Of a stretch of DNA of 64,000 nt, positions 1-64,000 are shown piece by piece. The translations under genes were made by a program, and so were the position numbers. Location of the stretch: positions 372,001 to 436,000 of the forward strand of contig NZ_FJUR01000002.1 of assembly GCF_900067135.1 (NCBI RefSeq). Direction: 5' to 3'. How positions within the stretch are numbered: position 1 is the first letter of the stretch; each line of letters begins with the position of its first letter. Origin of the DNA: Rhizobium sp. 9140 (lineage in GTDB: Bacteria > Pseudomonadota > Alphaproteobacteria > Rhizobiales > Rhizobiaceae). The notes beneath the pieces were generated by a model. It was not told where the DNA came from. It was given only the letters and a program-made list of their open reading frames with translations, and searched no databases.

Positions 1-257
1 AGCGCTTTGCGGAAGTGGTCGGCGAAACGCCCGCCCGCTACGTCGCCCGCATGCGCATGCACCAAGCCCACCAGTGGCTCGGCGAAGGCCAGAGGGTCGC
101 AGCCGTGGCGGAGCGGCTCGGCTACGAGTCCGAGGCATCCTTCAGCCGCGCCTTCAAGCGCATCACCGGCAGCCCGCCAAGCCACGTGCGGGATGGTGCA
201 AAACGCCAGCCGCGGGCGTCCGCAACGGATAGGCTCGGAGTTCCGCAAGGGGCTTGA
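1..257 (+). CDS. AraC-family transcriptional regulator, C-terminal part (cut by window edge)
   Basis: Only the last 84 or so codons are present, read in the frame starting at base 3. The residues form the two-helix DNA-binding end of an AraC/XylS protein: a first helix around RMRMHQAHQWL, then RVAAVAERLGYESEASFSRA and FKRITGSPPSHVR, which is the classic second helix-turn-helix with the conserved Gly-Tyr and Phe-x-R-x-FK pattern. The effector-binding part lies outside the window, so the regulated pathway cannot be told. The gene ends 38 bases before the convergent dihydroxyacetone kinase. Family assignment is firm; role unknown. Confidence 0.85.
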   Translation, partial: RFAEVVGETPARYVARMRMHQAHQWLGEGQRVAAVAERLGYESEASFSRAFKRITGSPPSHVRDGAKRQPRASATDRLGVPQGA

Positions 258-295
258 GCGCCTTGGGGATGCAGGGCGCAGGCATTCTCATCCCG

Positions 296-2002
296 TTAAT
301 CGCCCAACCGCGCAACCACGGTCTCTGCACACAGCGCCAGCGAAACCGCACCGGCATCGCGATGGCCGATGCTGCGTTCAGCGAGCGGGCGCGCGCGACC
401 AAGGCGGGGCGTGAGGGCGCGCGTCTCTTCAGCGGCCGTGTTCGCGGCGGCGGCGGCACGGGTCCAGGCCGTCTTCAACGATCCCGTTTCCGCAAACGCC
501 GTCTCCAATATCTCAACGAAGGGCATCAGCGCATCGACCAGCGTCTTGTCGCCGACCTTGGCGCCTCCAAGCCGCGTGACGCCGTTGAGAGCGAGGCGCG
601 CGCCGGTCACGACGGCGGCGTCATCGAGCATGTCGATGTCTGAAAGCGCCGTGCTCCAGGCCCGGAGCAGCACGCCCCAGATCACGCCCGAGGTGCCGCC
701 GGCCCGGTCCGCCCACGCATCGGCTGCCGCGGCGAGGACGCTTCGTGCACCGGCACCCGCCGTGACGGCGACATCAGCCGCCGCTCGGGCGGCCGTCGCG
801 CCGCGGGTCATGCCCTGTCCGTGATCGCCGTCGCCCGCCTGCGCGTCGATCCGACCAAGTTCGGCCTCCGCCTCGTGGAGCACCTCGGCAAGCTTGGTGA
901 TGATGCCGGCGATGCAGCGGCCGGTCTCGCGTGAGGCGGCGGACGCCGCGGGAAAGGTCGGTGTTTCCTCCGTCTCCTCAGGAATCGGCTCTGCAAGGGC
1001 AGTTTCCTCGCGCCGGACCAGCACAGCCGTTTCGCAAGGGGCGCACCAGAGGCGCTCGAGATCCTTGTCCAGCCAAAGCAGGCTGAGCGAGCAGCCGCGC
1101 ATGTCGAGGCTCGTCACGAACTCGCCGACCTCGGGACGCACAACCTCCAAGCCCGCTGCGGCCAACCGCGCCGCGACCTGCGGCCAGAGGACGAAGAGTT
1201 CTTCGTATTTGGTGGCGCCGAGGCCGTTGAGGACCACGGCAACCTGCGTGCAATCGACGGGGCGCTCCGCCAGCAGACGGTGCGTCAGAAGATCGGCAAG
1301 CGCCGCTGCCGGAAGGATCGCGGTCTCGCTGATCCCCGGCTCGCCGTGAATGCCAAGCCCAAGTGCCATCTGACCCTTGGGTACCGTGAACAGCGGCTCG
1401 GACGACCCAGGCAGGGTGCAGCCGCCGAACGCGACCCCGAAGGAGACCGTGCGGGCATTCGCATGCTTTGCCACGGCCTCGACATCATCCAGCGACCGGC
1501 CCTCCTCTGCGGCCGCACCGGCGATCTTGAAGACGATGAGGTCGCCTGCGATACCCCGGCGGCTCAGATGATCATCGGCCGGCCCGCTCGCGACGTCATC
1601 CGTGACCGGAAGCACGCGGACATCGAGACCTTCTGCCCGCAGCCGCTCGGCCGCAGCGCCGAAATTCAGCACGTCGCCGGCATAGTTGCCGTAGCCGAGG
1701 AGGACGCCGCCGCCCCGATCCGCCAGCCGGCAGACCCGCGCGACAGCGGCCGTCGAGGGCGACGCGAAGACATCGCCGGCCACAGCGGCATCCGCAAGAC
1801 CGGGACCGACATATCCGGCAAAGGCCGGATAATGCCCCGACCCACCACCGACGACGACCGCGACCTTACCTTCGACCCGCAGCGTGGACCTGACGACACC
1901 CCCCTTCACCGCGCGCACGAAGCGACCATAGACGGCGGCGTAGCCTTTCAGCGCGCTTGCCGCGAAGTCTTCCGGTTCGTCGTAGATCGTCGTCATGTGC
2001 AT
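296..2002 (-). CDS. Single-chain dihydroxyacetone/triose-type kinase (DhaK-DhaL fusion)
   Basis: ATP-dependent ketose kinase of the one-polypeptide class, 568 residues. Residues about 1-330 are DhaK-like: GGGSGHYPAF near 52-61, and His219 in GLGIHGEPG, which in this family binds the substrate carbonyl as a hemiaminal. Residues about 360-568 are DhaL-like, with AGDGDHGQGM (Mg-ATP aspartates), GGTSGVIWG and AKVGDKTLVDAL. So it uses ATP, not the PEP-dependent DhaM route. The Shine-Dalgarno GAGGAG lies only 3 bases before the first ATG and 9 before a second ATG (codon 3, base 1996), so either start is possible. Rhizobial relatives also act on erythrulose; dihydroxyacetone is therefore only the default substrate. 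Glycerol genes lie 20 kb away, not in the same operon. Confidence 0.88.
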   Translation of the reverse strand: MHMTTIYDEPEDFAASALKGYAAVYGRFVRAVKGGVVRSTLRVEGKVAVVVGGGSGHYPAFAGYVGPGLADAAVAGDVFASPSTAAVARVCRLADRGGGVLLGYGNYAGDVLNFGAAAERLRAEGLDVRVLPVTDDVASGPADDHLSRRGIAGDLIVFKIAGAAAEEGRSLDDVEAVAKHANARTVSFGVAFGGCTLPGSSEPLFTVPKGQMALGLGIHGEPGISETAILPAAALADLLTHRLLAERPVDCTQVAVVLNGLGATKYEELFVLWPQVAARLAAAGLEVVRPEVGEFVTSLDMRGCSLSLLWLDKDLERLWCAPCETAVLVRREETALAEPIPEETEETPTFPAASAASRETGRCIAGIITKLAEVLHEAEAELGRIDAQAGDGDHGQGMTRGATAARAAADVAVTAGAGARSVLAAAADAWADRAGGTSGVIWGVLLRAWSTALSDIDMLDDAAVVTGARLALNGVTRLGGAKVGDKTLVDALMPFVEILETAFAETGSLKTAWTRAAAAANTAAEETRALTPRLGRARPLAERSIGHRDAGAVSLALCAETVVARLGD

Positions 2003-2173
2003 CGTCTCCTCAGCGAAACTGCGTCACGAACTGATCGTGAATACTGCCAATCGCCGGCGCACGCGATACCGATTGGGCGCATTCGTACGAGTCTTTGCCT
2101 TCATCTGCGACCGCAGGGTCAAATTAAGGCGGCAGACGCGTTTGAATCGAAAAAATGATCAAGCTGTCGTGAT

Positions 2174-2192
2174 TGTTCGCAAATAGTGAACA
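2174..2192. promoter_or_regulatory. Inverted repeat TGTTCGC-N5-GTGAACA, candidate operator
   Basis: Two seven-base arms match as inverted repeats at six of seven positions with a five-base AT spacer. The site lies in the 265-base divergent gap between the kinase and the b561-YceI gene, 76 bases before the latter's GTG start. The size and shape fit a LysR-, MarR- or IclR-type operator; no regulator is encoded beside it. Inference only. Confidence 0.4.
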
Positions 2193-2267
2193 GTATGTCT
2201 GCATTTGGCCGGGTTCTTTTGTAAGCAATGATATGCTTTGACACGGTAGGACATCGGAGAAGCCCGC

Positions 2268-3431
2268 GTGAAGCACAACAGTTCGACGGCTTATGGAAGC
2301 GTATCTCGCTTCTTCCATTGGGCGACTGCCGTCGTCATCAGCCTCAACATCGCAATGGGCTTTATCGCGCATCGATCGTCGATGGAGGCGGTCGACGCGA
2401 AGGTTCTCTACTTCTCGATCCACAAGACCCTTGGTGTTCTCGCTTTCACACTGGCGCTCGCCCGTATCTGTTGGACGCTTTTCCAGCCGCATCCCGCTCC
2501 CGTCCACCCGCAGCGGCGCCTTGAAGTTTTCGTCGCCGCCGTGGTTCACTGGATGCTGTACGGTTCGATGCTTCTGGTTCCGCTGACGGGCTGGATCGAG
2601 CATGCCGCGACCTCTGGATATGCGCCGATCCTCTGGCCGTTCGGTCAGGATCTGCCGCTGGTGCCGAAGTCGGATGAACTGGCGCAGCGCATGGCGGCGA
2701 CACATCAGCTTCTGGCCTGGACGCTCTGTCTGGCCGTCGGGCTGCACGTGGCAGGCGCTTTGAAGCATGCCTTGATCGACCGCGACGGCGTTCTCCAGCG
2801 GATGACGCGCGGGAAGAGCGCCGGAACGGAATCCGGGCGTGCCGGTTGGACGTCTGCCGTGGCCTTCGGTCTTGCGGCGGTGGCTTTCGCGGGCGTGGTA
2901 TTCGCCTCGCAGATCGGCCTTCGCGCCGCATCGGCCCCTGCAGCCTCCCTTCAGGCTGCAACATCCGAATGGAAGGTGACCGAGGGCACGCTCGGCTTCA
3001 AGGTCAAGCAGATGGGAACGCCGGTTTCGGGCTCATTCTCGGACTGGACGGCCTCCATCGCCTTCGATGAGGCAACCGGAACGGGCAATGTCAAAGCCGT
3101 CATCAATCTCTCAAGCGTCACGCTGGGCAGCGTGAGCGACCAGGTGAAGGGTGCTGGCTTCCTGGATACGGCCCAATATCCGCAGGCGTTATTCACCGCC
3201 AAGATTCAAACGGAGGGCAAGAACTTCCTTGCGGTTGGAACCTTAAATCTCAAGGGCATAGAGCTGCCAGTCCGACTGCCGTTCACGATGACCATCAAGG
3301 ATGGTGTCGCCGACATGGCGGGCCAGACGGTGCTGGATCGACGGGATTTCAAAGTCGGCGAAAGTTACGCCGACGAGAAGACGGTCGGCTTTCCGGTCGA
3401 GGTCGATATCTCCCTGCGGGCAAAGCGATGA
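2268..3431 (+). CDS. Cytochrome b561 domain fused to a YceI (isoprenoid-binding lipocalin-like) domain
   Basis: A 387-residue membrane protein with a GTG start and GGAGA seven bases upstream. Residues about 10-170 form a four-helix cytochrome b561/b6-type unit with candidate haem-ligand histidines at 17, 52, 146 and 160. A fifth helix at about 196-215 leads to a YceI domain at 233-387, presumably periplasmic. YceI proteins bind polyisoprenoid lipids such as ubiquinone-8 analogues, so the fusion places a quinone-type ligand pocket next to a diheme membrane redox unit; a role in quinone or superoxide redox chemistry is inference. It is followed after 64 bases by a secreted YceI paralogue, likely co-transcribed. 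Confidence 0.9.
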   Translation: MKHNSSTAYGSVSRFFHWATAVVISLNIAMGFIAHRSSMEAVDAKVLYFSIHKTLGVLAFTLALARICWTLFQPHPAPVHPQRRLEVFVAAVVHWMLYGSMLLVPLTGWIEHAATSGYAPILWPFGQDLPLVPKSDELAQRMAATHQLLAWTLCLAVGLHVAGALKHALIDRDGVLQRMTRGKSAGTESGRAGWTSAVAFGLAAVAFAGVVFASQIGLRAASAPAASLQAATSEWKVTEGTLGFKVKQMGTPVSGSFSDWTASIAFDEATGTGNVKAVINLSSVTLGSVSDQVKGAGFLDTAQYPQALFTAKIQTEGKNFLAVGTLNLKGIELPVRLPFTMTIKDGVADMAGQTVLDRRDFKVGESYADEKTVGFPVEVDISLRAKR

Positions 3432-3495
3432 GGCACCGCCTCGCAATTCCATTTCCGTCTGCATTCCGCAGGCGGCATGAACGAAGGATAAGATC

Positions 3496-4080
3496 ATGAT
3501 CTCCAGAACCAAGTTTGCTGTCTTCGCGTCGGCAATGCTTCTTGCAGGTGCTGCCCATGCAGAGCCTAAGGCCTACACGTTCGATTCCGGCCACAGCCAG
3601 GTCGTCTTCTCCTACCAGCACCTGGGCTTCTCAACGACGAGCGGAATGTTCAGCGGCATCACGGGCACCATCAACTTCGATGAAGCCAAGCCAGAGACCT
3701 CGACCGTCTCGGTCGAATTCCCGATCTCGTCGCTCCAGACCGGCGACGCCGGACGCGACAAGCACTTCCAGTCGGCTGACTTCTTCGGCGGCGAAGGCAA
3801 GGCGCCGAATGTGAGCTTCAAGTCGACCTCGATCAAGGTGACAGGCGAGAAGACCGCGCTGATCACCGGCGACCTGACGCTGAACGGCGTCACCAAGCCG
3901 GTCGTCCTCGATACCGTCCTCAATCAGCAGGGCCAGCATCCGATGGAAAACAAGCCGTGGATCGGCTTCAATGCGACCGCTACGGTCAAGCGCACCGACT
4001 TCAATCTCGGAATGTTCGCCCCGGCGGTCTCCGACGACGTCGTCGTTCGCATCTCCGTCGAGGCAAGCGCAGCGAAGTAA
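3496..4080 (+). CDS. YceI family secreted protein
   Basis: A 194-residue protein with a clear signal peptide (MISRTKFAVFASAMLLAGAA, cleavage after AHA near residue 22) and a full YceI domain: FDSGHSQVVFSYQHLGFS at the start, then the beta-barrel strands with LTLNGVTKPVVLD and the C-terminal VVVRISVEA strand. The family is a lipocalin-like barrel holding long isoprenoid chains in the periplasm. An AAGGA ribosome site precedes the ATG. It follows the b561-YceI fusion by 64 bases, and the pair recurs in many proteobacteria, so a shared redox or stress role is likely but unproven. Confidence 0.92.
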   Translation: MISRTKFAVFASAMLLAGAAHAEPKAYTFDSGHSQVVFSYQHLGFSTTSGMFSGITGTINFDEAKPETSTVSVEFPISSLQTGDAGRDKHFQSADFFGGEGKAPNVSFKSTSIKVTGEKTALITGDLTLNGVTKPVVLDTVLNQQGQHPMENKPWIGFNATATVKRTDFNLGMFAPAVSDDVVVRISVEASAAK

Positions 4081-4120
4081 AAAACAGAAATAGCGCAGAC
4101 CTCTTGGTCTGCGCCATTTC
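4077..4120 (-). terminator. Rho-independent terminator for the BA14K gene
   Basis: A hairpin with perfect eight-base core arms CGCAGACC/GGTCTGCG, a TCTT loop and extra pairing GAAAT/ATTTC outside. On the minus strand it is followed by CTGTTTTTTA, the usual U-run. It lies just beyond the end of the BA14K gene and just beyond the stop of the convergent YceI gene, so it may work in both directions. Confidence 0.75.
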
Positions 4121-4154
4121 TAGCCTCGGAACGTTTTCGGCGCCGTTTTAAACC

Positions 4155-4613
4155 TTAACGGCAAATGCGGCGCGGGCCGGAGTTGGGCTGATACGTGTTA
4201 TCCGACGCACGGTAGGAACGGTAGCGCGCCGCACAGCTGCTGCGGTTCTGCGAGGCGATCGCGCCGCCGATGATGGCGCCGGCGGCAAGACCACCGATAA
4301 TCGCGCCATTGTTGCTGTGACGACGGTCATACCGGCGGCCATCGCGATTACGATCGCGACGGTCATAGCGACGATGGTCGCTGTAGCGGTCGCGACGATC
4401 GTAGCGGCCGTTGTAACGATCGCTTTTACGCTGGTTGTGCCGGCGAATAATTCGTTTGTCTTCCCGATACTGAACCTGCTGAACGTCCGTCGTGCCTGTG
4501 GATACGGAGCCTGCCGATATCGTGACGGGCCGCGCCGGGAAAGCCTGCGCCGGCACAAAGCTGGTCAGTGCGGTGACGAGGGAAATCAGGATAATCGCGA
4601 GTTTTTTCATCAT
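4155..4613 (-). CDS. BA14K family secreted protein
   Basis: A 152-residue small exported protein. Residues 1-24 are a signal peptide ending in PAQA. The middle (about 50-100) is a low-complexity run of Arg, Asp and Tyr (repeated YDRRDR units). A glycine-rich hydrophobic stretch, GAIIGGLAAGAIIGG, follows, and the end (CAARYRSY, DNTYQP, GPRRIC) is the BA14K signature first described in a Brucella immunoreactive protein with lectin-like activity. A second methionine follows the first at once, so the start is uncertain by one codon. Biological role in this organism unknown. Its terminator lies at 4077-4120. Confidence 0.8.
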   Translation of the reverse strand: MMKKLAIILISLVTALTSFVPAQAFPARPVTISAGSVSTGTTDVQQVQYREDKRIIRRHNQRKSDRYNGRYDRRDRYSDHRRYDRRDRNRDGRRYDRRHSNNGAIIGGLAAGAIIGGAIASQNRSSCAARYRSYRASDNTYQPNSGPRRICR

Positions 4614-4785
4614 GCCTTTTCCATTGGTTATGGATTGGACATAGTGCGTCAGTAGCGCGCGATAAGGCGCATGGCAGCAATCACCCGCGGAACATCATAC
4701 TGCGGCGTCGGCCATAATACGCCCGGCAATGCGTTATAGCCTCCGTCCGACTGCAACAAAGCGGGATAAGGACTTGAGGATTTCG

Positions 4786-5907
4786 ATGAAGACGTTTCTG
4801 CTTCGCTCGGCTGCGGCCGTCATCGCGGTCTTTGCGGCGTCCACGACGTCCGCACAGGCCCAGGGTTTCGGTCCCATAGCGAACTTCATGGTGATGGATG
4901 TGTGCACGGGACCCGATGGACACCCGGTCGCCGGCGTCCCCGGAGACAAAGGCTGTCAGCGGCACCGGGATATCACACCGGGAGAAACCCCGCCTTACAC
5001 CCTTCAGAATTTCCCTGCGCCCACATCCGGCTGTGCGGCGGGACCCGTGTCGAAGATCAATGTTCCGGTCTCCCGCTTCACCGAAACGCGGATCGTCAGC
5101 TCCACCCTTCGCCAGACACCCTGCAGCAAAGCGGCCCCTGATGACGATGACGACCTTGAGCGGAACGGTGCGTCGATCCAGTGGCACGACGACGGGTATG
5201 GCTTCATCATGGGCAGTTACAGCCCGGTTTCCCTGTCCTCCTTCGAAAGTGATCTCTGCGCCGCAAACAAGGACAACTCCCAGCGCTTCTTTCGCGGCTG
5301 GGTCATCGGCCCGGCTGACGTCCCCGCGCTTGGCGCAACGGGGTACGGTGTGTTCCAGACGAAGCTCCAGAAAGGCGCGGCCTCTGCGAATATGGGCGCA
5401 TGCGCGCTCCGCTATTCCCGCGCCCTGACCACGTGGACTGTCGATAAGATCACCTACACATCCGGTCGCGATCTTGTCTCGGTGGTATCCAGTCATTACT
5501 CCCGCGGCGCTTCGGACGGACAGAGCCCGGGCGAGGCGATGCAGATGGAGCAGACGTTCTGGACACGGGAATTCGGACTGTCGCGCTGGGAAAAATGGGC
5601 CAGGGAGGACTGGGTTCACCCCCGTTCCGACAAATCCGCGTTGGATCTCGCAGCACAGCTCGCCGCAGCCGGCAGGTGCAGCCCGCCTGTTCATTCACCG
5701 ATCACGTTCACGCCGGAAATGCAGATTGGCGGCACGGATCACGGAGCGGATATCTACAGCCGGATCATCAGCAATCCCGTCACAGGCGAACAGCATAAAT
5801 GGGTGATGACGCTTTGCGAGGACTATACCAATATCTCGCCACTGGCTGACGGGGCTAAGGTGCTGAGCCGTGTTTCGACACTCGCCGACGACGGCTATTG
5901 GGAATAG
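4786..5907 (+). CDS. Secreted cysteine-rich protein of unknown function
   Basis: The start at 4786 is chosen because GAGGA stands five bases upstream and the next 24 residues (MKTFLLRSAAAVIAVFAAST, ending SAQAQ) make a good signal peptide; a longer open frame from 4729 would bury it. The mature protein of about 350 residues has eight cysteines (in DVCTGP, GCQRH, GCAAG, TPCSK, LCAAN, GACALR, RCSPP, LCEDY), enough for four disulphides, and an acidic PDDDDDLE patch. I recognise no domain. It is a stand-alone gene, convergent with the EamA transporter gene 42 bases away. Reality as a gene is supported by length, signal peptide and ribosome site. Confidence 0.7.
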   Translation: MKTFLLRSAAAVIAVFAASTTSAQAQGFGPIANFMVMDVCTGPDGHPVAGVPGDKGCQRHRDITPGETPPYTLQNFPAPTSGCAAGPVSKINVPVSRFTETRIVSSTLRQTPCSKAAPDDDDDLERNGASIQWHDDGYGFIMGSYSPVSLSSFESDLCAANKDNSQRFFRGWVIGPADVPALGATGYGVFQTKLQKGAASANMGACALRYSRALTTWTVDKITYTSGRDLVSVVSSHYSRGASDGQSPGEAMQMEQTFWTREFGLSRWEKWAREDWVHPRSDKSALDLAAQLAAAGRCSPPVHSPITFTPEMQIGGTDHGADIYSRIISNPVTGEQHKWVMTLCEDYTNISPLADGAKVLSRVSTLADDGYWE

Positions 5908-5949
5908 GCATCGTTAACATTGCGCCATCGACGAGGAATGGACGCTTTC

Positions 5950-6852
5950 TCATCGTCCAGACCTCCGGCGGGACGGCATCGTCATCGCGATGACGCTCGC
6001 CACCACGAAGACGAGGCCCAGCAAGGCGTTCGGGTTGGGCGTTTCGCCGAGAAACAGTACCCCGATGCCGACGCCGATCGGGACGCGCAGATAGGCCTGC
6101 GCCGTGGTGCCGACCGAGCCCAGCCTCTGCAGCAGGGTGAAATAGAGAACGAAGGCAAGCGCCGTCGAGAAAATGGACAAGGCGAGGAGCGCTGCGAGCG
6201 ACGATATGGCAGGCGCAAGCGTCCAGGGCTGATCGACGAGAAGACTGACGGGCAGCAGGATCACGCCGCCCCAGATGAGGGAGCCCGCCGCCGGCATCAT
6301 CGGGTCGAGATCCCGAAAGGTCCGGCCGAAGGTCACGGCTCCGCCATAGGCGACAGCCGCGAGAATGATGGCGAGCTGCGCAATGACGCCGGTGCCAAAC
6401 CCTGCAAGAACGGACGGGCCGACCACGAGGCAGATGCCGAGAAGCCCGAAGGCGACGCCGAACAACTTCGGGGCCGTGACCGCTTCATGACGCGTTATGA
6501 GGACGTTGATCAAGAAGGCGAAGACGGGCGTCAGCGAATTCAGGATGACAGCCAGTCCTGCATCGACATGCTGCTCTCCCCAGGCAATCAAAGTGAAGGG
6601 TAGCACGGAGTTCAGGACGGCCTGGATGACGAAACGGCGCGTATTGCGGCGATCCCTCGGCAGCTTCAGCCCGCGCAGACGAAGCACGAGCAGAAGCAGA
6701 CTGCCGGCAATGATCGTCCGTGCAGCGATCAGCGTGATGGGCGGGATCGTGGCAACGCCGATCTTGATGAAGGTATAGGACGCCCCCCAGAGGGTGGCGA
6801 GAGCCAGGAGCATTAGAAGGCTTATGGCAAGGCGGGGCGGTTGTTCGGGCAT
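5950..6852 (-). CDS. EamA/DMT-family transporter (RhaT-like)
   Basis: A 300-residue inner-membrane protein with about ten hydrophobic helices arranged as two EamA repeats: LATLWGASYTFIKIG at the start of the first and a second beginning near residue 150. LNSLTPVFAFLINVL in helix 4 and FLGETPNPNALLG near the end of the second repeat are typical of drug/metabolite exporters of the 10-TMS DMT family. Substrates in this family range over amino acids, nucleobases and other metabolites, so none is assigned. It is divergent from the ArsR-type regulator gene 122 bases away, which is the likely control partner. Confidence 0.88.
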   Translation of the reverse strand: MPEQPPRLAISLLMLLALATLWGASYTFIKIGVATIPPITLIAARTIIAGSLLLLVLRLRGLKLPRDRRNTRRFVIQAVLNSVLPFTLIAWGEQHVDAGLAVILNSLTPVFAFLINVLITRHEAVTAPKLFGVAFGLLGICLVVGPSVLAGFGTGVIAQLAIILAAVAYGGAVTFGRTFRDLDPMMPAAGSLIWGGVILLPVSLLVDQPWTLAPAISSLAALLALSIFSTALAFVLYFTLLQRLGSVGTTAQAYLRVPIGVGIGVLFLGETPNPNALLGLVFVVASVIAMTMPSRRRSGR

Positions 6853-6911
6853 GTCCGGTCCAGGTCGTTGATGTCGATGTGGCAGAGCCTTACAGTTTTC
6901 CGGCCGTCAAC

Positions 6912-6931
6912 GCTTCGGTCATCGCCGAAGC
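6912..6931. promoter_or_regulatory. Inverted repeat GCTTCGG-N6-CCGAAGC between eamA and arsR-type genes
   Basis: Perfect seven-base arms with a six-base spacer inside the 122-base divergent gap, 43 bases before the regulator's ATG. It could be the operator of the neighbouring ArsR-type protein; a chance hairpin is not excluded. Confidence 0.35.
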
Positions 6932-6974
6932 ATTCGCGCCTGACACGCAGGCGGCAAACTAATAGTCTGCAGCC

Positions 6975-7721
6975 ATGATCGACCTTCCCACCGGCAACAT
7001 GATCGCCCAGGCGGCCTATCTCATGGGCGACCCCGCTCGCGCCAACATGCTTGCGGCCCTGATCGGCGGCGAAGCGCTGACGGCAGGCGAACTGGCATCT
7101 CATGCAGGCATCACACCGCAGACGGCGAGCGGGCACCTCGCAAAGCTTCTCGACGGACGGCTCGTTACGGCCGAGCGGCAGGGACGCCATCGCTATTTCC
7201 GGCTCGCCTCCCCCTCCGTCGCGCAAGCGCTGGAGGGCCTGATGGCGCTCTCGCAGATGCCGCTGGCTCTACCGGCAAAGCGCCATGGTCCCCGCGGCGA
7301 AGCGATGCGATGGGCAAGGACATGCTATGACCACATGGCAGGTCGCCTTGCCGTGGAGATTGCCGCGAATTTCGAGCAGCGAGGGCTTCTGCAAGGCTCG
7401 GAGGGCGTGGGTGTTCTCTCTGACAAGGGACGTCGCTTCTTCTGCGATTTCGGAATCGACCTGGCGACGACCCGCCGTCCGACGCGGCCGATCTGCCGCA
7501 TGTGCCTCGACTGGAGCGAGCGCCGGCCGCATATGGCGGGACGGCTCGGCACAGCGCTGCTGGCGCGAACGATCGAGCTCGGCTGGGTGATGCGGACGCC
7601 GAACAGCCGGACGCTGAAGATCACCCCGACCGGCGATCGCGGCTTTGCAGCCATGCTCGGTCGGGCGCTCACACCGTCGCAGAGCCTGAAAAACCTTCAA
7701 AACGCCGATTGGGGAAGGTGA
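6975..7721 (+). CDS. ArsR-family winged-helix regulator with C-terminal extension
   Basis: A 248-residue protein. Residues 8-95 are an ArsR-type winged helix: GDPARANMLAALIGGEALTA, then the recognition helix region ASHAGITPQTASGHLAKLLD and wing RQGRHRYFRL. The last 150 residues are an extra region found in longer ArsR-type proteins, with Cys residues in ARTCYDHMAG, RFFCDF and RPICRMCLDW that could bind a metal or sense oxidation (inference). The usual metal-binding ELCVCD box is absent. Its 3' end overlaps the convergent kinase gene by 53 bases. Probably controls the divergent EamA transporter. Confidence 0.83.
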   Translation: MIDLPTGNMIAQAAYLMGDPARANMLAALIGGEALTAGELASHAGITPQTASGHLAKLLDGRLVTAERQGRHRYFRLASPSVAQALEGLMALSQMPLALPAKRHGPRGEAMRWARTCYDHMAGRLAVEIAANFEQRGLLQGSEGVGVLSDKGRRFFCDFGIDLATTRRPTRPICRMCLDWSERRPHMAGRLGTALLARTIELGWVMRTPNSRTLKITPTGDRGFAAMLGRALTPSQSLKNLQNADWGR

Positions 7722-9786
7722 GCGTTACCCGGGTACCCTCGCCCAGTCGCGACTGGATGCTCGCATCTCCGCCGGATTGACGCACGAAGCCATAGACCGT
7801 CGCAAGGCCGAGACCGGCGCTTCCGTCCTTCATACGCGTCGTGAAGTAGGGTTCGAAAGCCTTGTCGATCGCTTCCGGCGCCATTCCGATGCCCTCGTCG
7901 GAAACGGAAACGACAACGGATGTCCCGTCATGCGTCGCCGAGATGGCGATCTCTCCGCCACTCGGCATGGCTGCTGCGGCGTTCAGGCAGAGGTTCAGCA
8001 CGGATTGCTCGAAAAGCGACGGGTCGAGATAAACCATCGGCAAATCCGCATCGGTGGACAGCGTAACCCGGCATGCCTCGCCGACGGCGATTTCGAGCAC
8101 GTCTATCATGCCGGTCAGCACGGATCCGAGATCGATCGAGACGGGAAAGATCTGCTGCTGGCTCGCGACCGACAGCATGCTGGAGGACAGCGCCCGGCCC
8201 CGGTCCGCCGCTTTGCGGATACGGTTGAGATGCCGCCTCTGGCGATCGCTCACGCCGTCCTCACGCTCCAGAAGGCCAAGGCTGCCGGTGACGATGCCAA
8301 TCATATTGCCGACCTCATGGGCGAGCTGATGCGTCATGCGCATGATTCCGTCGAGCCTCAGGGATTTCGCAGCCTCGGCTTCCTGCCGGTCGGCCTCGGT
8401 CACGTCACGCGCCAGCAGGACGAAACCGCCGTCCGGCTGGCGCGAGAGCGACACCTCCACCACTTGCCCCTCCTCCTTGCGCAGCCGGAACACGCATGGC
8501 CTGCCCGGCCGCTCCGCATCTTCGAGCGCATCCTCGACGCCCTTGGCATCGACATCGGGCAGACCTTCCAGAAAGGCCCGCAAGGGCAGCTTTCGGGACG
8601 CACCGCCATGGCCGACGAGCTCGATCACCCGCCGGTTCATCGCCAGCGGCTTGCCCGCGGCATCGAACAGAGCGATGCCCTCGTTCATGCTGCGAAAGAT
8701 CGCGCGGATCGTCTTGGCCGCCGTATCGGCTTTCCGGCGCATCCGGCTGACGCGGTCGACGCTTTCGCGGAAGGCGCTGAAAGCCTGCACCAGCCGGATC
8801 AGTTCCGTCTCGTTGCCGCGATAGCGCGGGACCGCGATGTGCTTCTGCCCGCCGGCTAGCGCATTCATGCCGGCAGAGAGATCGACGATCCCGCGCGAAA
8901 CCCGCATGACGGACCGGATGGCGAGCGCCGCGATGATCAGCATCAGAAGAGCGGTCACGAAAACGATGCTGAGCAGCCGTTGCAGCATCTGCGAAATCGC
9001 CAGCACATCATCGCCGAGCTTTCGCACCACGCTATCGTTCTGCGCCTCGACGGCGAGCGACAGTTCGCGCGAAACCGTGTGGAGGCGCGTGATCGCGGCG
9101 CGGATGGAGAACATTTCCCTGAGATAGCGGGTCTGCGCCGCGAAGATACGGCGGTGGGAATCGAGTGCCGCCTGATCCATGCGGACAGGCGCGGCCTCGG
9201 CAATCGACAGATCCCGGACATAGCGCCTCTGGAGTTCGCCCAGCTGAAACAGGCTGTCGGATGTCGATGCCGATTGCGCGATGGCGTTGAGGCTGGGCGG
9301 CAGGTCGCGAACCGTGGTCATGTCCCGTGTCGCGATCTGGCTCAGCGCCATCGCGGTATCCGACTTGTGCGCCTGCGCCGCCTCGGCATTTTGCAACATG
9401 GTCATCGTCTGCTGCCGGATCGCGCCCAGCAGCGCCAGCACCCGGCCATCGGTGGGCGCCGTGACCCGCTCGTGCCGGGGCTGCATCATGCTCATCAATG
9501 CCTCGACCTGAGCCAGAACGGCGCGGCTCTCGCTGGAAATGCGATAGGGCGACGTCGCGTTCATCAGGAAGGGTGCGCTGGAAACGAGGTCGGAGACCTG
9601 CTTGGAGACGATGGCGGACTTGCCGAGGCTGACGAAGGCCTGCGTGCCATAGGTCGCCATCTCGTTGCGCGCCTTCAGAAGTCCGAAGATGGCGACCGTG
9701 GAAATGCCGAGCACCAGCGCGCCGATGAGCAGGATGGCCGCGGGAAGACGAAAGGCGATGGAAGAGAAGAAGGCGCGACGGGTCAT
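7669..9786 (-). CDS. Membrane sensor histidine kinase, TorS/PgtB-like layout
   Basis: A 705-residue kinase. Helix 1 is at about 13-37 and helix 2 at 271-293; between them lies a roughly 230-residue periplasmic part that looks all-helical. A HAMP region (293-345), a PAS-type domain (about 355-465), then a phosphoacceptor domain with His490 in LAHEVGNMIG follow. The ATPase part has the N box NLCLNAAAAMP, G1 DEGIGM and G2 GSAGLGLATV, so it should be active. No receiver domain is fused. Start and the regulator's stop overlap by four bases (ATGA), giving a regulator-kinase operon. The facing gene is a binding protein; kinases with such helical sensors (TorS with TorT, PgtB with PgtC) read a periplasmic binding protein, which I infer here too. 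Confidence 0.9.
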   Translation of the reverse strand: MTRRAFFSSIAFRLPAAILLIGALVLGISTVAIFGLLKARNEMATYGTQAFVSLGKSAIVSKQVSDLVSSAPFLMNATSPYRISSESRAVLAQVEALMSMMQPRHERVTAPTDGRVLALLGAIRQQTMTMLQNAEAAQAHKSDTAMALSQIATRDMTTVRDLPPSLNAIAQSASTSDSLFQLGELQRRYVRDLSIAEAAPVRMDQAALDSHRRIFAAQTRYLREMFSIRAAITRLHTVSRELSLAVEAQNDSVVRKLGDDVLAISQMLQRLLSIVFVTALLMLIIAALAIRSVMRVSRGIVDLSAGMNALAGGQKHIAVPRYRGNETELIRLVQAFSAFRESVDRVSRMRRKADTAAKTIRAIFRSMNEGIALFDAAGKPLAMNRRVIELVGHGGASRKLPLRAFLEGLPDVDAKGVEDALEDAERPGRPCVFRLRKEEGQVVEVSLSRQPDGGFVLLARDVTEADRQEAEAAKSLRLDGIMRMTHQLAHEVGNMIGIVTGSLGLLEREDGVSDRQRRHLNRIRKAADRGRALSSSMLSVASQQQIFPVSIDLGSVLTGMIDVLEIAVGEACRVTLSTDADLPMVYLDPSLFEQSVLNLCLNAAAAMPSGGEIAISATHDGTSVVVSVSDEGIGMAPEAIDKAFEPYFTTRMKDGSAGLGLATVYGFVRQSGGDASIQSRLGEGTRVTLTFPNRRFEGFSGSATV

Positions 9787-10526
9787 CGCTCCGTCTCGTG
9801 GCGGGGGACCTCCAGCACGTAGCCGCGACCCCGGCGGGTCTTGATATAGCGCGGCAGTTCCGGGTTCTGCTCGATCTTGCGGCGCAGCCGGAGGACGAGC
9901 ACATCGACATTGCGATCCACGTAGCGCTCCGTGCCGCTGCCCAGCCGCTCAAGAATCTGGGAGCGGGTGACGGGGAAGTTCGGCGTTTCGGCCAGCAGTT
10001 CCAAAAGCGCGAACTCCGCGCCGGTCAGCGTTTTGCCGGGCAGTCCCTCGCATGCGGCGAGCCTGCGTTTCAGATCGATGGTCCAGTCTCCGAGCCGCAA
10101 CGCGGACGTTGCGGGTGCGAGATCTGGTGCCATCTCCGGTGCGCGCTCGGGCTTCGGCATCAGGATCGAACGGCGCAACACCGCCTTCATGCGGGCGGCA
10201 AGCTCGATCGGCTCGAACGGTTTGACGATATAGTCGTCGGCGGCCGTCTCCAGGCCCAGCACGCGCTCGGCCGAGCTGCCGGCCGCCGTCACCATGATGA
10301 TGCCCACATCCATGCTGCCGCGAATGCGCTGCGCAAATGTGCGCCCGGACGCACCGGGTAGGTTATGGTCCAGCAGGATGAGATGCACGATCTCGCACAA
10401 CAGGAAGGCCGTCGCCTCCTCGGCCGAACCCGCCACGAACGGCGTCCAGCCCTCCGCCTCGACGAGATCGAACAACAACTCTGCCATATCCGGATCGTCC
10501 TCCACGATCAGAACCTTCACCTGCAT
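9783..10526 (-). CDS. OmpR-family response regulator
   Basis: A 247-residue two-domain regulator. The receiver has the acidic pair at 10-11 (VEDDPD), the phosphorylation site Asp53 in LLDHNLPG, Thr80 and Lys102 in VKPFEP. The C-terminal winged helix (about 145-240) includes LTGAEFALLELLAE, VDVLVLRLRRKIE and a wing ending RGRGYVLEV, as in OmpR/PhoB. It is the first gene of the leftward operon and is co-translated with the kinase. Its target is most likely the 189-base divergent gap leading to the binding-protein genes, where tandem hexamers are found. Confidence 0.93.
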   Translation of the reverse strand: MQVKVLIVEDDPDMAELLFDLVEAEGWTPFVAGSAEEATAFLLCEIVHLILLDHNLPGASGRTFAQRIRGSMDVGIIMVTAAGSSAERVLGLETAADDYIVKPFEPIELAARMKAVLRRSILMPKPERAPEMAPDLAPATSALRLGDWTIDLKRRLAACEGLPGKTLTGAEFALLELLAETPNFPVTRSQILERLGSGTERYVDRNVDVLVLRLRRKIEQNPELPRYIKTRRGRGYVLEVPRHETER

Positions 10527-10595
10527 ATCGAAATTCCTCCTGCCGCATCATAGGCTTCAAGGCGGAATGTTCAAATCCTCGCAGGTGACCGAAAC

Positions 10596-10659
10596 TGTCA
10601 CAAATGTAATATTTGAAAGTTTCGCAACCGTCGGAAACATCGGCTGTAACAACGGTAAC
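10596..10659. promoter_or_regulatory. Two tandem hexamer pairs, candidate response-regulator sites
   Basis: TGTCAC-AAA-TGTAAT at 10596-10610 and TGTAAC-AAC-GGTAAC at 10645-10659: each pair is two similar hexamers with nine-base spacing, and the pairs are 49 bases apart. OmpR-type proteins usually bind direct hexamer repeats, though ten- to eleven-base spacing is more usual. They lie between the response-regulator gene and the first binding-protein gene. No copy was seen before the second binding protein. Confidence 0.4.
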
Positions 10660-10715
10660 CAATCCGTCCTTGAAGCGTTCGCCGTATCTGCCATTCTGAC
10701 TGCGGAGGTCGGGAC

Positions 10716-11765
10716 ATGATTGTTCCCGAGTGGAGGCTTTTGGTGAGGACGTTCATCTGTCTGGCAGCGGCGGCATGTCTGTCGCCTGGCGCGATCGCAC
10801 GTGCAGAGCCCATGGCGCGGCTGAACGTACTGTGCGGCGTAGACGAAGCTTGGTGCGCCGCAATGAAAGAGGCCGTGCGGACCCGGCTGCAGATCGACGC
10901 CACCGTGACGCGCAAGAGCACCGGCGACATCCTCGATCAGGTGCGCCGCGAACAGGCCGATCCGCAGACGGATGTCTGGTGGGGCGGCACGGGCGATGCG
11001 CAGTTGCAGGCGGCGAATGAAGGCCTGCTGCAATCCTACCAGCCGCAAACGGCCACTGCGGTGTTGCCTTGGGCTGACAATTTCTTCGATCTCTCGGGCG
11101 GGCATTCCGCGGGTATCTATGCCGGGGCGCTCGGCTTTGCCTACAATACCGACCTTCTCAAGCAGAAAGGTCTTAAAGCCCCGGCCTGCTGGAAGGACCT
11201 ACTTGACGGGACCTATGCCGGCGCTATCGAGCTTGCTGATCCAAATTCGTCGGGAACGGCCTATACCGCGCTGGCGACGCTGGTTCAGCTCTTTGGGGAA
11301 GACGAAGCGTTCAAATACCTCGGTCGGCTCGGCACCAATATCAGCGCCTATCCGCCGTCGGGCTCGGCCCCGGTGAAAGATGCCGCCCATGGCGAGACGC
11401 TGATCGGCATTTCCTTCATCCACGACGCTGTGACGCTGCGGCAGGCGGGCTATCCGCTTGAGATCGTCGCGCCCTGCGAAGGCACCGGCTACGAGATCGG
11501 CGCCGTCAGCATCGTCAAAGGTGCGAAAAACCTGGAGGCAGCCCGTGCCTTCGTCGATTTTGCGTTGAGTGCCGAGGGACAGGCGACAGGGGCTGGTGCC
11601 GGGCAGAACCAGATGCCGTCCAATGCCGGCGCGTCCCTGCCGCCCGGTGCGCCTGACATTTCGATGATCCGGATGGTCGATTACGACTTCGCGACCTTCG
11701 GCTCGGCGGACGAGCGCCGCCGGCTTCTCAAACGCTTCGACAGCGAGATCCGCGGGATCCCCTGA
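10716..11765 (+). CDS. Periplasmic binding protein (Afu/FbpA fold family), candidate co-sensor
   Basis: A 349-residue exported protein of the solute-binding family 1 type. The signal peptide is FICLAAAACLSPGAIARA. Two starts are possible: ATG 10716 with GGAGG seven bases upstream, or GTG 10743 with GGAGG six bases upstream, which trims the signal peptide to a more usual length. It is clearly paralogous to the next gene (shared DPQTDVWWGGTGD-like, IYAGALGFAYNTD and DPNSSGTAYTALATL blocks). No adjacent Tyr-Tyr ferric-binding pair is seen. It stands divergent to the two-component genes, the layout of PgtC and HptA, binding proteins that present sugar phosphates to sensor kinases; this role is inferred. 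Confidence 0.85.
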   Translation: MIVPEWRLLVRTFICLAAAACLSPGAIARAEPMARLNVLCGVDEAWCAAMKEAVRTRLQIDATVTRKSTGDILDQVRREQADPQTDVWWGGTGDAQLQAANEGLLQSYQPQTATAVLPWADNFFDLSGGHSAGIYAGALGFAYNTDLLKQKGLKAPACWKDLLDGTYAGAIELADPNSSGTAYTALATLVQLFGEDEAFKYLGRLGTNISAYPPSGSAPVKDAAHGETLIGISFIHDAVTLRQAGYPLEIVAPCEGTGYEIGAVSIVKGAKNLEAARAFVDFALSAEGQATGAGAGQNQMPSNAGASLPPGAPDISMIRMVDYDFATFGSADERRRLLKRFDSEIRGIP

Positions 11766-11777
11766 CAAAGCACGAGG

Positions 11778-11796
11778 GAGAGGAAGCCGTCCTCTC
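11778..11796 (+). other. Small hairpin between the two binding-protein genes
   Basis: Arms GAGAGGA/TCCTCTC with a five-base loop, 13 bases after the first binding-protein stop and without a following T-run. It may be an mRNA-processing or weak attenuation point that lets the two paralogues be made in different amounts. The rest of the 171-base gap holds no gene. Confidence 0.3.
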
Positions 11797-11936
11797 TGGC
11801 AAGACCGTCGCCTGCCCGTTTCCGCCGGCGCCGAGGCATCACACACAGGACGGAACACGTGATCCCGCTTGCAGAGACAGGTGGGCAAGGCATCCCCGTG
11901 TCGTCCGAAAACACGTTCAACCAAGGAGGAAAGACC

Positions 11937-12962
11937 ATGAAAACCACGACAGCAGCCATTCTGTTAATGGCCGGGACAGCTCTGACGACCACGACTGCGC
12001 AGGCGGCCGGCACGCTCAACCTGATCTGCTCGGCCGACGTCGTCATCTGCGAGCAGATGAAGGGCGACTTCGAGAAGGACCACGATATCAAGGTCAACAT
12101 GGTGCGTCTGTCATCCGGCGAAACCTATGCGAAGATCCGCGCCGAAGCCCGCAACCCGAAGACGGATATCTGGTGGGCCGGGACCGGCGATCCCCATATG
12201 CAGGCGGCCTCCGACGGGCTGACGCAGGAATACAAGTCGCCGCTTCTCGACCAGTTGCAGGATTGGGCACAGAAGCAGGCCGAAGGCTCCGGCTTCAAGA
12301 CGGTCGGTGTGTATGCGGGCGCGCTCGGCTGGGGCTACAACACCGAGATCTTCAAGACGAAGGGCTTCACCGAGCCGAAGTGCTGGGCCGACCTTCTCAA
12401 TCCCGCCTTCAAGGGCGAGATCCAGATCGCCAATCCGAACTCTTCCGGCACGGCCTATACGGCGCTCGCCTCGCTGGTCCAGATCATGGGCGAGGATCAG
12501 GCCTACGACTACCTGAAGAAGCTTAACGCCAACATCTCGCAGTATACGAAATCCGGCTCCGCTCCGGTGAAGGCGGCGGCCCGCGGCGAGACGGCCATCG
12601 GCATCGTCTTCATGCATGATGCGGTGGCGCAGACGGCGGAAGGCTTCCCGGTCAAGTCGGTCGCGCCTTGCGAAGGCACCGGCTACGAGATCGGCTCCAT
12701 GTCGATCGTCAAGGGCGCCAAGAACCTCGACAATGCGAAGATCTGGTACGACTGGGCGCTGACCCCCGCCGTCCAGTCGCGCATGAAGGACGCCAAGTCG
12801 TTCCAGTTGCCGTCCAACAAGTCGGCCGAGATCCCCAAAGAGGCGCCGCGCTTCGAGGACATCAAGCTGATCGACTACGACTTCAAGACCTATGGCGATC
12901 CGGCCAAGCGCAAGCAGCTGCTGGAGCGCTGGGACCGCGAGATCAGCGCCAACGCGAACTGA
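11937..12962 (+). CDS. ABC transporter substrate-binding protein, AfuA-like
   Basis: A 341-residue periplasmic protein with signal peptide MKTTTAAILLMAGTALTTTT ending AQA. The start at 11937 is set by AAGGAGGA upstream; a longer frame from 11859 has no such site. It belongs to the family named for ferric-binding FbpA, but no Tyr-Tyr iron pair is visible, while SGSAPVKAAARGET and NPNSSGTAYT loops resemble those of members that bind phosphorylated sugars (AfuA). Ligand by sequence alone is not certain: sugar phosphate is favoured because a phosphatase gene ends the same operon. It leads the transporter genes, with 81 bases to the permease start. Confidence 0.88.
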   Translation: MKTTTAAILLMAGTALTTTTAQAAGTLNLICSADVVICEQMKGDFEKDHDIKVNMVRLSSGETYAKIRAEARNPKTDIWWAGTGDPHMQAASDGLTQEYKSPLLDQLQDWAQKQAEGSGFKTVGVYAGALGWGYNTEIFKTKGFTEPKCWADLLNPAFKGEIQIANPNSSGTAYTALASLVQIMGEDQAYDYLKKLNANISQYTKSGSAPVKAAARGETAIGIVFMHDAVAQTAEGFPVKSVAPCEGTGYEIGSMSIVKGAKNLDNAKIWYDWALTPAVQSRMKDAKSFQLPSNKSAEIPKEAPRFEDIKLIDYDFKTYGDPAKRKQLLERWDREISANAN

Positions 12963-13043
12963 TACGCGCCTCGTGCCGGCTGGCGGAGGTGTTGGCCGGC
13001 GCGAGACTTTTGAAACATGGCATGGCTTGAAGAGGGGATCGGG

Positions 13044-15287
13044 ATGGATACCGGCAAAGACAATCGTAACCGCAGACTGGATATCACGCTCGGTCTCGGC
13101 ATTCTCGCCCTCCTGCTCGTCCCCTGGTACAGAATCGAGGGTGGGTTTCTGGCGTTCGGCTGGCTGTCGGGCTTTCCCGGCGAAGCCTCCGGGTCGCCCG
13201 GCCTGCTCCAGATCCTTCTGCACGGGCGCTGGTGGCTTTCCATCGCCGCGCTGATGCTGGCCGTCGCCGGCGTCGCCCGCTTCACGCGCGATCCGAAACG
13301 ACGCGGCGCGCTCCTTGTCCTATCCGGCGCCGTCGGTGTCCTGTTCCTGACGTTGCAGGGCCTTGCCGTCGGCTATTCCGGCTGGTCGTGGACGATCAGC
13401 GAGACGCTGTTCGGGGCGTTGTCCGACGGGCAACCGTCGATGGGCGCGGGCGCCATGCTCTCGGCGCTGGTCTTCGTGCTCCTCTTCTCCTTCGGCCTCG
13501 CCGAGCGTGGCGCCATGAAGGGCGATGCCTTCGTGGTCGCCTCCATCGCGCTTCTGGTCTTTCTCGTCGCCATCTTCGTGTTCTACCCGGTCGGCAGCAT
13601 GCTGGTCGGCGCGTTTCAGGATTTCGACGGCTCGCTCAATCCGGATGGCTTTACCCGCAACATTCAGGACCCCGCCATCTGGAGCCTCGGCTGCGTCATC
13701 GGCGGCGAGCGATGCGGTGTCGCGTGGCGCACGCTGTGGCTCGCGATCATGACGGCCGGCGGCTCCACCGTCATGGGGCTCGCCTTCGCGCTCGTCGCCA
13801 CCCGCACGCGCTTTCCCTTCAAGAAGGGCCTGCGTCTCCTCACCGTCCTACCCATCATCACGCCGCCTTTCGTCATCGGCCTCGCGCTGACGCTGCTGTT
13901 CGGCCGCGCCGGCGTTGTCACCGAGGCGCTGTCCAGCCTGTTCGGCGTCGAGCCGGGCCGCTGGCTCTACGGCATGACGGGCATCTGGATCGCACAGGTG
14001 CTCTCGTTCACGCCCATCTCCTTCCTCGTGCTCATCGGCGTCGTCGAAGGCGTCAGCCCGTCCATGGAAGAGGCGTCGCAGACACTGCGGGCCGACCGCT
14101 GGCGCACCTTCTGGCGGGTCTCGCTGCCTTTGATGAAGCCGGGCATCGCCAATGCGTTCCTGATCGGCTTTATCGAAAGCATGGCGGATTTCGGCAATCC
14201 GCTGGTGCTCGGCGGCAGCCATGGGGTACTCTCAACGGAGATCTTCTTCGCCGTCGTCGGCTCGCAGAACGACCCGTCGCGCGCCGCCGTGCTCGCCATC
14301 ATCCTGCTCTGCTTCACGCTCACCGCGTTCCTCGCGCAGCGCTATTGGCTGGCCGGCAAGAACTTCGCGACCGTTACCGGCAAGGGCGACAGCGGATCGC
14401 ACATTGCTCTGCCGCGCCCACTCTCCATCGGCGTGCATGCCCTGGTCGTTCCCTGGATGCTCTTCACCATCGTCATCTACGGCATGATCCTCTTCGGCGG
14501 CTTCGTCAAAACCTGGGGGCTCGACAACTCCCTGACGCTCGATCACTACATCAGAGCCTTTTCGGTCGAGATCCGCGACGGGGCTCTGGCATGGACGGGT
14601 GTCGCCTGGAACTCCTTCTGGACGACCATGGAGATCGCGCTGATCTCGGCACCCCTGACAGCGGCGGTCGGCTTGCTCACCGCCTACATCATCGTCCGCC
14701 AGACGTTCGTCGGCCGCAACGTGTTCGAATTCGCGCTGATGATGAGCTTTGCCATTCCCGGCACCGTCATCGGCATCAGCTACATCATGGCATTCAACCT
14801 GCCGCCGCTCGAAATGACCGGCACGGCGCTGATCCTCATCGCCTGCTTCGTCTTCCGCAATATGCCTGTCGGCGTGCGCGGCGGGGTGGCGGCCATGAGC
14901 CAGCTCGACAAGAGCCTCGATGAGGCGTCCCTGACACTGCGCGCCACGAGCTTCCGCACGGTCCGCAAGGTCATCCTGCCGCTTCTGCGCCCGGCGATTA
15001 CCGCAGCGCTGGTCTACTCCTTCGTGCGGGCCATCACCTCCATCAGCGCGGTCATCTTCCTCGTCAGCGCCGAGTACAACATGGCGACCTCCTACATCGT
15101 CGGCCTTGTCGAAAACGGCGAGTATGGCGTGGCCATCGCCTATTCCTCCATGCTGATCGTCGTGATGATCGTCATCATCGCCGGCTTCCAGCTTCTCGTC
15201 GGCGAACGCCGGCTCCGCCGCGAAAACCGGGTTGCCGGCCTTCGCTCCGCGCCTTCACCCCTTCTCGGTCAGGAGAAAACAGCATGA
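13044..15287 (+). CDS. ABC transporter permease, two fused permease domains (AfuB/FbpB type)
   Basis: A 747-residue inner-membrane protein. The ATG at 13044 is preferred because GAGGGG stands just upstream; an ATG at 13017 lacks one. After three or four N-terminal helices come two binding-protein-dependent permease domains, each with its EAA loop: EEASQTLRADRWRTF in the first half and DEASLTLRATSFRTV in the second. These loops dock the ATPase. The double-domain form is the one seen in AfuB, FbpB and ThiP, where a single chain fills both permease places. The end overlaps the ATPase start by four bases, so the two are translationally coupled. Confidence 0.9.
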   Translation: MDTGKDNRNRRLDITLGLGILALLLVPWYRIEGGFLAFGWLSGFPGEASGSPGLLQILLHGRWWLSIAALMLAVAGVARFTRDPKRRGALLVLSGAVGVLFLTLQGLAVGYSGWSWTISETLFGALSDGQPSMGAGAMLSALVFVLLFSFGLAERGAMKGDAFVVASIALLVFLVAIFVFYPVGSMLVGAFQDFDGSLNPDGFTRNIQDPAIWSLGCVIGGERCGVAWRTLWLAIMTAGGSTVMGLAFALVATRTRFPFKKGLRLLTVLPIITPPFVIGLALTLLFGRAGVVTEALSSLFGVEPGRWLYGMTGIWIAQVLSFTPISFLVLIGVVEGVSPSMEEASQTLRADRWRTFWRVSLPLMKPGIANAFLIGFIESMADFGNPLVLGGSHGVLSTEIFFAVVGSQNDPSRAAVLAIILLCFTLTAFLAQRYWLAGKNFATVTGKGDSGSHIALPRPLSIGVHALVVPWMLFTIVIYGMILFGGFVKTWGLDNSLTLDHYIRAFSVEIRDGALAWTGVAWNSFWTTMEIALISAPLTAAVGLLTAYIIVRQTFVGRNVFEFALMMSFAIPGTVIGISYIMAFNLPPLEMTGTALILIACFVFRNMPVGVRGGVAAMSQLDKSLDEASLTLRATSFRTVRKVILPLLRPAITAALVYSFVRAITSISAVIFLVSAEYNMATSYIVGLVENGEYGVAIAYSSMLIVVMIVIIAGFQLLVGERRLRRENRVAGLRSAPSPLLGQEKTA

Positions 15288-16345
15288 TCCATCCCCGCGC
15301 CGGTTCCGTCGTCTTCCAGCACGTCAAGAAGCAGTTCGGTGCCTTCACCGCCATTCACGACCTGTCCATCACCATCGAGCCCGGCCAGCTCGTGACCCTG
15401 CTCGGCCCCTCGGGCTGCGGCAAGACCACGACGCTGCGCATGTTGGCGGGGCTCGAACATCCCACCTCCGGCCAAATCCTCATCGGCGGCAAGGACGTGA
15501 CGATGCTGCCGGCCAACGAGCGGGACGTATCGATGGTGTTCCAGTCCTACGCGCTGTTTCCGCATATGAGTTCGCTCGACAACGTCGCCTACGGGCTGGA
15601 ATCTTCCGGCATGAAGCGCAGGGACGCGCGGGAGCGGGCGGAAGAAGGCCTGAAGCTCGTCGGCCTCGCCGGCATGGGCGCGCGGCTTCCCGCCGAACTC
15701 TCGGGCGGCCAGCAGCAGCGTGTGGCCGTCGCCCGGGCGCTGGTGCTGGAGCCGCAGGTCTTGCTGCTCGACGAGCCGCTCTCGAACCTCGATGCGCGCC
15801 TGCGCCGACAGGTGCGCACCGAAATCCGCGAGCTCCAGCAGCGCCTCGGCTTCACCGCCGTCTACGTCACGCATGATCAGGACGAGGCGCTGGCCGTCTC
15901 CGACCGCATCATCATCATGAAGGATGGCGTGATCGCGCAGGAGGGCTCGCCGCGCGATCTCTACGAGGCCCCCGCTTCGGCCTTCATCGCCGATTTCATG
16001 GGCGAGGCCAACGTCGTCGCCTGCGACGTCATCCGCGTCGAAGGGGCGGACGCGACCATTCGCATCGGGGCGCTCGAACATCGCGTGCCCAGCCGCAACG
16101 CACGGCCAGGGCCTGCCAAGCTTGCTGTGCGACCGAACTCGATCACGCTGGAGCCGGCGTCAACCGCCGCCTTCCCGGGGCGGATTACCCATGCGGCCTA
16201 CCTCGGCGACCATGTGGAATATGAGGTGGAGACCGGCACCGGGCGGCTGTTCGTGGTCGATCCCGCGGTGGAACGGGCGCTGCCGCCTGCAACAGATGTC
16301 GCTGTCGGCTTCAAAGGACGCGGCATTGCCATTATCAACGACTGA
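15284..16345 (+). CDS. ABC transporter ATP-binding protein, AfuC/FbpC type
   Basis: A 353-residue ATPase that would drive the fused permease. Walker A GPSGCGKTT is at 41-49, the signature LSGGQQQR begins at 139, and Walker B LLLDEP is at 160-165, followed by the D-loop SNLD and switch His in VTHDQDEA. The last 110 residues form a TOBE-type regulatory domain (PNSITLEP, GDHVEYEVETGTG), as in ferric, spermidine and sugar importers. Its ATG lies within the permease stop (ATGA). The phosphatase gene follows after 25 bases. Confidence 0.93.
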   Translation: MIHPRAGSVVFQHVKKQFGAFTAIHDLSITIEPGQLVTLLGPSGCGKTTTLRMLAGLEHPTSGQILIGGKDVTMLPANERDVSMVFQSYALFPHMSSLDNVAYGLESSGMKRRDARERAEEGLKLVGLAGMGARLPAELSGGQQQRVAVARALVLEPQVLLLDEPLSNLDARLRRQVRTEIRELQQRLGFTAVYVTHDQDEALAVSDRIIIMKDGVIAQEGSPRDLYEAPASAFIADFMGEANVVACDVIRVEGADATIRIGALEHRVPSRNARPGPAKLAVRPNSITLEPASTAAFPGRITHAAYLGDHVEYEVETGTGRLFVVDPAVERALPPATDVAVGFKGRGIAIIND

Positions 16346-16370
16346 GCCGCTTCGTATACAAGGACTTCAC

Positions 16371-17159
16371 ATGACGCATGATCTCGACGCCCGCTTTGCT
16401 CTCGCGCAGACGATCGCCCGCAACGCCGGCGCTGTCGCTCTCGACTATTTCAACCGCCGCGAAACGCTGGTCATCGAAACCAAGCGCGACGCGCAGGACG
16501 TCGTCTCGATCGCCGACCGGGAGGTCGAGAACCTGATCCGCGCCGCGGTGGCCGACGCCCATCCGGATGACGGATTTCTCGGCGAGGAATACGGCCTTGC
16601 CACGGGTGCCTCCGGCTATACCTGGGTGGTCGATCCGATCGACGGCACCAGCCCCTTCGTCAACGGCATGCCGAGCTGGTGCGTTTCCATTGCGGTCCTG
16701 CATGACAGCAAGCCGGTGATCGGCGTGATCTATGCGCCCTGCTTCGATGAGCTCTACGCCGCGGCTGAGGCCAAAGGCGCCGTGCTCAACGGCCGGGTGT
16801 TGACCCTCGACCCGTCACGCACCATCCGCAACGCCGTCACCGGCATCGGCGCCAACAATTACGTCACGCCGGCCTTCGTCGGAAAGATGGTGGAGACGCT
16901 GATGGAAGCCGGCGGCAATTTCATCCGCAATGGGTCGGGCGCGCTGATGCTCGCCTACGTCGCGGCGGGCAGGCTGGTCGGCTATTACGAACCGTACATG
17001 CACGCCTGGGATTGCCTTGCCGGCTATTGCCTCGTGACGGAGGCGGGCGGCTGGCACCATCCCTTCCCTGTCGATGGCGAACAGCTGACCCGCGGGGCTC
17101 CCGTAGTGGCAGCAGCTCCGGGCGCCGTGGACGATCTGCGGCGCATTGCCGGGGTCTAG
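16371..17159 (+). CDS. Inositol-monophosphatase-family sugar phosphatase
   Basis: A 262-residue soluble Mg-dependent phosphatase. Motifs seen: GEEYG with Glu72 and Glu73, the metal site DPIDGTSPFVNGMPSW (Asp88, Asp91), and AWDCLAGYCLVTEAGG with Asp214. The family hydrolyses inositol phosphates, histidinol phosphate, fructose bisphosphate or nucleotide phosphates; the substrate here is not readable. The ATG at 16371 follows AAGGA. It is the last gene of the transporter operon, 25 bases after the ATPase, which suggests it works on what the transporter brings in or on its product. This is the main local hint that the cargo is a phosphate ester and not iron. Confidence 0.88.
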   Translation: MTHDLDARFALAQTIARNAGAVALDYFNRRETLVIETKRDAQDVVSIADREVENLIRAAVADAHPDDGFLGEEYGLATGASGYTWVVDPIDGTSPFVNGMPSWCVSIAVLHDSKPVIGVIYAPCFDELYAAAEAKGAVLNGRVLTLDPSRTIRNAVTGIGANNYVTPAFVGKMVETLMEAGGNFIRNGSGALMLAYVAAGRLVGYYEPYMHAWDCLAGYCLVTEAGGWHHPFPVDGEQLTRGAPVVAAAPGAVDDLRRIAGV

Positions 17160-17170
17160 CACCGTCTCAG

Positions 17171-17204
17171 CCGCGGGCAGCATTCGGACTCATGCTGCCT
17201 GCGG
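17171..17204. terminator. Bidirectional hairpin terminator between convergent operons
   Basis: Thirteen-base arms CCGCGGGCAGCAT and ATGCTGCCTGCGG pair fully except for one G-T wobble, with an eight-base loop, in the 61-base gap between the phosphatase and MFS genes. No strong T-run on either side, so termination strength is uncertain, but the position between convergent stops is telling. Confidence 0.6.
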
Positions 17205-17220
17205 ACCATGTCCCTTCCCG

Positions 17221-18492
17221 TCAAGCGTCCCGTGCCGACCGCAGCGTATGCGTCCCCAGCATGGCAAGGGCGCCGACGAAGCCGACGGCGGCGAAAGCGT
17301 AGAAGCCCCACGGGTGGCCCATGCCGAGCGACACGAGCGTTCCACCGACCAACGGACCGGCAATGGCACCAAGGCGGCCGACGCCTGCCGACATGCCGAG
17401 CGCGGTGGCCCGGATGGCAGGCGGGTGGTTTGCGGCGGTGAAGGCATAGACGAGGACCTGGGCCGAAAAGACGAAGCAACCGGTCATGAACACAAGAGGA
17501 TACAGCAACGCGACCGGGGCTTTCACCGAGAGGATGGCCAGCAGGACGCCGCCGCAGACGAACCATAACACCGCGGCCCGCTTCAAGCCGATCGCGTCGC
17601 CGACGCGCCCGGCGACGATCAGACCGACGACGGCACCCGCATTGAGAAGCAGAAGCAGCCAGAGCCCGCGTTCAAGCCCGTAGTCGGCGGCGACCATCAT
17701 GGCCGGAAGCCAGGTGTTCAGCGCGTAGACCAGCAGAAGTCCCATGAAGGACGTCACCCAGATGGCGATGCTGTTGCGCAGGATCGGCGGGCGAAGAAGG
17801 GTGGCGATCGACGGCCGCTCCTCCGGCTGACCGGCCACCGGCGCGCTGATCTTAAGGCCAAAGGCATCGGCAATCTGGCGGGCCTCTTCGGCGCGACCCT
17901 TGGCGAGCAGGAAAGCCGGGGACTCCGGCAGGTAACGGATCATCAGCGGGACGAGCACGAAACCGGGCACGGCGCCTGCAAAGAACATGGCGCGCCAGCC
18001 GAGCGATGGCAGAAGCAATAGACCGAGAAGAGCCGTCGAAACAGCACCGACATGATAGCCGGTCATGACCGTGGTCGAGGCCTTGCCGGCCTTGCCGCGT
18101 GAAAACTCGGTGACCATGGCGATGGCTGTCGGCAAGCAGCCGCCCAGACCGAAGCCGGCGAGAAAACGGAAGAGACCGAGCTGCCACCAGTTCTGCGCCA
18201 GGCCACAGGCGAGCGTCAGCAGCGAGAAGGCGGCAACAGCCCAGATCATTACCTTACGGCGGCCGAGGCTGTCCGTCGCGATGCCGATCGACAGCGCCCC
18301 GAGCGTCATGCCGACAAGGCTGATGGTCGATACGAACGTCGCTTCCGGCGCCGTCATCCACGGCGTTTCACCACCCGTCAACGTCGGAATCAACGCGCCC
18401 AGCACCACGAGATCGAAGCCGTCCAACACCACAGCGGCCCAACAGAGTGTCGCGACCCATCCGACCGCGACGCCGCTCTTTCCGATTGTCAT
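17221..18492 (-). CDS. MFS transporter, aromatic-acid/proton symporter (AAHS) type
   Basis: A 423-residue transporter with twelve predicted helices. The start at 18492 is chosen because GGAAGGAG stands six bases upstream; a longer frame from 18516 would place that site inside the gene. Family marks are DGFDLVVLGALIPTL in helix 1, TDSLGRRKV in the loop 2-3 and RFLAGFGLGGCLPTAIAM in helix 4-5, which match the AAHS group (PcaK, BenK and relatives). Substrate is probably a small aromatic or other organic acid. No catabolic genes for aromatics sit beside it; the aminotransferase upstream on the same strand is 285 bases away. Confidence 0.87.
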   Translation of the reverse strand: MTIGKSGVAVGWVATLCWAAVVLDGFDLVVLGALIPTLTGGETPWMTAPEATFVSTISLVGMTLGALSIGIATDSLGRRKVMIWAVAAFSLLTLACGLAQNWWQLGLFRFLAGFGLGGCLPTAIAMVTEFSRGKAGKASTTVMTGYHVGAVSTALLGLLLLPSLGWRAMFFAGAVPGFVLVPLMIRYLPESPAFLLAKGRAEEARQIADAFGLKISAPVAGQPEERPSIATLLRPPILRNSIAIWVTSFMGLLLVYALNTWLPAMMVAADYGLERGLWLLLLLNAGAVVGLIVAGRVGDAIGLKRAAVLWFVCGGVLLAILSVKAPVALLYPLVFMTGCFVFSAQVLVYAFTAANHPPAIRATALGMSAGVGRLGAIAGPLVGGTLVSLGMGHPWGFYAFAAVGFVGALAMLGTHTLRSARDA

Positions 18493-18777
18493 TTTCTCTC
18501 CTTCCCAAACATACATCGACGGGAGAGAAGCGCACCGCCTCCGCGTTTCCCGCGCGGGCCGAAAGCGCGAACGTCAAGCATTGCGGCGCATTCTCTCGTC
18601 CCGACAACGGATCGTGGGCTTTCCCATTTGCGGAAAATTCACACGCCCGCCCTCCGGCTCCGATACTGCAGGGATCGTTCAGTTCGGTAAAATGAGTTTT
18701 TCTCTCTGATTGATAACCGCGGAGTTATGGTCGCTCCAAAAAGTGCGGCTGGTCCGGCGGAGATATCCCGCTTGAGG

Positions 18778-20160
18778 TTACGCCAGCCCCTCCGCGGCGA
18801 CGGCGCCCGTCAGACGGTCGAGCGTGCGCCCCATGCGGGTCATGATCTCGGTGATATCGTTGGGCGTCACGATCAGGGGCGGGCAAAGGGCCAGCTGATC
18901 GCCAATCGCCCGGAAGATCAATCCCTCTTCATGGCCGATGGTGGAGGCCAGAGCGCCGGCACGGCCGAGCTTGTCGAACGGCTTGCGCGTCTCCTTGTCG
19001 GCGACCAGCTCGACGGCACCGATAAGGCCCGCGCCCCGCGCTTCGCCCACCAGCGGGTGATCTGCAAAGGCCTGGAGCCCCGCCTGGAACTGTGCCTCAA
19101 GACGGGCGGCATTGCCCATCAGGTCGCGCTCCTCGATGATCGCGAGGTTTTCGAGCGCGACGGCGGTGGCCACCGGATGACCGGAGGCGGTGTAGCCATG
19201 GCCGAACATGCCGATCTTCTCCGAGTTGTCGGCGATCGCCTGGTAGATCGGGTCCGAAAACAGCACCGCGGCCAGGGGCATGTAGGACGAGGTGATCTGC
19301 TTCGACAGTGTCATGATGTCGGGCGTAAAACCGTATTTCTGGCAACCGAACGGCATCCCCAGACGCCCGAAGCCGCAGATGACCTCGTCGGAAACGATCA
19401 GGATGTCATGGGCGCGGCAGATCCGCTCCACGCCTTCCCAGTATCCGACCGGCGGTGGCATCACGCCGCCTGCCGCCATCAGCGGCTCACCGATGAAGGC
19501 CGCGATCGTGTCGGCGCCTTCGGTTGCGATGACGGTTTCGAGTTCGGCGAGCAGCCTTGCTGTGAAAGCCGCCTCGTCTTCGCCGGGCACGCCGAAGCGG
19601 TAGAAATGCGGGCACGTCAGATGATGCACGGGGATGGCCGGCAGGTCGAAGTCGCGGTGATTGGTGGGCAGGCCGGTCAGGCTGCCGGACGCGACCGTAA
19701 TGCCGTGATAGCCCTTGATACGCGACAGGAACGTCTTCTTGTTCGGCCGGCCGAGCGCATTGTTCATGTACCACACCATCTTGACGATCGTGTCGTTGGC
19801 TTCCGAGCCCGACGAGGTGAAGAAGGCGCGGGAGATGTTCGGCGGCGTCATCTCGACCAGCTTCTCGGCAAGCCGGATCGAAGGCTCGTGCGATTTCGAA
19901 GAGAACGTATGATAGTAGGGCAGCTTCAGCATCTGCCGGTGGGCGGCCTCGGCGAGCCGGGGCTCGGAAAAGCCGACGGCGACGGACCACAGGCCAGCCA
20001 GCCCCTCGATATATTCTTTGCCTGTGTTGTCGTAGACCCGGATGCCCTCGCCACGATCGATCACCAGCGGCCCGGTGCGTTCATGCTGGCGCATGTTCGT
20101 GTTGGGATGCAGCACATTGGCGATATCGGCGTCGGCAAGAGAATTTGAGAGAGGCGTCAT
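18778..20160 (-). CDS. Class III PLP aminotransferase (omega-transaminase, SpuC-like)
   Basis: A 460-residue PLP enzyme. The start at 20160 begins a normal family N-terminus (MTPLSNSL); the open frame runs further upstream but without family likeness. Cofactor-site residues: SGSEAND near 117-123, the YHG motif at 151-153, Asp258 in SDEVICGFGR, and the Schiff-base Lys287 in LSKQITSSYMPL. The overall pattern (GLWSVAVGF, GHGYTASGHPV, HPLVGEARGAGL) is closest in memory to polyamine- or beta-alanine-pyruvate transaminases. Donor amine is not certain. It may share a transcript with the MFS gene 285 bases downstream, but no clear link is seen. Confidence 0.9.
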   Translation of the reverse strand: MTPLSNSLADADIANVLHPNTNMRQHERTGPLVIDRGEGIRVYDNTGKEYIEGLAGLWSVAVGFSEPRLAEAAHRQMLKLPYYHTFSSKSHEPSIRLAEKLVEMTPPNISRAFFTSSGSEANDTIVKMVWYMNNALGRPNKKTFLSRIKGYHGITVASGSLTGLPTNHRDFDLPAIPVHHLTCPHFYRFGVPGEDEAAFTARLLAELETVIATEGADTIAAFIGEPLMAAGGVMPPPVGYWEGVERICRAHDILIVSDEVICGFGRLGMPFGCQKYGFTPDIMTLSKQITSSYMPLAAVLFSDPIYQAIADNSEKIGMFGHGYTASGHPVATAVALENLAIIEERDLMGNAARLEAQFQAGLQAFADHPLVGEARGAGLIGAVELVADKETRKPFDKLGRAGALASTIGHEEGLIFRAIGDQLALCPPLIVTPNDITEIMTRMGRTLDRLTGAVAAEGLA

Positions 20161-20449
20161 GAAAGGTCTCGCGGAGGGGATGAAGGAAGACGTCGTCGCG
20201 ATCGGCGATGTCAGGAGCCGAGCGTATTGCTGCCGTCTGCAATGACATGGCCCATTGCACAGCCGGACATCGAGGGCGTGGCCTTCGCGGCGAAACGGCC
20301 TGTCGCGCTGATCGGTCCGGTGCGTGGCTGAGCATGGGCGTCGATCTTGGGAATAGCAAGACCGGTTCTCCCCGGCCGGCGATTTCCACGCGCCCCTCAC
20401 GAACAGCAAGCTCGTGCGGCGCAGCGGCCTTCCGTCGGAACGGGGAGCA

Positions 20450-22042
20450 TCAGGCCTTCGCGTCCTTCTCCTCGATGGCGGCCATCGCCTCCCGCAGGAT
20501 GGCGCGCGCCTGTGCGCGCTCGGCCGGGCCGAGTTGTGCGGGGTCGAGACGGAGATCGAGGCCTGCGAGCGTCTCCCGGACGACACCCCGCGTCTGCCCG
20601 TTGTCGGACACGAGGCCGTTGACAGCATAGGGCACGATCTCGCGCTGGATGCCTTTCATGGTGATCGGCGGTAGCGGCGTGGCGTCCACGATGTCTGTCA
20701 CCAAAGCGTAGGTCTCGTAGCTGATGACGATCTTGCCGCCCTCGGCGATCGATTGCAGGCGTGCGGCAAGGTTCGCCTCAGCGCCGATGATCGTATAGTC
20801 CATCCGGTCGCTGCTGCCGAAATTGCCGACGTTACAATAGCCGGTGTTGATCCCCATCCTGACGACGAAGGGCTCCTCGGTGCCGCCGCCGCGCCATTTT
20901 GCCTTGAGTTCGCCGAGACGCGTCTGCATGTCCACGGCCATCCGCAGGCAGGCCTTGGCATCCTCCACCGCGCCATGCGTCTCGGGGTCGCCGAAAAAGA
21001 CGAGCACGGCGTCGCCGATGAACTTGTCGAGTGTTCCCCCATGCATGGCCGCGATGGCCGACATTTCCGTCAGGTACTCGTTGAGCATTTCCGTCAGGGT
21101 TTCCGGCTGCAGCCGCTCGGTCGTCGCCGTGAAGTCCTTGATATCGGAAAAGAAAATCGTCAGGCGCTTGCGCTCGGTCTGGACGACGACGTCCTTCTGG
21201 CCGCTGAAGATGCCCTTGTAGACCTGCGGCGAGAGGTAGCGGGAGATCTTCAGGGAAATGCTTGCGAGAAACTCGTTGGCGGATTCCAGATCGCGGTTGA
21301 ACCCCTGGATCAAAGCCGTCTGGCGCTGTTGCAGCACGATGAGGGCAGCGCCGACCCCGGCGAAACAGAGAAAATAGACCAGCAGGTATTTGAAGGCGAA
21401 GACGTTCCCGGCCAGCGGCTGCTGGATGATGACCTCCTGGATGCCACGCACGTCGCCGACCTTCCAGTCGGTCTTCGGACTGGCGGGATGCTGGTTGTGA
21501 CAGGCAACGCAGGCCTGCCCCATGATGACCGGCGTGACGAGACGGAACGTATTGGAGAAGCCGACCCGTGTCAGGTCGGTGATCGTCTGTTCGGGCTTGC
21601 CGCGCAAGGCGGCAAGCGAGGCCGTCTCGAAGCCGTCCAGATCGTGCGGCGCCCGTGTCTTGAACGGCAGGTCGGAAACGAAGCGGTAGGTGATGTTTGC
21701 CTGCTGCTGCTTGATCACGTCGCCGAGTTCCAGCGACAGCGTCGCGGGGATCGGAACCGCGCCAGGGATGGTGGCGTACTGGTCCGTCACCGCTGTCGCC
21801 GCCACATCGCCCGCCGCATGCGCTGCAAGAATACGGCCGACGACATTGGTGGCGTAATAGGAACGGATGCTGGTGATCAGCGAACTCATGTCCTGCGCCT
21901 GCCGCCTCAGCGCGGCCTGAGAAAGGCTGCTGACATCCATCCATACAGCAAACGGCAGGCCGGCGAGCATGCCGACCAAGGCCACGACCACGAAGACGCC
22001 GATTTTCCTCGACGTCCGGCCCTGATCTGCATCCTCGGCCAT
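20450..22042 (-). CDS. Membrane class III adenylate cyclase with periplasmic CxxCH (DUF3365/Tll0287-like) domain
   Basis: A 530-residue signalling enzyme. Helices at about 13-35 and 218-238 enclose a periplasmic domain of some 180 residues carrying a c-type haem motif, CVACH at 178-182, in the context GQACVACHNQHP; this is the DUF3365 (Tll0287-like) type, known to hold haem. A short linker leads to a class III cyclase (about 290-475): metal aspartates 300 (FFSDIKDF) and 344 (DKFIGDAV), base-selecting Lys340 and Thr417, and Asn424/Arg428 in EANLAARL. The Lys/Thr pair is that of CyaC-type adenylate cyclases, so cyclic AMP is the likely product. GAGGGG precedes the ATG. A redox or gas signal is inferred. 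Confidence 0.88.
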   Translation of the reverse strand: MAEDADQGRTSRKIGVFVVVALVGMLAGLPFAVWMDVSSLSQAALRRQAQDMSSLITSIRSYYATNVVGRILAAHAAGDVAATAVTDQYATIPGAVPIPATLSLELGDVIKQQQANITYRFVSDLPFKTRAPHDLDGFETASLAALRGKPEQTITDLTRVGFSNTFRLVTPVIMGQACVACHNQHPASPKTDWKVGDVRGIQEVIIQQPLAGNVFAFKYLLVYFLCFAGVGAALIVLQQRQTALIQGFNRDLESANEFLASISLKISRYLSPQVYKGIFSGQKDVVVQTERKRLTIFFSDIKDFTATTERLQPETLTEMLNEYLTEMSAIAAMHGGTLDKFIGDAVLVFFGDPETHGAVEDAKACLRMAVDMQTRLGELKAKWRGGGTEEPFVVRMGINTGYCNVGNFGSSDRMDYTIIGAEANLAARLQSIAEGGKIVISYETYALVTDIVDATPLPPITMKGIQREIVPYAVNGLVSDNGQTRGVVRETLAGLDLRLDPAQLGPAERAQARAILREAMAAIEEKDAKA

Positions 22043-22306
22043 CGCGTCCCCTCATTCCAGCGGTGGAACGCCTGAAGCATTCCGTCAACCGCTTATATGA
22101 GCGGGTTCGGAACATTGGCAAGCCGCAATTGCGCCGTTCACCAGTCCGGCGCCGGGCATGGACCTTCCCCGATGAGTTTCGTCGGAACGGACGTCGCAGC
22201 ATTCGCCTGCAGCAAAGCGAATATGCCCGCTCAGTCAACGCTTGCCTATTATCTCCATCGTTCGCCTGACGCTCATCGAACCTGTCACCTGACAGGGAAA
22301 GCACGC

Positions 22307-23809
22307 TCAGACGGCGGGGCGATTCGTCAGGCAACGGGCGACGCAATCCTTCCAGCCGTCGATCCCGGTCTGGCGCGCACCGTCGCGATCTTCCGGTTCG
22401 AACCGGCGGTCGCATTGCCAGGCTTCGGCAAAACCGGCCTGATCGGGCCAGAGGCCAGCGCGCGAGCCGGCCAGCCACGCCGCACCGAGAACGGTGGTTT
22501 CCAAGACAACAGGACGATCGACGGGTGCTGCGAGAATATCGGCGAGGCGCTGCATCGTCCAGTCGGAAGCGACCATGCCGCCATCGACCCGCAAGACCGT
22601 CCGCTCGCGCTTGTCGCCCCAGTCCTTCTTCATCGCGTCCAGAAGGTCGAGGGTCTGGTAGGCCACGCTTTCCAGAGCCGCGCGCGCGAATTCGGCGGGG
22701 CCAGTGGCTCGCGTCAGGCCGAAGACAGCGCCGCGGGCATCGGGGTCCCAGTGCGGCGCGCCAAGGCCGGTGAAGGCCGGCACGAGGTAGACATGCTGGT
22801 TCGGGTCCGCGGTCTTTGCCAGTTCCTCAGCCTCGGAGGACTTGGAGATGAAGCCCATTTCGTCGCGCAGCCATTGCACGGCCGCACCAGCGATGAAGAT
22901 CGAGCCTTCCAGCGCATAGGTCGTCTTGCCGTCGAGGCGGTAGGCGATCGTCGTCAGGAGACGGTTGGAGGACACGACGCGGTCCTCGCCCGTGTTGAGA
23001 AGCGCAAAGCAACCTGTTCCATAGGTTGATTTCAGCATGCCCGGCGCAAAGCAGGCATTGCCGATGATGGCGGCCTGCTGATCGCCGGCCACCCCAAGGA
23101 TCGGAATCTCCGCGCCGAATATGTCGGGATCGGTCACGCCGAAATCGGCCGCGCAATCCTTCACCTCCGGCAGCATCGCGCGGGGAACGGACAGGATGTC
23201 GAGAAGCTCGTCATCGAAACGGTTCTCGGAAATATCGTAGAGCAGCGTGCGCGAGGCGTTGGTGGCATCGGTGACATGCACCCGCCCGCCGGTGAGCTTG
23301 TAGATGAGCCAGCTGTCGATGGTTCCGAAGCAGACTTCGCCCTTCTCGGCGCGGGCACGCAGCCCGTCCACACCGTCGAGCAGCCAGGCGAGCTTCGTGC
23401 CGGAGAAATAGGGATCGATCAGAAGGCCGGTCTTCTCGGTGAACAGCGGCTCCAGCCCACGCGCTTTCAAGTCGTCGCAGAAGCGCGCCGTGCGCCGGTC
23501 CTGCCAGACGATGGCGCGGTGAACGGGCTCGCCCGTCTCGCGATCCCAGACGACGATCGTCTCGCGCTGGTTTGTGATCCCGATCGCCGCAATATCGGTG
23601 GCCGCGATGCCGGCCTTCTCGATCGCCTTGCGGCTGGTGGAGAGCACGCTCTCCCAGATCTCGTCTGCATCGTGCTCGACCCAGCCGGAGTCCGGGAAGA
23701 ACTGCTGGAATTCCTGGCCAGACACGCCGGCAATGGCCATGTTCGCGTCGAAGATCATCGATCGGGTGGATGTCGTTCCCTGATCGATCGCCAGAATGTA
23801 GCCGCTCAT
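22307..23809 (-). CDS. glpK: Glycerol kinase
   Basis: A 500-residue FGGY kinase making glycerol 3-phosphate from glycerol and [21 protein letters not shown] opens the protein, with the phosphate loop DQGTTST at 9-15; other marks are [13 protein letters not shown], the substrate region WQDRRTA, and [13 protein letters not shown] in the second half. The start at 23809 gives the normal family N-terminus with a GAGGG site nearby; a frame from 23860 only adds non-family residues. It lies 156 bases after glpV on the same strand, with a strong hairpin between, so it is probably the last and separately adjusted gene of the glycerol operon. Confidence 0.95.
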
Positions 23810-23920
23810 TCGCCCTCGTCTCCCCATCGACCGCGCCCACGCCCGATCGGCGTGCACCACCGTGTCAGTCCGTCCGCACTCCCGGCAACGTCACGTTCGG
23901 GACCATGCGGGCCAATAAGA

Positions 23921-23947
23921 GGCCGGGGCACGTCTCGTGCCCCGGCC
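23921..23947 (-). terminator. GC-rich hairpin between glpV and glpK
   Basis: Perfect twelve-base arms GGCCGGGGCACG/CGTGCCCCGGCC with a three-base loop; on the minus strand TCTTATT follows. It lies 19 bases after the glpV stop. It is either a partial terminator or an mRNA 3'-end stabiliser that keeps binding-protein mRNA high relative to glpK. Confidence 0.6.
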
Positions 23948-23965
23948 GTTGTCTGACCGTCGGTC

Positions 23966-25687
<1,722 letters not shown>

Positions 25688-25772
25688 GAGTAGTCCTCCT
25701 CTTAAGGTTTCTGCGATTGCGGTCACGGGCGCCAGGACCCTCCCCCGGCAAAACCCGTGTCGTTCAGATGCC

Positions 25773-26054
25773 TCAGACCAGCTTGAAGACGCCGATGGCG
25801 TAGACAACGGACAGGGCAAGAGCCCACCACACGTTGGGACCGACAAGCCCCAGCCATGCAAGGTGAATGAAGGCGCTGCCGAGCAGCGACACGAAGAGGC
25901 GGTCTCCCCGTGTCGTCTCGAAGCGCAGGATGCCGACGCGCGGATGGCCGCCGGGCGAAAGGAATTCCCAGATCCCCATGCCGATGAGCAGCGTCAGGAT
26001 CGTCACGAAGAACAGGACCGTCGGCAGCGTCCACGCCATCCAGGAGAAGTTCAT
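25773..26054 (-). CDS. glpU: Small membrane protein of the glycerol importer (DUF2160)
   Basis: A 93-residue protein with three hydrophobic segments, beginning MNFSWMAWTLPTVLFFVT and ending GVFKLV. The start at 26054 is set by GGAG upstream. It has the DUF2160 look (IWEFLSPGGHPRVGILRFET) that always accompanies this type of importer; its exact part in transport is not known. It sits between glpQ (10-base gap) and glpV (85-base gap), the order reported for Rhizobium glycerol uptake operons. Confidence 0.88.
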   Translation of the reverse strand: MNFSWMAWTLPTVLFFVTILTLLIGMGIWEFLSPGGHPRVGILRFETTRGDRLFVSLLGSAFIHLAWLGLVGPNVWWALALSVVYAIGVFKLV

Positions 26055-26064
26055 GTCGGTCTCC

Positions 26065-26943
26065 TTACACGCGGCCGAGGGCAAAGCCCTTGGCGATGTA
26101 GTTGCGGACGAAATAGATGACGATGGCGCCGGGGATGATGGTGAGCACGCCGGCTGCCGCCAGCACGCCCCAGTCCATGCCAGACGCCGAGACGGTGCGC
26201 GTCATGATGGCGGCGATGGGCTTTGCATCCGTCGTCGTCAGCGTCCGGGCGATCAGCAGTTCGACCCAGGAAAACATGAAGCAGAAGAAGGCGGCGACGC
26301 CGATGCCGGATGCGATCAGGGGAATGTAGATCTTTACGAAGAAGCGCGGGAAGGAATAGCCGTCGATATAGGCGGTCTCGTCGATTTCCTTCGGCACACC
26401 CGACATGAAGCCTTCGAGGATCCAGACCGCGAGCGGCACGTTGAACAGGCAGTGGGCAAGAGCCACCGCGATATGCGTGTCGATCAGACCGAAGGCCGAA
26501 TAGAGCTGGAAGAACGGCAGGGCGAAAACGGCCGGCGGCGCCATACGGTTGGTCAAGAGCCAGAAGAACAGGTGCTTGTCGCCGAGGAACCGGTAACGCG
26601 AGAAGGCGTAGGCTGCGGGAAGCGCCGCCAGCACCGAGATCACCGTGTTCATCACCACATAGATGATCGAGTTGATGTATCCCTTGTACCAGGACGGATC
26701 GGTGAAGATCACCGCATAGTTCCGCAGCGTCGGTTCATGCGGATAGAGCGAAAAGGTGCTGGTGATCTCCATGTTCGTCTTGAAGCTCATATTCACGAGC
26801 CAGTAGATCGGCAGCAGCAGGAAGACGATGTAGAGCGTGGGTACCAGCCAGGACAGGCGGAGGCCGGTCGACGGGGCCGAGACGCGGCTTGCCGTCGTCG
26901 ATGGCGGTGCGTTGACGGCCGGATTGGACATTGCGGTGGTCAT
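26065..26943 (-). CDS. glpQ: Glycerol ABC transporter permease 2
   Basis: A 292-residue permease of the MalG type with six helices. A Ser/Thr/Pro-rich cytoplasmic N-terminus of about 30 residues comes before the first helix. The EAA loop reads DETAYIDGYSFPRFF, followed by IYIPLIASGIG, as usual for coupling to the ATPases. The end ARGFALGRV-like tail (IAKGFALGRV) is typical of MalG permeases. GGGAGGAG precedes the ATG. Works with GlpP as the membrane channel. Confidence 0.92.
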   Translation of the reverse strand: MTTAMSNPAVNAPPSTTASRVSAPSTGLRLSWLVPTLYIVFLLLPIYWLVNMSFKTNMEITSTFSLYPHEPTLRNYAVIFTDPSWYKGYINSIIYVVMNTVISVLAALPAAYAFSRYRFLGDKHLFFWLLTNRMAPPAVFALPFFQLYSAFGLIDTHIAVALAHCLFNVPLAVWILEGFMSGVPKEIDETAYIDGYSFPRFFVKIYIPLIASGIGVAAFFCFMFSWVELLIARTLTTTDAKPIAAIMTRTVSASGMDWGVLAAAGVLTIIPGAIVIYFVRNYIAKGFALGRV

Positions 26944-26964
26944 GGTTTCTCCTCCCTTCCCGGA

Positions 26965-27831
26965 TCAGTTCTGCGCGTCGCTGGTGGTCATCACGGTGTA
27001 GAAGATCCATGAGAGCAGCAGGATGATGAGGAAGTAGATCAGCGAGAGGGCGGCGGCCGGCCCGAGGTCGAACTGCCCGATGGCGGTTTTCACGAGGTCG
27101 ATCGACAGGAACGTCGTGGAATTGCCGGGTCCGCCGCCGGTGATGACGAAAGGCTCGGTATAGATCATGAAACTGTCCATGAAGCGCAGCAGGAAGGCGA
27201 TGAGCAGCACGCGCTTCATTTTCGGCAGCTGAATGTAGCGGAACACGGACCAGCGCGACGCGCCGTCGATTTTCGCGGCCTGATAATAGGCGTCGGGGAT
27301 AGAGACGAGGCCGGCGTAGCAGAGCAGCACGACGAGGCTCGTCCAGTGCCAGACGTCCATGACGATCAACGTGACCCAGGCGTCGAAGACATTGTTGACG
27401 TAGTTGTAGGGAATGCCAAGAGCGGCCAGCGTGTAGCCGAGCAGGCCGATATCGACGCGGCCGAACACCTGCCAGATCGTGCCGACGACGTTCCACGGAA
27501 TGAGCAGCGGCAGCGACATCAGGATGAGGCAGACCGGCACGCCAAAGCCCTTCTTCGGCATGTTCAGCGCGATGAGGATGCCGAGCGGGATCTCGATCGA
27601 CAGGATGATGACCGAGAAGAGCAAGTTACGTTGCAGCGCGTCCCAGAAGCGGGACGAATGCAGCACCTGAATGAACCAGTCGGTGCCGGCCCAGAAGAAT
27701 TCGTTGTTCCCGAAGGTGTCCTGAACCGAATAGTTGACGACTGTCATCAAAGGGATGACGGCGGAGAAGGCGACCAGCACCAGCACCGGCAGCACCATGA
27801 ACCAGGCCTTGTTGTTCCAGGTCTTTTCCAT
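26965..27831 (-). CDS. glpP: Glycerol ABC transporter permease 1
   Basis: A 288-residue six-helix permease of the MalF type. The protein opens MEKTWNNKAWFMVLPVLVLV and has the long first periplasmic loop with FFWAGTDWFIQVL. The EAA-type loop is QAAKIDGASRWSVFRYIQLP. GGGAGGG lies nine bases before the ATG, only three bases after the glpT stop, so expression is tightly coupled with the ATPase genes. Confidence 0.92.
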   Translation of the reverse strand: MEKTWNNKAWFMVLPVLVLVAFSAVIPLMTVVNYSVQDTFGNNEFFWAGTDWFIQVLHSSRFWDALQRNLLFSVIILSIEIPLGILIALNMPKKGFGVPVCLILMSLPLLIPWNVVGTIWQVFGRVDIGLLGYTLAALGIPYNYVNNVFDAWVTLIVMDVWHWTSLVVLLCYAGLVSIPDAYYQAAKIDGASRWSVFRYIQLPKMKRVLLIAFLLRFMDSFMIYTEPFVITGGGPGNSTTFLSIDLVKTAIGQFDLGPAAALSLIYFLIILLLSWIFYTVMTTSDAQN

Positions 27832-27834
27832 GGA

Positions 27835-28923
27835 TCAAACCCTCCCGTTGACATGCGACGGATCGGAAACCCGCCAGCTGTCTGCATAGATATTGACCGC
27901 CGCGGGATCGAACGTGACGCGCGGCTCGGACGGGATCTCGCTGTTTTCACCGACGACGATGGCCATCGGCCGGTTGGCAAACAGCGCGCGCACGATCTTG
28001 TGGCGACCGATATCCTCGACCTTGGAGATCGTCACCGGCATTCCCTCGCGGCCGAGCCGCACGAATTCCGGGCGGATACCCAGTTCCACCTTGGCGCCGC
28101 TCGCGATCTCGGGCGTAAAGCCGAGCAAGACCTGCCCACCACCGAGATCGGCCGTCGTCCCGTCGATGCGGGCCGGAATGACGTTCATGCCCGGTGAGCC
28201 GATGAAATAGCCGACAAAGGTGTGCTTCGGCTTTTCGAACAGCTCCGCCGGCGTGCCGATCTGCACGATCTCGCCGTCATACATCACCACCACCTTATCG
28301 GCGAAGGTCAGCGCTTCGGTCTGGTCGTGCGTGACGTACACCATGGTAAAGCCGAACTGCTTGTGCAGCCGCTTCAACTGCGAGCGCAGCACCCACTTCA
28401 TATGCGGATCGATGACGGTCAGCGGCTCGTCGAACAGGATGGCGCTGACGTCGTTGCGCACGAGGCCGCGGCCGAGCGAGATCTTCTGCTTCTGGTCGGC
28501 CGTCAGACCGCGCGCGGTCTTCTTCGCCCAGGAAGAGAGATCGATCATTTCGAGGATTTCCTTGACCCGCCGATCGACCTCGGGTTCCGGAACGCGGCGA
28601 TTGCGCAAGGGGAAAGCCAGATTGTCGTAGACGGTCATCGTGTCGTAGATCACCGGAAACTGGAACACCTGCGCGATGTTGCGGTCCTGCGTCGGCAGAT
28701 TGGTCACATCGCGCCCGTCGAACAGGATGCGGCCTTCCGAGGGCGAAACGAGGCCGGAGATGATGTTCAGCAACGTGGTCTTGCCGCAGCCGGAGGGGCC
28801 GAGCAGCGCATAGGCGCCGCCATCGTCCCAATCGTGATGGACTTCCTTCAGCGAGTAGTCGGCCGGCGATTTCGGGTTCGGGCCGTAGGCGTGGCGGATA
28901 TGATCGAGGCTGATGCGGGCCAT
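27835..28923 (-). CDS. glpT: Glycerol ABC transporter ATP-binding protein 2
   Basis: A 362-residue ATPase of the MalK/UgpC class. Walker A is GPSGCGKTT near 42-50. The signature is unusual: TADQKQKISLGRGL stands where LSGGQ is expected, so the composite ATP site made with GlpS has one degenerate side. Walker B AILFDEP and switch VTHDQTEA are present, and a TOBE-type tail follows. Gene follows glpS by ten bases with TGAGGAG upstream. Rhizobial glycerol importers carry two different ATPases, and this is the second. The symbol here is the ABC gene, not the E. coli glycerol-3-phosphate antiporter GlpT. Confidence 0.92.
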   Translation of the reverse strand: MARISLDHIRHAYGPNPKSPADYSLKEVHHDWDDGGAYALLGPSGCGKTTLLNIISGLVSPSEGRILFDGRDVTNLPTQDRNIAQVFQFPVIYDTMTVYDNLAFPLRNRRVPEPEVDRRVKEILEMIDLSSWAKKTARGLTADQKQKISLGRGLVRNDVSAILFDEPLTVIDPHMKWVLRSQLKRLHKQFGFTMVYVTHDQTEALTFADKVVVMYDGEIVQIGTPAELFEKPKHTFVGYFIGSPGMNVIPARIDGTTADLGGGQVLLGFTPEIASGAKVELGIRPEFVRLGREGMPVTISKVEDIGRHKIVRALFANRPMAIVVGENSEIPSEPRVTFDPAAVNIYADSWRVSDPSHVNGRV

Positions 28924-28933
28924 GTCTGTCTCC

Positions 28934-30016
28934 TCACGCCGCTCTGTCGAGACGGCCGGCGATGGCGCGTCCGTCGGTGGAAAAGGCCATGAGATGGCGG
29001 GTGTCGAGCGCCAGGTTCACGCGCGTGTCCGGCTCGATATTGCGGATGCCGGGCTCCAGCATGACCCAGCGTGCCCCGGCGCTCTCCACATGCACGAAGC
29101 TCTCCGAACCGGCGATCTCGCTAATGACTATGCGCGCCGGAAGCACGGCCGCCGCATCCGAAGTGCCGTCCAGCGACAGATGGTAGGGGTGGAACCCGAC
29201 GATGCAGGGACCGTCGGCGATGTCGGCGAGATGGGCGGGAACGGGCAGAAGCGGCGCACCATCCTGCAGGAAGCTGCCACCGGACTTCACCACAGCCAAT
29301 GTATTGAGCGGCGGATCGGCAAAAGTCTTGGCTGTGACCAGATCGACTGGCCGGCGGTAGACGTCGATGGTCGGGCCGAACTGGCTGATGCTGCCGTGAT
29401 GCATGGTCGCGGTATGGCCGCCGAGCAGCAGGGCTTCGCCCGGCTCGGTCGTCGCGTAGACGAATATGGCGCCGGAAGCCGCGAAGATCTTCGGCAGTTC
29501 CTCGCGCAGTTCCTCGCGCAGCTTGTAGTCGAGGTTGGCGAGCGGCTCGTCGAGCAGCACGAGGCTTGCATTCTTGACGATCGCGCGCGCCAGCGCCGTG
29601 CGCTGCTGCTGGCCGCCCGAGAGATTGAGGGGCGTGCGGGCGAGATAGGGCGTCAGCTTCATCAGCTCGGCCGCTTGTTTCACCTCGCGGTCGATGGTGG
29701 CGGCATCCTTGCCGGCGATCCGCATCGGCGAGGCGATGTTCTCATAAACCGTCATGGCGGGGTAGTTGATGAACTGCTGGTAGACCATAGCAACCGAGCG
29801 ATCCTGCACGCGAACGCCGGTCACGTCCTTGCCGTCGAAACGGATCGTGCCGGATGTCGGCTTGTCGAGGCCGGCCATCAGCCGCATCAGCGAGGTTTTG
29901 CCCGACAAGGTCGGTCCGAGCAGCACGTTCAGCGAACCGCGCTGCAGGACGAGGTTCGTCGGATGGATATGGGTATCCGCTCCTACGACCTTTGTGATGT
30001 TCGTCAGTTCCAGCAT
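28934..30016 (-). CDS. glpS: Glycerol ABC transporter ATP-binding protein 1
   Basis: A 360-residue ATPase with a slightly altered Walker A (GPTLSGKTS), a normal signature LSGGQQQRTALA and Walker B LVLLDEP. The switch region reads ATTEPGEAL where VTHDQ is usual, lacking the catalytic switch histidine. GlpS thus supplies an intact signature while GlpT supplies an intact switch histidine and Walker A: together one fully working ATP site would form. This is read directly from the motifs; the functional conclusion is inference. It follows glpD by 42 bases with GGGAGG upstream. Confidence 0.92.
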   Translation of the reverse strand: MLELTNITKVVGADTHIHPTNLVLQRGSLNVLLGPTLSGKTSLMRLMAGLDKPTSGTIRFDGKDVTGVRVQDRSVAMVYQQFINYPAMTVYENIASPMRIAGKDAATIDREVKQAAELMKLTPYLARTPLNLSGGQQQRTALARAIVKNASLVLLDEPLANLDYKLREELREELPKIFAASGAIFVYATTEPGEALLLGGHTATMHHGSISQFGPTIDVYRRPVDLVTAKTFADPPLNTLAVVKSGGSFLQDGAPLLPVPAHLADIADGPCIVGFHPYHLSLDGTSDAAAVLPARIVISEIAGSESFVHVESAGARWVMLEPGIRNIEPDTRVNLALDTRHLMAFSTDGRAIAGRLDRAA

Positions 30017-30058
30017 GTCTTTCCTCCCAGCCCGCGGCGCTCCCTCCTTGGAGCAGCC

Positions 30059-31579
30059 TCAGGCGACGCAGCGCGCCGTCAAATCCTGCATGTCATCCGC
30101 GAGCGCGCTCGCCTCGGCTCCCGAAAGGTTCAGTCCAAGCTTCGTGCGGCGCCAGAGGATATCCTCCGCCGTGCGCGCCCACTCCTGTTCGATCAGATAG
30201 CGAACCTCGGCTTCGTAGAGATCCGCCCCGTAATGCCGCCCGAGCCCCTCGATCGACTGCGCATCGCCGACGATCTTCCCGGAGAGCGTTCCATAGAGCC
30301 GGACCAGCCGCCGCGCGTGGCGATCGCTGAGAAAGCCGTAACGGTTTTTCAGTGTAGCCACCTCGGCCTCGTAGCTCGTCGGCGCGAAGTCGCCGCCCGG
30401 CAGCGTGCTCTTCGCCGTCCACGGCGTGCCCTTGCTGCCGATCGCTTCGCCGATCTTTTCCAGCGCATGCTCCGCAAGACGGCGATAGGTGGTGAGCTTG
30501 CCGCCAAAGACGTTGAGCAGCGGCGCAGCATCATCGTCCCCCTCGACCTTCAGGACGTAATCGCGGGTCGCTTCCTGCGCCTTCGAAGCACCGTCGTCGA
30601 ACAGCGGCCTGACACCCGAATAGCTCCAAACGATATCCTCGCGGCGCACTGGTTCAGCGAAATATTCGCTGGCTGCCTTGCAGAGATAATCCGTTTCCGC
30701 ATCCGTGATGCGAATGTCCTTGGGGTCGCCGGTAAAATCCTGGTCCGTCGTGCCGATCAGCGTGAAATCGCGCTCGTACGGAATGGCGAAAATGATACGA
30801 CCATCCGGGTTTTGGAAGAAATAGGCCCTGGGATCGTTGAACTTCTGGCGGATGACGATGTGGCTGCCCTGCACGAGACGGACATTATGGACTTGATTCT
30901 TGCCGACCGCATTGGAGAGCACGCGGTCCACCCAGGGACCAGCCGCATTGACCAGCATCCGCGCCATGACGCGCCGGACCGGGCCGCCCTTGCCTTCCTG
31001 AATATCGACTGCCCACAACTTGCCCTCGCGCCGGGCCGAGACAACGCGGCTACGCGAAAGGATCTCCGCGCCGCGATTGGCAGCGTCGCGGGCGTTGAGC
31101 ACCACGAGGCGCGCATCGTCCACCCAGCCATCCGAATATTCGAAGGCCTTGGTGAAGAGCGGCTTCAGCGGCTTGCCGGCGGGATCGCGCCGCATATCGA
31201 GCGTCTTCGTTGCCGGCAAAAGCTTGCGGCCGCCGATATGGTCATAAAGGAACAGGCCGAGGCGAATGAGCCAGGCAGGACGAATGCCGCCCTTGTGAAA
31301 TGGCAGGACAAAGCGCATCGGCCAGATGATGTGCGGCGCCATGGCCCAGAGCACTTCGCGCTCCATCAGCGATTCCCGAACGAGCCTGAACTCGTAATGC
31401 TCGAGGTAACGCAGGCCGCCATGGATGAGCTTGGTCGCGCCGGACGATGTGCCCGAAGCGAAATCGTTCATCTCGGCAAGGCCGACCGAGTATCCGCGGC
31501 CGATGGCATCGCGTGCGATGCCACAGCCGTTGATCCCGCCACCTATGACGAAAATATCGAAAGGTTCCTGCCCAGTCAT
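30059..31579 (-). CDS. glpD: Aerobic glycerol-3-phosphate dehydrogenase
   Basis: A 506-residue FAD enzyme oxidising glycerol 3-phosphate to dihydroxyacetone phosphate and passing electrons to the quinone pool at the inner membrane. The FAD-binding motif VIGGGINGCGIARDAIGRG is at about 10-28; LIHGGLRYLEHYEF and GGKLTTYRRLAEHAL are further family marks. It leads the long leftward operon glpD-glpSTPQUV; a candidate promoter with GlpR-like repeats lies directly upstream at 31633-31670. Ribosome site is the purine-rich AAGGGGCGGGG. Confidence 0.95.
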   Translation of the reverse strand: MTGQEPFDIFVIGGGINGCGIARDAIGRGYSVGLAEMNDFASGTSSGATKLIHGGLRYLEHYEFRLVRESLMEREVLWAMAPHIIWPMRFVLPFHKGGIRPAWLIRLGLFLYDHIGGRKLLPATKTLDMRRDPAGKPLKPLFTKAFEYSDGWVDDARLVVLNARDAANRGAEILSRSRVVSARREGKLWAVDIQEGKGGPVRRVMARMLVNAAGPWVDRVLSNAVGKNQVHNVRLVQGSHIVIRQKFNDPRAYFFQNPDGRIIFAIPYERDFTLIGTTDQDFTGDPKDIRITDAETDYLCKAASEYFAEPVRREDIVWSYSGVRPLFDDGASKAQEATRDYVLKVEGDDDAAPLLNVFGGKLTTYRRLAEHALEKIGEAIGSKGTPWTAKSTLPGGDFAPTSYEAEVATLKNRYGFLSDRHARRLVRLYGTLSGKIVGDAQSIEGLGRHYGADLYEAEVRYLIEQEWARTAEDILWRRTKLGLNLSGAEASALADDMQDLTARCVA

Positions 31580-31632
31580 GTTCCCCGCCCCTTTCGCAAT
31601 GCAGCATAAATGCGCACCTGCGAAACAAGGAC

Positions 31633-31670
31633 ATCTAAAGCGAAATTGAAACGAATGTCAAATGAAAGAG
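31633..31670 (-). promoter_or_regulatory. Candidate glpD promoter with GlpR-like repeats
   Basis: On the minus strand a perfect -35 TTGACA (31661-31656) is followed after 17 bases by a weak -10 TTAGAT (31638-31633). Around it run repeated TTTCA/TTCGT/TTTCG pentamers (31640-31670), the sort of tandem repeats DeoR-type GlpR proteins bind. The 124-base gap between glpR and glpD holds no gene. Confidence 0.45.
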
Positions 31671-31703
31671 AATGTAAATCCTTATTTACGGTCCGGAAAC
31701 CGA

Positions 31704-32465
31704 TTACGCTGTCTCCATCAAGGTCACATTATGCTCGCGGCAGATGGCGCGAACGCTGTCTGAAGGGCAACGGTCGGTGATGAACGAATCGACCTGGGAG
31801 ATGTGACCGATACGAACCGGCGCGGTACGATCGAACTTGGACGAATCTGAAACCAGAATGACGTGGCGGGCATTGGCGATAATGGCTTGGGCAACCTTCA
31901 CCTCGCGAAAATCATAGTCGAGCAAGGCCCCGTCCTCATCGATGGCGGAGACGCCGATGATGGCGAAATCGACCTTGAACTGACGGATGAAATCGACCGC
32001 AGCCTCCCCCACGATGCCGCCGTCGGACCCACGCACGACGCCGCCGGCAATGACGACCTCGATCTGCGGATAGACCCGTAAGCGATTGGCAACGTTGATA
32101 TTGTTGGTGATCACCATCAGCGACTTATGATCGACAAGCGCGTCGCCGACCGTCTCGGTGGTGGTGCCGATGTTGATGAAGAGAGACGCGTTGTCTGGAA
32201 TGAGGGCGGCTGCGGCACGGCCGATCGCCTGCTTTTCCAAGGCGGCCATCGAGCGGCGCTCTTCATATTCGACATTCTCGTTGCCGCGCGGAATGACGGC
32301 TCCGCCATGAATGCGGTTGAGCGCGCGCGCGTCGCAAAGATCGTTCAGGTCCTTGCGGATCGTCTGCGGGGAAACAGAGAAACGGAGCGCGAGGTCCTCG
32401 ACCAGCACACGGCCCTGTTCGCGCGCGATCGATATGATCTCGCTCTGACGCGATGATAGCAGCAC
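31704..32465 (-). CDS. glpR: DeoR-family repressor of glycerol genes
   Basis: A 253-residue regulator with GTG start; GGGAGG stands six bases upstream. Residues 5-60 form the DeoR winged helix (SRQSEIISIAREQGRVLVED, SVSPQTIRKDLNDL), and 75-240 the sugar-phosphate isomerase-like sensor domain (SLFINIGTTTETV, VITNNINVANRL, SDSSKFDRTAPV). GlpR proteins release DNA when glycerol 3-phosphate is bound. It lies upstream of glpD on the same strand, and an inverted repeat directly before its start (32475-32511) suggests self-control. Confidence 0.9.
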   Translation of the reverse strand: MLLSSRQSEIISIAREQGRVLVEDLALRFSVSPQTIRKDLNDLCDARALNRIHGGAVIPRGNENVEYEERRSMAALEKQAIGRAAAALIPDNASLFINIGTTTETVGDALVDHKSLMVITNNINVANRLRVYPQIEVVIAGGVVRGSDGGIVGEAAVDFIRQFKVDFAIIGVSAIDEDGALLDYDFREVKVAQAIIANARHVILVSDSSKFDRTAPVRIGHISQVDSFITDRCPSDSVRAICREHNVTLMETA

Positions 32466-32474
32466 GACGACCTC

Positions 32475-32511
32475 CCTTTCGTTTTCTTCAATCTAGGCAG
32501 AAAACGAAAGG
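32475..32511. promoter_or_regulatory. Perfect 12-base inverted repeat CCTTTCGTTTTC-N13-GAAAACGAAAGG before glpR
   Basis: Both arms match at all twelve bases. The TTTCGTTTTC core is the type of sequence bound by GlpR repressors, and the arm nearest glpR runs into its ribosome site. It could be a protein operator, an mRNA hairpin hiding the ribosome site, or the end of the rbsK message; the 13-base loop and lack of a T-run argue against a terminator. Confidence 0.55.
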
Positions 32512-32524
32512 AGCACAATCGACC

Positions 32525-33451
32525 TTAGTGCGTTGTTGCGAGAACGGCCTCAATCTCCGCCAACGAGGGCATGGCCGGCGCCGTTCCGCGCCGTGTGACG
32601 GAGATGCCGGCTGTCGCGCAGCCGAATCGGACGGCCTCCGGCGGGTTACGCCCGGCGGAGAGGGCCGCGGAGAAGCCACCGACGAAAGCATCGCCTGCCC
32701 CCGTCGTATCGATCACCGGCCCGACGCTGAAAACCGGCAGATGATCGGAATGCCCCGATGTGTGGAGAAGGACGCCACGACCGCCCAGCGTGATGACGGC
32801 CGCGCCGGCGCCGCGTTTCAACAGGGCATCCCCGGCACGGCGCGCATCGTCAAGCGTCTCGATACCAAAACCGACGAGGGCTGCCGCCTCGGTTTCGTTG
32901 GGGATGATGTAGTCGCTCAAACCGTAGAGCATGTCGGGAAAGGTTTCGGCCGGTGCGGGATTGAACACTGTGACGACGTCGGCATTTCGTGCGATTTCAA
33001 GCGCTCGCTGTGCGGCCGCCACCGGCTGTTCCAGCTGGGTAACGAAGATGGCGGACTGCTCTATGGTCGCGCGGGCCGCCTCGACATCCTCCACGCCGAT
33101 CGTGCCGGCCGCGCCGGGATAGACGATGATGGCGTTGTCACCATTGTTCTCGTTGACATAGATGAACGCCGCGCCTGTCGGCTCCGTATCCATGACGGTC
33201 AGAACCGGCGTGACGCCGGCATCCGCATAGGTTTTCTGCGCGAGATCGCCGAACGTATCCCGACCGATCTTCGATATGAAGGAGACGGCAGCACCGGCGC
33301 GGGCCGCGGCGACAGCCTGATTCGAACCCTTGCCGCCCGGCCCGACCGCAAATCCGCTGCCACGAATCGTCTCGCCGACGACCGGCATGCGCGCCGCAAG
33401 ATAGGTCGTATCGGCAACGAAAATTCCAAGAATCGATACGGCGTTCTTCAC
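32525..33451 (-). CDS. rbsK: Ribokinase (PfkB family)
   Basis: A 308-residue PfkB sugar kinase, GTG start with AGAGGAG upstream. N-terminal marks: VGPGGKGSNQAVAAARAGA, giving the substrate-side glycine motif. C-terminal signature DTTGAGDAFVGGFSAAL holds the catalytic aspartate and the anion hole; ITLGGRGVLL also fits. Ribokinase length and motifs are normal, but deoxyribose or other pentoses could be used. It is 59 bases upstream of glpR on the same strand, so the two may be co-transcribed; a ribose link to glycerol control is odd and not explained. Confidence 0.85.
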   Translation of the reverse strand: MKNAVSILGIFVADTTYLAARMPVVGETIRGSGFAVGPGGKGSNQAVAAARAGAAVSFISKIGRDTFGDLAQKTYADAGVTPVLTVMDTEPTGAAFIYVNENNGDNAIIVYPGAAGTIGVEDVEAARATIEQSAIFVTQLEQPVAAAQRALEIARNADVVTVFNPAPAETFPDMLYGLSDYIIPNETEAAALVGFGIETLDDARRAGDALLKRGAGAAVITLGGRGVLLHTSGHSDHLPVFSVGPVIDTTGAGDAFVGGFSAALSAGRNPPEAVRFGCATAGISVTRRGTAPAMPSLAEIEAVLATTH

Positions 33452-33538
33452 GTGTCTTCTCCTCTCGACCGGCTTCTCCTCCCGATCACCCGCTTATCGC
33501 CTCGCAAACCCACAGCCCGTCATGGGCTGCAGCGCGTC

Positions 33539-33772
33539 TTATCCCTTGTCGTTCATCGCGGCACGCAGCGTCGCGTTGACCCGGTCCTGCCAGCCGGGGC
33601 CGCCGGACTGGAAGTGCGCCAGAACATCGCTGTCGATCTTCAGCGTCACCATCTCGCGGGTCTTGGGAATGACCTGACGTTCCACCGCCGGAGCGACGGG
33701 TTTCTTGACAGGCTTAAACAGCGCTTCGGCTGCATCCTTGGCACTCATAGGCCGGCGGGGGGTGATCGCCAT
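33539..33772 (-). CDS. BrnA-like antitoxin family protein, no toxin partner seen
   Basis: A 77-residue basic protein. The start MAITPRRP at 33772 has GAGGA eight bases upstream; earlier methionines lack a site. The C-terminal half, VTLKIDSDVLAHFQSGG followed by PGWQDRVNATLRAAM, is the ribbon-helix-helix pattern of BrnA antitoxins (strand with Lys-Ile-Asp, then GWQxRxNxxLR). The usual BrnT toxin gene, which should lie just upstream, is not found on either side. It may be a solitary regulator derived from an antitoxin. Confidence is moderate as the protein is short. Confidence 0.65.
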   Translation of the reverse strand: MAITPRRPMSAKDAAEALFKPVKKPVAPAVERQVIPKTREMVTLKIDSDVLAHFQSGGPGWQDRVNATLRAAMNDKG

Positions 33773-34007
33773 CGATCGTATCCTCATGTCGAGTGGAAAA
33801 TCCGACTCTATCAGCAATTACGATCGCACGTGACGGAATCCGCACGGTTTTCGCAACGTCCACAAGCGAATTTTCAGGCACGCCGTGCCGGACGTCCGAT
33901 GCGGCTGGAAAGATGTCCCGCGGGGCTTTTTCTGGATTTGCGACAGTATTTCTACGCATTATCCCCCATTATCCGCCACCTTGGCGCAGGCAGCAGACCG
34001 CAGGCGT
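33773..34007. other. Non-coding stretch before the cold-shock promoter
   Basis: With the promoter and leader at 34008-34175 this makes a 403-base gene-free gap between the BrnA-like gene and the cold-shock gene. Reading both strands I see no convincing gene, no BrnT-like frame and no strong hairpin. Confidence 0.5.
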
Positions 34008-34036
34008 TTGACAAACCCCATTCCGTGCCGTACAAC
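34008..34036 (+). promoter_or_regulatory. Candidate promoter of the cold-shock gene, giving a ~130-base leader
   Basis: TTGACA (34008-34013), 17-base spacer, TACAAC (34031-34036). A start near 34043 would give a leader of about 133 bases before the ATG at 34176, which suits cold-shock genes whose leaders refold with temperature. Confidence 0.5.
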
Positions 34037-34175
34037 ATGCTCATCGATACTTTGTTTGCCGATCGTTTTTTTGCTGCGCTCTGCGCCACGTGATAAAATC
34101 CCCTCTCAAAAGTCGACAAAAATCTTGCCATGCGTCGTATGGCGGGCAACGAATATTGCACTGAAAGGGTTTGTC

Positions 34176-34385
34176 ATGACCACAGGCACCGTAAAATGGT
34201 TTAACGCTACCAAGGGCTTCGGCTTCATTCAGCCGGACGACGGCTCGGCCGACGTTTTCGTTCACATCTCGGCCGTCGAACGCGCTGGCATGCGCGAAAT
34301 CGTCGAAGGCCAGAAGCTCGGCTTCGAGCTCGAGAAGGACCGCAAGTCGGGCAAGATGTCCGCCGGATCGCTCCAGGCGGCTTAA
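34176..34385 (+). CDS. cspA: Cold-shock domain protein, CspA family
   Basis: A 69-residue single-domain RNA/DNA-binding protein. The RNP1 motif KGFGFIQP and RNP2 motif VFVHIS are both present, with the starting [10 protein letters not shown] typical of alphaproteobacterial CspA proteins. It melts mRNA secondary structure, mainly after a drop in temperature, though many rhizobial copies are constitutive. AAAGGG is seven bases before the ATG. A rho-independent terminator follows at 34441-34467, so it is a single-gene unit. Several csp paralogues usually exist in this group, so the cspA symbol names the family only. Confidence 0.95.
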
Positions 34386-34440
34386 GTCTTTCGCTACCCT
34401 TGACCGCGGATGTACCGGCATGGGAAGCATGAGATGGTGA

Positions 34441-34467
34441 AAGGTCAGGCGGATGCCTGGCCTTTTT
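34441..34467 (+). terminator. Rho-independent terminator after the cold-shock gene
   Basis: Arms AGGTCAGGC and GCCTGGCCT pair over nine bases (one G-T wobble) around a GGAT loop, followed by TTTT. It lies 56 bases after the stop. Confidence 0.85.
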
Positions 34468-34679
34468 GCGTCGGCTGACAATCACGATCGGCAGCGTTTG
34501 CAGGTTTTGCCGGCGGCGCATGTTCTTTCGCGCGGCGCGGATTTGATGCATAATGCGGCGGCAGAGCCGAAGGGCCTGCTAGCTCATCGACCCACCTTGG
34601 TGGGCTGCAGCGGATCCAGCCAGTGCAGAAAGACGCGGCAGCTTCGCTGCCATCGAGAAAGTAGAACAAGGAAGACACG

Positions 34680-35060
34680 TTGAGACACCCGAACGACAAT
34701 GGCTTCAACGAACGCCGCAAGACGGCAATCGAAGCCAAGAAGCAGCTCCTTGCAAAATTTGCTGCAGCCCCCAAGCCGACCGATCCTGAAATGCAGGCCC
34801 AGCTTGCGGCTCGCGAAGCGACCGCCAAGGCCCGTGAAGAGCGCCGCGCAGAACGCGAAGCCCTGAAGAGGGTCGAAAATGAACGTCAGATGGCTGAGGC
34901 CGCCGAAGCCGCAGCTGCTGCCGAAGCCAGTGAGCGCGCAGAAGCCGAAGCCCGCCAGGCAGAAGTCAACGATCGCGTCGCCCGCGTCGTGGCTGATGAG
35001 GCAGCGCGCAAGGCCGAACGCGACCGTCGCTATGCGGCACGCAAAGCTCGTCAGGGCTGA
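34680..35060 (+). CDS. DUF6481-type charged helical protein
   Basis: A 126-residue protein with TTG start (AAGGA about eight bases upstream). The first 40 residues (RHPNDNGFNERRKTAIEAKK, then LLAKFAAAPKPTDPEM) match the DUF6481 pattern common in rhizobia. The rest is a long, very charged Ala/Glu/Arg helix (REERRAEREALKRVENERQ and so on), probably a coiled coil. Soluble, no signal peptide. Function unknown; such proteins are often found beside cold-shock genes, as here (cspA lies 295 bases upstream). The TTG start is the main uncertainty. Confidence 0.75.
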   Translation: MRHPNDNGFNERRKTAIEAKKQLLAKFAAAPKPTDPEMQAQLAAREATAKAREERRAEREALKRVENERQMAEAAEAAAAAEASERAEAEARQAEVNDRVARVVADEAARKAERDRRYAARKARQG

Positions 35061-35489
35061 CGTCTTCTGGCAATCGGACGATGGCGGTGCATTGCGCCGC
35101 CATCCCGCAGTTTGTCAGTTTTCATACGCCATGCCGACGCGCCTCTGCTCCCTTGATCGCTCACGATTGTTGGAGCCCTATACAGCGCCCGGCCGGCGAT
35201 TTGGCGACAGCGAGCTGTAAGACGCTCTCAGTTTTGCTGTAACGCTCCCTACCTGCTGCAATATTTTCCCGACGTCGACACCGATTGAAGGACGCCTGCA
35301 GCAACCTCGACCGCCGAAGTCCAATGATCGGCGCTGACAAGCGACAGATCGGACGGCGTTTCGCAAGGCCCGCCTGCCGTAGCATTCTCTTCGGCGGGCA
35401 ACCGCTTGCAGCCTGCCGTGCCCGTGAGATCGTGAGATCGTGGCCCATATGAATGTGGGAGGGCGCTTATCCCACTTGAAGGACCCGAA
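35061..35489. other. Gene-free stretch with a hairpin after the DUF6481 gene
   Basis: No credible gene in 429 bases. GATGGCGG (35080-35087) and CCGCCATC (35097-35104) form a stem 20 bases after the DUF6481 stop and may end that message. A second small stem, GTGGGA/TCCCAC (35455-35475), stands in front of the next gene and could lie in its leader. Confidence 0.45.
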
Positions 35490-35783
35490 ATGACCGCTCT
35501 GACACTGACGCCGACGCAGATCCGCGGATTGAAGCTTGCCAAGGACGGCAATCTCTTCCCGCAGGAGGCCAAGAAGTGGACGCACGAGAACGCCACCATC
35601 ACCTATGCGAAGACCGACCGCTTCAAGGAACGCCCGCAGAAGATCAAGTTCGTGACGACCACGACGCTCGACGAACTGCGAGGCATGGGCCTGCTGCGTA
35701 CCATCGAGGCTGACAGCGCACCGCTGGAAACGCCGCACGAAATCACGATGGCCGGCAAGATCTGGCTGCTCCAGAACAAATAA
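35490..35783 (+). CDS. Conserved-looking hypothetical protein, 97 residues
   Basis: Starts MTALTLTPTQIRGLKLAKDG with AAGGA seven bases before the ATG. The protein is soluble and mixed in charge, with WTHENATITYAKTDRFKERP in the middle and ITMAGKIWLLQNK at the end. The ending TxxGKxxL resembles the closing strand of small winged-helix folds, but I do not recognise a family. No operon partner: 429 bases upstream and 272 downstream are free of genes on this strand. Confidence 0.65.
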   Translation: MTALTLTPTQIRGLKLAKDGNLFPQEAKKWTHENATITYAKTDRFKERPQKIKFVTTTTLDELRGMGLLRTIEADSAPLETPHEITMAGKIWLLQNK

Positions 35784-36055
35784 TCAGACGTTCGGCAACG
35801 CTTGGGATTTGCGATCCCATCGGCGTCTTCCCGGCATCGATGGTCAGCGCGCCTCTGCAGACATGACGTTTCTGGCGTCATTTGCGGTATCGTTACCTGA
35901 ATGCTCTTCGCGGACCGTTCCGGCCTTGCCGACGGGCGTCGTTCGTTCATATAGGTAGGACATGCGGCTGACACCGCGCGTCCATCCGATATCGAACACG
36001 AAAACAGCACCGAAGGCCCGGATATGATCTCGCTTACGCATCTTCGGACACGGCT

Positions 36056-37093
36056 TTGACGGATTCAGCAGAGACGGCTTACGGCGAGACGGATCGGCTC
36101 CGGCAGCTCGGCTGGTCAGAAGTGTTCGCGGAACAACTCGCGCCTGATGAGGGCGATCTGCAGATTCTGCGCGTTTCCTCCGTTCACCGATCGCGCATCG
36201 ATGTAATCGATGTGGACGGCGCTGCGGACGTGGTTTTGTCGCCCAATACGAATACCGCCGACTTCGCCGTCGGCGACTGGGTGCTGGCATCGCCGCTTAC
36301 CCGAGACTTCGTGCGGCGTCTCGACCGCAAGACGGTTCTCCAGCGGCGAACCGAAGGCAGCCACGGGCAGCAGCTGGCGGCCGCCAATGTCGATACGCTC
36401 TTCATCGTCACGTCCTGCAATGCGGACTTCAATCCGGCACGGCTCGAACGCTACCTCATCATGGCGAACCAGGCGGGAACGCGGCCGGTCATCGTGCTGA
36501 CGAAGGCCGATACCGTCGAGGACGCCGAAACCTATGAAACGCAGGCGCGTGCGCTCCAACGGGACTTGCCCGTCGTGGTTCTCAATGCCCGCTCGCCCGA
36601 TGCTCTTTCGAAACTTTCTCCCTGGTGCGGCATGGGCGAAACGGTAGCGCTTGTGGGGTCCTCGGGCGTCGGTAAATCGACGCTGGTGAATACGCTCGCC
36701 GGGTCCGGCGCAGAAGCGCAGCAGAAGACCGGCGAAATCCGTCAGCATGATGCGAAGGGTCGCCACACGACCACCGCCCGCTCGCTTCATTCCATTGCAG
36801 GCGGCGGCTGGGTCATCGACACGCCCGGCATCCGGACGCTCTATGTGAGCGACGTCACCGACGGCATCGATACCCTGTTTGCCGAAATCATCGAACTTGC
36901 TCCCCATTGCCGCTTCCGCGACTGCACCCACCAGCACGAACCGGGATGCGCCGTCCAGGCGGCTGTCGCCGGCGGCACGCTCGACGCCGCGCGCCTTGAA
37001 CGCTGGCGCGGGTTGCTGGCCGAAAACCGGGAGAAGACGCCGGTTTCGAGCGGTCCGAAAGGCAACAAGATCTTTCGGAAGAAAAAATATTAG
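36056..37093 (+). CDS. rsgA: Ribosome small-subunit-dependent GTPase A
   Basis: A 345-residue circularly permuted GTPase that helps late maturation of the 30S subunit. Order: OB-fold (about 30-105), G4 motif LTKADTV, then G1 GSSGVGKSTLVN, switch GRHTTTARSLH, G3 DTPGIRTL, and the C-terminal zinc site CRFRDCTHQHEPGC (Cys-Cys-His-Cys). The tail is lysine-rich. The start is TTG at 36056, chosen because family N-termini begin near here; GGACA is a weak ribosome site. Stand-alone gene. Confidence 0.93.
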   Translation: MTDSAETAYGETDRLRQLGWSEVFAEQLAPDEGDLQILRVSSVHRSRIDVIDVDGAADVVLSPNTNTADFAVGDWVLASPLTRDFVRRLDRKTVLQRRTEGSHGQQLAAANVDTLFIVTSCNADFNPARLERYLIMANQAGTRPVIVLTKADTVEDAETYETQARALQRDLPVVVLNARSPDALSKLSPWCGMGETVALVGSSGVGKSTLVNTLAGSGAEAQQKTGEIRQHDAKGRHTTTARSLHSIAGGGWVIDTPGIRTLYVSDVTDGIDTLFAEIIELAPHCRFRDCTHQHEPGCAVQAAVAGGTLDAARLERWRGLLAENREKTPVSSGPKGNKIFRKKKY

Positions 37094-37259
37094 CACGGCG
37101 CCAAACCGCGCAGTCAAAGCCTGTCTGGCAAGCCGGCACAGGTGCGCAACCCATTGCCAAGTCTGCGATATGGGCGCAAAGTGTCGCCATCGGCAGCAGA
37201 TGATGCGGGCGCTGCCGTTCGGGGTGATGAAGCCCTGGCCCCAAGCAAAGGAGGACATC

Positions 37260-37388
37260 ATGTCTTCCAATTCCACGGCATTCGTTCCGACTTTCGCTTC
37301 ACAGACGGCGCTCTTCCTCGTGAAGGCAACGCCCGTTATATCGCTGATCTTCATCACCTACTGCACGCTCATGGGCTTCGTCTGGTAG
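37260..37388 (+). CDS. 42-residue single-helix membrane miniprotein
   Basis: The ATG at 37260 is preceded by AAAGGAGGACATC, an ideal ribosome site. The product starts MSSNSTAFVPTFASQTALFL and has one strong membrane segment (about 17-40, LFLVKATPVISLIFITYCTL) ending MGFVW. It is too short for normal gene calling, but the ribosome site and the next gene with the same GGAGGACATC leader argue it is real. Function unknown; membrane miniproteins often bind and tune larger membrane proteins. Confidence 0.6.
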   Translation: MSSNSTAFVPTFASQTALFLVKATPVISLIFITYCTLMGFVW

Positions 37389-37423
37389 ACCAGTTGAGCC
37401 CGCAAACACATTCGGAGGACATC

Positions 37424-37549
37424 ATGGCCAAAGGTCAAGTTCGCGGTAACAAGGAAACCCGCAAGCCCAAGAAGGAAAAGGCAGCCGCAACCCCCGCTCC
37501 TGCGCTCGGTTCGCAGGTCAAGGCCGCAGCTGCTGGCAAGAAGGGCTGA
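37424..37549 (+). CDS. 41-residue basic miniprotein
   Basis: ATG at 37424 with GGAGGACATC upstream, nearly the same leader as the 42-residue gene 35 bases before it. The product is strongly basic: MAKGQVRGNKETRKPKKEKA followed by an Ala/Pro linker and ending KAAAAGKKG. This type of short lysine-rich protein is common in rhizobial genomes; nucleic-acid or ribosome binding is a guess. A hairpin follows 13 bases after the stop. Confidence 0.65.
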   Translation: MAKGQVRGNKETRKPKKEKAAATPAPALGSQVKAAAAGKKG

Positions 37550-37562
37550 AACGCTTCCGCTC

Positions 37563-37591
37563 GTGCCGGCTGCGCCAACCCGCAGCGGCAC
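37563..37591 (+). terminator. Hairpin after the miniprotein pair
   Basis: GTGCCGGCTGCG and CGCAGCGGCAC pair over eleven bases with one bulged G and a six-base loop. No T-run follows, so it may be an mRNA end stabiliser or weak terminator. Beyond the putative rut promoter the rest of 37550-38011 (462 bases) shows no gene. Confidence 0.45.
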
Positions 37592-37901
37592 GGCTGTTCG
37601 CGTTCCGAGCTTCTGAACGGCAAACCAACCTGAGTGGAAACACCTGCATCATTCCTGCAGTTACAATCGATCTCGGATTGAGATGACGCAGCAGATATAG
37701 CGAATTGATTGCGTCAGACATGACGCGCGGCCAGGTGCGATAGGTCGCCATCTCCCGGCACCCATGCTCGAATCGCGCCCGCCGCAGGTGCACTTTCCCC
37801 TCCCCAGGATCTACCGGATTGCCCACGAAATATGCGTTGGCGGATGAAAGTTTTGGCACACCGCCGAGATGTTCGGCATGTTTTTACCGGACGGTAAATT
37901 T

Positions 37902-37939
37902 TTGACCTTTTGATAAATTTATCGCTGGTGCATTTTAAT
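37902..37939 (+). promoter_or_regulatory. Candidate RutR operator and rut promoter
   Basis: TTGACCTTTTGATAAA at 37902-37917 matches the RutR consensus TTGACCA-N2-TGGTCAA at 11 of 14 fixed positions. A -35 TTGATA (37910-37915) inside it, an 18-base spacer and TTTAAT (37934-37939) give a promoter about 70 bases before rutA, so the bound repressor would cover the -35. Confidence 0.5.
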
Positions 37940-38011
37940 TTTTCGGTGCAGGTTTGCCGTAAAGCAGAGCCCGAGAGGCAGGGTTCAGGCAGGTAAAGAG
38001 GGGATCGCACC

Positions 38012-39102
<1,091 letters not shown>

Positions 39103-39106
<4 letters not shown>

Positions 39107-39843
39107 GCGAAACCGTAACCGCCGGCTACCAGCTGCCTCGTCGTCATGTCCAGAGCGTCACCGTTCCCGCCCGCCCCGAACCGATCAGCCTCAAGCCGAA
39201 CGAAACGGCTGTGGTCGTCGTGGATATGCAGAATGCCTATTCCACCGAAGGTGGCTATGTCGATCTCGCCGGTTTCGACATCGCCGGCGCCAAGGGCACG
39301 ATCGCCAACATCAAGAAGACGCTGGATGCGGCCCGCGCGGCCGGCGTGCTCGTTGTCTACTTCCAGAACGGCTGGGACAAGGACTATGTCGAGGCCGGCG
39401 GCCCGGGATCGCCAAACTGGCACAAGTCCAATGCACTGAAAACGATGCGCGCGCGGCCGGAACTGCAGGGCCAGCTTCTCGCCAAGGGCACTTGGGACTA
39501 CGCGATCGTCGATGAACTGCAGCCGCAGCCGGGCGATATCCTTGTGCCGAAGACGCGCTATAGCGGCTTCTTCAACACGAACATGGACAGCGTCCTGCGC
39601 GCCCGCGGCATCCGCAATCTCGTTTTCGTCGGCATCGCCACCAATGTCTGCGTGGAAAGCTCGTTGCGCGACGCCTTCCACCTCGAATATTTCGGCATCA
39701 TGCTCGAGGATGCGACGCATCACCTCGGACCGGAATTCATTCAGCAGGCGACGGTCTACAATGTCGAGAAGTTCTTTGGGTGGGTATCCACCGTCAACGA
39801 TTTCTGCGGCGCGATCTCTCAGGTCGCACCCGATCAGTCCTGA
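39103..39843 (+). CDS. rutB: Ureidoacrylate amidohydrolase
   Basis: A 246-residue isochorismatase-fold hydrolase splitting (peroxy)ureidoacrylate to aminoacrylate, CO2 and ammonia. Catalytic triad visible: Asp41 ([10 protein letters not shown]), Lys150 (VPKTRYSG) and Cys183 ([10 protein letters not shown]). The start at 39103 has GGAGG seven bases upstream and overlaps the end of rutA by four bases. The N-terminal extension ([18 protein letters not shown]) is usual for RutB. Confidence 0.95.
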
Positions 39844-39885
39844 ACCCAGCAACGCGCAGCGTCCCACTTCGATCAAGGAGACACC

Positions 39886-40269
39886 ATGCCCAAGTCCATC
39901 ATCGTTCCCGAAGGCACACACAAGCCGATCGCCCCGTTTTCTCCCGGCACGCTCGCCGATGGCGTGGTCTATGTCTCCGGCACACTGCCCTTCGACAAGA
40001 ACAACGACGTGGTTCATGTGGGCGACGCCGGCGCGCAGACCCGCCACGTGCTTGAGACCATCAAGTCGGTGATCGAGACGGCCGGTGGCACGATGGGCGA
40101 CGTGACGATGAATCACATCTTCATCACCGATTGGGCGAATTACCAGGCCGTTAATGCCGTCTATGCGGAATATTTTCCGGGCGACAAGCCGGCCCGATTC
40201 TGCATCCAGTGCGGTCTCGTCAAGCCGGACGCGCTGATTGAAATCGCGACCATCGCCCATATCGGCTGA
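39886..40269 (+). CDS. rutC: RutC, Rid-family 3-aminoacrylate deaminase
   Basis: A 127-residue trimeric Rid/YjgF-type protein. [20 protein letters not shown] at the start, [13 protein letters not shown], and [10 protein letters not shown] holding the substrate-binding arginine are as in RutC. It speeds release of ammonia from aminoacrylate to give malonic semialdehyde. AAGGAGACACC stands before the ATG; 42 bases separate it from rutB. Confidence 0.95.
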
Positions 40270-40319
40270 GACAGGTCGCATCCACGACCGTCGGACCGAA
40301 TACCGACAAAGGCGGACAC

Positions 40320-41120
40320 ATGCATTTCGATCTTCACGGCCGCACGGATGCGGACGCACGCACCGTTCTGCTGTCCTCCGGCCTCGGCGGCTCAGGCGCT
40401 TACTGGGCAGAGCAGATATCGGTACTCTCACCCGATTTCCGCGTCGTGACTTATGATCACAGGGGCACGGGCCGCACCGGCGGCGACGTGCCGGAGAGCG
40501 GCGGCATCCGCGCGATGGCGGATGATGTGTTGGAGATATTGGACGCGCTGGATGTAGAGCAGGTCGACTTCGTCGGTCACGCGCTCGGCGGCCTCATCGG
40601 GCTCGATATCGCGCTCCGCCAGCCACTCCGCATCGGTCGTCTCGTGCTGGTCAATGCCTGGAGCAAGGCCGATCCGCATTCGGGGCGCTGCTTCGACATC
40701 CGCATCCAGCTTCTGGAGAAATCCGGCATTCCCGCCTTCATCAAGGCGCAACCGCTGTTTCTCTATCCTGCCGTGTGGATGGCGGAGAACCCCGAGCGCA
40801 TGGCCACCGACGAAGCCCATGGCATCGCGCATTTTCAGGGCAAGCCGAACATCCTGCGCCGCATCGCAGCACTGCGTGCGTTCGACATCGACGACCGGCT
40901 TGCCGAGATCGGTCACGAAACGCTGGTGATGGCGACGAAGGACGATCTTCTTGTTCCCTGGACCCGGTCGCAACGGCTGGTCGAAGGGCTTGCGAACGCG
41001 GTGCTGGATCTCGTCGATCACGGCGGTCACGCCGTCAACGTGGTCGATCCCGGCCCGTTCAATCAACGGCTCTTGCAGTTTCTCAAAAGCCCTGATGACA
41101 CGAAAGCTACCGCATCATGA
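40320..41120 (+). CDS. rutD: RutD, alpha/beta-hydrolase of the Rut pathway
   Basis: A 266-residue alpha/beta hydrolase. The nucleophile elbow reads GHALGG, with Ala in place of the usual Ser; the same change is seen in E. coli RutD, which is thought to aid aminoacrylate breakdown without a classical triad. The late His in [11 protein letters not shown] is kept. Its end overlaps the rutF start by four bases. AAAGGCGG is the ribosome site. Confidence 0.93.
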
Positions 41121-41647
41121 GCATTGCCGTTTCCAAACGAATAGATCTCTCGGAAATTTCGGACAACGACACGCGGCGCGCGGCGTTCCGCGGCGCGATG
41201 GCGAAGCTCGGCGCCGCGGTCAATATCATCACGACGGACGGGCCGGGTGGCCGCACCGGCTTCGCAGCAACCGCCGTGTGCAGCGTGACCGACGATCCGC
41301 CGACCCTGCTCGTCTGCCTCAACCGCTCGGCCTCTGTGTATGAGGCCGTCACGACCAATAAGGTGCTCTGCGTCAACACGCTCAATTCCGGTCACCAACC
41401 CCTCTCGCAGCTTTTCGGCGGCAAGACACCAGCGGCCGAACGTTTCGCCACGGCCGACTGGTCTGTTCTGACGACGGGCGCGCCAGCTCTGGAGGACGCG
41501 CTGGTGTCTTTCGATTGCGTGATCGAGGCCACCGTCTCGCAGGGTACACACGACGTGCTCTTTTGCCGCGTCGTCTCCACCGCGACCCGCGCGGAGGGAC
41601 AGGCGCTGTTTTATTTCGACCGGGCATATCATACGGTTTCCGGCTGA
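41117..41647 (+). CDS. rutF: RutF, flavin reductase for RutA
   Basis: A 176-residue FMN reductase of the HpaC/RutF type which supplies reduced flavin to Rut[21 protein letters not shown] then [20 protein letters not shown] are the flavin-fold signature; a closing [10 protein letters not shown] is as in the family. Last gene of this rut cluster. rutE (malonic semialdehyde reductase) and rutG (permease), which follow or flank rutD in E. coli, are absent. Confidence 0.93.
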
Positions 41648-41718
41648 TCGCTGCCCGAGCGGGAAACCAGAACCGTCGAAAATCTCTGGCCGGATGCCGG
41701 ATTTCAGACGGCCGGATA

Positions 41719-41747
41719 TGGCTTCCGGTCTGATCGACCGGAAGCCA
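41719..41747. terminator. Bidirectional hairpin between rutF and dgoD
   Basis: Perfect twelve-base arms TGGCTTCCGGTC/GACCGGAAGCCA with a five-base loop in the 110-base gap between convergent genes. T-runs are lacking, but position and strength fit a shared transcription end. Confidence 0.65.
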
Positions 41748-41757
41748 CGTTAGACTC

Positions 41758-42906
41758 CTACCACTCGGCGACGCTTCCGTCAGAATGGCGCCAAAGCGGA
41801 TTGCGCCAGCGATGGCCCTCGGCGGCGCGGGCGATCACGTATTCCTCGTCCACCTCGATGCCGAGGCCCGGACCCTGCGGGATGGAAACGAAGCCGTCCT
41901 CGTAGTGGAAGACCTCCTTGTTGGAGATGTAATCGAGGATATCATTGCCGGTGTTGTAATGGATGCCGAGGCTCTGCTCCTGGATGAAGGCATTGTAGCT
42001 GACGGCGTCTACCTGCAGGCAGGCCGCGAGCGCGATAGGGCCGAGCGGGCAATGCGGTGCCAGCGCCACGTCGTAAGCCTCAGCCATCGCTGCGATCTTG
42101 CGGCACTCGGTAATGCCGCCGGCATGCGAAAGATCCGGCTGGAGGATGTCGACGTAGCCGTCGGTCAGGACCTGCTTGAAGTCCCAACGCGAATATAGCC
42201 GCTCGCCGAGCGCGATGGGCGTCGAGCAATGATTGGCAATTTCCTTCAGCGCCTCGCGATTTTCCGAGAGCACGGGTTCCTCAATGAACATCAGGTTATA
42301 GGGCTGCAACTCCTTGGCCAGCACCTTGGCCATCGGCCGGTGCACGCGACCATGGAAATCGACACCGATGCCGACATGCGGGCCGATCGCCTCGCGGATG
42401 ATGGCGATCGTCTCGACGGCGCGCTCGACCTTGTCCCAGCTATCGACGATCTGCATCTCCTCGCAGCCGTTCAGCTTGATGGCCTTGAAGCCACGGGCGA
42501 CGACCTCGCGCGCATTGTTGGCGACGTCGCTCGGACGATCGCCACCGATCCAGGAATAGACCTTGATCTTGTCGCGAACCTGCCCGCCGAGCAGCGAGTG
42601 GATCGGCTGGCCGAGCGCTTTGCCCTTGATATCCCACAGTGCCTGATCGATGCCGGCAATCGCGCTCATGTGAATGGCACCGCCGCGGTAGAAACCGCCG
42701 CGATACATCACATTCCAATGATCCTCGATCAGGAAAGGGTCCTTGCCGATCAGGTAGTCCTCGAGCTCGTGGACGGCCGCTTGCACGGTCAGCGCCCGGC
42801 CTTCAACCACGGGTTCGCCCCAGCCGGTAATGCCCTCATCGGTCTCGATCTTCAGGAACATCCAGCGCGGAGGCACGATGTAGGTGGTCAGTTTCGTGAT
42901 TTTCAT
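41758..42906 (-). CDS. dgoD: D-galactonate dehydratase
   Basis: A 382-residue enolase-superfamily enzyme, the exact length of E. coli DgoD, converting D-galactonate to 2-keto-3-deoxygalactonate. [20 protein letters not shown] is the family start, followed by [20 protein letters not shown], the metal site [22 protein letters not shown], and the acid/base histidine in [13 protein letters not shown]. The start at 42906 is preferred to a TTG at 42957 that overlaps the regulator gene. Downstream enzymes (2-keto-3-deoxygalactonokinase, aldolase) are not in the window. Confidence 0.92.
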
Positions 42907-42953
42907 AGGATCTGTCTCGGAAGTGACGGGTGGTTCGGAAGGAAAGAAGGTGA

Positions 42954-43724
42954 TCAAGACGATGGCGTGCGCCTTCGCAACGCTTTTGCCAGATCGCGAG
43001 CCGCGAGGTCCAGCATGCGCATCGAACAGTCCCGGGCGGCGGCCTTGTCCCGCACCCTCAGGGCCTCGATCAGCGCGCGGTGGATATCCACGGCTTCGCC
43101 CCGGGCGTCAACAGCCGCGTTGGAGGCATGCAAGGCAAATTCGAGCGCTGCCTGGATGATGCTCGAAAGCTGCATGAAGACCTGATTGTGGCTGGCCTTC
43201 ATGAGATTGGTGTGAAAGGCGACATCAGCGGCCGTGAAGGCTTCCACATCGCCCTCGGCTTCCTGCATGCGCTGCCAGGCGCTCTCGATTTCCGCAATCT
43301 CCTGCACCGTGGCGCGCTCGGCGGCAAGTTCCGCCGCGAAGGGCTCGGTCGCGCGACGCGCCTCCAGAATGGATTGGAGGAGGTCGAGATCGAAGATCCG
43401 GGGGCCGATCCATTCCAGCACCTGCCGATCGAGCAGATTCCACTCTTCGCGCGGGCAGATCTGGGTGCCAATCCGCGAGCGCCCCCGCACCATACCCTTG
43501 GATTCCAGGACCTTCAGCGTTTCCCGGATCACGGTCCGGCTGACGCCATAGCGGATGCCGAGCTCGTTCTCGGTCGGCAGCATGCCGTTCGGCGGGAAGA
43601 GATCGGCGCAGATGTCGGAAGCGAGCGAGCGCGTCACGTTCTTCTGCACGCGCGGACGCTTGACCGAAACGTCGCTGCCGGCCGTTGCAGGCAGCAGAAT
43701 GATGCGTTCACGCGGTCTTCTCAT
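42954..43724 (-). CDS. GntR-family (FadR/FCD subfamily) regulator, DgoR-like
   Basis: A 256-residue regulator with AAAGGAGG before the ATG. Residues 30-95 form the GntR winged helix ([39 protein letters not shown]); the rest is an all-helical FCD effector domain with candidate metal/ligand residues in [14 protein letters not shown] and [14 protein letters not shown]. It lies 47 bases upstream of dgoD on the same strand, so it most likely represses dgoD until galactonate or a relative is present. The first 25 residues ([17 protein letters not shown]) are an unusual basic extension. Confidence 0.88.
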
Positions 43725-44233
43725 AAACGCCTCCTTTTTTCTGCCCGTCGGGCTTTACAGTCTAATCCAGCGGATGTGGCGCGCGTGACGTAATCGGCCG
43801 ACCAGCGGCCTGGCCCGGCAAATCACCAATACCGAAGACACGATACATCAGATCCTCAATCATCATACAATAAAATTTCCGGATATGATGAAAGGTTTGT
43901 GCTGACTGTCGGCTGGCAGCGCTCGTCCGCGGACTCGTCATCCTCCTGGCCGTTTTCCTCGACATCTGCGCTCAGCCGCCGCTAGCCTTCGAGCATAGAT
44001 TCTACGTGTCCCCGTAAATTTTTTTCTCGTCACCAATACCTAACGCAATGACGTCCGAACGATTCTGCGGTTGGTGCGTGGCCGTACTGCAGCAGCCATA
44101 TGCATTCGCGCTAAACTTGCAGAACAGATACTGCAGCGCATGACAACCCTTTACCACTTTGCAAACACACGCGCATTAGCGCTGTCAATTGAAGACGACG
44201 CGCAAATGCCTTTAACGTAGAGGCCGCCGCAGG
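43725..44233. other. First part of a 682-base gene-free gap before tadE
   Basis: No believable gene on either strand; the largest clean frame after a plausible ATG (44048) is 31 codons without a ribosome site. In particular no Flp pilin gene is seen. The stretch is richer in A and T than the surrounding genes, as expected of regulatory DNA for the regulator gene to the left and the Tad genes to the right. Confidence 0.5.
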
Positions 44234-44303
44234 TTACCCCAAATAAAGGGTTGTAAGTGCCACGGGAGGACGATTACCCCAGATAGAATTTACCCAAACG
44301 GAT
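44234..44303 (+). repeat. Direct repeats of TTACCC type upstream of tadE
   Basis: TTACCCCAAATAAA (44234) and TTACCCCAGATAGA (44274) agree at 12 of 14 bases and are 40 bases apart; TTACCCAAAC (44290) is a shorter third copy. The 40-base step puts the first two on the same DNA face. Binding sites for an unknown regulator are likely, not proven. Confidence 0.45.
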
Positions 44304-44324
44304 GAGGAATTCGGGAGGTGCGTA

Positions 44325-44340
44325 TTAACCTCCCATTAGG
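44325..44340 (+). promoter_or_regulatory. CtrA-like box TTAACC-N5-TTAGG
   Basis: TTAA, seven bases, then TTAG: one base off the CtrA consensus TTAA-N7-TTAA, with the full TTAACC left half. It is 67 bases before the tadE ATG. CtrA controls pilus genes in Caulobacter; by analogy it could time these genes in the cell cycle. Confidence 0.4.
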
Positions 44341-44406
44341 TTTTTAAGTGCAACCTTACGGAGAACCAAGGGGGCTTGGCTTTACAGCAAAACTAGAGGT
44401 CTCGTG

Positions 44407-44832
44407 ATGTCGATCATGTCACGTTTTACGCGTGACGCCTCCGGCGTCGCCGCGATCGAATTCGCCATCATCGCGCCGCTTTTTCTGGCCGTTATGTTTA
44501 CGATGGTTGCTTGGGGCCTTTATCTCGGGGCAACCCATTCCGTCCAGCAGATCGCAGCCGACACCGCACGCGCTGCTATTGCCGGCCTCTCGGCAAGCGA
44601 GCGCAATGCCTTGGCGTCCGCTTATATCGGCGCGATGAAACCGGGCGAGTTCGCTCTCATCAATCAGAAGAAGCTCAACGTCTTGGTTGAGGACGACAAG
44701 GTTCGCCCCAATCAGTTTACCGTCAAGCTCACCTATGATGCCAGCGATCTGCCAATCTGGAACCTGATGACATTCGCCCTGCCGGACACCATCATCGCGC
44801 GTTCCGCGACGATCCGGATCGGAGGTGCATAA
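44407..44832 (+). CDS. TadE-like minor pseudopilin
   Basis: A 141-residue protein with the TadE pattern: short positive N-terminus, then SGVAAIEFAIIAPLFLAVMF as the single membrane segment with the conserved Ala-Ile-Glu-Phe, and an extracytoplasmic part beginning WGLYLGATHSVQQIAADTAR. TadE proteins are processed by a prepilin peptidase and help build Flp/Tad pili. The ATG at 44407 has AGAGG seven bases upstream; a GTG at 44404 is the alternative. Its stop overlaps the next start by one base (TAATG). Confidence 0.85.
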   Translation: MSIMSRFTRDASGVAAIEFAIIAPLFLAVMFTMVAWGLYLGATHSVQQIAADTARAAIAGLSASERNALASAYIGAMKPGEFALINQKKLNVLVEDDKVRPNQFTVKLTYDASDLPIWNLMTFALPDTIIARSATIRIGGA

Positions 44833-46568
44833 TGCCGATTCCCCTCACCCGGAAGATGCAGGCCTTCCGATCCCGTCAAGACGGCAACGTCGCCATCATG
44901 ACGGCGCTCGTCCTGCCCGCCTGTATCAGCGTGCTCGCCATCGGTGTCGATTACGGTCACCTGACGCTGGAACGCCGGGAGATGCAGGTCGCAGCGGATC
45001 TGACCGCAATCGCAGTCGCTTCCGATATGGCACATGCGGAAGCGGCAGCCTTGTCGCATATCGAGAACAACCGTCTGAACCTGGTGCTGAAAACGCCGCA
45101 GGGTTTGAAGGGACCGAGTGGTGTTGTCGTTCCGGAAGCGGCCATAGCGGACACGACCGGTCGCTTGACCCTCGAAAAAGGCCGCTACATCGCCAGTGCC
45201 GCGCTAAGCCCCGATCAGCGGTTCCAACCGGGTGTGGCACCAAGCGATGCCGTGCGCGTCACCATCGAGCAGCCGGGAACGCTGTTCTTCGCCTCGATGT
45301 TCACCACCCCACCCGTCATGTCGGCCGTCGGTACGGCCGCCATGACAAAGACCGCTGCCTTCTCTATCGGGTCGCGCCTCGCAAGCCTTGAAGGCGGATT
45401 GCTGAACGCGATTCTCGGCAAGATCCTTGGCACCACACTCGATCTCAAAGCTGTCGATTACCGCGCTTTGGCCACGGCGGATCTCGACCTCTTCCAGCTC
45501 ACGCGCGGTCTTGCGTCCGACCTCAACCTGACGGCCCTGACCTATGACGAGATCCTCGCGACCGACATCACCGTGCCACAGCTTCTGACCGCGATCCTTC
45601 GTTATGGCGGTCTACCGTCCAGCACGACGACGCTCGTTTCGAAGATCCGGCAATCCCTGCCGGCAAGCGGCAAGCGCCTGTCGCTCGCCCGGCTCATCGA
45701 TCTCGGAAGCAAAGGGCATCTGCGCATCGATGCGCCCACGGGGCTGGGTATCAAGGTTGGCGTGCTTGATCTCCTCCAGTCGAGCGCGGCCCTCGCCAAC
45801 GGCGCTGAGCTGGTCAAGGTCGATACGATACTCGATCTCCCCGGACTTGGCTCGGTCGATCTCGCACTGGCCATCGGCGAGCCCCCAGTCGGCACGCCGC
45901 TTCACCGCGTCGGCGAACCGGGGCAGGCCGTTCGCACCGCGCAAGTTCGCGTCGCTCTCGCCATCAAGATCGAGGGACTGGCGGACCTGCTCGGCATCAA
46001 GATCAGTCTCCCCCTCTATATCGAGGTCGCGCATGCCGAAGCGAAGCTTGCAAGTATCCAGTGTCATGGCGGCAAGCCGAGCAATGCGACTGTTACGATT
46101 GACACAGTTCCGGGCGTGGCGGAGGTGTCGATCGGCCAGGTCGATGCGGCAGCGCTGAGGAATTTCGGATCGTCACCGCGGGTGACGAAGGCAAAGCTGG
46201 TCGATTCCGGCCTGCTCACGGTCGAAGGGCTGGCGTCCGTCGATGTCGGTAGCACGCAGATCAGGAAGCTGACGTTCACGCCGGGAGACATCGCGGTGGG
46301 AACAACGAAGAACGTCTCGTCGAGCGGTCTCCTGACGTCGCTGACCCAGTCCCTTCTGGCCAATCTCGAAGCAGAGATCCGGCTGCCGCTGCTTTCCCTG
46401 ATGACGGAAAAGGTGGTGCAGGCTGCGCTGGCAAAGACGCTGGGCGTCGTCACACCCAGCATCGATGCGCTTCTCGAACGGATCCTCGCTGTTGCCGGCG
46501 TCCGCATCGGCGAAGCAGATGTCCGTGTCACTCAAGTCGACTGCGCAAATCCCGTTCTCGTTCAATAG
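44832..46568 (+). CDS. TadG-like pilus-associated protein
   Basis: A 578-residue protein with a TadG-type N-terminus: SRQDGNVAIMTALVLPACIS, then GVDYGHLTLERREMQVAADL, the Tad_G/DUF2134 layout of one membrane helix (about 20-42) and a long outer part. The outer region (about 180-570) has repeated leucine-rich segments such as VGVLDLLQSSAALANGAEL and LADLLGIKISLPLYIEV that I cannot assign; there is no von Willebrand A domain with a MIDAS motif, seen in many TadG proteins. Co-translated with TadE. No other tad/cpa genes are nearby, so the pair depends on a machine encoded elsewhere or forms a separate surface structure. Confidence 0.82.
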   Translation: MPIPLTRKMQAFRSRQDGNVAIMTALVLPACISVLAIGVDYGHLTLERREMQVAADLTAIAVASDMAHAEAAALSHIENNRLNLVLKTPQGLKGPSGVVVPEAAIADTTGRLTLEKGRYIASAALSPDQRFQPGVAPSDAVRVTIEQPGTLFFASMFTTPPVMSAVGTAAMTKTAAFSIGSRLASLEGGLLNAILGKILGTTLDLKAVDYRALATADLDLFQLTRGLASDLNLTALTYDEILATDITVPQLLTAILRYGGLPSSTTTLVSKIRQSLPASGKRLSLARLIDLGSKGHLRIDAPTGLGIKVGVLDLLQSSAALANGAELVKVDTILDLPGLGSVDLALAIGEPPVGTPLHRVGEPGQAVRTAQVRVALAIKIEGLADLLGIKISLPLYIEVAHAEAKLASIQCHGGKPSNATVTIDTVPGVAEVSIGQVDAAALRNFGSSPRVTKAKLVDSGLLTVEGLASVDVGSTQIRKLTFTPGDIAVGTTKNVSSSGLLTSLTQSLLANLEAEIRLPLLSLMTEKVVQAALAKTLGVVTPSIDALLERILAVAGVRIGEADVRVTQVDCANPVLVQ

Positions 46569-46612
46569 CCGGGGCAAGACCCAAGACGTTCTGAGTTTGA
46601 CCAAGGAAACTG

Positions 46613-49000
46613 GTGCACATGTTCACTGTCCTCGAATGCGTCACGGACCGGCACGACCGGTCGATCACGGTCATCTCCGGTCTGATTGCGCTTCTTGGCA
46701 TGCTGGCCTTCCACCACCTGCTCCTGCGCGCGGAAGAGAGCACCGCCAGCCGACGCCGAAACTGGCGGCTGGTCGCGGCTTTCTCGGCCGGTCTCAGCGT
46801 CTGGGCCACGCATTTCGTCGCCATGCTGGCCTATGAGGGAACGGTCGCGCTGCGGTTCGACCTGATGTTCACGACGCTCTCTGCCGCCATCGCCGTCGTC
46901 GGCTTCTGGCTGTCCATCCGGCAAGGCTTTCTCGGCGCCAGCTCCATGGTCGCCTCCGCCGGGCTCATCACCCTCACCGTTGCCGCCATGCATTTCGTCG
47001 GCATGGCAGGACTTCGCGCAGAAGCGCATTTTGACTTCGAATGGCCGCCGATCGTCGTTGGTACCGTTGTCGCGTTCGCGCTGTTTATCCTGTCGCTCGT
47101 GCTCTTTTCCCGGCTGCGCGGTCCGTTCCGGATCGCAGCCCCTGCGATCTGCTCAGTCCTCGGCGTCTGCACGCTGCATTTCGTCACCATGTCGGCAACG
47201 ATCATCACGCCCGACCCGTCCCTGCCGGCAATCGTCATCGACATGGCGGATAATGTCTGGCTGACGAGCGCCATTACCGGCGTCACGCTGCTGATCCTCG
47301 TCTCATCCGCCATCGGTGTCGTCATCGACCGGCATCTCGTCGATCTCAAAGGCTTTGCCAACTCCACGCTCGATGGCCTCGCCGTCGTGCGCGACGGCAT
47401 CATTCTTGAGGTCAACGCCAAGTTCTCGGCGCTGCTCGATCGCGAAGACGGCGAGCTTATCGGCCGGCGCGCGGATCAATTTCTGGTTGCGATCGACGGT
47501 CAGCCAATCGACCAGCCGCGCAGGTCGGCCGTCGAGGCATCGCCACGCACGGGCGATCATGCCCGCATCTTCGAGGTCGCCGTGCACACCATCGAATATG
47601 GCGGCCGTCCTTCGGAGGTCATCGCGGTTCGCGACCTGACCGAGCGGCGCGCCGTGCAGAAGAAGGTGGAATATCTCGCGCGCCACGACATGCTGACCGG
47701 CCTCACAAACCGCTCGATCTTCCAAGAAAGTCTCCAGCTGCAGCTGGAGCGTGCCGCTTTGACGGGCAAGCCCTTCGCGCTGCTCGCGCTTGATCTCGAT
47801 CGGTTCAAGGCGGTGAACGATCTATTCGGACATGCAGAGGGCGACCGGGTGTTGCGCGACGTCGCTGGAATCCTGCGCGCCAGTTGCCGCGGTGGCGACA
47901 CTGTGGCGCGGATCGGCGGCGACGAGTTCGTCATCCTGACGGCGGAGGGCGTCGATACGGAGGGTGCCGGGGCGCTGGCCGCTCGCATCCGCACCACCTT
48001 CCGCGAACGCATGAACATCTCGCTCGATCCGACTGCCGTCGGCGTCAGCATCGGCATCGCCGTTTTTCCGAAGGATGGCGCCGACGCCGACGCGCTGACC
48101 CAAGCTGCCGACGTTGCGCTCTACCGGGCGAAAGCGAGCGGGCGCGGCATGCACGCCTTCTACGATCTCGCGATGGATCAGGAGCGGCGCGACCGGCGCC
48201 AGCTCGAAAGCGAACTGCGTCAGGCGATCTCGCGCAACGAACTGCACCTCCTGTTCCAGCCAATACAGTCGATCGATAAAGCGGCTATTCTCGGCTATGA
48301 GGCGTTGCTGCGCTGGACCCACCCGGTGCGTGGGAATGTACCGCCGGACGTCTTCATTCCGATTGCGGAGGAAAGCGGCATCATCCTCTCGATCGGCGAA
48401 TGGGTGCTGCGCGAGGCCTGCCGGCAGGCTGCCGGCTGGGATCTTGCGCTGAAAGTCGCGGTCAACATGTCGGCCGTTCAGTTCCGCCTTCCCCACCTTG
48501 CAGGCGCCATCGCCAGCGTCCTCGATGCGACGGGGCTTGCTCCTGCGCGGCTGGAACTCGAAATCACCGAAACGGCGCTGCTTAAGGATCGTGTCGCAAC
48601 GCTCGACATCCTCAGGCAGATCAAGGCGCTCGGCGTGAAGGTCGTGATGGACGACTTCGGCACGGGCTACTCGTCGCTGAGCAACCTTCAGTCCTTCCCT
48701 TTCGACGGGCTGAAGATCGACCGCAGCTTCATCGCCGAGATGGATCACGACGCCAATGCGCGCGCCATCGTCCGCGCGGTCGTCAGCCTCGGCCGCAGCC
48801 TTAATCTTCCCGTGACCGCGGAGGGCATCGAGACGCAAGCCCAGTACCGCATGATCGTCGACGAAGGTTGCGCACATGCCCAGGGCTATCTGTTCGGCAA
48901 ACCGGACAAGGGGCCTGAGACATTCACCGGCGCGCGGGAGCATCGCGTCGAACTGAAGAAAACGAAGCCAAGAAAAGAGCGGAACACATGTTTGGATTGA
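46613..49000 (+). CDS. MHYT-PAS-GGDEF-EAL cyclic-di-GMP enzyme
   Basis: About 795 residues. The N-terminal membrane part (about 15-240) is an MHYT domain with three repeats carrying H67 (ATHFVAM), H127 (AMHFVGM) and H189 (TLHFVTM), proposed to bind copper and sense oxygen, CO or NO. A PAS-like part (about 245-345) follows. The GGDEF domain is intact (RIGGDEFVI near 435-443) and has the inhibitory site RGGD five residues before. The EAL domain keeps [30 protein letters not shown] and LKIDRSF. Both making and breaking c-di-GMP are possible. Start is GTG with AAGGAA five bases upstream; ATG 46619 is the alternative. The gene lies 45 bases after TadG and its last 13 bases overlap the chemoreceptor gene. 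Confidence 0.92.
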
Positions 49001-50655
49001 ACAAAGGCGCGGGACGGGGATCCGACATTTCGGATGCGCTTTCCAGATCACAGGCGATTATCGAATTCGACCTCGAAGGCAACATCCTAAGCGCGAACGA
49101 GAATTTCTGCCAAACTCTCGGCTATACGATCGAAGAGATCGTCGGGAGGCATCACAGTCTCTTTTGCGACCCCCAGACGGTCACGTCCGCGGACTATACC
49201 GCGTTCTGGATGCGACTGGCGGCAGGCACGTTCGATGCCGGCGCCTACAAGCGAATCGGCAAGGGTGGGCGCGAGATCTGGATTCAGGCTACCTACAATC
49301 CGGTAATGAAGGGTGGCAAGCCTTACAAGGTTGTGAAATTCGCGGCCGATATCACGGCTGCCCGAGAGAAGGCGATCGAGGATGCCGGAAAGCTGGAAGC
49401 CATTTCCCGCTCGCAAGCCGTCATCGAATTTTACCCAACCGGCGAAATCATCACGGCGAACGATAATTTCTGCAAGACGCTGGGGTATGCGCTGAGCGAA
49501 ATCACCGGGCGGCATCACAGCCTGTTCTGCCGCAAGGACTATGCCGCATCGCCGGAATACAAGGCTTTCTGGTCGCGGCTGGCGGGTGGCGAGTTCATCG
49601 CCAACGAGTTCGTGCGCGTCGGCAAGGGCGACAAGGAGGTCTGGATCCAGGCCGCCTACAACCCGATCCTCGATTCCAACGGCAAGGTCTGCAAGGTGGT
49701 GAAGTTCGCTACCGACGTGACCGAGCGCATGAGCGCCATCGCCGAGATCGGCACGGCCATGAAGGCGATGTCGAACGGCGATCTCACCGCGACTCTGGAC
49801 CGGCCCTTCGTGCCCTCGATGGAAGAGCTGCGACATCACTTCAACGCGACACTGGCACAACTCCGCAGCACGATGGAAAATATCGGCATCAGCGTGGCGG
49901 CCATCGCCGACGGCTCCCGCGAGATCAGTCAGAACGCCGGGAGCCTATCGCGTCGCACGGAGCAGAATGCGGCGAGCCTGGAGGAAACTGCAGCCGCGCT
50001 CGAGGAGATCACCACCACCGTCAACGATACCAGCGCCCGCGCGCAGGAGGCCGGCAGTCTCGTAAACGAGACTCGCAGCGGCGCCGAGCGGTCGGGAGCC
50101 GTGGTCGAGCGTGCCGTATCGGCCATGGCCGAGATCGCGGCATCGTCGCAATCGATCACCGGCATCATTGGCGTCATCGACGAGATTGCGTTTCAGACGA
50201 ACCTGCTTGCGCTCAATGCTGGCATCGAAGCCGCACGCGCCGGAGACGCGGGTCGCGGCTTTGCGGTCGTCGCTCAGGAGGTCCGGGAGCTGGCACAGCG
50301 TTCGGCGCAGGCCGCCAAGGAGATCGGCGCCCTGATCGCCGCCTCGAACGGGATCGTGCGCAACGGCGTGGAGCTGGTGGGCGAAACCGGGCGCGCATTG
50401 GAGGAGATCGTCGGCAAGGTCACCCGGATCGACGTCAACATCGCGGCAATCGTTCAGGCCGGACGCGAGCAGGCCGGCGGTCTGCGCGAGATCAACATCG
50501 CGGTCAACGCCATGGACCAGGCAACGCAGCAGAATGCGGCGATGGCCGAGGAGAGCACGGCTGCGAGCGTGGAACTGGCGGCGCAGACGACCGCTCTTCG
50601 GCAGCTCCTCTCCGCCTTCACCTATCGCGAGATCCGGCTGCGCATCGTCGCCTGA
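48988..50655 (+). CDS. Soluble PAS-PAS methyl-accepting chemotaxis protein, BdlA-like
   Basis: A 555-residue cytoplasmic receptor; no membrane helix is seen. Two near-identical PAS units (about 15-130 and 137-250) share [42 protein letters not shown] and KVVKFA. A short HAMP-like linker precedes the signalling helices, with the conserved hairpin tip [20 protein letters not shown]. No CheB/CheR tether pentapeptide is at the C-terminus. This layout is that of BdlA of Pseudomonas, which controls biofilm dispersal together with c-di-GMP enzymes. Start overlaps the MHYT-GGDEF-EAL gene by 13 bases, so the two are co-expressed. Confidence 0.92.
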
Positions 50656-50677
50656 CAACAGATGCGGGGATGGGAGG

Positions 50678-50702
50678 CGGCAGCGCAAATCGGGCGCTGC
50701 CG
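50678..50702. terminator. Hairpin between the chemoreceptor and TRAP genes
   Basis: Arms CGGCAGCGC/GCGCTGCCG with a seven-base loop in the 98-base gap between convergent genes. No T-run; a shared end for both transcripts is likely. Confidence 0.5.
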
Positions 50703-50753
50703 AGTGTTCATAGGAAGCCGTCGGCTACGGCGCGTTTGTGGCGATAGGACACC

Positions 50754-52067
50754 CTACTGGACGGCAGAGGTTCCGTAGATCAGGTTCGGCAGCCACAGCG
50801 ACAGTTGCGGGAAGATGCTGAGGATACTCAGCAGCACCATCATCATGGCGAGGTACGGCAGCACCTCCCGCGCATAGGCCATCATCGGCACCTTCATCAC
50901 CATGGAGGAGATATACATCAACCCACCGACCGGCGGGGTGATGCCGGCGATGGTAAGATTGGTGATGAAGATGATGCCGAAATGGACGCGGTCGATATGG
51001 ACGCCGTCGATGATCGGGATCAGCATCGGCGTCAGGATAATGAGCGCCGCCGATCCTTCGATTGCCGTGCCGATGACGAGCAGCATGACGTTGATGAGCA
51101 GCAGCATGACGAGCGGGTTGCTGGTTGCGCCCCCGAGCCAGCCCGACATCGCCTGCGGCACCTGCTCCCAGGCGAGATAGAAGCCGAAGGCGGCGGCCGC
51201 GCAGATCATCACCATGACGACCGCGGAGTCGCGTACGGCTTCCGCCAGCACTTCGGGGATCTGGCGCACGGTGAATTCCCGATAGCCGAAGATCGCGACG
51301 AAAAGGACGTAGACGACCACCACGGCGCCGGCTTCCGTCGTCGTGAACAGGCCGTAACGCGTGCCGACGAAGATGACGACGGGAATAGAGAGTGCCCGCA
51401 GCCCGTCGATGAGAGCTGTGCGCATCTCGACGCCGGTTGCGCGTTTGTCACGGAGCGAGCGATAACCACGTTTTCGGGCAATGAAGTACGTCGTGGTCAT
51501 CAGGCCGAGCGCCAGCACCAGACCGGGCACGACACCGGCCGCAAACAGCCGCCCGATCGAGGTTTCCGCAAGAAAGCCATAAACGATGAGGCCGATCGAT
51601 GGCGGAATGAGGCTCGTGATGATGGCGGCGGACGAGGTGATAACGGCAGCAAAGGCCCGGCTATAGCCGCGCTCGGCCATCTGGATGCCGAGCGTCTTCG
51701 CCAGCATCGCCGCATCCGCGTTGGCCGAAGCGGTGAGGCCGCCGAGCAGTGTGGCAAGCACGGTGCACATCTGCGCCAGAGCGCCCGTCATATGCCCGAC
51801 CAGAACGTCCGCAAGCGTCAGAAGCCGCCGCGTGATGCCAGACGCATTCATGATGCAGCCCGCCAGCACGAAGAGCGGCAGCGCCAGCAGCGAGACGGAC
51901 TGGCTGCCTTCCGCCATCTCCTGCGCGAAATTGGACAGAGGGATCATGTCCATGTTGAGGAAGAAGAAGGTCAGCGCACCGATCGCCAAGGCCCAGGTGA
52001 TCGGCGTCGAGAGGAGGAACAGAAGAACGACGACGAGCGATGGGCCGGCCAGGTGAAAAAAGGTCAT
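50754..52067 (-). CDS. dctM: TRAP transporter large permease (DctM family)
   Basis: A 437-residue protein with about twelve helices. The start at 52067 overlaps the DctQ stop by four bases (ATGA); the open frame upstream is not family-like. Marks: FLLSTPITWALAIGALTFFF, GITRRLLTLADVLVGHMTGA, GLTASANADAAMLAKTLG, IIPP-type SLIPPSIGLIVYG, and NLTIAGITPPVGGLMYI near the end. It is the ion-coupled channel subunit of a TRAP importer, usually for organic or sugar acids. Confidence 0.93.
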   Translation of the reverse strand: MTFFHLAGPSLVVVLLFLLSTPITWALAIGALTFFFLNMDMIPLSNFAQEMAEGSQSVSLLALPLFVLAGCIMNASGITRRLLTLADVLVGHMTGALAQMCTVLATLLGGLTASANADAAMLAKTLGIQMAERGYSRAFAAVITSSAAIITSLIPPSIGLIVYGFLAETSIGRLFAAGVVPGLVLALGLMTTTYFIARKRGYRSLRDKRATGVEMRTALIDGLRALSIPVVIFVGTRYGLFTTTEAGAVVVVYVLFVAIFGYREFTVRQIPEVLAEAVRDSAVVMVMICAAAAFGFYLAWEQVPQAMSGWLGGATSNPLVMLLLINVMLLVIGTAIEGSAALIILTPMLIPIIDGVHIDRVHFGIIFITNLTIAGITPPVGGLMYISSMVMKVPMMAYAREVLPYLAMMMVLLSILSIFPQLSLWLPNLIYGTSAVQ

Positions 52068-52576
52068 ATGATCGAATCCACGATGCGATGCGTGCGCGGC
52101 CGCCAGGGGCGCTCGACGATGAGGTGCTGCACCAGCATGCCGACCGAGGCGATGGCCAAGGGCGCATAGGCAATGCTGCGAGACAGGTCGAGCGCGATGG
52201 TGTGCACATTGCGCGAGGTCCAGGCCTGCCACAGGAAGAGGCCGGTCAGCAGGACGAAGAAGGCGGTGAGGAGCAGATAATTGAACCAGCGCACGCCGTC
52301 CTGCCAACGTTCCGGCAGGGCGGCGACCAGGACGTCGATGGCGGCATGGGTGCCGAGACGCACGCCGGCAACCGCTCCGAAGAAGACGAGATAGGAGAAG
52401 GCAAGGATCGCCAGTTCGTAGGTCCAGGCTGCCGGCTGCGGAAAGATATAGCGGCTGACGATGCCCCAGAGAATGGAGACGACGATGACCAGCAGGGCCA
52501 GAACGCCGACGGCCTCGTCGAGACGTCGAAGGCTCCAGAGCGGCGGTTCGGTCGAGGTTTGGGCAGGTATGTCCAT
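52064..52576 (-). CDS. dctQ: TRAP transporter small permease (DctQ family)
   Basis: A 170-residue four-helix protein with DctQ marks: RYIFPQPAAWTYELAILAFS and FFGAVAGVRLGTHAAIDVL. It binds DctM to complete the membrane part. It begins 51 bases after DctP and overlaps DctM by four bases, so the three are one operon in the usual P-Q-M order. Confidence 0.92.
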   Translation of the reverse strand: MDIPAQTSTEPPLWSLRRLDEAVGVLALLVIVVSILWGIVSRYIFPQPAAWTYELAILAFSYLVFFGAVAGVRLGTHAAIDVLVAALPERWQDGVRWFNYLLLTAFFVLLTGLFLWQAWTSRNVHTIALDLSRSIAYAPLAIASVGMLVQHLIVERPWRPRTHRIVDSII

Positions 52577-52627
52577 GAATGCTCCCGGCAGGGATAAGCC
52601 CGGCCATTCGCGGCCGGGCCTTGATCC

Positions 52628-53602
52628 TTATTGCATGGTGGCCTGAATGCGTTCGAACATGCCCGGCGTCAGGTTCGGCACCTTGCCATAGGCGGATTTC
52701 GAGGCTTCGATGAAGGCGGGGACGTCCACGTCCGAAACGATCTCGACACCGCTGTCGGCCAGCTGCTTGGCATAGCCGTCATCAGTCTCGATCGTCATCT
52801 TCGTCAGATCGGCGGCGATCTTCCGGCCTTCGTCGGTCAGCACCTTTTGCAGGTCTTCCGGCAGGCTGTTGTAGAAGCTTGCCGAGGCGACCCAGGCCGT
52901 GAACATGACCTGATGGCCGGTCTTGGAGATGACCTTGCGCGTCTCGTTCAGCTTCGAGCCGGCAATTGACCCGAACGGCCCTTCCGCGGCATCGACCACG
53001 CCGGTCTGCAAGGCATTGTAGACATCGCCCCAGGGAAGCTCCGTCGGTCGGGCGCCGTAGGTTGCGAACGTCGCCATCATGATCGGCGAAGAGGGAACGC
53101 GCACGGTAACGCCGGCGAGATCGGCAGGCGTGCGCACCGCCTTGTTGGCGATGATGTGGCGATAGCCGAAGAGGCCGTTCGGCATGATGATCTTGAGGCC
53201 TTTGGCCTCGAGCTTCGCCGAGAGCTCCTGAAAAACGTCGGAGGCAAACAGCTTGTCGCTTGCTTCGATGCTTGGATAGACATAGGGGCCGGCGAGGATC
53301 GACATATCCGGCTCGAACTGGCCGAGCTGGCCGTAATCCGTGGCGCTGAGCAGGCTCGCGCCACTCATGACCATCTCGTTGACCTTCTTCTGCGCGCCGA
53401 GCTGGTCGCCGGTCATAACGGTGATCGCGATGCGACCACCCGAACGCTCGCCGACACGTTCGGCATAGAGCTTCATAGCCTTGACGATCGGTTCGTTCGG
53501 ATTGACCTGCGATGTGGAAAACCGCAGGCTGTATTCCTGCGCCTGTGCAACACCGCAAAAGGACAGCGCCGCCAGTGCGGACGCTACGAGTACGCTCTTC
53601 AT
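52628..53602 (-). CDS. dctP: TRAP transporter substrate-binding protein (DctP family)
   Basis: A 324-residue periplasmic binder with signal peptide MKSVLVASALAALSFCGVAQ (cleavage after AQA). GGAGGG five bases upstream sets the start at 53602. Family marks: LRFSTSQVNPNEPIVKAMK, GRIAITVMTGDQLGAQKKVN, and the substrate-arginine region ADLAGVTVRVPSSPIMM with Arg in VRVP, which in DctP proteins pairs with a carboxylate. A sugar-acid substrate (for example a uronate or aldonate) fits the neighbours. Its own operator-like palindrome lies upstream and the fucose operon terminator separates it from fucD. Confidence 0.92.
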   Translation of the reverse strand: MKSVLVASALAALSFCGVAQAQEYSLRFSTSQVNPNEPIVKAMKLYAERVGERSGGRIAITVMTGDQLGAQKKVNEMVMSGASLLSATDYGQLGQFEPDMSILAGPYVYPSIEASDKLFASDVFQELSAKLEAKGLKIIMPNGLFGYRHIIANKAVRTPADLAGVTVRVPSSPIMMATFATYGARPTELPWGDVYNALQTGVVDAAEGPFGSIAGSKLNETRKVISKTGHQVMFTAWVASASFYNSLPEDLQKVLTDEGRKIAADLTKMTIETDDGYAKQLADSGVEIVSDVDVPAFIEASKSAYGKVPNLTPGMFERIQATMQ

Positions 53603-53639
53603 GAGACCCTCCATTGCCCGGGCTCCTCCCCTGGCATCA

Positions 53640-53666
53640 TTCATATACGAATAGATACGTTATGAA
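53640..53666. promoter_or_regulatory. AT-rich imperfect palindrome before dctP, candidate operator
   Basis: TTCATA (53640-53645) and TATGAA (53661-53666) are perfect inverted arms, with ATACGA and ATACGT between them. It is 38 bases before the dctP ATG. A GntR- or LacI-type repressor site is likely; the protein is unknown. Confidence 0.4.
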
Positions 53667-53719
53667 AGAATAATTCGTCGGGGTCAAGGCGTCAGTGTTC
53701 GCTTTCCCTTGAGGCCATG

Positions 53720-53751
53720 AAAAAGCCGGACTGCGAACAGCCCGGCTTTTT
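53720..53751. terminator. Rho-independent terminator after the fucose operon
   Basis: AAAAAGCCGG and CCGGCTTTTT form a ten-base stem around a twelve-base loop, giving a T-run on both strands. It lies 29 bases after the fuconate dehydratase stop, so the long leftward operon ends here and the TRAP genes are a separate unit. Confidence 0.88.
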
Positions 53752-53779
53752 GCCAATCTCAGTGATTGATGAGGTTCGT

Positions 53780-55057
53780 TCAGCCCTTGAACGTGTAGTC
53801 TGCGATCGACTGCGCCTTCATCTCGATGGAGAAACCCGGACGGGTCGGCGGCATATAGGCGGCGTTTTCAATCACGCAGGGTTCGAGAAAGTGCTCGTGC
53901 AGATGGTCGACATATTCGATGACGCGGTCGGTCTTCGTGCCGGAGACGGCGATGTAGTCGATCATCGAGAGATGCTGGACATATTCGCAAAGTCCGACAC
54001 CGCCGGCATGCGGCCAGACGGGCAGCTGGTATTTCGCCGCCACGAGAAGGACGGCGAGAACCTCGTTCAGCCCGCCCATGCGGCAGCTGTCGATCTGCAC
54101 GATATCGATCGCGCCCTCGGCGATGAACTGCTTGAACATGATGCGGTTCTGGCACATTTCACCGGTCGCGACCTTGACCGGCGAGATCGCCTGCCGGATC
54201 TTGCGGTGGCCTGCAACATCGTCGGGACTGGTCGGCTCCTCGATGAAGAAGGGCTTGCAGAAGGCCAGCTGCTTCACCCAGTCGATGGCCTCCCCGACCT
54301 CCCAGACCTGATTGGCATCGATCATCAGATAACGGTCCGGACCGATGACCTCGCGGGCAATCGTCAGCCGACGGATATCGTCTTCGAGATCGCGCCCGAC
54401 CTTCATCTTGACATGGTTGAACCCTTCGTCGATCGCCTCCTGGCAAAGCCGGCGCAGCTTGTCGTCGTCATAGCCGAGCCAGCCCGCAGACGTGGTGTAG
54501 CAGGTGTAACCCTCCGCCCGCAGCACGGCCATCCGCTCGGCCTTGCCGGGCTCGGCCCGCCTCAGGATATCGAGCGCCTCGTCGCGGGTCAGAACGTCCG
54601 TCAGGTAGCGATAATCGACGATATCGGCGATCTGCTCCGGCGACATCTCGCTGACCATCTGCCACACGGGCTTGCCCGCCTGCTTGGCGAGAAGGTCCCA
54701 CACCGCATTGACGACAGCGCCGGTCGCCAGATGCATCGCGCCCTTCTCCGGCCCGATCCAGCGCAACTGGCTGTCGCTCGTCAGGTGCCGCCAGTAGCGG
54801 CCGGGATTTTCGAGCACCGTGGAAAGCTCGGTCCCGACCACGAGATGCTGCATCGCCTTGATGGCCATGCAGCAGATGTCGTTGCCGCGACCGATGGTGA
54901 AGGTCAGGCCATGACCGCCGAGACCGGGCGTGTCCGTGTCGAGAATGACATAGGCTGCCGAATAATCCGGATCGGGATTCATAGCATCCGAGCCGTCGAG
55001 GCTCTGGGACGTCGGAAAGCGCAGGTCGAACACGCGCAGGTCTGTAATGCGGGTCAT
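53780..55057 (-). CDS. fucD: L-fuconate dehydratase
   Basis: A 425-residue enolase-superfamily enzyme turning L-fuconate into 2-keto-3-deoxy-L-fuconate. MTRITDLRVFDLRFPTSQSL with DGSDAMNPDPDYSAAYV is the characteristic FucD start. Catalytic parts: base lysine in VKMKVGRD, metal residues in MIDANQVW, FIEEPTSPDD and ATGEMCQNR, and the acid/base His in WPHAGGVGLCEYVQH. Length matches the family (about 420-440). Last gene of the operon, followed by a strong terminator. Confidence 0.95.
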   Translation of the reverse strand: MTRITDLRVFDLRFPTSQSLDGSDAMNPDPDYSAAYVILDTDTPGLGGHGLTFTIGRGNDICCMAIKAMQHLVVGTELSTVLENPGRYWRHLTSDSQLRWIGPEKGAMHLATGAVVNAVWDLLAKQAGKPVWQMVSEMSPEQIADIVDYRYLTDVLTRDEALDILRRAEPGKAERMAVLRAEGYTCYTTSAGWLGYDDDKLRRLCQEAIDEGFNHVKMKVGRDLEDDIRRLTIAREVIGPDRYLMIDANQVWEVGEAIDWVKQLAFCKPFFIEEPTSPDDVAGHRKIRQAISPVKVATGEMCQNRIMFKQFIAEGAIDIVQIDSCRMGGLNEVLAVLLVAAKYQLPVWPHAGGVGLCEYVQHLSMIDYIAVSGTKTDRVIEYVDHLHEHFLEPCVIENAAYMPPTRPGFSIEMKAQSIADYTFKG

Positions 55058-55084
55058 GGGGGCTCCGGAGAGGTGAGATGAGGA

Positions 55085-55930
55085 TCAGGCGTCGGCGCGG
55101 GCGGTCTGGCGCTGCGAACCGAGACCGTCGATTCCCAGTTCGATCACATCGCCGGCTTTGAGGTAGCGCGGTGGCTTCATGCCCATGCCGACACCCGGAG
55201 GTGTGCCCGTCGAAATGATGTCACCCGGCTGGAGCGACATGAACTGCGAGAGGTAGGAAACGAGATAGGCCGCGCCATAGACCATGGTCTTGGTCGTGCC
55301 GTCCTGCATCGTCTCGCCGTTGACCTTCAGCCAGAGGCGCAGGTTCTGCGGATCGGGAACCTCGTCCTTCGTCACCAGCCATGGACCCGTCGGCCCGAAC
55401 GTGTCGCAGGACTTGCCCTTGGTCCACTGGCCGGAGCGCTCCGTCTGGAAGGCGCGTTCGCTGACGTCGTGGATCGTGCAATAGCCGGCGACAAAATCGA
55501 GCGCCTCGGCTTCGCTGACATATTTCGCCTTGCGGCCGATGACGATGCCGAGTTCGACCTCCCAATCCGTCTTCTCGGAGCCGCGCGGGATGAGAAGGTC
55601 GTCGTTCGGGCCTGATATGGCCGATGTCGCCTTCATGAAGATGATCGGCTCCGGCGGCACGGTCGCGCCGGTTTCAGCGGCGTGGTCGGAATAGTTGAGG
55701 CCGATGCAGATGAACTTGCCGGTGCCGGCGACGCAGGGGCCAAGACGCTCATCCGTGGAGACCAGCGGCAGCGATGCCGGATCGACGGCGCCGAGCTTTG
55801 CCAGCGCGTCGGGATCGATGGCCGCACCGGAAAGATCGGAGATGTGACCGGAGAGGTCGCGAATGGCGCCGGTCGCATCGACCAGACCGGGCTTCTCGGC
55901 GCCCTTTGCACCGTAACGAACGAATTTCAT
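55085..55930 (-). CDS. Fumarylacetoacetase-family hydrolase, likely 2,4-diketo-3-deoxy-L-fuconate hydrolase
   Basis: A 281-residue FAH-fold enzyme. Residues 1-70 are the small N-terminal domain (MKFVRYGAKGAEKPGLVDAT); the barrel has CIGLNYSDHAAETGA, the metal glutamates in DWEVELGIVIGRK, TIHDVSERAFQTERSGQWTK (split here as DVSERAF and WTKGKSCD), and GDIISTGTPPGVGMG. In the non-phosphorylating fucose route such a protein cleaves the diketo acid to pyruvate and L-lactate. Genomes often mislabel it as ureidoglycolate lyase. The placement between fucD and the SDR makes the fucose role likely. Confidence 0.88.
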   Translation of the reverse strand: MKFVRYGAKGAEKPGLVDATGAIRDLSGHISDLSGAAIDPDALAKLGAVDPASLPLVSTDERLGPCVAGTGKFICIGLNYSDHAAETGATVPPEPIIFMKATSAISGPNDDLLIPRGSEKTDWEVELGIVIGRKAKYVSEAEALDFVAGYCTIHDVSERAFQTERSGQWTKGKSCDTFGPTGPWLVTKDEVPDPQNLRLWLKVNGETMQDGTTKTMVYGAAYLVSYLSQFMSLQPGDIISTGTPPGVGMGMKPPRYLKAGDVIELGIDGLGSQRQTARADA

Positions 55931-55971
55931 GGCAGTATCCTTGGTTTCTCAGTGAAGAGGCGGGCGGGCGG

Positions 55972-56706
55972 TCAGATCGACCAGCCACCGTCGATGGCAT
56001 AGGCCTGGCCCGTGGTGTAGGTGGCGCCGGCGAGATGGACGGCAAGATCGGCGATCTCTTCCGCCGTTCCGAGCCGGCCCATCGGCTGGCGGGCGATGAA
56101 GGCGGCGCGCGCCGTCTCGTAGTCGCCCTGCGCGCGCATGCGCCCTTCAAGCGAGGGGCTCTCCACCGTGCCGGGGCAAATGGCGTTGCAGCGGATGCCG
56201 GCGGCAACGTAGTCGGCGGCGACCGCCTTGGTGAGGCCAATGACGGCGGCCTTGGTCGTGCCATAGGCAAAGCGGTTCGGCACGCCCTTGATGCTGGACG
56301 CGACGGAGGCCATGTTGATGATGGCGCCTTCCTTGCGCTCGATCATGCCGGGCAGTACGGCGCGGATGGTGCGGATCATCGCCTTGACGTTGAGATCGAA
56401 GGCGAAGTCGAGATCCTTGTCGGCCATCTCGAGGATCGAGCCGGAATGGACGACACCCGCGCAGTTGAAGAGCACATCCACCGCGCCGATCTCCTCGACG
56501 AGCGCCTTCACCGCGGCGGCGTCGAGGACGTCGAGCCTGTGCGTCAGGATGCCGGGTTCACCGGCGATCTCAGAGAGAATATCGAGGTTGATGTCGGTCG
56601 CATGCACGGTCGCACCCGTCCTGGCGAAGGCCAGCGCCGTTGCGCGCCCGATCCCCTGGGCCGCCGCGGTGATCAGCACCGTCTTGCCCGTCATTGTCGT
56701 CGTCAT
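55972..56706 (-). CDS. Short-chain dehydrogenase, likely 2-keto-3-deoxy-L-fuconate dehydrogenase
   Basis: A 244-residue Rossmann-fold SDR. Nucleotide motif ITAAAQGIGRATA (a TGxxxGIG variant), VLFNCAGVVHSG, catalytic serine in NMASVASSIKG and the Tyr-x3-Lys pair in FAYGTTKAAVIG; C-terminal YTTGQAYAIDGGWSI. Expected to oxidise C4 of 2-keto-3-deoxy-L-fuconate with NAD. An AGGA site is seven bases before ATG 56706; ATG 56694 is a possible second start. Lies 41 bases before the FAH gene. Confidence 0.88.
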   Translation of the reverse strand: MTTTMTGKTVLITAAAQGIGRATALAFARTGATVHATDINLDILSEIAGEPGILTHRLDVLDAAAVKALVEEIGAVDVLFNCAGVVHSGSILEMADKDLDFAFDLNVKAMIRTIRAVLPGMIERKEGAIINMASVASSIKGVPNRFAYGTTKAAVIGLTKAVAADYVAAGIRCNAICPGTVESPSLEGRMRAQGDYETARAAFIARQPMGRLGTAEEIADLAVHLAGATYTTGQAYAIDGGWSI

Positions 56707-56716
56707 GGTTTGATCC

Positions 56717-57166
56717 TCACTTCTGTTTTCGTTCGACGAGCAGGATGTGGTCGGCCGCCAGCACCACCTCGTCGCGCTGGTTCAGCACCTCGCACCGCTC
56801 GATCACCCGGCCCCTGTCGGCGCGCTTGGGATCATCCTCCTTGGCGGAAATCGTCACCCGCGTCCTGATCGTATCGCCGATATGAACCGGACGCACGAAT
56901 CTCAACCTATCGTAACCGTAGGAAAAGGCGACAGGATTGATGAGCGACGCGGTCATTCCGATGCCGATCGAGAAGATCATGGTGCCATGCGCGATCCTTT
57001 GCCCGCCGGGCAGCGTCTTTGCAAATTCGCTGTCCATGTGGTGCGGAAAGAAGTCTCCGGTGTGGCCGGCATGGACAACGAAATCCGTCTCCGTCATGGT
57101 CCTCCCGGTCGTCATCCGCTGGTGGCCGAGGTCGTAATCTTCGAAATAGAGCGTCTGCTCGATCAT
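56717..57166 (-). CDS. MaoC-type hot-dog hydratase of unknown substrate
   Basis: A 149-residue MaoC-like protein. The start at 57166 begins MIEQTLYFEDYDLGHQRMTT; a longer frame upstream lies inside the neighbouring gene. The hydratase pair is present: Asp and His five apart in GDFFPHHMDSEFA, then RIAHGTMIFSIGIGM. Usually such enzymes hydrate enoyl-CoA thioesters, which have no place in the known fucose route, so its substrate here is not explained. Ten bases before the SDR start; one base after the oxidoreductase stop. Confidence 0.85.
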   Translation of the reverse strand: MIEQTLYFEDYDLGHQRMTTGRTMTETDFVVHAGHTGDFFPHHMDSEFAKTLPGGQRIAHGTMIFSIGIGMTASLINPVAFSYGYDRLRFVRPVHIGDTIRTRVTISAKEDDPKRADRGRVIERCEVLNQRDEVVLAADHILLVERKQK

Positions 57167-57167
57167 C

Positions 57168-58265
57168 TCATGTCTCCGGCAGCGTGCGCACAGGCGTTGC
57201 GGGTTGGGCGCTGGATTGATAGGCGGCTTCGACCAGCGCCATGGTCCGCCAGGCGTCCTCCACGCCACCGACGAGGGTCTCGTCTTCGCCGCTCGCAAAG
57301 CGCTGGAGGTTTGCCATGCGGCCGATGAAGGCGTCCGGGAACCACGTGCCTTGGAGGGGAACTTCGGTCCAGCCGCTCCCGCCTGCGGGATAGATCCAGA
57401 GCTCGTCCGGCTCGCCCTTGGGGTAATCGAGATTGACCCCGAGCTTCACGGTGGCCGCCCCCTTCGTGCCGCAGATGCGGAATTCGCAAGCCTGGAATTT
57501 CCGGCCGAAATCATGGTCGTGATTGATCGACAAGGCACAGCGCACGCTATCGCCATAGTCGAGGATGGCGCTCGTGCGGGTCTGCGCGACATCGTGGTCG
57601 GGGTGACCGATGGTCTTCGCATGAATGCCCTGCGGGTCGCCCAGCAGGCTGCGCACGAGGTCGAGATAGTGGATCGAGTGCATGGCGATCTCGATGCGCG
57701 GCAGACCTTTGAGAAAGGGCCACAGCCCCCAGGGCGTTGCGAGCGCCAGATGCGCGTCGAAATCGACGACGTCGCCGAGCCATCCACGCCGGATGGCATC
57801 GCGCAACGCCAGCATCATCGGTGCGAAACGCAGCTGGAAATTCACGGCGGCATGAAGCTTGCGCGTTCGGCAGAGGTCGAGAATCTCGGTCGCGGCTTGG
57901 AGATCCGCACCCATCGGCTTCTGGATCAGGGCGTAGGAGCCCTGCGGAAGCGCCGAAAGGATGCGGGCATGCGCTGCGGGCGGCGTCGCCAGATCGAAGA
58001 TCGCGCCGGGAACTGCGGCGGCATCTGCAATCGAGTCGTAAGCCTCGACGCCCCAATGCGCCGCCGTCGCACGCGCCTTTTCCGGGTCGGGATCGTAAAG
58101 ACCCGCCACGGGAAAACCGGCCTTCCGATAGGCCGGAAAATGCGCGTCGCTGACGATGCTCCCGGCGCCGAAGATAACGATCGGACGCGGGCGGCCCGGC
58201 TTCGGCCACCACTGCTGCAAGCTTGCAGGGTCGAATGTCGCGTTGCCTTCGTAAGCCTCAGTCAT
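57168..58265 (-). CDS. Gfo/Idh/MocA-family sugar oxidoreductase
   Basis: A 365-residue NAD(P)-dependent enzyme. Rossmann motif VIFGAGSIVSDAHFPAYRKA near 28-48; the usual Glu-Lys-Pro appears as LIQKPMGADL with Gln for Glu; a downstream HSIHYLDLVRSLLGDP matches the catalytic helix. No zinc site. It could be the missing L-fucose 1-dehydrogenase of the pathway or act on a side substrate. Its start overlaps the end of the mutarotase gene by eight bases. Confidence 0.87.
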   Translation of the reverse strand: MTEAYEGNATFDPASLQQWWPKPGRPRPIVIFGAGSIVSDAHFPAYRKAGFPVAGLYDPDPEKARATAAHWGVEAYDSIADAAAVPGAIFDLATPPAAHARILSALPQGSYALIQKPMGADLQAATEILDLCRTRKLHAAVNFQLRFAPMMLALRDAIRRGWLGDVVDFDAHLALATPWGLWPFLKGLPRIEIAMHSIHYLDLVRSLLGDPQGIHAKTIGHPDHDVAQTRTSAILDYGDSVRCALSINHDHDFGRKFQACEFRICGTKGAATVKLGVNLDYPKGEPDELWIYPAGGSGWTEVPLQGTWFPDAFIGRMANLQRFASGEDETLVGGVEDAWRTMALVEAAYQSSAQPATPVRTLPET

Positions 58266-58587
58266 GATGGAAGACCTCTCCCATCATCGCCCACCACTCG
58301 CCCTCTTTCCGTGTATCGAGCGGCTTCTGGCAGGGCATGCAGACGGCCCACCATTCCCGATTGCGCGGGTCAGCCGCCATCTTGGCCATGTCAGCCGTAA
58401 AGTCGTCGCCGACATAGGTCCATGTGCCGAACAGCAGATTCTCGGGCTCCTTCAGGAAGATCGAGTACCGCGTAATGTTGCAGTCCGAGATCAGCGCCAG
58501 AATCTCCGGCCACACCGCCACATGCAGCGCCTTGTATTCAGACACTTTCTCCGGCTGCAGGCCGATGACCATTCCCATCCGTTGCAT
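58258..58587 (-). CDS. Sugar mutarotase, RhaM/FucU-functional type
   Basis: A 109-residue RhaM-family (PF05336 type) protein interconverting alpha and beta anomers. MQRMGMVIGLQPEKVSEYKA, then LHVAVWPEILALI, NYTIF-like NITRYSIFLKEPENLLFGTW, and the aromatic cluster EWWAVCMPCQKP with tail MGEVFHHD are all family marks. In this context L-fucose rather than L-rhamnose is the likely sugar, as both have the same ring stereochemistry near C1 reading only by context. Confidence 0.9.
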   Translation of the reverse strand: MQRMGMVIGLQPEKVSEYKALHVAVWPEILALISDCNITRYSIFLKEPENLLFGTWTYVGDDFTADMAKMAADPRNREWWAVCMPCQKPLDTRKEGEWWAMMGEVFHHD

Positions 58588-58596
58588 CGCGACCTC

Positions 58597-59712
58597 CTAC
58601 TGCGCCGAGATATCGTGCGTGAACTCCGAAACGCTCTGCGCCTTCACCGCTGCCCAGTCCCAGGCGATGCCGAGGCCCGGTTCGCTGGGCGCCATCGCGC
58701 GCCCATCCCGGATCTCCATGCCCTTGGTCGTCAGGTCTTCGAGCTGCGGGATGTACTCGACATAGCGCCCGTTCGGCACGGCGCAGACGAGGCTGACATG
58801 CAGTTCCATCAGGAAGTGCGGGCAGACGGGGATGTCGAAGGCCTCGGCGGCATGCGCAACCTTCAGCCAGGGCGTGATGCCGCCGATGCGGGCGACATCG
58901 ACCTGCACGATCGAGCAGGCGCCCTTCTGCATGTATTCGCGGAAGTGGCGGATCGAGTAGATGGATTCGCCAACCGCAATCGGCGTCGCCGTCGAGCGCG
59001 TCAGGCGGATATGTCCGTCGAGATCGTCGGCCGACAGCGGCTCCTCAATCCAGGCGAGATCGAGCTCCTTCAACCGCTCGGCCCGCCGGATGGCCTCGTC
59101 CACCGAAAAACCCTGATTGCAGTCCGTCATGATCTCGAAGCCTTCGCCCAGCGCCTTGCGCATGGCAGAAAGTCGGGCGAAATCTTCCGAGCCATGCGGC
59201 TTGCCGATCTTCACCTTCGATCCGGCAAAGCCCTTCTCCTTGGCTTGCAGGGCATCCTCCACCAGAGCGCCGGCTTCGATATGCAGCCAGCCGCCCTCGG
59301 TCGTGTAGAGCGGACAGCTTTCGCGCGCGCCACCGGCAAGTTTCCAGAGGGGCAGGTTCTGCTTGCGCGCGCGCAGATCCCAGAGCGCCGTATCGATCGC
59401 TGCCAGCGCCAGCGCGCTGATCGCGCCGATGGTGGTCGCATGGGTGTGGAACTCGAGCTTGTGCCAGATCGCCTCGATCCGGTCGGCATCTTCCCCCAGA
59501 AGAACCGGGGCGAGGTGGTCCGCAAGGAGCCGCATGACGGAGGAGCCACCGGTGCCGATCGTGTAGGAATAACCCGTTCCCGTTGCGCCATCGCTATCGG
59601 TGATGGTGATGATGGGTGTTTCCTGGCTGACGAAGCTCTGGATCGCATCCGTCCGCTTCACCTTCGGCTTCAGGTCCACCATGCGCAGTTCGATGCGTTC
59701 GATCCGGGCCAT
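58597..59712 (-). CDS. Mandelate racemase/muconate lactonizing-type dehydratase, substrate unknown
   Basis: A 371-residue enolase-superfamily enzyme. Lysine pair in GSKVKIGKP, metal ligands in MTDCNQGFSVD, WIEEPLSADDL and AVGESIYS, and the His of CPHFLMELH place it in the mandelate-racemase subgroup of acid-sugar dehydratases. It is only distantly like the fucD product of this operon, so a second acid sugar (an epimer or an oxidised by-product) is probably handled. Which one cannot be told from sequence. One base separates it from the ATPase gene's stop. Confidence 0.88.
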   Translation of the reverse strand: MARIERIELRMVDLKPKVKRTDAIQSFVSQETPIITITDSDGATGTGYSYTIGTGGSSVMRLLADHLAPVLLGEDADRIEAIWHKLEFHTHATTIGAISALALAAIDTALWDLRARKQNLPLWKLAGGARESCPLYTTEGGWLHIEAGALVEDALQAKEKGFAGSKVKIGKPHGSEDFARLSAMRKALGEGFEIMTDCNQGFSVDEAIRRAERLKELDLAWIEEPLSADDLDGHIRLTRSTATPIAVGESIYSIRHFREYMQKGACSIVQVDVARIGGITPWLKVAHAAEAFDIPVCPHFLMELHVSLVCAVPNGRYVEYIPQLEDLTTKGMEIRDGRAMAPSEPGLGIAWDWAAVKAQSVSEFTHDISAQ

Positions 59713-59713
59713 G

Positions 59714-60823
59714 TCAGATCTCCCTCGCTGCGGCGAGGCTGCGCCCGGTCTCGGCCGAGAACAGGTGTGCCTGCGAGAAATCGAAGCTCATGGCAATGCG
59801 CTCGCCGGATTTGAGCGCCCGCGGATTGAGCATGCGCGACACCCATTCGCGTCCCGCGAACTCGACGAAGACGAGCGTTTCGTTGCCGAGAGGTTCGGTG
59901 ATAGAGACCGGCAGCGTCACCTCGTGCACGGCGCCGTCGCTTCCCGAACTCAAGCCATGACCGCTCGGGAAAATATCGTCCGGGCGCAGACCGAAAACGA
60001 CCGTCTCGCCCTCTTTCACCCGGCCCGCAAACTGGCGCGGAAGCGGAAGGCTGTCGCCATTGGCAAAGACGAGCTGGCCCGAGGTGACCCGCGCCTCCTC
60101 CATGTTCATCGGCGGCGAGCCGATGAAGCCGGCGACGAAGCGGCTGGCAGGTCGCTTGAACACGTCGTCCGGCGTCCCGACCTGCTCGATATAACCGTCG
60201 CGCATGATGACGATCCGGTCCGCCAGCGTCATCGCCTCTACCTGATCGTGCGTCACATAGATGACGGTCGATTGCACCTTGGCGTGGAGCTTCTTGATCT
60301 CGGTGCGCATCTGCGTGCGCAGCTTGGCGTCGAGGTTGGAGAGCGGCTCGTCGAACAGGAAAACTTCGGGATGGCGGACGATGGCCCGGCCCATGGCCAC
60401 GCGCTGCCGCTGGCCGCCGGAAAGCTGCGCCGGCCGCCGATCCATCAAAGCATCGAGACCGAGGATCGCGGCGGCCTCGTTGACCTGCCTGTCGATCTCG
60501 CTCTGCGGTTGCTTGGCGATCTTCAGCGAGAACCCCATGTTCTCGCGCACCGTCATATGGGGGTAGAGCGCGTAGGACTGGAACACCATGGAGATGTTGC
60601 GGTCGCGCGGCGGCAGGTCGTTGACGACAATGCCGCCGATCTCGATGGCGCCGTCCGACACGCTTTCCAGCCCCGCGATCATGCGCAGCGTCGTTGATTT
60701 GCCGCAGCCGGAGGGGCCGACCAGCGCGACGAACTCGCCGTCGGCAACATCGAGATCGATGCCGTGCACGACCTGGAGCGCGCCGTAGGATTTGACCAGT
60801 TTCCTGAGAGAGACCTGAGCCAT
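59714..60823 (-). CDS. Sugar ABC transporter ATP-binding protein (MalK/UgpC class)
   Basis: A 369-residue ATPase. Walker A GPSGCGKSTT, signature LSGGQRQRVAMGRAI, Walker B FLFDEPLSNLDAKL and switch VTHDQVEAM are all intact, with two TOBE-type segments at the end (FGLRPDDIFPSG). The switch from importer genes to catabolic genes runs through this gene without any gap: a single base separates it from the dehydratase, so uptake and breakdown are one operon. Confidence 0.93.
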   Translation of the reverse strand: MAQVSLRKLVKSYGALQVVHGIDLDVADGEFVALVGPSGCGKSTTLRMIAGLESVSDGAIEIGGIVVNDLPPRDRNISMVFQSYALYPHMTVRENMGFSLKIAKQPQSEIDRQVNEAAAILGLDALMDRRPAQLSGGQRQRVAMGRAIVRHPEVFLFDEPLSNLDAKLRTQMRTEIKKLHAKVQSTVIYVTHDQVEAMTLADRIVIMRDGYIEQVGTPDDVFKRPASRFVAGFIGSPPMNMEEARVTSGQLVFANGDSLPLPRQFAGRVKEGETVVFGLRPDDIFPSGHGLSSGSDGAVHEVTLPVSITEPLGNETLVFVEFAGREWVSRMLNPRALKSGERIAMSFDFSQAHLFSAETGRSLAAAREI

Positions 60824-60827
60824 GAGA

Positions 60828-61694
60828 TCAGCCTTTGACAGCGCCGAATGTCAGACCTGACACAAGGTGCTTTTGAATGGCGAAGGTCAGAGCCAGCGCC
60901 GGGAGGATCATGATCACCGCCAGCGCACACATGCCGCGCCAGTCGATGGTGAATTCGGAGGTGTAGTCGAGCAAACCCACGGGAAGCGTCTTGGAGTTGA
61001 CCGAGCGCGTGAGCTGCGAGGCCAGCGCGTATTCGTTCCAGCAGGTGAGGAAGGAGAAGATGCCGGCCGATGCGATGCCGGGGCCGGCAAGCGGAAACTC
61101 GACCTGCCAGAAGGCCTGCCATCGCGTGCAGCCGTCGATCTGCGCTGCTTCGGCAAGATCGCGCGGCACCTGCCGGAAGAACCCGTCGATCAGCCAGATC
61201 GTGAAGGGTACGTTGAGCGCGACATAGGTGAGGATGAGCCCGAAATGGGTATCGATGATGCCGACACGGGAATAGACGATGAAGAGCGGCAACGACAGCG
61301 CGATGCCCGGCACCGAGCGCGTCAGCATGAGGCCGAGAAACGCACCGGACTTGCCGCGAAACCGAAACCGCGCAAAAGCGTAGCCGCCGGACATGCCGAT
61401 GGCGAGCGCGATGACCGTGGAGGTGATCGACACGATCAGCGAGTTGCGGAAATAATCCCAGATGGGAATGCCGCCCTGCCCGACGCCGCCGAACATGGCG
61501 CGGTAGGCATCGAGCGTGATCTCCTGCGGGATCCAGACCGGCGGCTTCGCCATGATCTCGACCGTCGGGCGCAGCGAGCTGAGCACGATCCAGAGGCCCG
61601 GCAGGCAGATGACGAGCATCGCGAGGAAAAGCCCGATCAGATAGGCGACGTGTAGAACGCGGCGCTTGAGGCGCTGTTTGGCGTTACGGTCCAT
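60828..61694 (-). CDS. Sugar ABC transporter permease (MalG type)
   Basis: A 288-residue six-helix permease. The start at 61694 begins MDRNAKQRLKRRVLHVAYLI; longer frames lie in the upstream permease gene. EAA loop EAAQIDGCTRWQAFWQVEF followed by PLAGPGIASAGIF, and the C-terminal HLVSGLTFGAVKG, are typical. It partners the MalF-type protein, whose stop lies one base upstream. Confidence 0.92.
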   Translation of the reverse strand: MDRNAKQRLKRRVLHVAYLIGLFLAMLVICLPGLWIVLSSLRPTVEIMAKPPVWIPQEITLDAYRAMFGGVGQGGIPIWDYFRNSLIVSITSTVIALAIGMSGGYAFARFRFRGKSGAFLGLMLTRSVPGIALSLPLFIVYSRVGIIDTHFGLILTYVALNVPFTIWLIDGFFRQVPRDLAEAAQIDGCTRWQAFWQVEFPLAGPGIASAGIFSFLTCWNEYALASQLTRSVNSKTLPVGLLDYTSEFTIDWRGMCALAVIMILPALALTFAIQKHLVSGLTFGAVKG

Positions 61695-61695
61695 C

Positions 61696-62589
61696 TTACC
61701 ACTCCGCTCCGATCTGGGTCCGGGCGGCGGCAAGCTTCCGGAAGAAATAGACGGTGAACAGGATCGACAGGAGGATCGAGACATAGGCCATGGCGTTGGC
61801 AAGACCCATCTGCGCATCGGAATAGGCGGTGCGGCCGACCAGCGTCCAAATCAGCTCCGTGCGCCGCGCCGGCCCGCCATCCGTCATGATCTTCACGATG
61901 TCGTAGGCGCGCGCAATGTCGAGCGAGCGAATGGTCATGGCGATGTAGGCGAACGGCATGACGAAGGGCAGCGTGACGTAACGAAAGGTCTGCCAAGCGG
62001 TGCAGCCATCGACCTTCGCCGCTTCCACCGGCTCCTGCGGCATGGCGAGAAGCCCTGCGAGGATGAGGATGGCGAAGACGGAGGTGGAGGACCAGACTTC
62101 GGCAACGACGATGGCAAACAGCGCGAGGTTGCCGTCGATCAGCCACGGGATCGCCTGATCCGTAAGCCCTAGCGATTGCAGCGCGTTGTTCACGAGGCCG
62201 ACATTGTCGTTGAACATGAACTTGAACTGGAAGCCGACGAGAACCGGCGAAAACATCATCGGAAACATCATCATCGTGCGCAGCGCCCGCTTGCCCCGCG
62301 TCGCCTTGTTGACGAGCAGCGCCAGACCGAGGCCGAGCAGCATTTCGAGGTTGAGCGCGATGGTGAGCAGGACGATCGTGCGCAGAAAGGCCGACCAGAA
62401 GACCCAGTCGGTCAGAATACGTTCATAATTGCGAAAGCCGGCCCAGACCCAGAGCGACGCCGGACGCGTGAGGCGAAAGGGTGTGAAGCTCGAATAGAGC
62501 GACAGAAGCAGCGGCAGCAGCACCACGGCCGCCAGCACGACGAGCGCCGGCAGCAGCAGAAGAACCGGTGTTGAGATTTTTCGAAACAT
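61696..62589 (-). CDS. Sugar ABC transporter permease (MalF type)
   Basis: A 297-residue permease with six helices. Starting MFRKISTPVLLLLPALVVLA at 62589 (AGGTG upstream), it has the long periplasmic loop with SFTPFRLTRPASLWVWAGF and the EAA loop VEAAKVDGCTAWQTFRYV. It follows the binding protein by 153 bases that contain a strong hairpin. Confidence 0.92.
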   Translation of the reverse strand: MFRKISTPVLLLLPALVVLAAVVLLPLLLSLYSSFTPFRLTRPASLWVWAGFRNYERILTDWVFWSAFLRTIVLLTIALNLEMLLGLGLALLVNKATRGKRALRTMMMFPMMFSPVLVGFQFKFMFNDNVGLVNNALQSLGLTDQAIPWLIDGNLALFAIVVAEVWSSTSVFAILILAGLLAMPQEPVEAAKVDGCTAWQTFRYVTLPFVMPFAYIAMTIRSLDIARAYDIVKIMTDGGPARRTELIWTLVGRTAYSDAQMGLANAMAYVSILLSILFTVYFFRKLAAARTQIGAEW

Positions 62590-62698
62590 GCTGTGGCACC
62601 TGATGGCCAGCGTCAAAAGCGCGTGGCCGATCGAGAACGGAGGCCCCCGAAGACCGTATGAGCCCGAAGACGGTATGGAGACGGCGGCTGGCCGCCGG

Positions 62699-62732
62699 GT
62701 CTTCGCCCGCAAGTGACGTTGCGGGCGAAGAC
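62699..62732 (-). other. Strong hairpin between binding-protein and permease genes
   Basis: Perfect 14-base arms GTCTTCGCCCGCAA/TTGCGGGCGAAGAC with a six-base loop, ten bases after the binding-protein stop. As with hairpins after malE-like genes it probably protects the upstream mRNA from decay and lowers read-through, giving excess binding protein. No T-run. Confidence 0.7.
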
Positions 62733-62742
62733 GGAGAGGGCG

Positions 62743-64000
62743 TCAGAGCGCGCCGGCGTCCTTCAGGATAGTGGTCGCCTTTTCGGCGGCGGCGTCCAGC
62801 GCTTCCTTCGAGGTCTTGTCGCCGAGGATGGCGGCCTGAAGCTCGGGATAAACCGTGTTCGAGATCTCGATCCATTCCGGCGTCTGCGGTACGGCGAAGG
62901 CGCCCTTCGCGGTTTCCTGGAAGGTGCTCAGCACCTCTTTCTTGTAGGGGTCGGAAGCGGCCTGCTGGATGTCCCATTCCCAAACGGCGGTGCGGGTCGG
63001 CAGTGTGCCGTTTGCAGCCTCTAGCTTCTGCGAATCCTCATTGGTCAGGAACCAGACGAGCGAGGCAGCGGCCTCTTTGTTGGCGCAGGCTTCCGTGATC
63101 GAGAAGCCGTGGTGACCGGACCAGCCCGTGCGCTTGCCGGAAGAACCCTTGGGGGCCACGGTCACGCCGACATTGCCGGCGACCTTGGACGACTTCGGAT
63201 CGTTGAAATAGGTCGCCCATCCCGGCCAATCGAGATTGAGCGCGACGGTGCCGGAGGCAAAGCCGGCACCAAGCTCGTCCCAGAGATAATTGGTCGTGCC
63301 GGCGGGAACGGCTTTCGCCTTGTAGAGATTGACGAACCAGTCGAGCGCACGGACGCCGGCGTCCGAATTGAAGGCGGGCTTGCCCTCTTCATCGAGGTAA
63401 GCTCCGCCTTCGGCGATCAGCATCTCGTAGAAGCGACCATTGATCGCCTCTTCCTTACCCGCGAACTGTGTACCGTAGAAATTCGGCGGGGCGGCGAAGA
63501 ACTGCGCCTGGTCCGACACCTGGCTCCACGTATCCGGCGGCGCGAGGTCGTAGCCGTACTTTTCCTTGAACGCCGCCTTCTTCGCGTCGTCGCTGTAGAG
63601 GCTCTTCTGGTAATAGAGCGCCGACACGTCGAACTGCGCGCGCGGCAGCATCACCAGCTTGTCGTCGATGGTGGAGGCCTTGATGACGGTGTCGACATAT
63701 TCCCCGACAATCTCCTTCGGCACCAGCGTGTTCAGGTCGACATAGAGATCGGGATATTGCGGGGCGAAGGACGAATGGTTCGAGCCGACGCACCAGGAAA
63801 TCGAGCCCGAGGCGATGTCCGACTTAATCTCCTTGTCGAGCTCGAAATGGTTCTTCTTGGAGAGCACGTTGACCTTGGCCCCCGTTGCCTTCTCCCATTC
63901 CGCGATCCGCGCATAGAGCGGCTCGTATTGCTGACCACCGATCAGCTTGGCGTCGATCGTGACACCTTCGAATTTGCCCATCAGTTCGGCCGCACCGGCT
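62743..64000 (-). CDS. Sugar ABC transporter binding protein, 5' end beyond the window
   Basis: The C-terminal 419 codons or so of a family 1 binding protein. The frame stays open to base 64000 and the first visible residues (AGAAELMGKFEGVTIDAKLI) look like the end of a signal peptide followed by the mature start, so only the start and most of the signal peptide are missing. Marks: NHFELDKEIKSDIASGSISW, GYDLAPPDTWSQV, LNLDWPGWATYFND and GHHGFSITEACANKEAA. It is the first gene of the importer set; by operon content the ligand is probably L-fucose or a fucose-containing sugar. Confidence 0.9.
   Translation of the reverse strand, partial: AGAAELMGKFEGVTIDAKLIGGQQYEPLYARIAEWEKATGAKVNVLSKKNHFELDKEIKSDIASGSISWCVGSNHSSFAPQYPDLYVDLNTLVPKEIVGEYVDTVIKASTIDDKLVMLPRAQFDVSALYYQKSLYSDDAKKAAFKEKYGYDLAPPDTWSQVSDQAQFFAAPPNFYGTQFAGKEEAINGRFYEMLIAEGGAYLDEEGKPAFNSDAGVRALDWFVNLYKAKAVPAGTTNYLWDELGAGFASGTVALNLDWPGWATYFNDPKSSKVAGNVGVTVAPKGSSGKRTGWSGHHGFSITEACANKEAAASLVWFLTNEDSQKLEAANGTLPTRTAVWEWDIQQAASDPYKKEVLSTFQETAKGAFAVPQTPEWIEISNTVYPELQAAILGDKTSKEALDAAAEKATTILKDAGAL

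Follow-up and report, generated by a model that had tools for sequence, protein, structure and literature searches.

Gene arrangement of the locus

The window analysed here, a 64,000-nucleotide stretch of the Rhizobium sp. 9140 genome, contains a two-component system facing two related binding proteins, a transporter and a phosphatase. This raises the questions of which substrate is imported and whether one of the binding proteins serves as a sensor. The original prediction described a seven-gene sugar-phosphate uptake system, and all seven genes were found where it had placed them. The minus strand carries an OmpR/PhoB-type response regulator (9783..10526) with Response_reg and Trans_reg_C domains, whose gene end overlaps by 4 bp with the start of the gene for a sensor histidine kinase of 705 aa (7669..9786) with PAS and HATPase domains. 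The kinase comprises a transmembrane segment, a helical periplasmic domain of about 230 residues, a second transmembrane segment, a HAMP-like linker, PAS_7 and the kinase core. The plus strand carries two AfuA-like binding proteins: SBP1 (10716..11765), the predicted co-sensor for the kinase, and SBP2 (11937..12962), the predicted transport partner. Both assignments are based on the AfuA match, pocket, clade and co-variation, and that of SBP2 also on its orthologs. They are followed by a fused permease of 756 aa with two BPD_transp_1 stretches (13017..15287; an alternative start at 13044 is possible), an ABC ATPase with a TOBE_2 domain (15284..16345), overlapping the permease by 4 bp, and an IMPase-family phosphatase (16371..17159).

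Among the 80 top-scoring loci, out of at least 589, kept from a scan with SBP1, 32 had the tandem pair with kinase and regulator; the layout is therefore not due to chance. Three loci with SBP2-type proteins, L038, L046 and L077, also had a kinase and a regulator nearby in a different arrangement and were excluded from the tandem counts.

Binding proteins and their pocket

SBP1 and SBP2 shared 49% identity over 309 residues. The nearest solved structure of both was AfuA 4r72, with E values of 3e-85 and 1.1e-93 and identities of 44% and 48%, respectively. PDB entries 6lkg-6lkl, which we take to be HptA, matched both proteins weakly. The AfuA residues H205, D206 and E229 are reported as essential, with mutation abolishing G6P binding (accessible text of PMC4546632). 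SBP1 and SBP2 retain these residues together with Y103, T150 and Q269, and the AfuA-type pocket residues were invariant in all 33 SBP1 and all 33 SBP2 rows from tandem-type loci, among them those of the window. As AfuA is the nearest solved relative and H205, D206 and E229 are kept, an organic phosphate is favoured over iron, in line with the original prediction. Hexose-6-phosphate binding is a trait of AfuA-type proteins; the pocket residues themselves fail to distinguish inositol phosphate from hexose phosphate.

Other identities were disfavoured. P5PA, which binds pyridoxal phosphate, has Ala at AfuA positions 206 and 229 in the alignments, where SBP1 and SBP2 carry Asp and Glu, in contrast to a P5PA-type protein. 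A transporter for ferric iron or 2-aminoethylphosphonate is very improbable and already disfavoured. The name 'iron ABC transporter permease' appeared in seven of nine records from relatives, the other two having no permease annotation, and the PhnS2 model (TIGR03261) did match. However, its scores of 184.7 and 208.8 bits lay below the curated cut-off of 392.75, and ferric-binding HitA reached only E 1.8e-09 with SBP1, against 3e-85 for AfuA, which speaks against an FbpA/HitA-type identity.

The original prediction spoke of a duplicated binding protein. If a local duplication was meant, the tree contradicts it: a recent tandem duplication was rejected, as SBP1 and SBP2 belong to different, older clades. 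Members of the SBP1 clade occurred exclusively next to this type of kinase and regulator, and SBP2 fell into another, transporter-associated clade. AfuA itself branched outside the clade holding both.

Association of SBP1 with the sensor kinase

In the examined set, all 39 SBP1-type rows were accompanied by the kinase-regulator pair, and of 121 family genomes, the 9 with SBP1 were also the 9 with the kinase sensor. Co-variation was computed over 33 loci (528 pairs). SBP1 correlated with the kinase sensor, the PAS part and the regulator at r 0.93-0.95, and SBP2 with permease and ATPase at 0.89-0.92. Values between the two blocks were 0.73-0.85, except for the kinase core, which showed 0.80-0.89 with everything. 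SBP2, too, retained a partial correlation with the kinase sensor, at 0.33 versus 0.51 for SBP1. Such co-variation can also mean that SBP1, kinase and regulator travel as one block. The proposal that the first paralogue is the sensor partner and the second the transport partner was thus supported indirectly, by the constant company of SBP1 and by the co-variation blocks.

Alternatively, the helical domain of the kinase could itself detect the ligand, as in McpS, with SBP1 as a second transport binding protein that broadens the substrate range. We regard this as unlikely, with evidence on both sides. The 335 N-terminal residues of the kinase gave an all-helix model (mean pLDDT 77), and a Pfam scan of the sensor domain gave nothing credible, even with the threshold relaxed to E 5. 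Fold matches to TorS and McpS were modest and within the chance range for helical bundles; the best natural match was McpS, whose structure is known in complex with malate and succinate. In the loci L005, L007, L016 and L037, SBP1 was the sole binding protein found, so it must serve transport there and could do so here too; no IMPase match was obtained at these four loci. On the other side stand the tighter co-variation of SBP1 with kinase and regulator than with the permease, and the gene content of relatives described below.

Known sensing systems offer partial parallels. TorT belongs to a different binding-protein family from SBP1 and SBP2. TorT-TorS (PDB 3o1h, 3o1i) also differs in its ligand, TMAO, and in the modest fold match to the kinase sensor. 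In Staphylococcus aureus HptA-HptSR, a G6P-binding protein likewise signals to a kinase, but according to the accessible text the system controls the antiporter UhpT and not an ABC importer accompanied by a further binding protein (PMC8774646). A similar layout is AgtSR-PA0602-AgtABCD of Pseudomonas aeruginosa, where one locus combines two-component genes with a transporter that has a binding protein of its own and with an additional binding protein; its ligands are GABA and 5-aminovalerate, and a phosphatase is not mentioned in the accessible sections (PMC11113362). Calorimetry reported there showed that neither PA0602 nor AgtB bound the sensor domain of the kinase, so such a layout can exist without contact between binding protein and kinase, a point in favour of direct sensing (same sections of PMC11113362).

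Exchange of the sensor module and a predicted operator

In 19 of 42 family genomes carrying the same transporter, the kinase, regulator and SBP1 lay upstream of it. Another 16 had a LacI-type regulator there, and the remaining seven, one of which (L130) is interrupted by a contig end, had neither. The LacI domain was verified in three of the replacing regulators. The phosphatase lay downstream of the transporter in 41/42. Wherever the kinase was not found (23/42, one of these cut just upstream), the orthologous transporter also lacked SBP1, which argues against SBP1 as a transport component. To the letter, most relatives lack linkage between kinase and transporter, a finding that the original prediction had counted against itself; yet SBP1 is absent from those loci too. 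Kinase, regulator and SBP1 are an exchangeable unit that takes the place of the LacI-type regulator of relatives. Parsimony on the transporter-phosphatase tree gave three changes between the two states, two of them forced by well-supported branches. The Sinorhizobium meliloti pSymB operon, presumably tags SMb20362-SMb20365, contains orthologous SBP2 (85%), permease, ATPase and IMPase genes but differs in having a divergent LacI-type regulator where the window has kinase, regulator and SBP1.

Upstream of SBP1, three repeats with 9-bp spacing, TGTCACAAA TGTAATATT TGAAA, were located on the plus strand (10596..10618), followed by a second, weaker repeat copy, TGTAACAACGGTAA (10645..10658, plus strand). 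The repeat was conserved across aligned loci. The array before SBP1 was present as a single copy in the 5.4-Mb genome at one mismatch at most. It was detected in 34/39 regulator-SBP1 regions with up to two mismatches and in 29/39 with up to one, in none of 21 LacI-type loci, and ahead of SBP2 in none of 32 SBP1-SBP2 regions with up to three mismatches. The array may be the operator of the regulator. Together, the clades, the co-variation, the module swap and the repeat array lend strong indirect support to the assignment of SBP1 as predicted sensor partner and SBP2 as predicted transport partner.

Phosphatase and candidate substrate

The phosphatase scored 181.8 bits with Inositol_P (cut-off 27), and its nearest solved chains were SuhB and inositol-1-monophosphatases. 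It was not HisN (TIGR02067; 167.7 bits, below the cut-off of 275.15), which is encoded elsewhere in the genome (317 bits). Inspection by eye revealed no signal peptide. On these grounds, it is predicted to be a cytoplasmic enzyme acting on inositol monophosphate, within a superfamily that includes other substrates. In an IMPase tree of 46 chosen loci, whose bootstrap was not settled, the linked phosphatases did not form a single clade. Of the 40 linked rows, 33, including that of the window, formed one group, L158, L046 and L077 a second, and the iol-linked L157, L075, L159 and L060 joined two long-branched IMPases of the host itself. The phosphatase may therefore have been recruited more than once.

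AfuABC-like genes adjoined myo-inositol catabolic genes in 6/80 family genomes (iolE within 7 kb) and in 5/21 class genomes (iolE within 11 kb; expected 0.14, Poisson P 3e-7, with the distance limits chosen after the distances were known). This linkage occurred in several families. A xylose isomerase control gave 0/80 above cut-off within 11 kb. An IMPase-type phosphatase was present at 10 of the 11 iol-linked loci, with no match at the class locus L156. The order iolG-IMPase-SBP-permease-ATPase in one direction was seen in L060, L068 and L159, and iolG exceeded its cut-off in L060, L151 and L159. In L124, L129, L130 and L131, the iol-linked transporter was an ortholog of that in the window (SBP2 79-81%). 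No iolB, iolD or iolE match was found in the window or at the 19 loci with the two-component system and the 16 LacI-type loci; four of the seven loci with neither had one. The above-cut-off iolE copies of the own genome were on another contig, and two more genomes of the genus (G479 and G534) had the transporter without iol linkage.

Of the original sugar-phosphate substrate, the organic phosphate ester stands, while for hexose phosphate the iol linkage in relatives points elsewhere, to inositol phosphate. Inositol phosphate is the more likely substrate on this gene context, with no iol gene near the own locus. LacI-type regulators are often sugar-responsive, and their replacement of the sensor in relatives would suit import of hexose or heptose phosphates as by AfuABC, with the same co-sensor logic and a phosphatase yielding free sugar. 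G6P and F6P, however, reach central metabolism without any phosphatase. The AfuABC system of Actinobacillus pleuropneumoniae shares the binding-protein family, the three essential ligand residues and the SBP-permease-ATPase set; its AfuA, the nearest solved relative, has been shown to bind hexose and heptose phosphates, namely G6P, F6P and S7P (accessible text of PMC4546632). It differs in the position of AfuA outside the SBP1/SBP2 clade, and a second binding protein, kinase and phosphatase are not given as parts in those sections; a fucose-sensing pair near AfuABC is described in EHEC (PMC4546632). Ligand-shell positions 11, 36 and 186 of AfuA are altered in both SBP1 and SBP2, and inositol phosphate was not among the ligands tested by Sit et al. 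as far as the accessible text covers them (PMC4546632). Given also the iol linkage in several families, hexose- or heptose-phosphate import appears doubtful.

Proposed mechanism and implications

On balance, the locus probably encodes uptake of a cyclitol phosphate, with myo-inositol monophosphate as the most likely one, together with a dedicated sensing branch in the periplasm. A phosphate ester would enter the periplasm, where SBP1 would bind it and present it to the helical periplasmic part of the kinase, in the manner of TorT with TorS. The kinase would phosphorylate the OmpR-type regulator, which could bind the observed repeat array before SBP1 and switch on both divergent operons. Homology and co-variation suggest that SBP2 delivers the ester to the transporter made up of the fused permease and the ATPase. 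The cytoplasmic IMPase would then strip the phosphate, releasing Pi and, as gene linkage in relatives suggests, myo-inositol that would enter the iol pathway.

Much of the organic phosphorus in soil and seeds is stored as inositol phosphates, and plant phytate is a possible source of the imported compounds. A literature search with narrow phrases, most subscription journals lying outside its coverage, found no bacterial inositol-phosphate importer, and a search on afuA and sugar-phosphate in Rhizobium and another on Agrobacterium returned no paper. The chances are about even that these importers of alpha- and betaproteobacteria, a clade whose annotation reads iron transport, represent the first bacterial ABC importer family for inositol phosphates, acting alongside an inositol monophosphatase and the iol pathway, and that rhizobia and Stappiaceae acquired a swappable two-component module whose second binding protein is sensor-only. 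If so, a widespread group of 'iron uptake' transporters would instead be credited with supplying phosphorus and carbon from plants, and S. meliloti pSymB would offer a ready test case. The exchange, at one operon, between a LacI-type regulator and a kinase that brings along a binding protein would be a natural experiment in how binding proteins become sensors.

Locus organisation

All seven genes of the original prediction were found at the predicted positions. The kinase (7669-9786, -) and OmpR-type regulator (9783-10526, -) genes run leftward; rightward follow the genes for two AfuA-like binding proteins, SBP1 (10716-11765, +) and SBP2 (11937-12962, +), a fused permease (13017-15287, +), an ATPase (15284-16345, +) and an IMPase-family enzyme (16371-17159, +). 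Junctions were 4-bp overlaps or gaps below 60 bp, with two exceptions, the regulator-SBP1 gap of 189 bp and the SBP1-SBP2 gap of 171 bp. An ArsR-type regulator gene (6975-7721, +) was convergent with the kinase gene and overlapped its end by 53 bp (7669-7721). Two further stretches of the window (41845-42906 and 58663-59610, both -) showed 28% and 24% identity to a protein judged by eye to be of the mandelate racemase/enolase type.

SBP1 and the sensor kinase

Named genomes were scanned for SBP1, and the best 80 of at least 589 matches were kept, a set that is not a census. Among these 80, the tandem pair occurred with kinase and regulator in 32 loci and a single SBP1-type protein with kinase-regulator in seven more, three of which (L036, L039, L066) formed a separate branch. 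In the resulting 117-row tree, every one of the 39 SBP1-type rows from these best-matching loci had a kinase-regulator setting. SBP1 of the window fell in a set of 37 rows (support 98) and SBP2 in another group of 75 rows (support 83), 38 of them without kinase-regulator neighbours. With SBP1 and SBP2 in separate clades, the tree speaks against a recent local duplication as the origin of the pair. Permease identity to the window was only 53-55% at four loci with a single SBP (L005, L007, L016 and L037), where SBP1 was 62-68% identical. At locus L157 (4799-11078), a single permease has an AfuA-like protein on either side, in the order IMPase, SBP, permease, SBP, ATPase, with iolE and iolG close by, and AfuA-like matches lay about 3 kb or less apart in class genomes G545, G620, G711, G715, G732 and G735; close pairs are therefore not confined to the two-component (TCS) form.

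The kinase sensor domain was present in nine of 121 evenly sampled family genomes and SBP1 (at least 63% identity) in the same nine, each time no more than about 2 kb apart; at the limits applied, neither occurred alone in any of the 121. In the order sample, the domain was found in 5/297 genomes, with misses possible as at most seven first-look candidates were scored per genome. Pairwise protein distances over 32 tandem loci and the window correlated between SBP1 and the kinase sensor (0.95), PAS part (0.93) and regulator (0.93), and between SBP2 and the permease (0.92) and ATPase (0.89), compared with 0.85 for SBP1 and permease and 0.78 for SBP1 and SBP2. After controlling for permease, ATPase, regulator and the remaining binding protein, the partial correlation of the kinase sensor was 0.51 with SBP1 (0/2000 permutations as high) and 0.33 with SBP2 (5/2000), so SBP2 was not without signal. 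The kinase core gave 0.34 and -0.03, respectively. SBP1 diverged faster (mean 0.269 vs 0.141). These data suggest that the kinase receives its ligand from SBP1. In the most similar layout described, AgtSR of P. aeruginosa, a direct test showed no binding (PMC11113362), and for this reason the co-sensor role of SBP1 is kept as a prediction.

Exchange of the sensor module

The transporter and phosphatase genes also occurred with a divergent LacI-type gene in plasmid records of S. meliloti, Pantoea dispersa, Aureimonas and a cave Rhizobium; all three of these regulators that were scanned had a LacI domain over the Pfam cut-off. An SBP2 match at 1e-70 was present in 86 of 247 family genomes, and 14.5-kb stretches (three shorter, at contig ends) were compared for the 42 with at least 70% identity. 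Kinase-regulator-SBP1 was found in 19, a LacI-type regulator in 16, neither in seven and both in none. One 'neither' locus, L130, is not countable, with 320 bases readable upstream compared with 6.8-7.1 kb at the other six. An IMPase gene lay downstream of the transporter in 41/42 (exception L105). On a core tree of four proteins and 55 rows (27 TCS rows, two of them the window's, 21 LacI, 7 other), built by a quick method and with mixed inner support, the TCS-LacI label changed three times by parsimony, two changes being forced by well-supported branches. The window's group (8 rows, support 100) held five TCS rows (four distinct) and three LacI rows.

Both regulator types were seen at one locus alone, L090 on plasmid pR132504 of R. 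leguminosarum WSM1325, outside the 42-genome sample. A different phosphatase adjoins its ATPase: a HAD phosphatase, the LacI-type regulator, two NUDIX hydrolases and a YvcK-like protein follow (14650-18948). Loci L122 and L125, with neither sensor type, carry methionine aminopeptidase and L-arabinonate dehydratase genes upstream of SBP2. In Shinella sp. HZN7 (L098, 15592-19023), a second ABC cassette, its permease annotated as an iron transporter, directly follows the IMPase gene.

Alignment of 15 regulator-SBP1 regions, including the window's, revealed TGTnACA-type repeats at 9-bp intervals, plus a second box closer to SBP1. A derived 20-bp pattern had one copy in the 5.43-Mb own genome at up to one mismatch, at window position 10596. 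It occurred in 29/39 regulator-SBP1 regions at up to one mismatch and in 34/39 at up to two, a count that is not independent because some of these loci had supplied the pattern. In the regions of L016, L036, L039 and L066, it was absent even at three mismatches. At up to two, none of 32 SBP1-SBP2 regions contained it; over whole stretches, it was present in 26/26 TCS-type, 0/21 LacI-type and 1/7 other loci. Its absence from LacI loci and its single copy in the genome do not depend on how the pattern was derived. The regulator is predicted to bind the repeat array before SBP1.

Substrate

The nearest solved structure of both binding proteins was AfuA of Actinobacillus (139/315 aligned positions identical for SBP1, 152/316 for SBP2). 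The ligand contacts given in PMC4546632 and PMC8427247 were mapped onto both proteins. H205, D206 and E229, mutation of which abolishes G6P binding, were kept in the two proteins together with Y103, T150 and Q269; both differed from AfuA at positions 11, 36 and 186, and SBP1 also at 9 and 37. The pyridoxal phosphate binder P5PA has Ala where AfuA, SBP1 and SBP2 have D and E. Rhodoferax AfuA-like proteins matched SBP2 at the 12 ligand-shell positions compared; position 11 differed from SBP2 in L060, L068 and L064, and position 186 also in L060 and L068.

Genes of myo-inositol catabolism adjoined several related loci. At L129, the IMPase gene is followed by iolB and iolE, both exceeding NCBI cut-offs, and by an incomplete iolD; in L150, a longer stretch of this locus, iolD and iolC were also over cut-offs. 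L124, L130 and L131 had the same iol neighbours, and the transporters of all four loci, L129 included, are orthologs of the window's (SBP2 79-81%). More distant AfuABC-like loci with iol genes were L060, L068, L151, L152 and L054 and L075 of Rhodoferax. In L060 and L068, iolG-IMPase-SBP-permease-ATPase run in one direction, divergent from iolC-D-E-B. In L060, the matches to iolG, the iolC domain, iolD and iolE exceeded their cut-offs, as did the iolG match in both L151 and L159; the remaining iol genes were named by similarity to these.

Of the 86 family genomes that had an AfuA-like match, 80 were searched for iolE, which lay within 7 kb of AfuABC-like genes in six, from three genera, one of which had two further genomes without iol linkage. 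Over the class, 22/289 genomes had an AfuA-like match; besides the own genome, iolE was over cut-off in 15 of 21 and within 11 kb in five, from four families (expected 0.14). All five loci held further iol genes and four an IMPase (not L156). As a control, xylose isomerase was sought in the same 80 family genomes; 73 had a match over cut-off, none of them within 11 kb, and G441 had one truncated below-cut-off match about 9.7 kb away.

Inositol is mentioned neither in the main text of Sit et al. (PMC4546632) nor in its table of tested ligands. Together, this suggests an inositol phosphate as the substrate. Against this reading count the lack of iolB, iolD or iolE matches in the window and in the 19 TCS-type and 16 LacI-type loci, and the location of the own genome's over-cut-off iolE copies on another contig.

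The nearest solved chains to the IMPase-family enzyme were SuhB and inositol-1-monophosphatases (122 bits; HisN 89), and it is predicted to act on inositol phosphate. In Rhizobium sp. Pop5 (L094, 16635-19076), NUDIX hydrolase, inorganic phosphate transporter and DUF47 protein genes follow the IMPase gene, which would fit release of phosphate. SMb20362, SMb20363 and SMb20365 are presumably the S. meliloti ortholog of the window's transporter-phosphatase operon, in agreement with the pSymB operon found in this species. A table of the PhaR study (PMC12542648) lists them together as inositol-phosphate phosphatase (-2.57), FbpC1 (-4.17) and iron-binding protein (-3.72).

In the literature searched, which included few subscription journals, neither an inositol-phosphate importer nor such a system was found. 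Co-sensor and AfuABC-type systems are already known, and this system is a variant of them whose new element is the proposed inositol-phosphate assignment.
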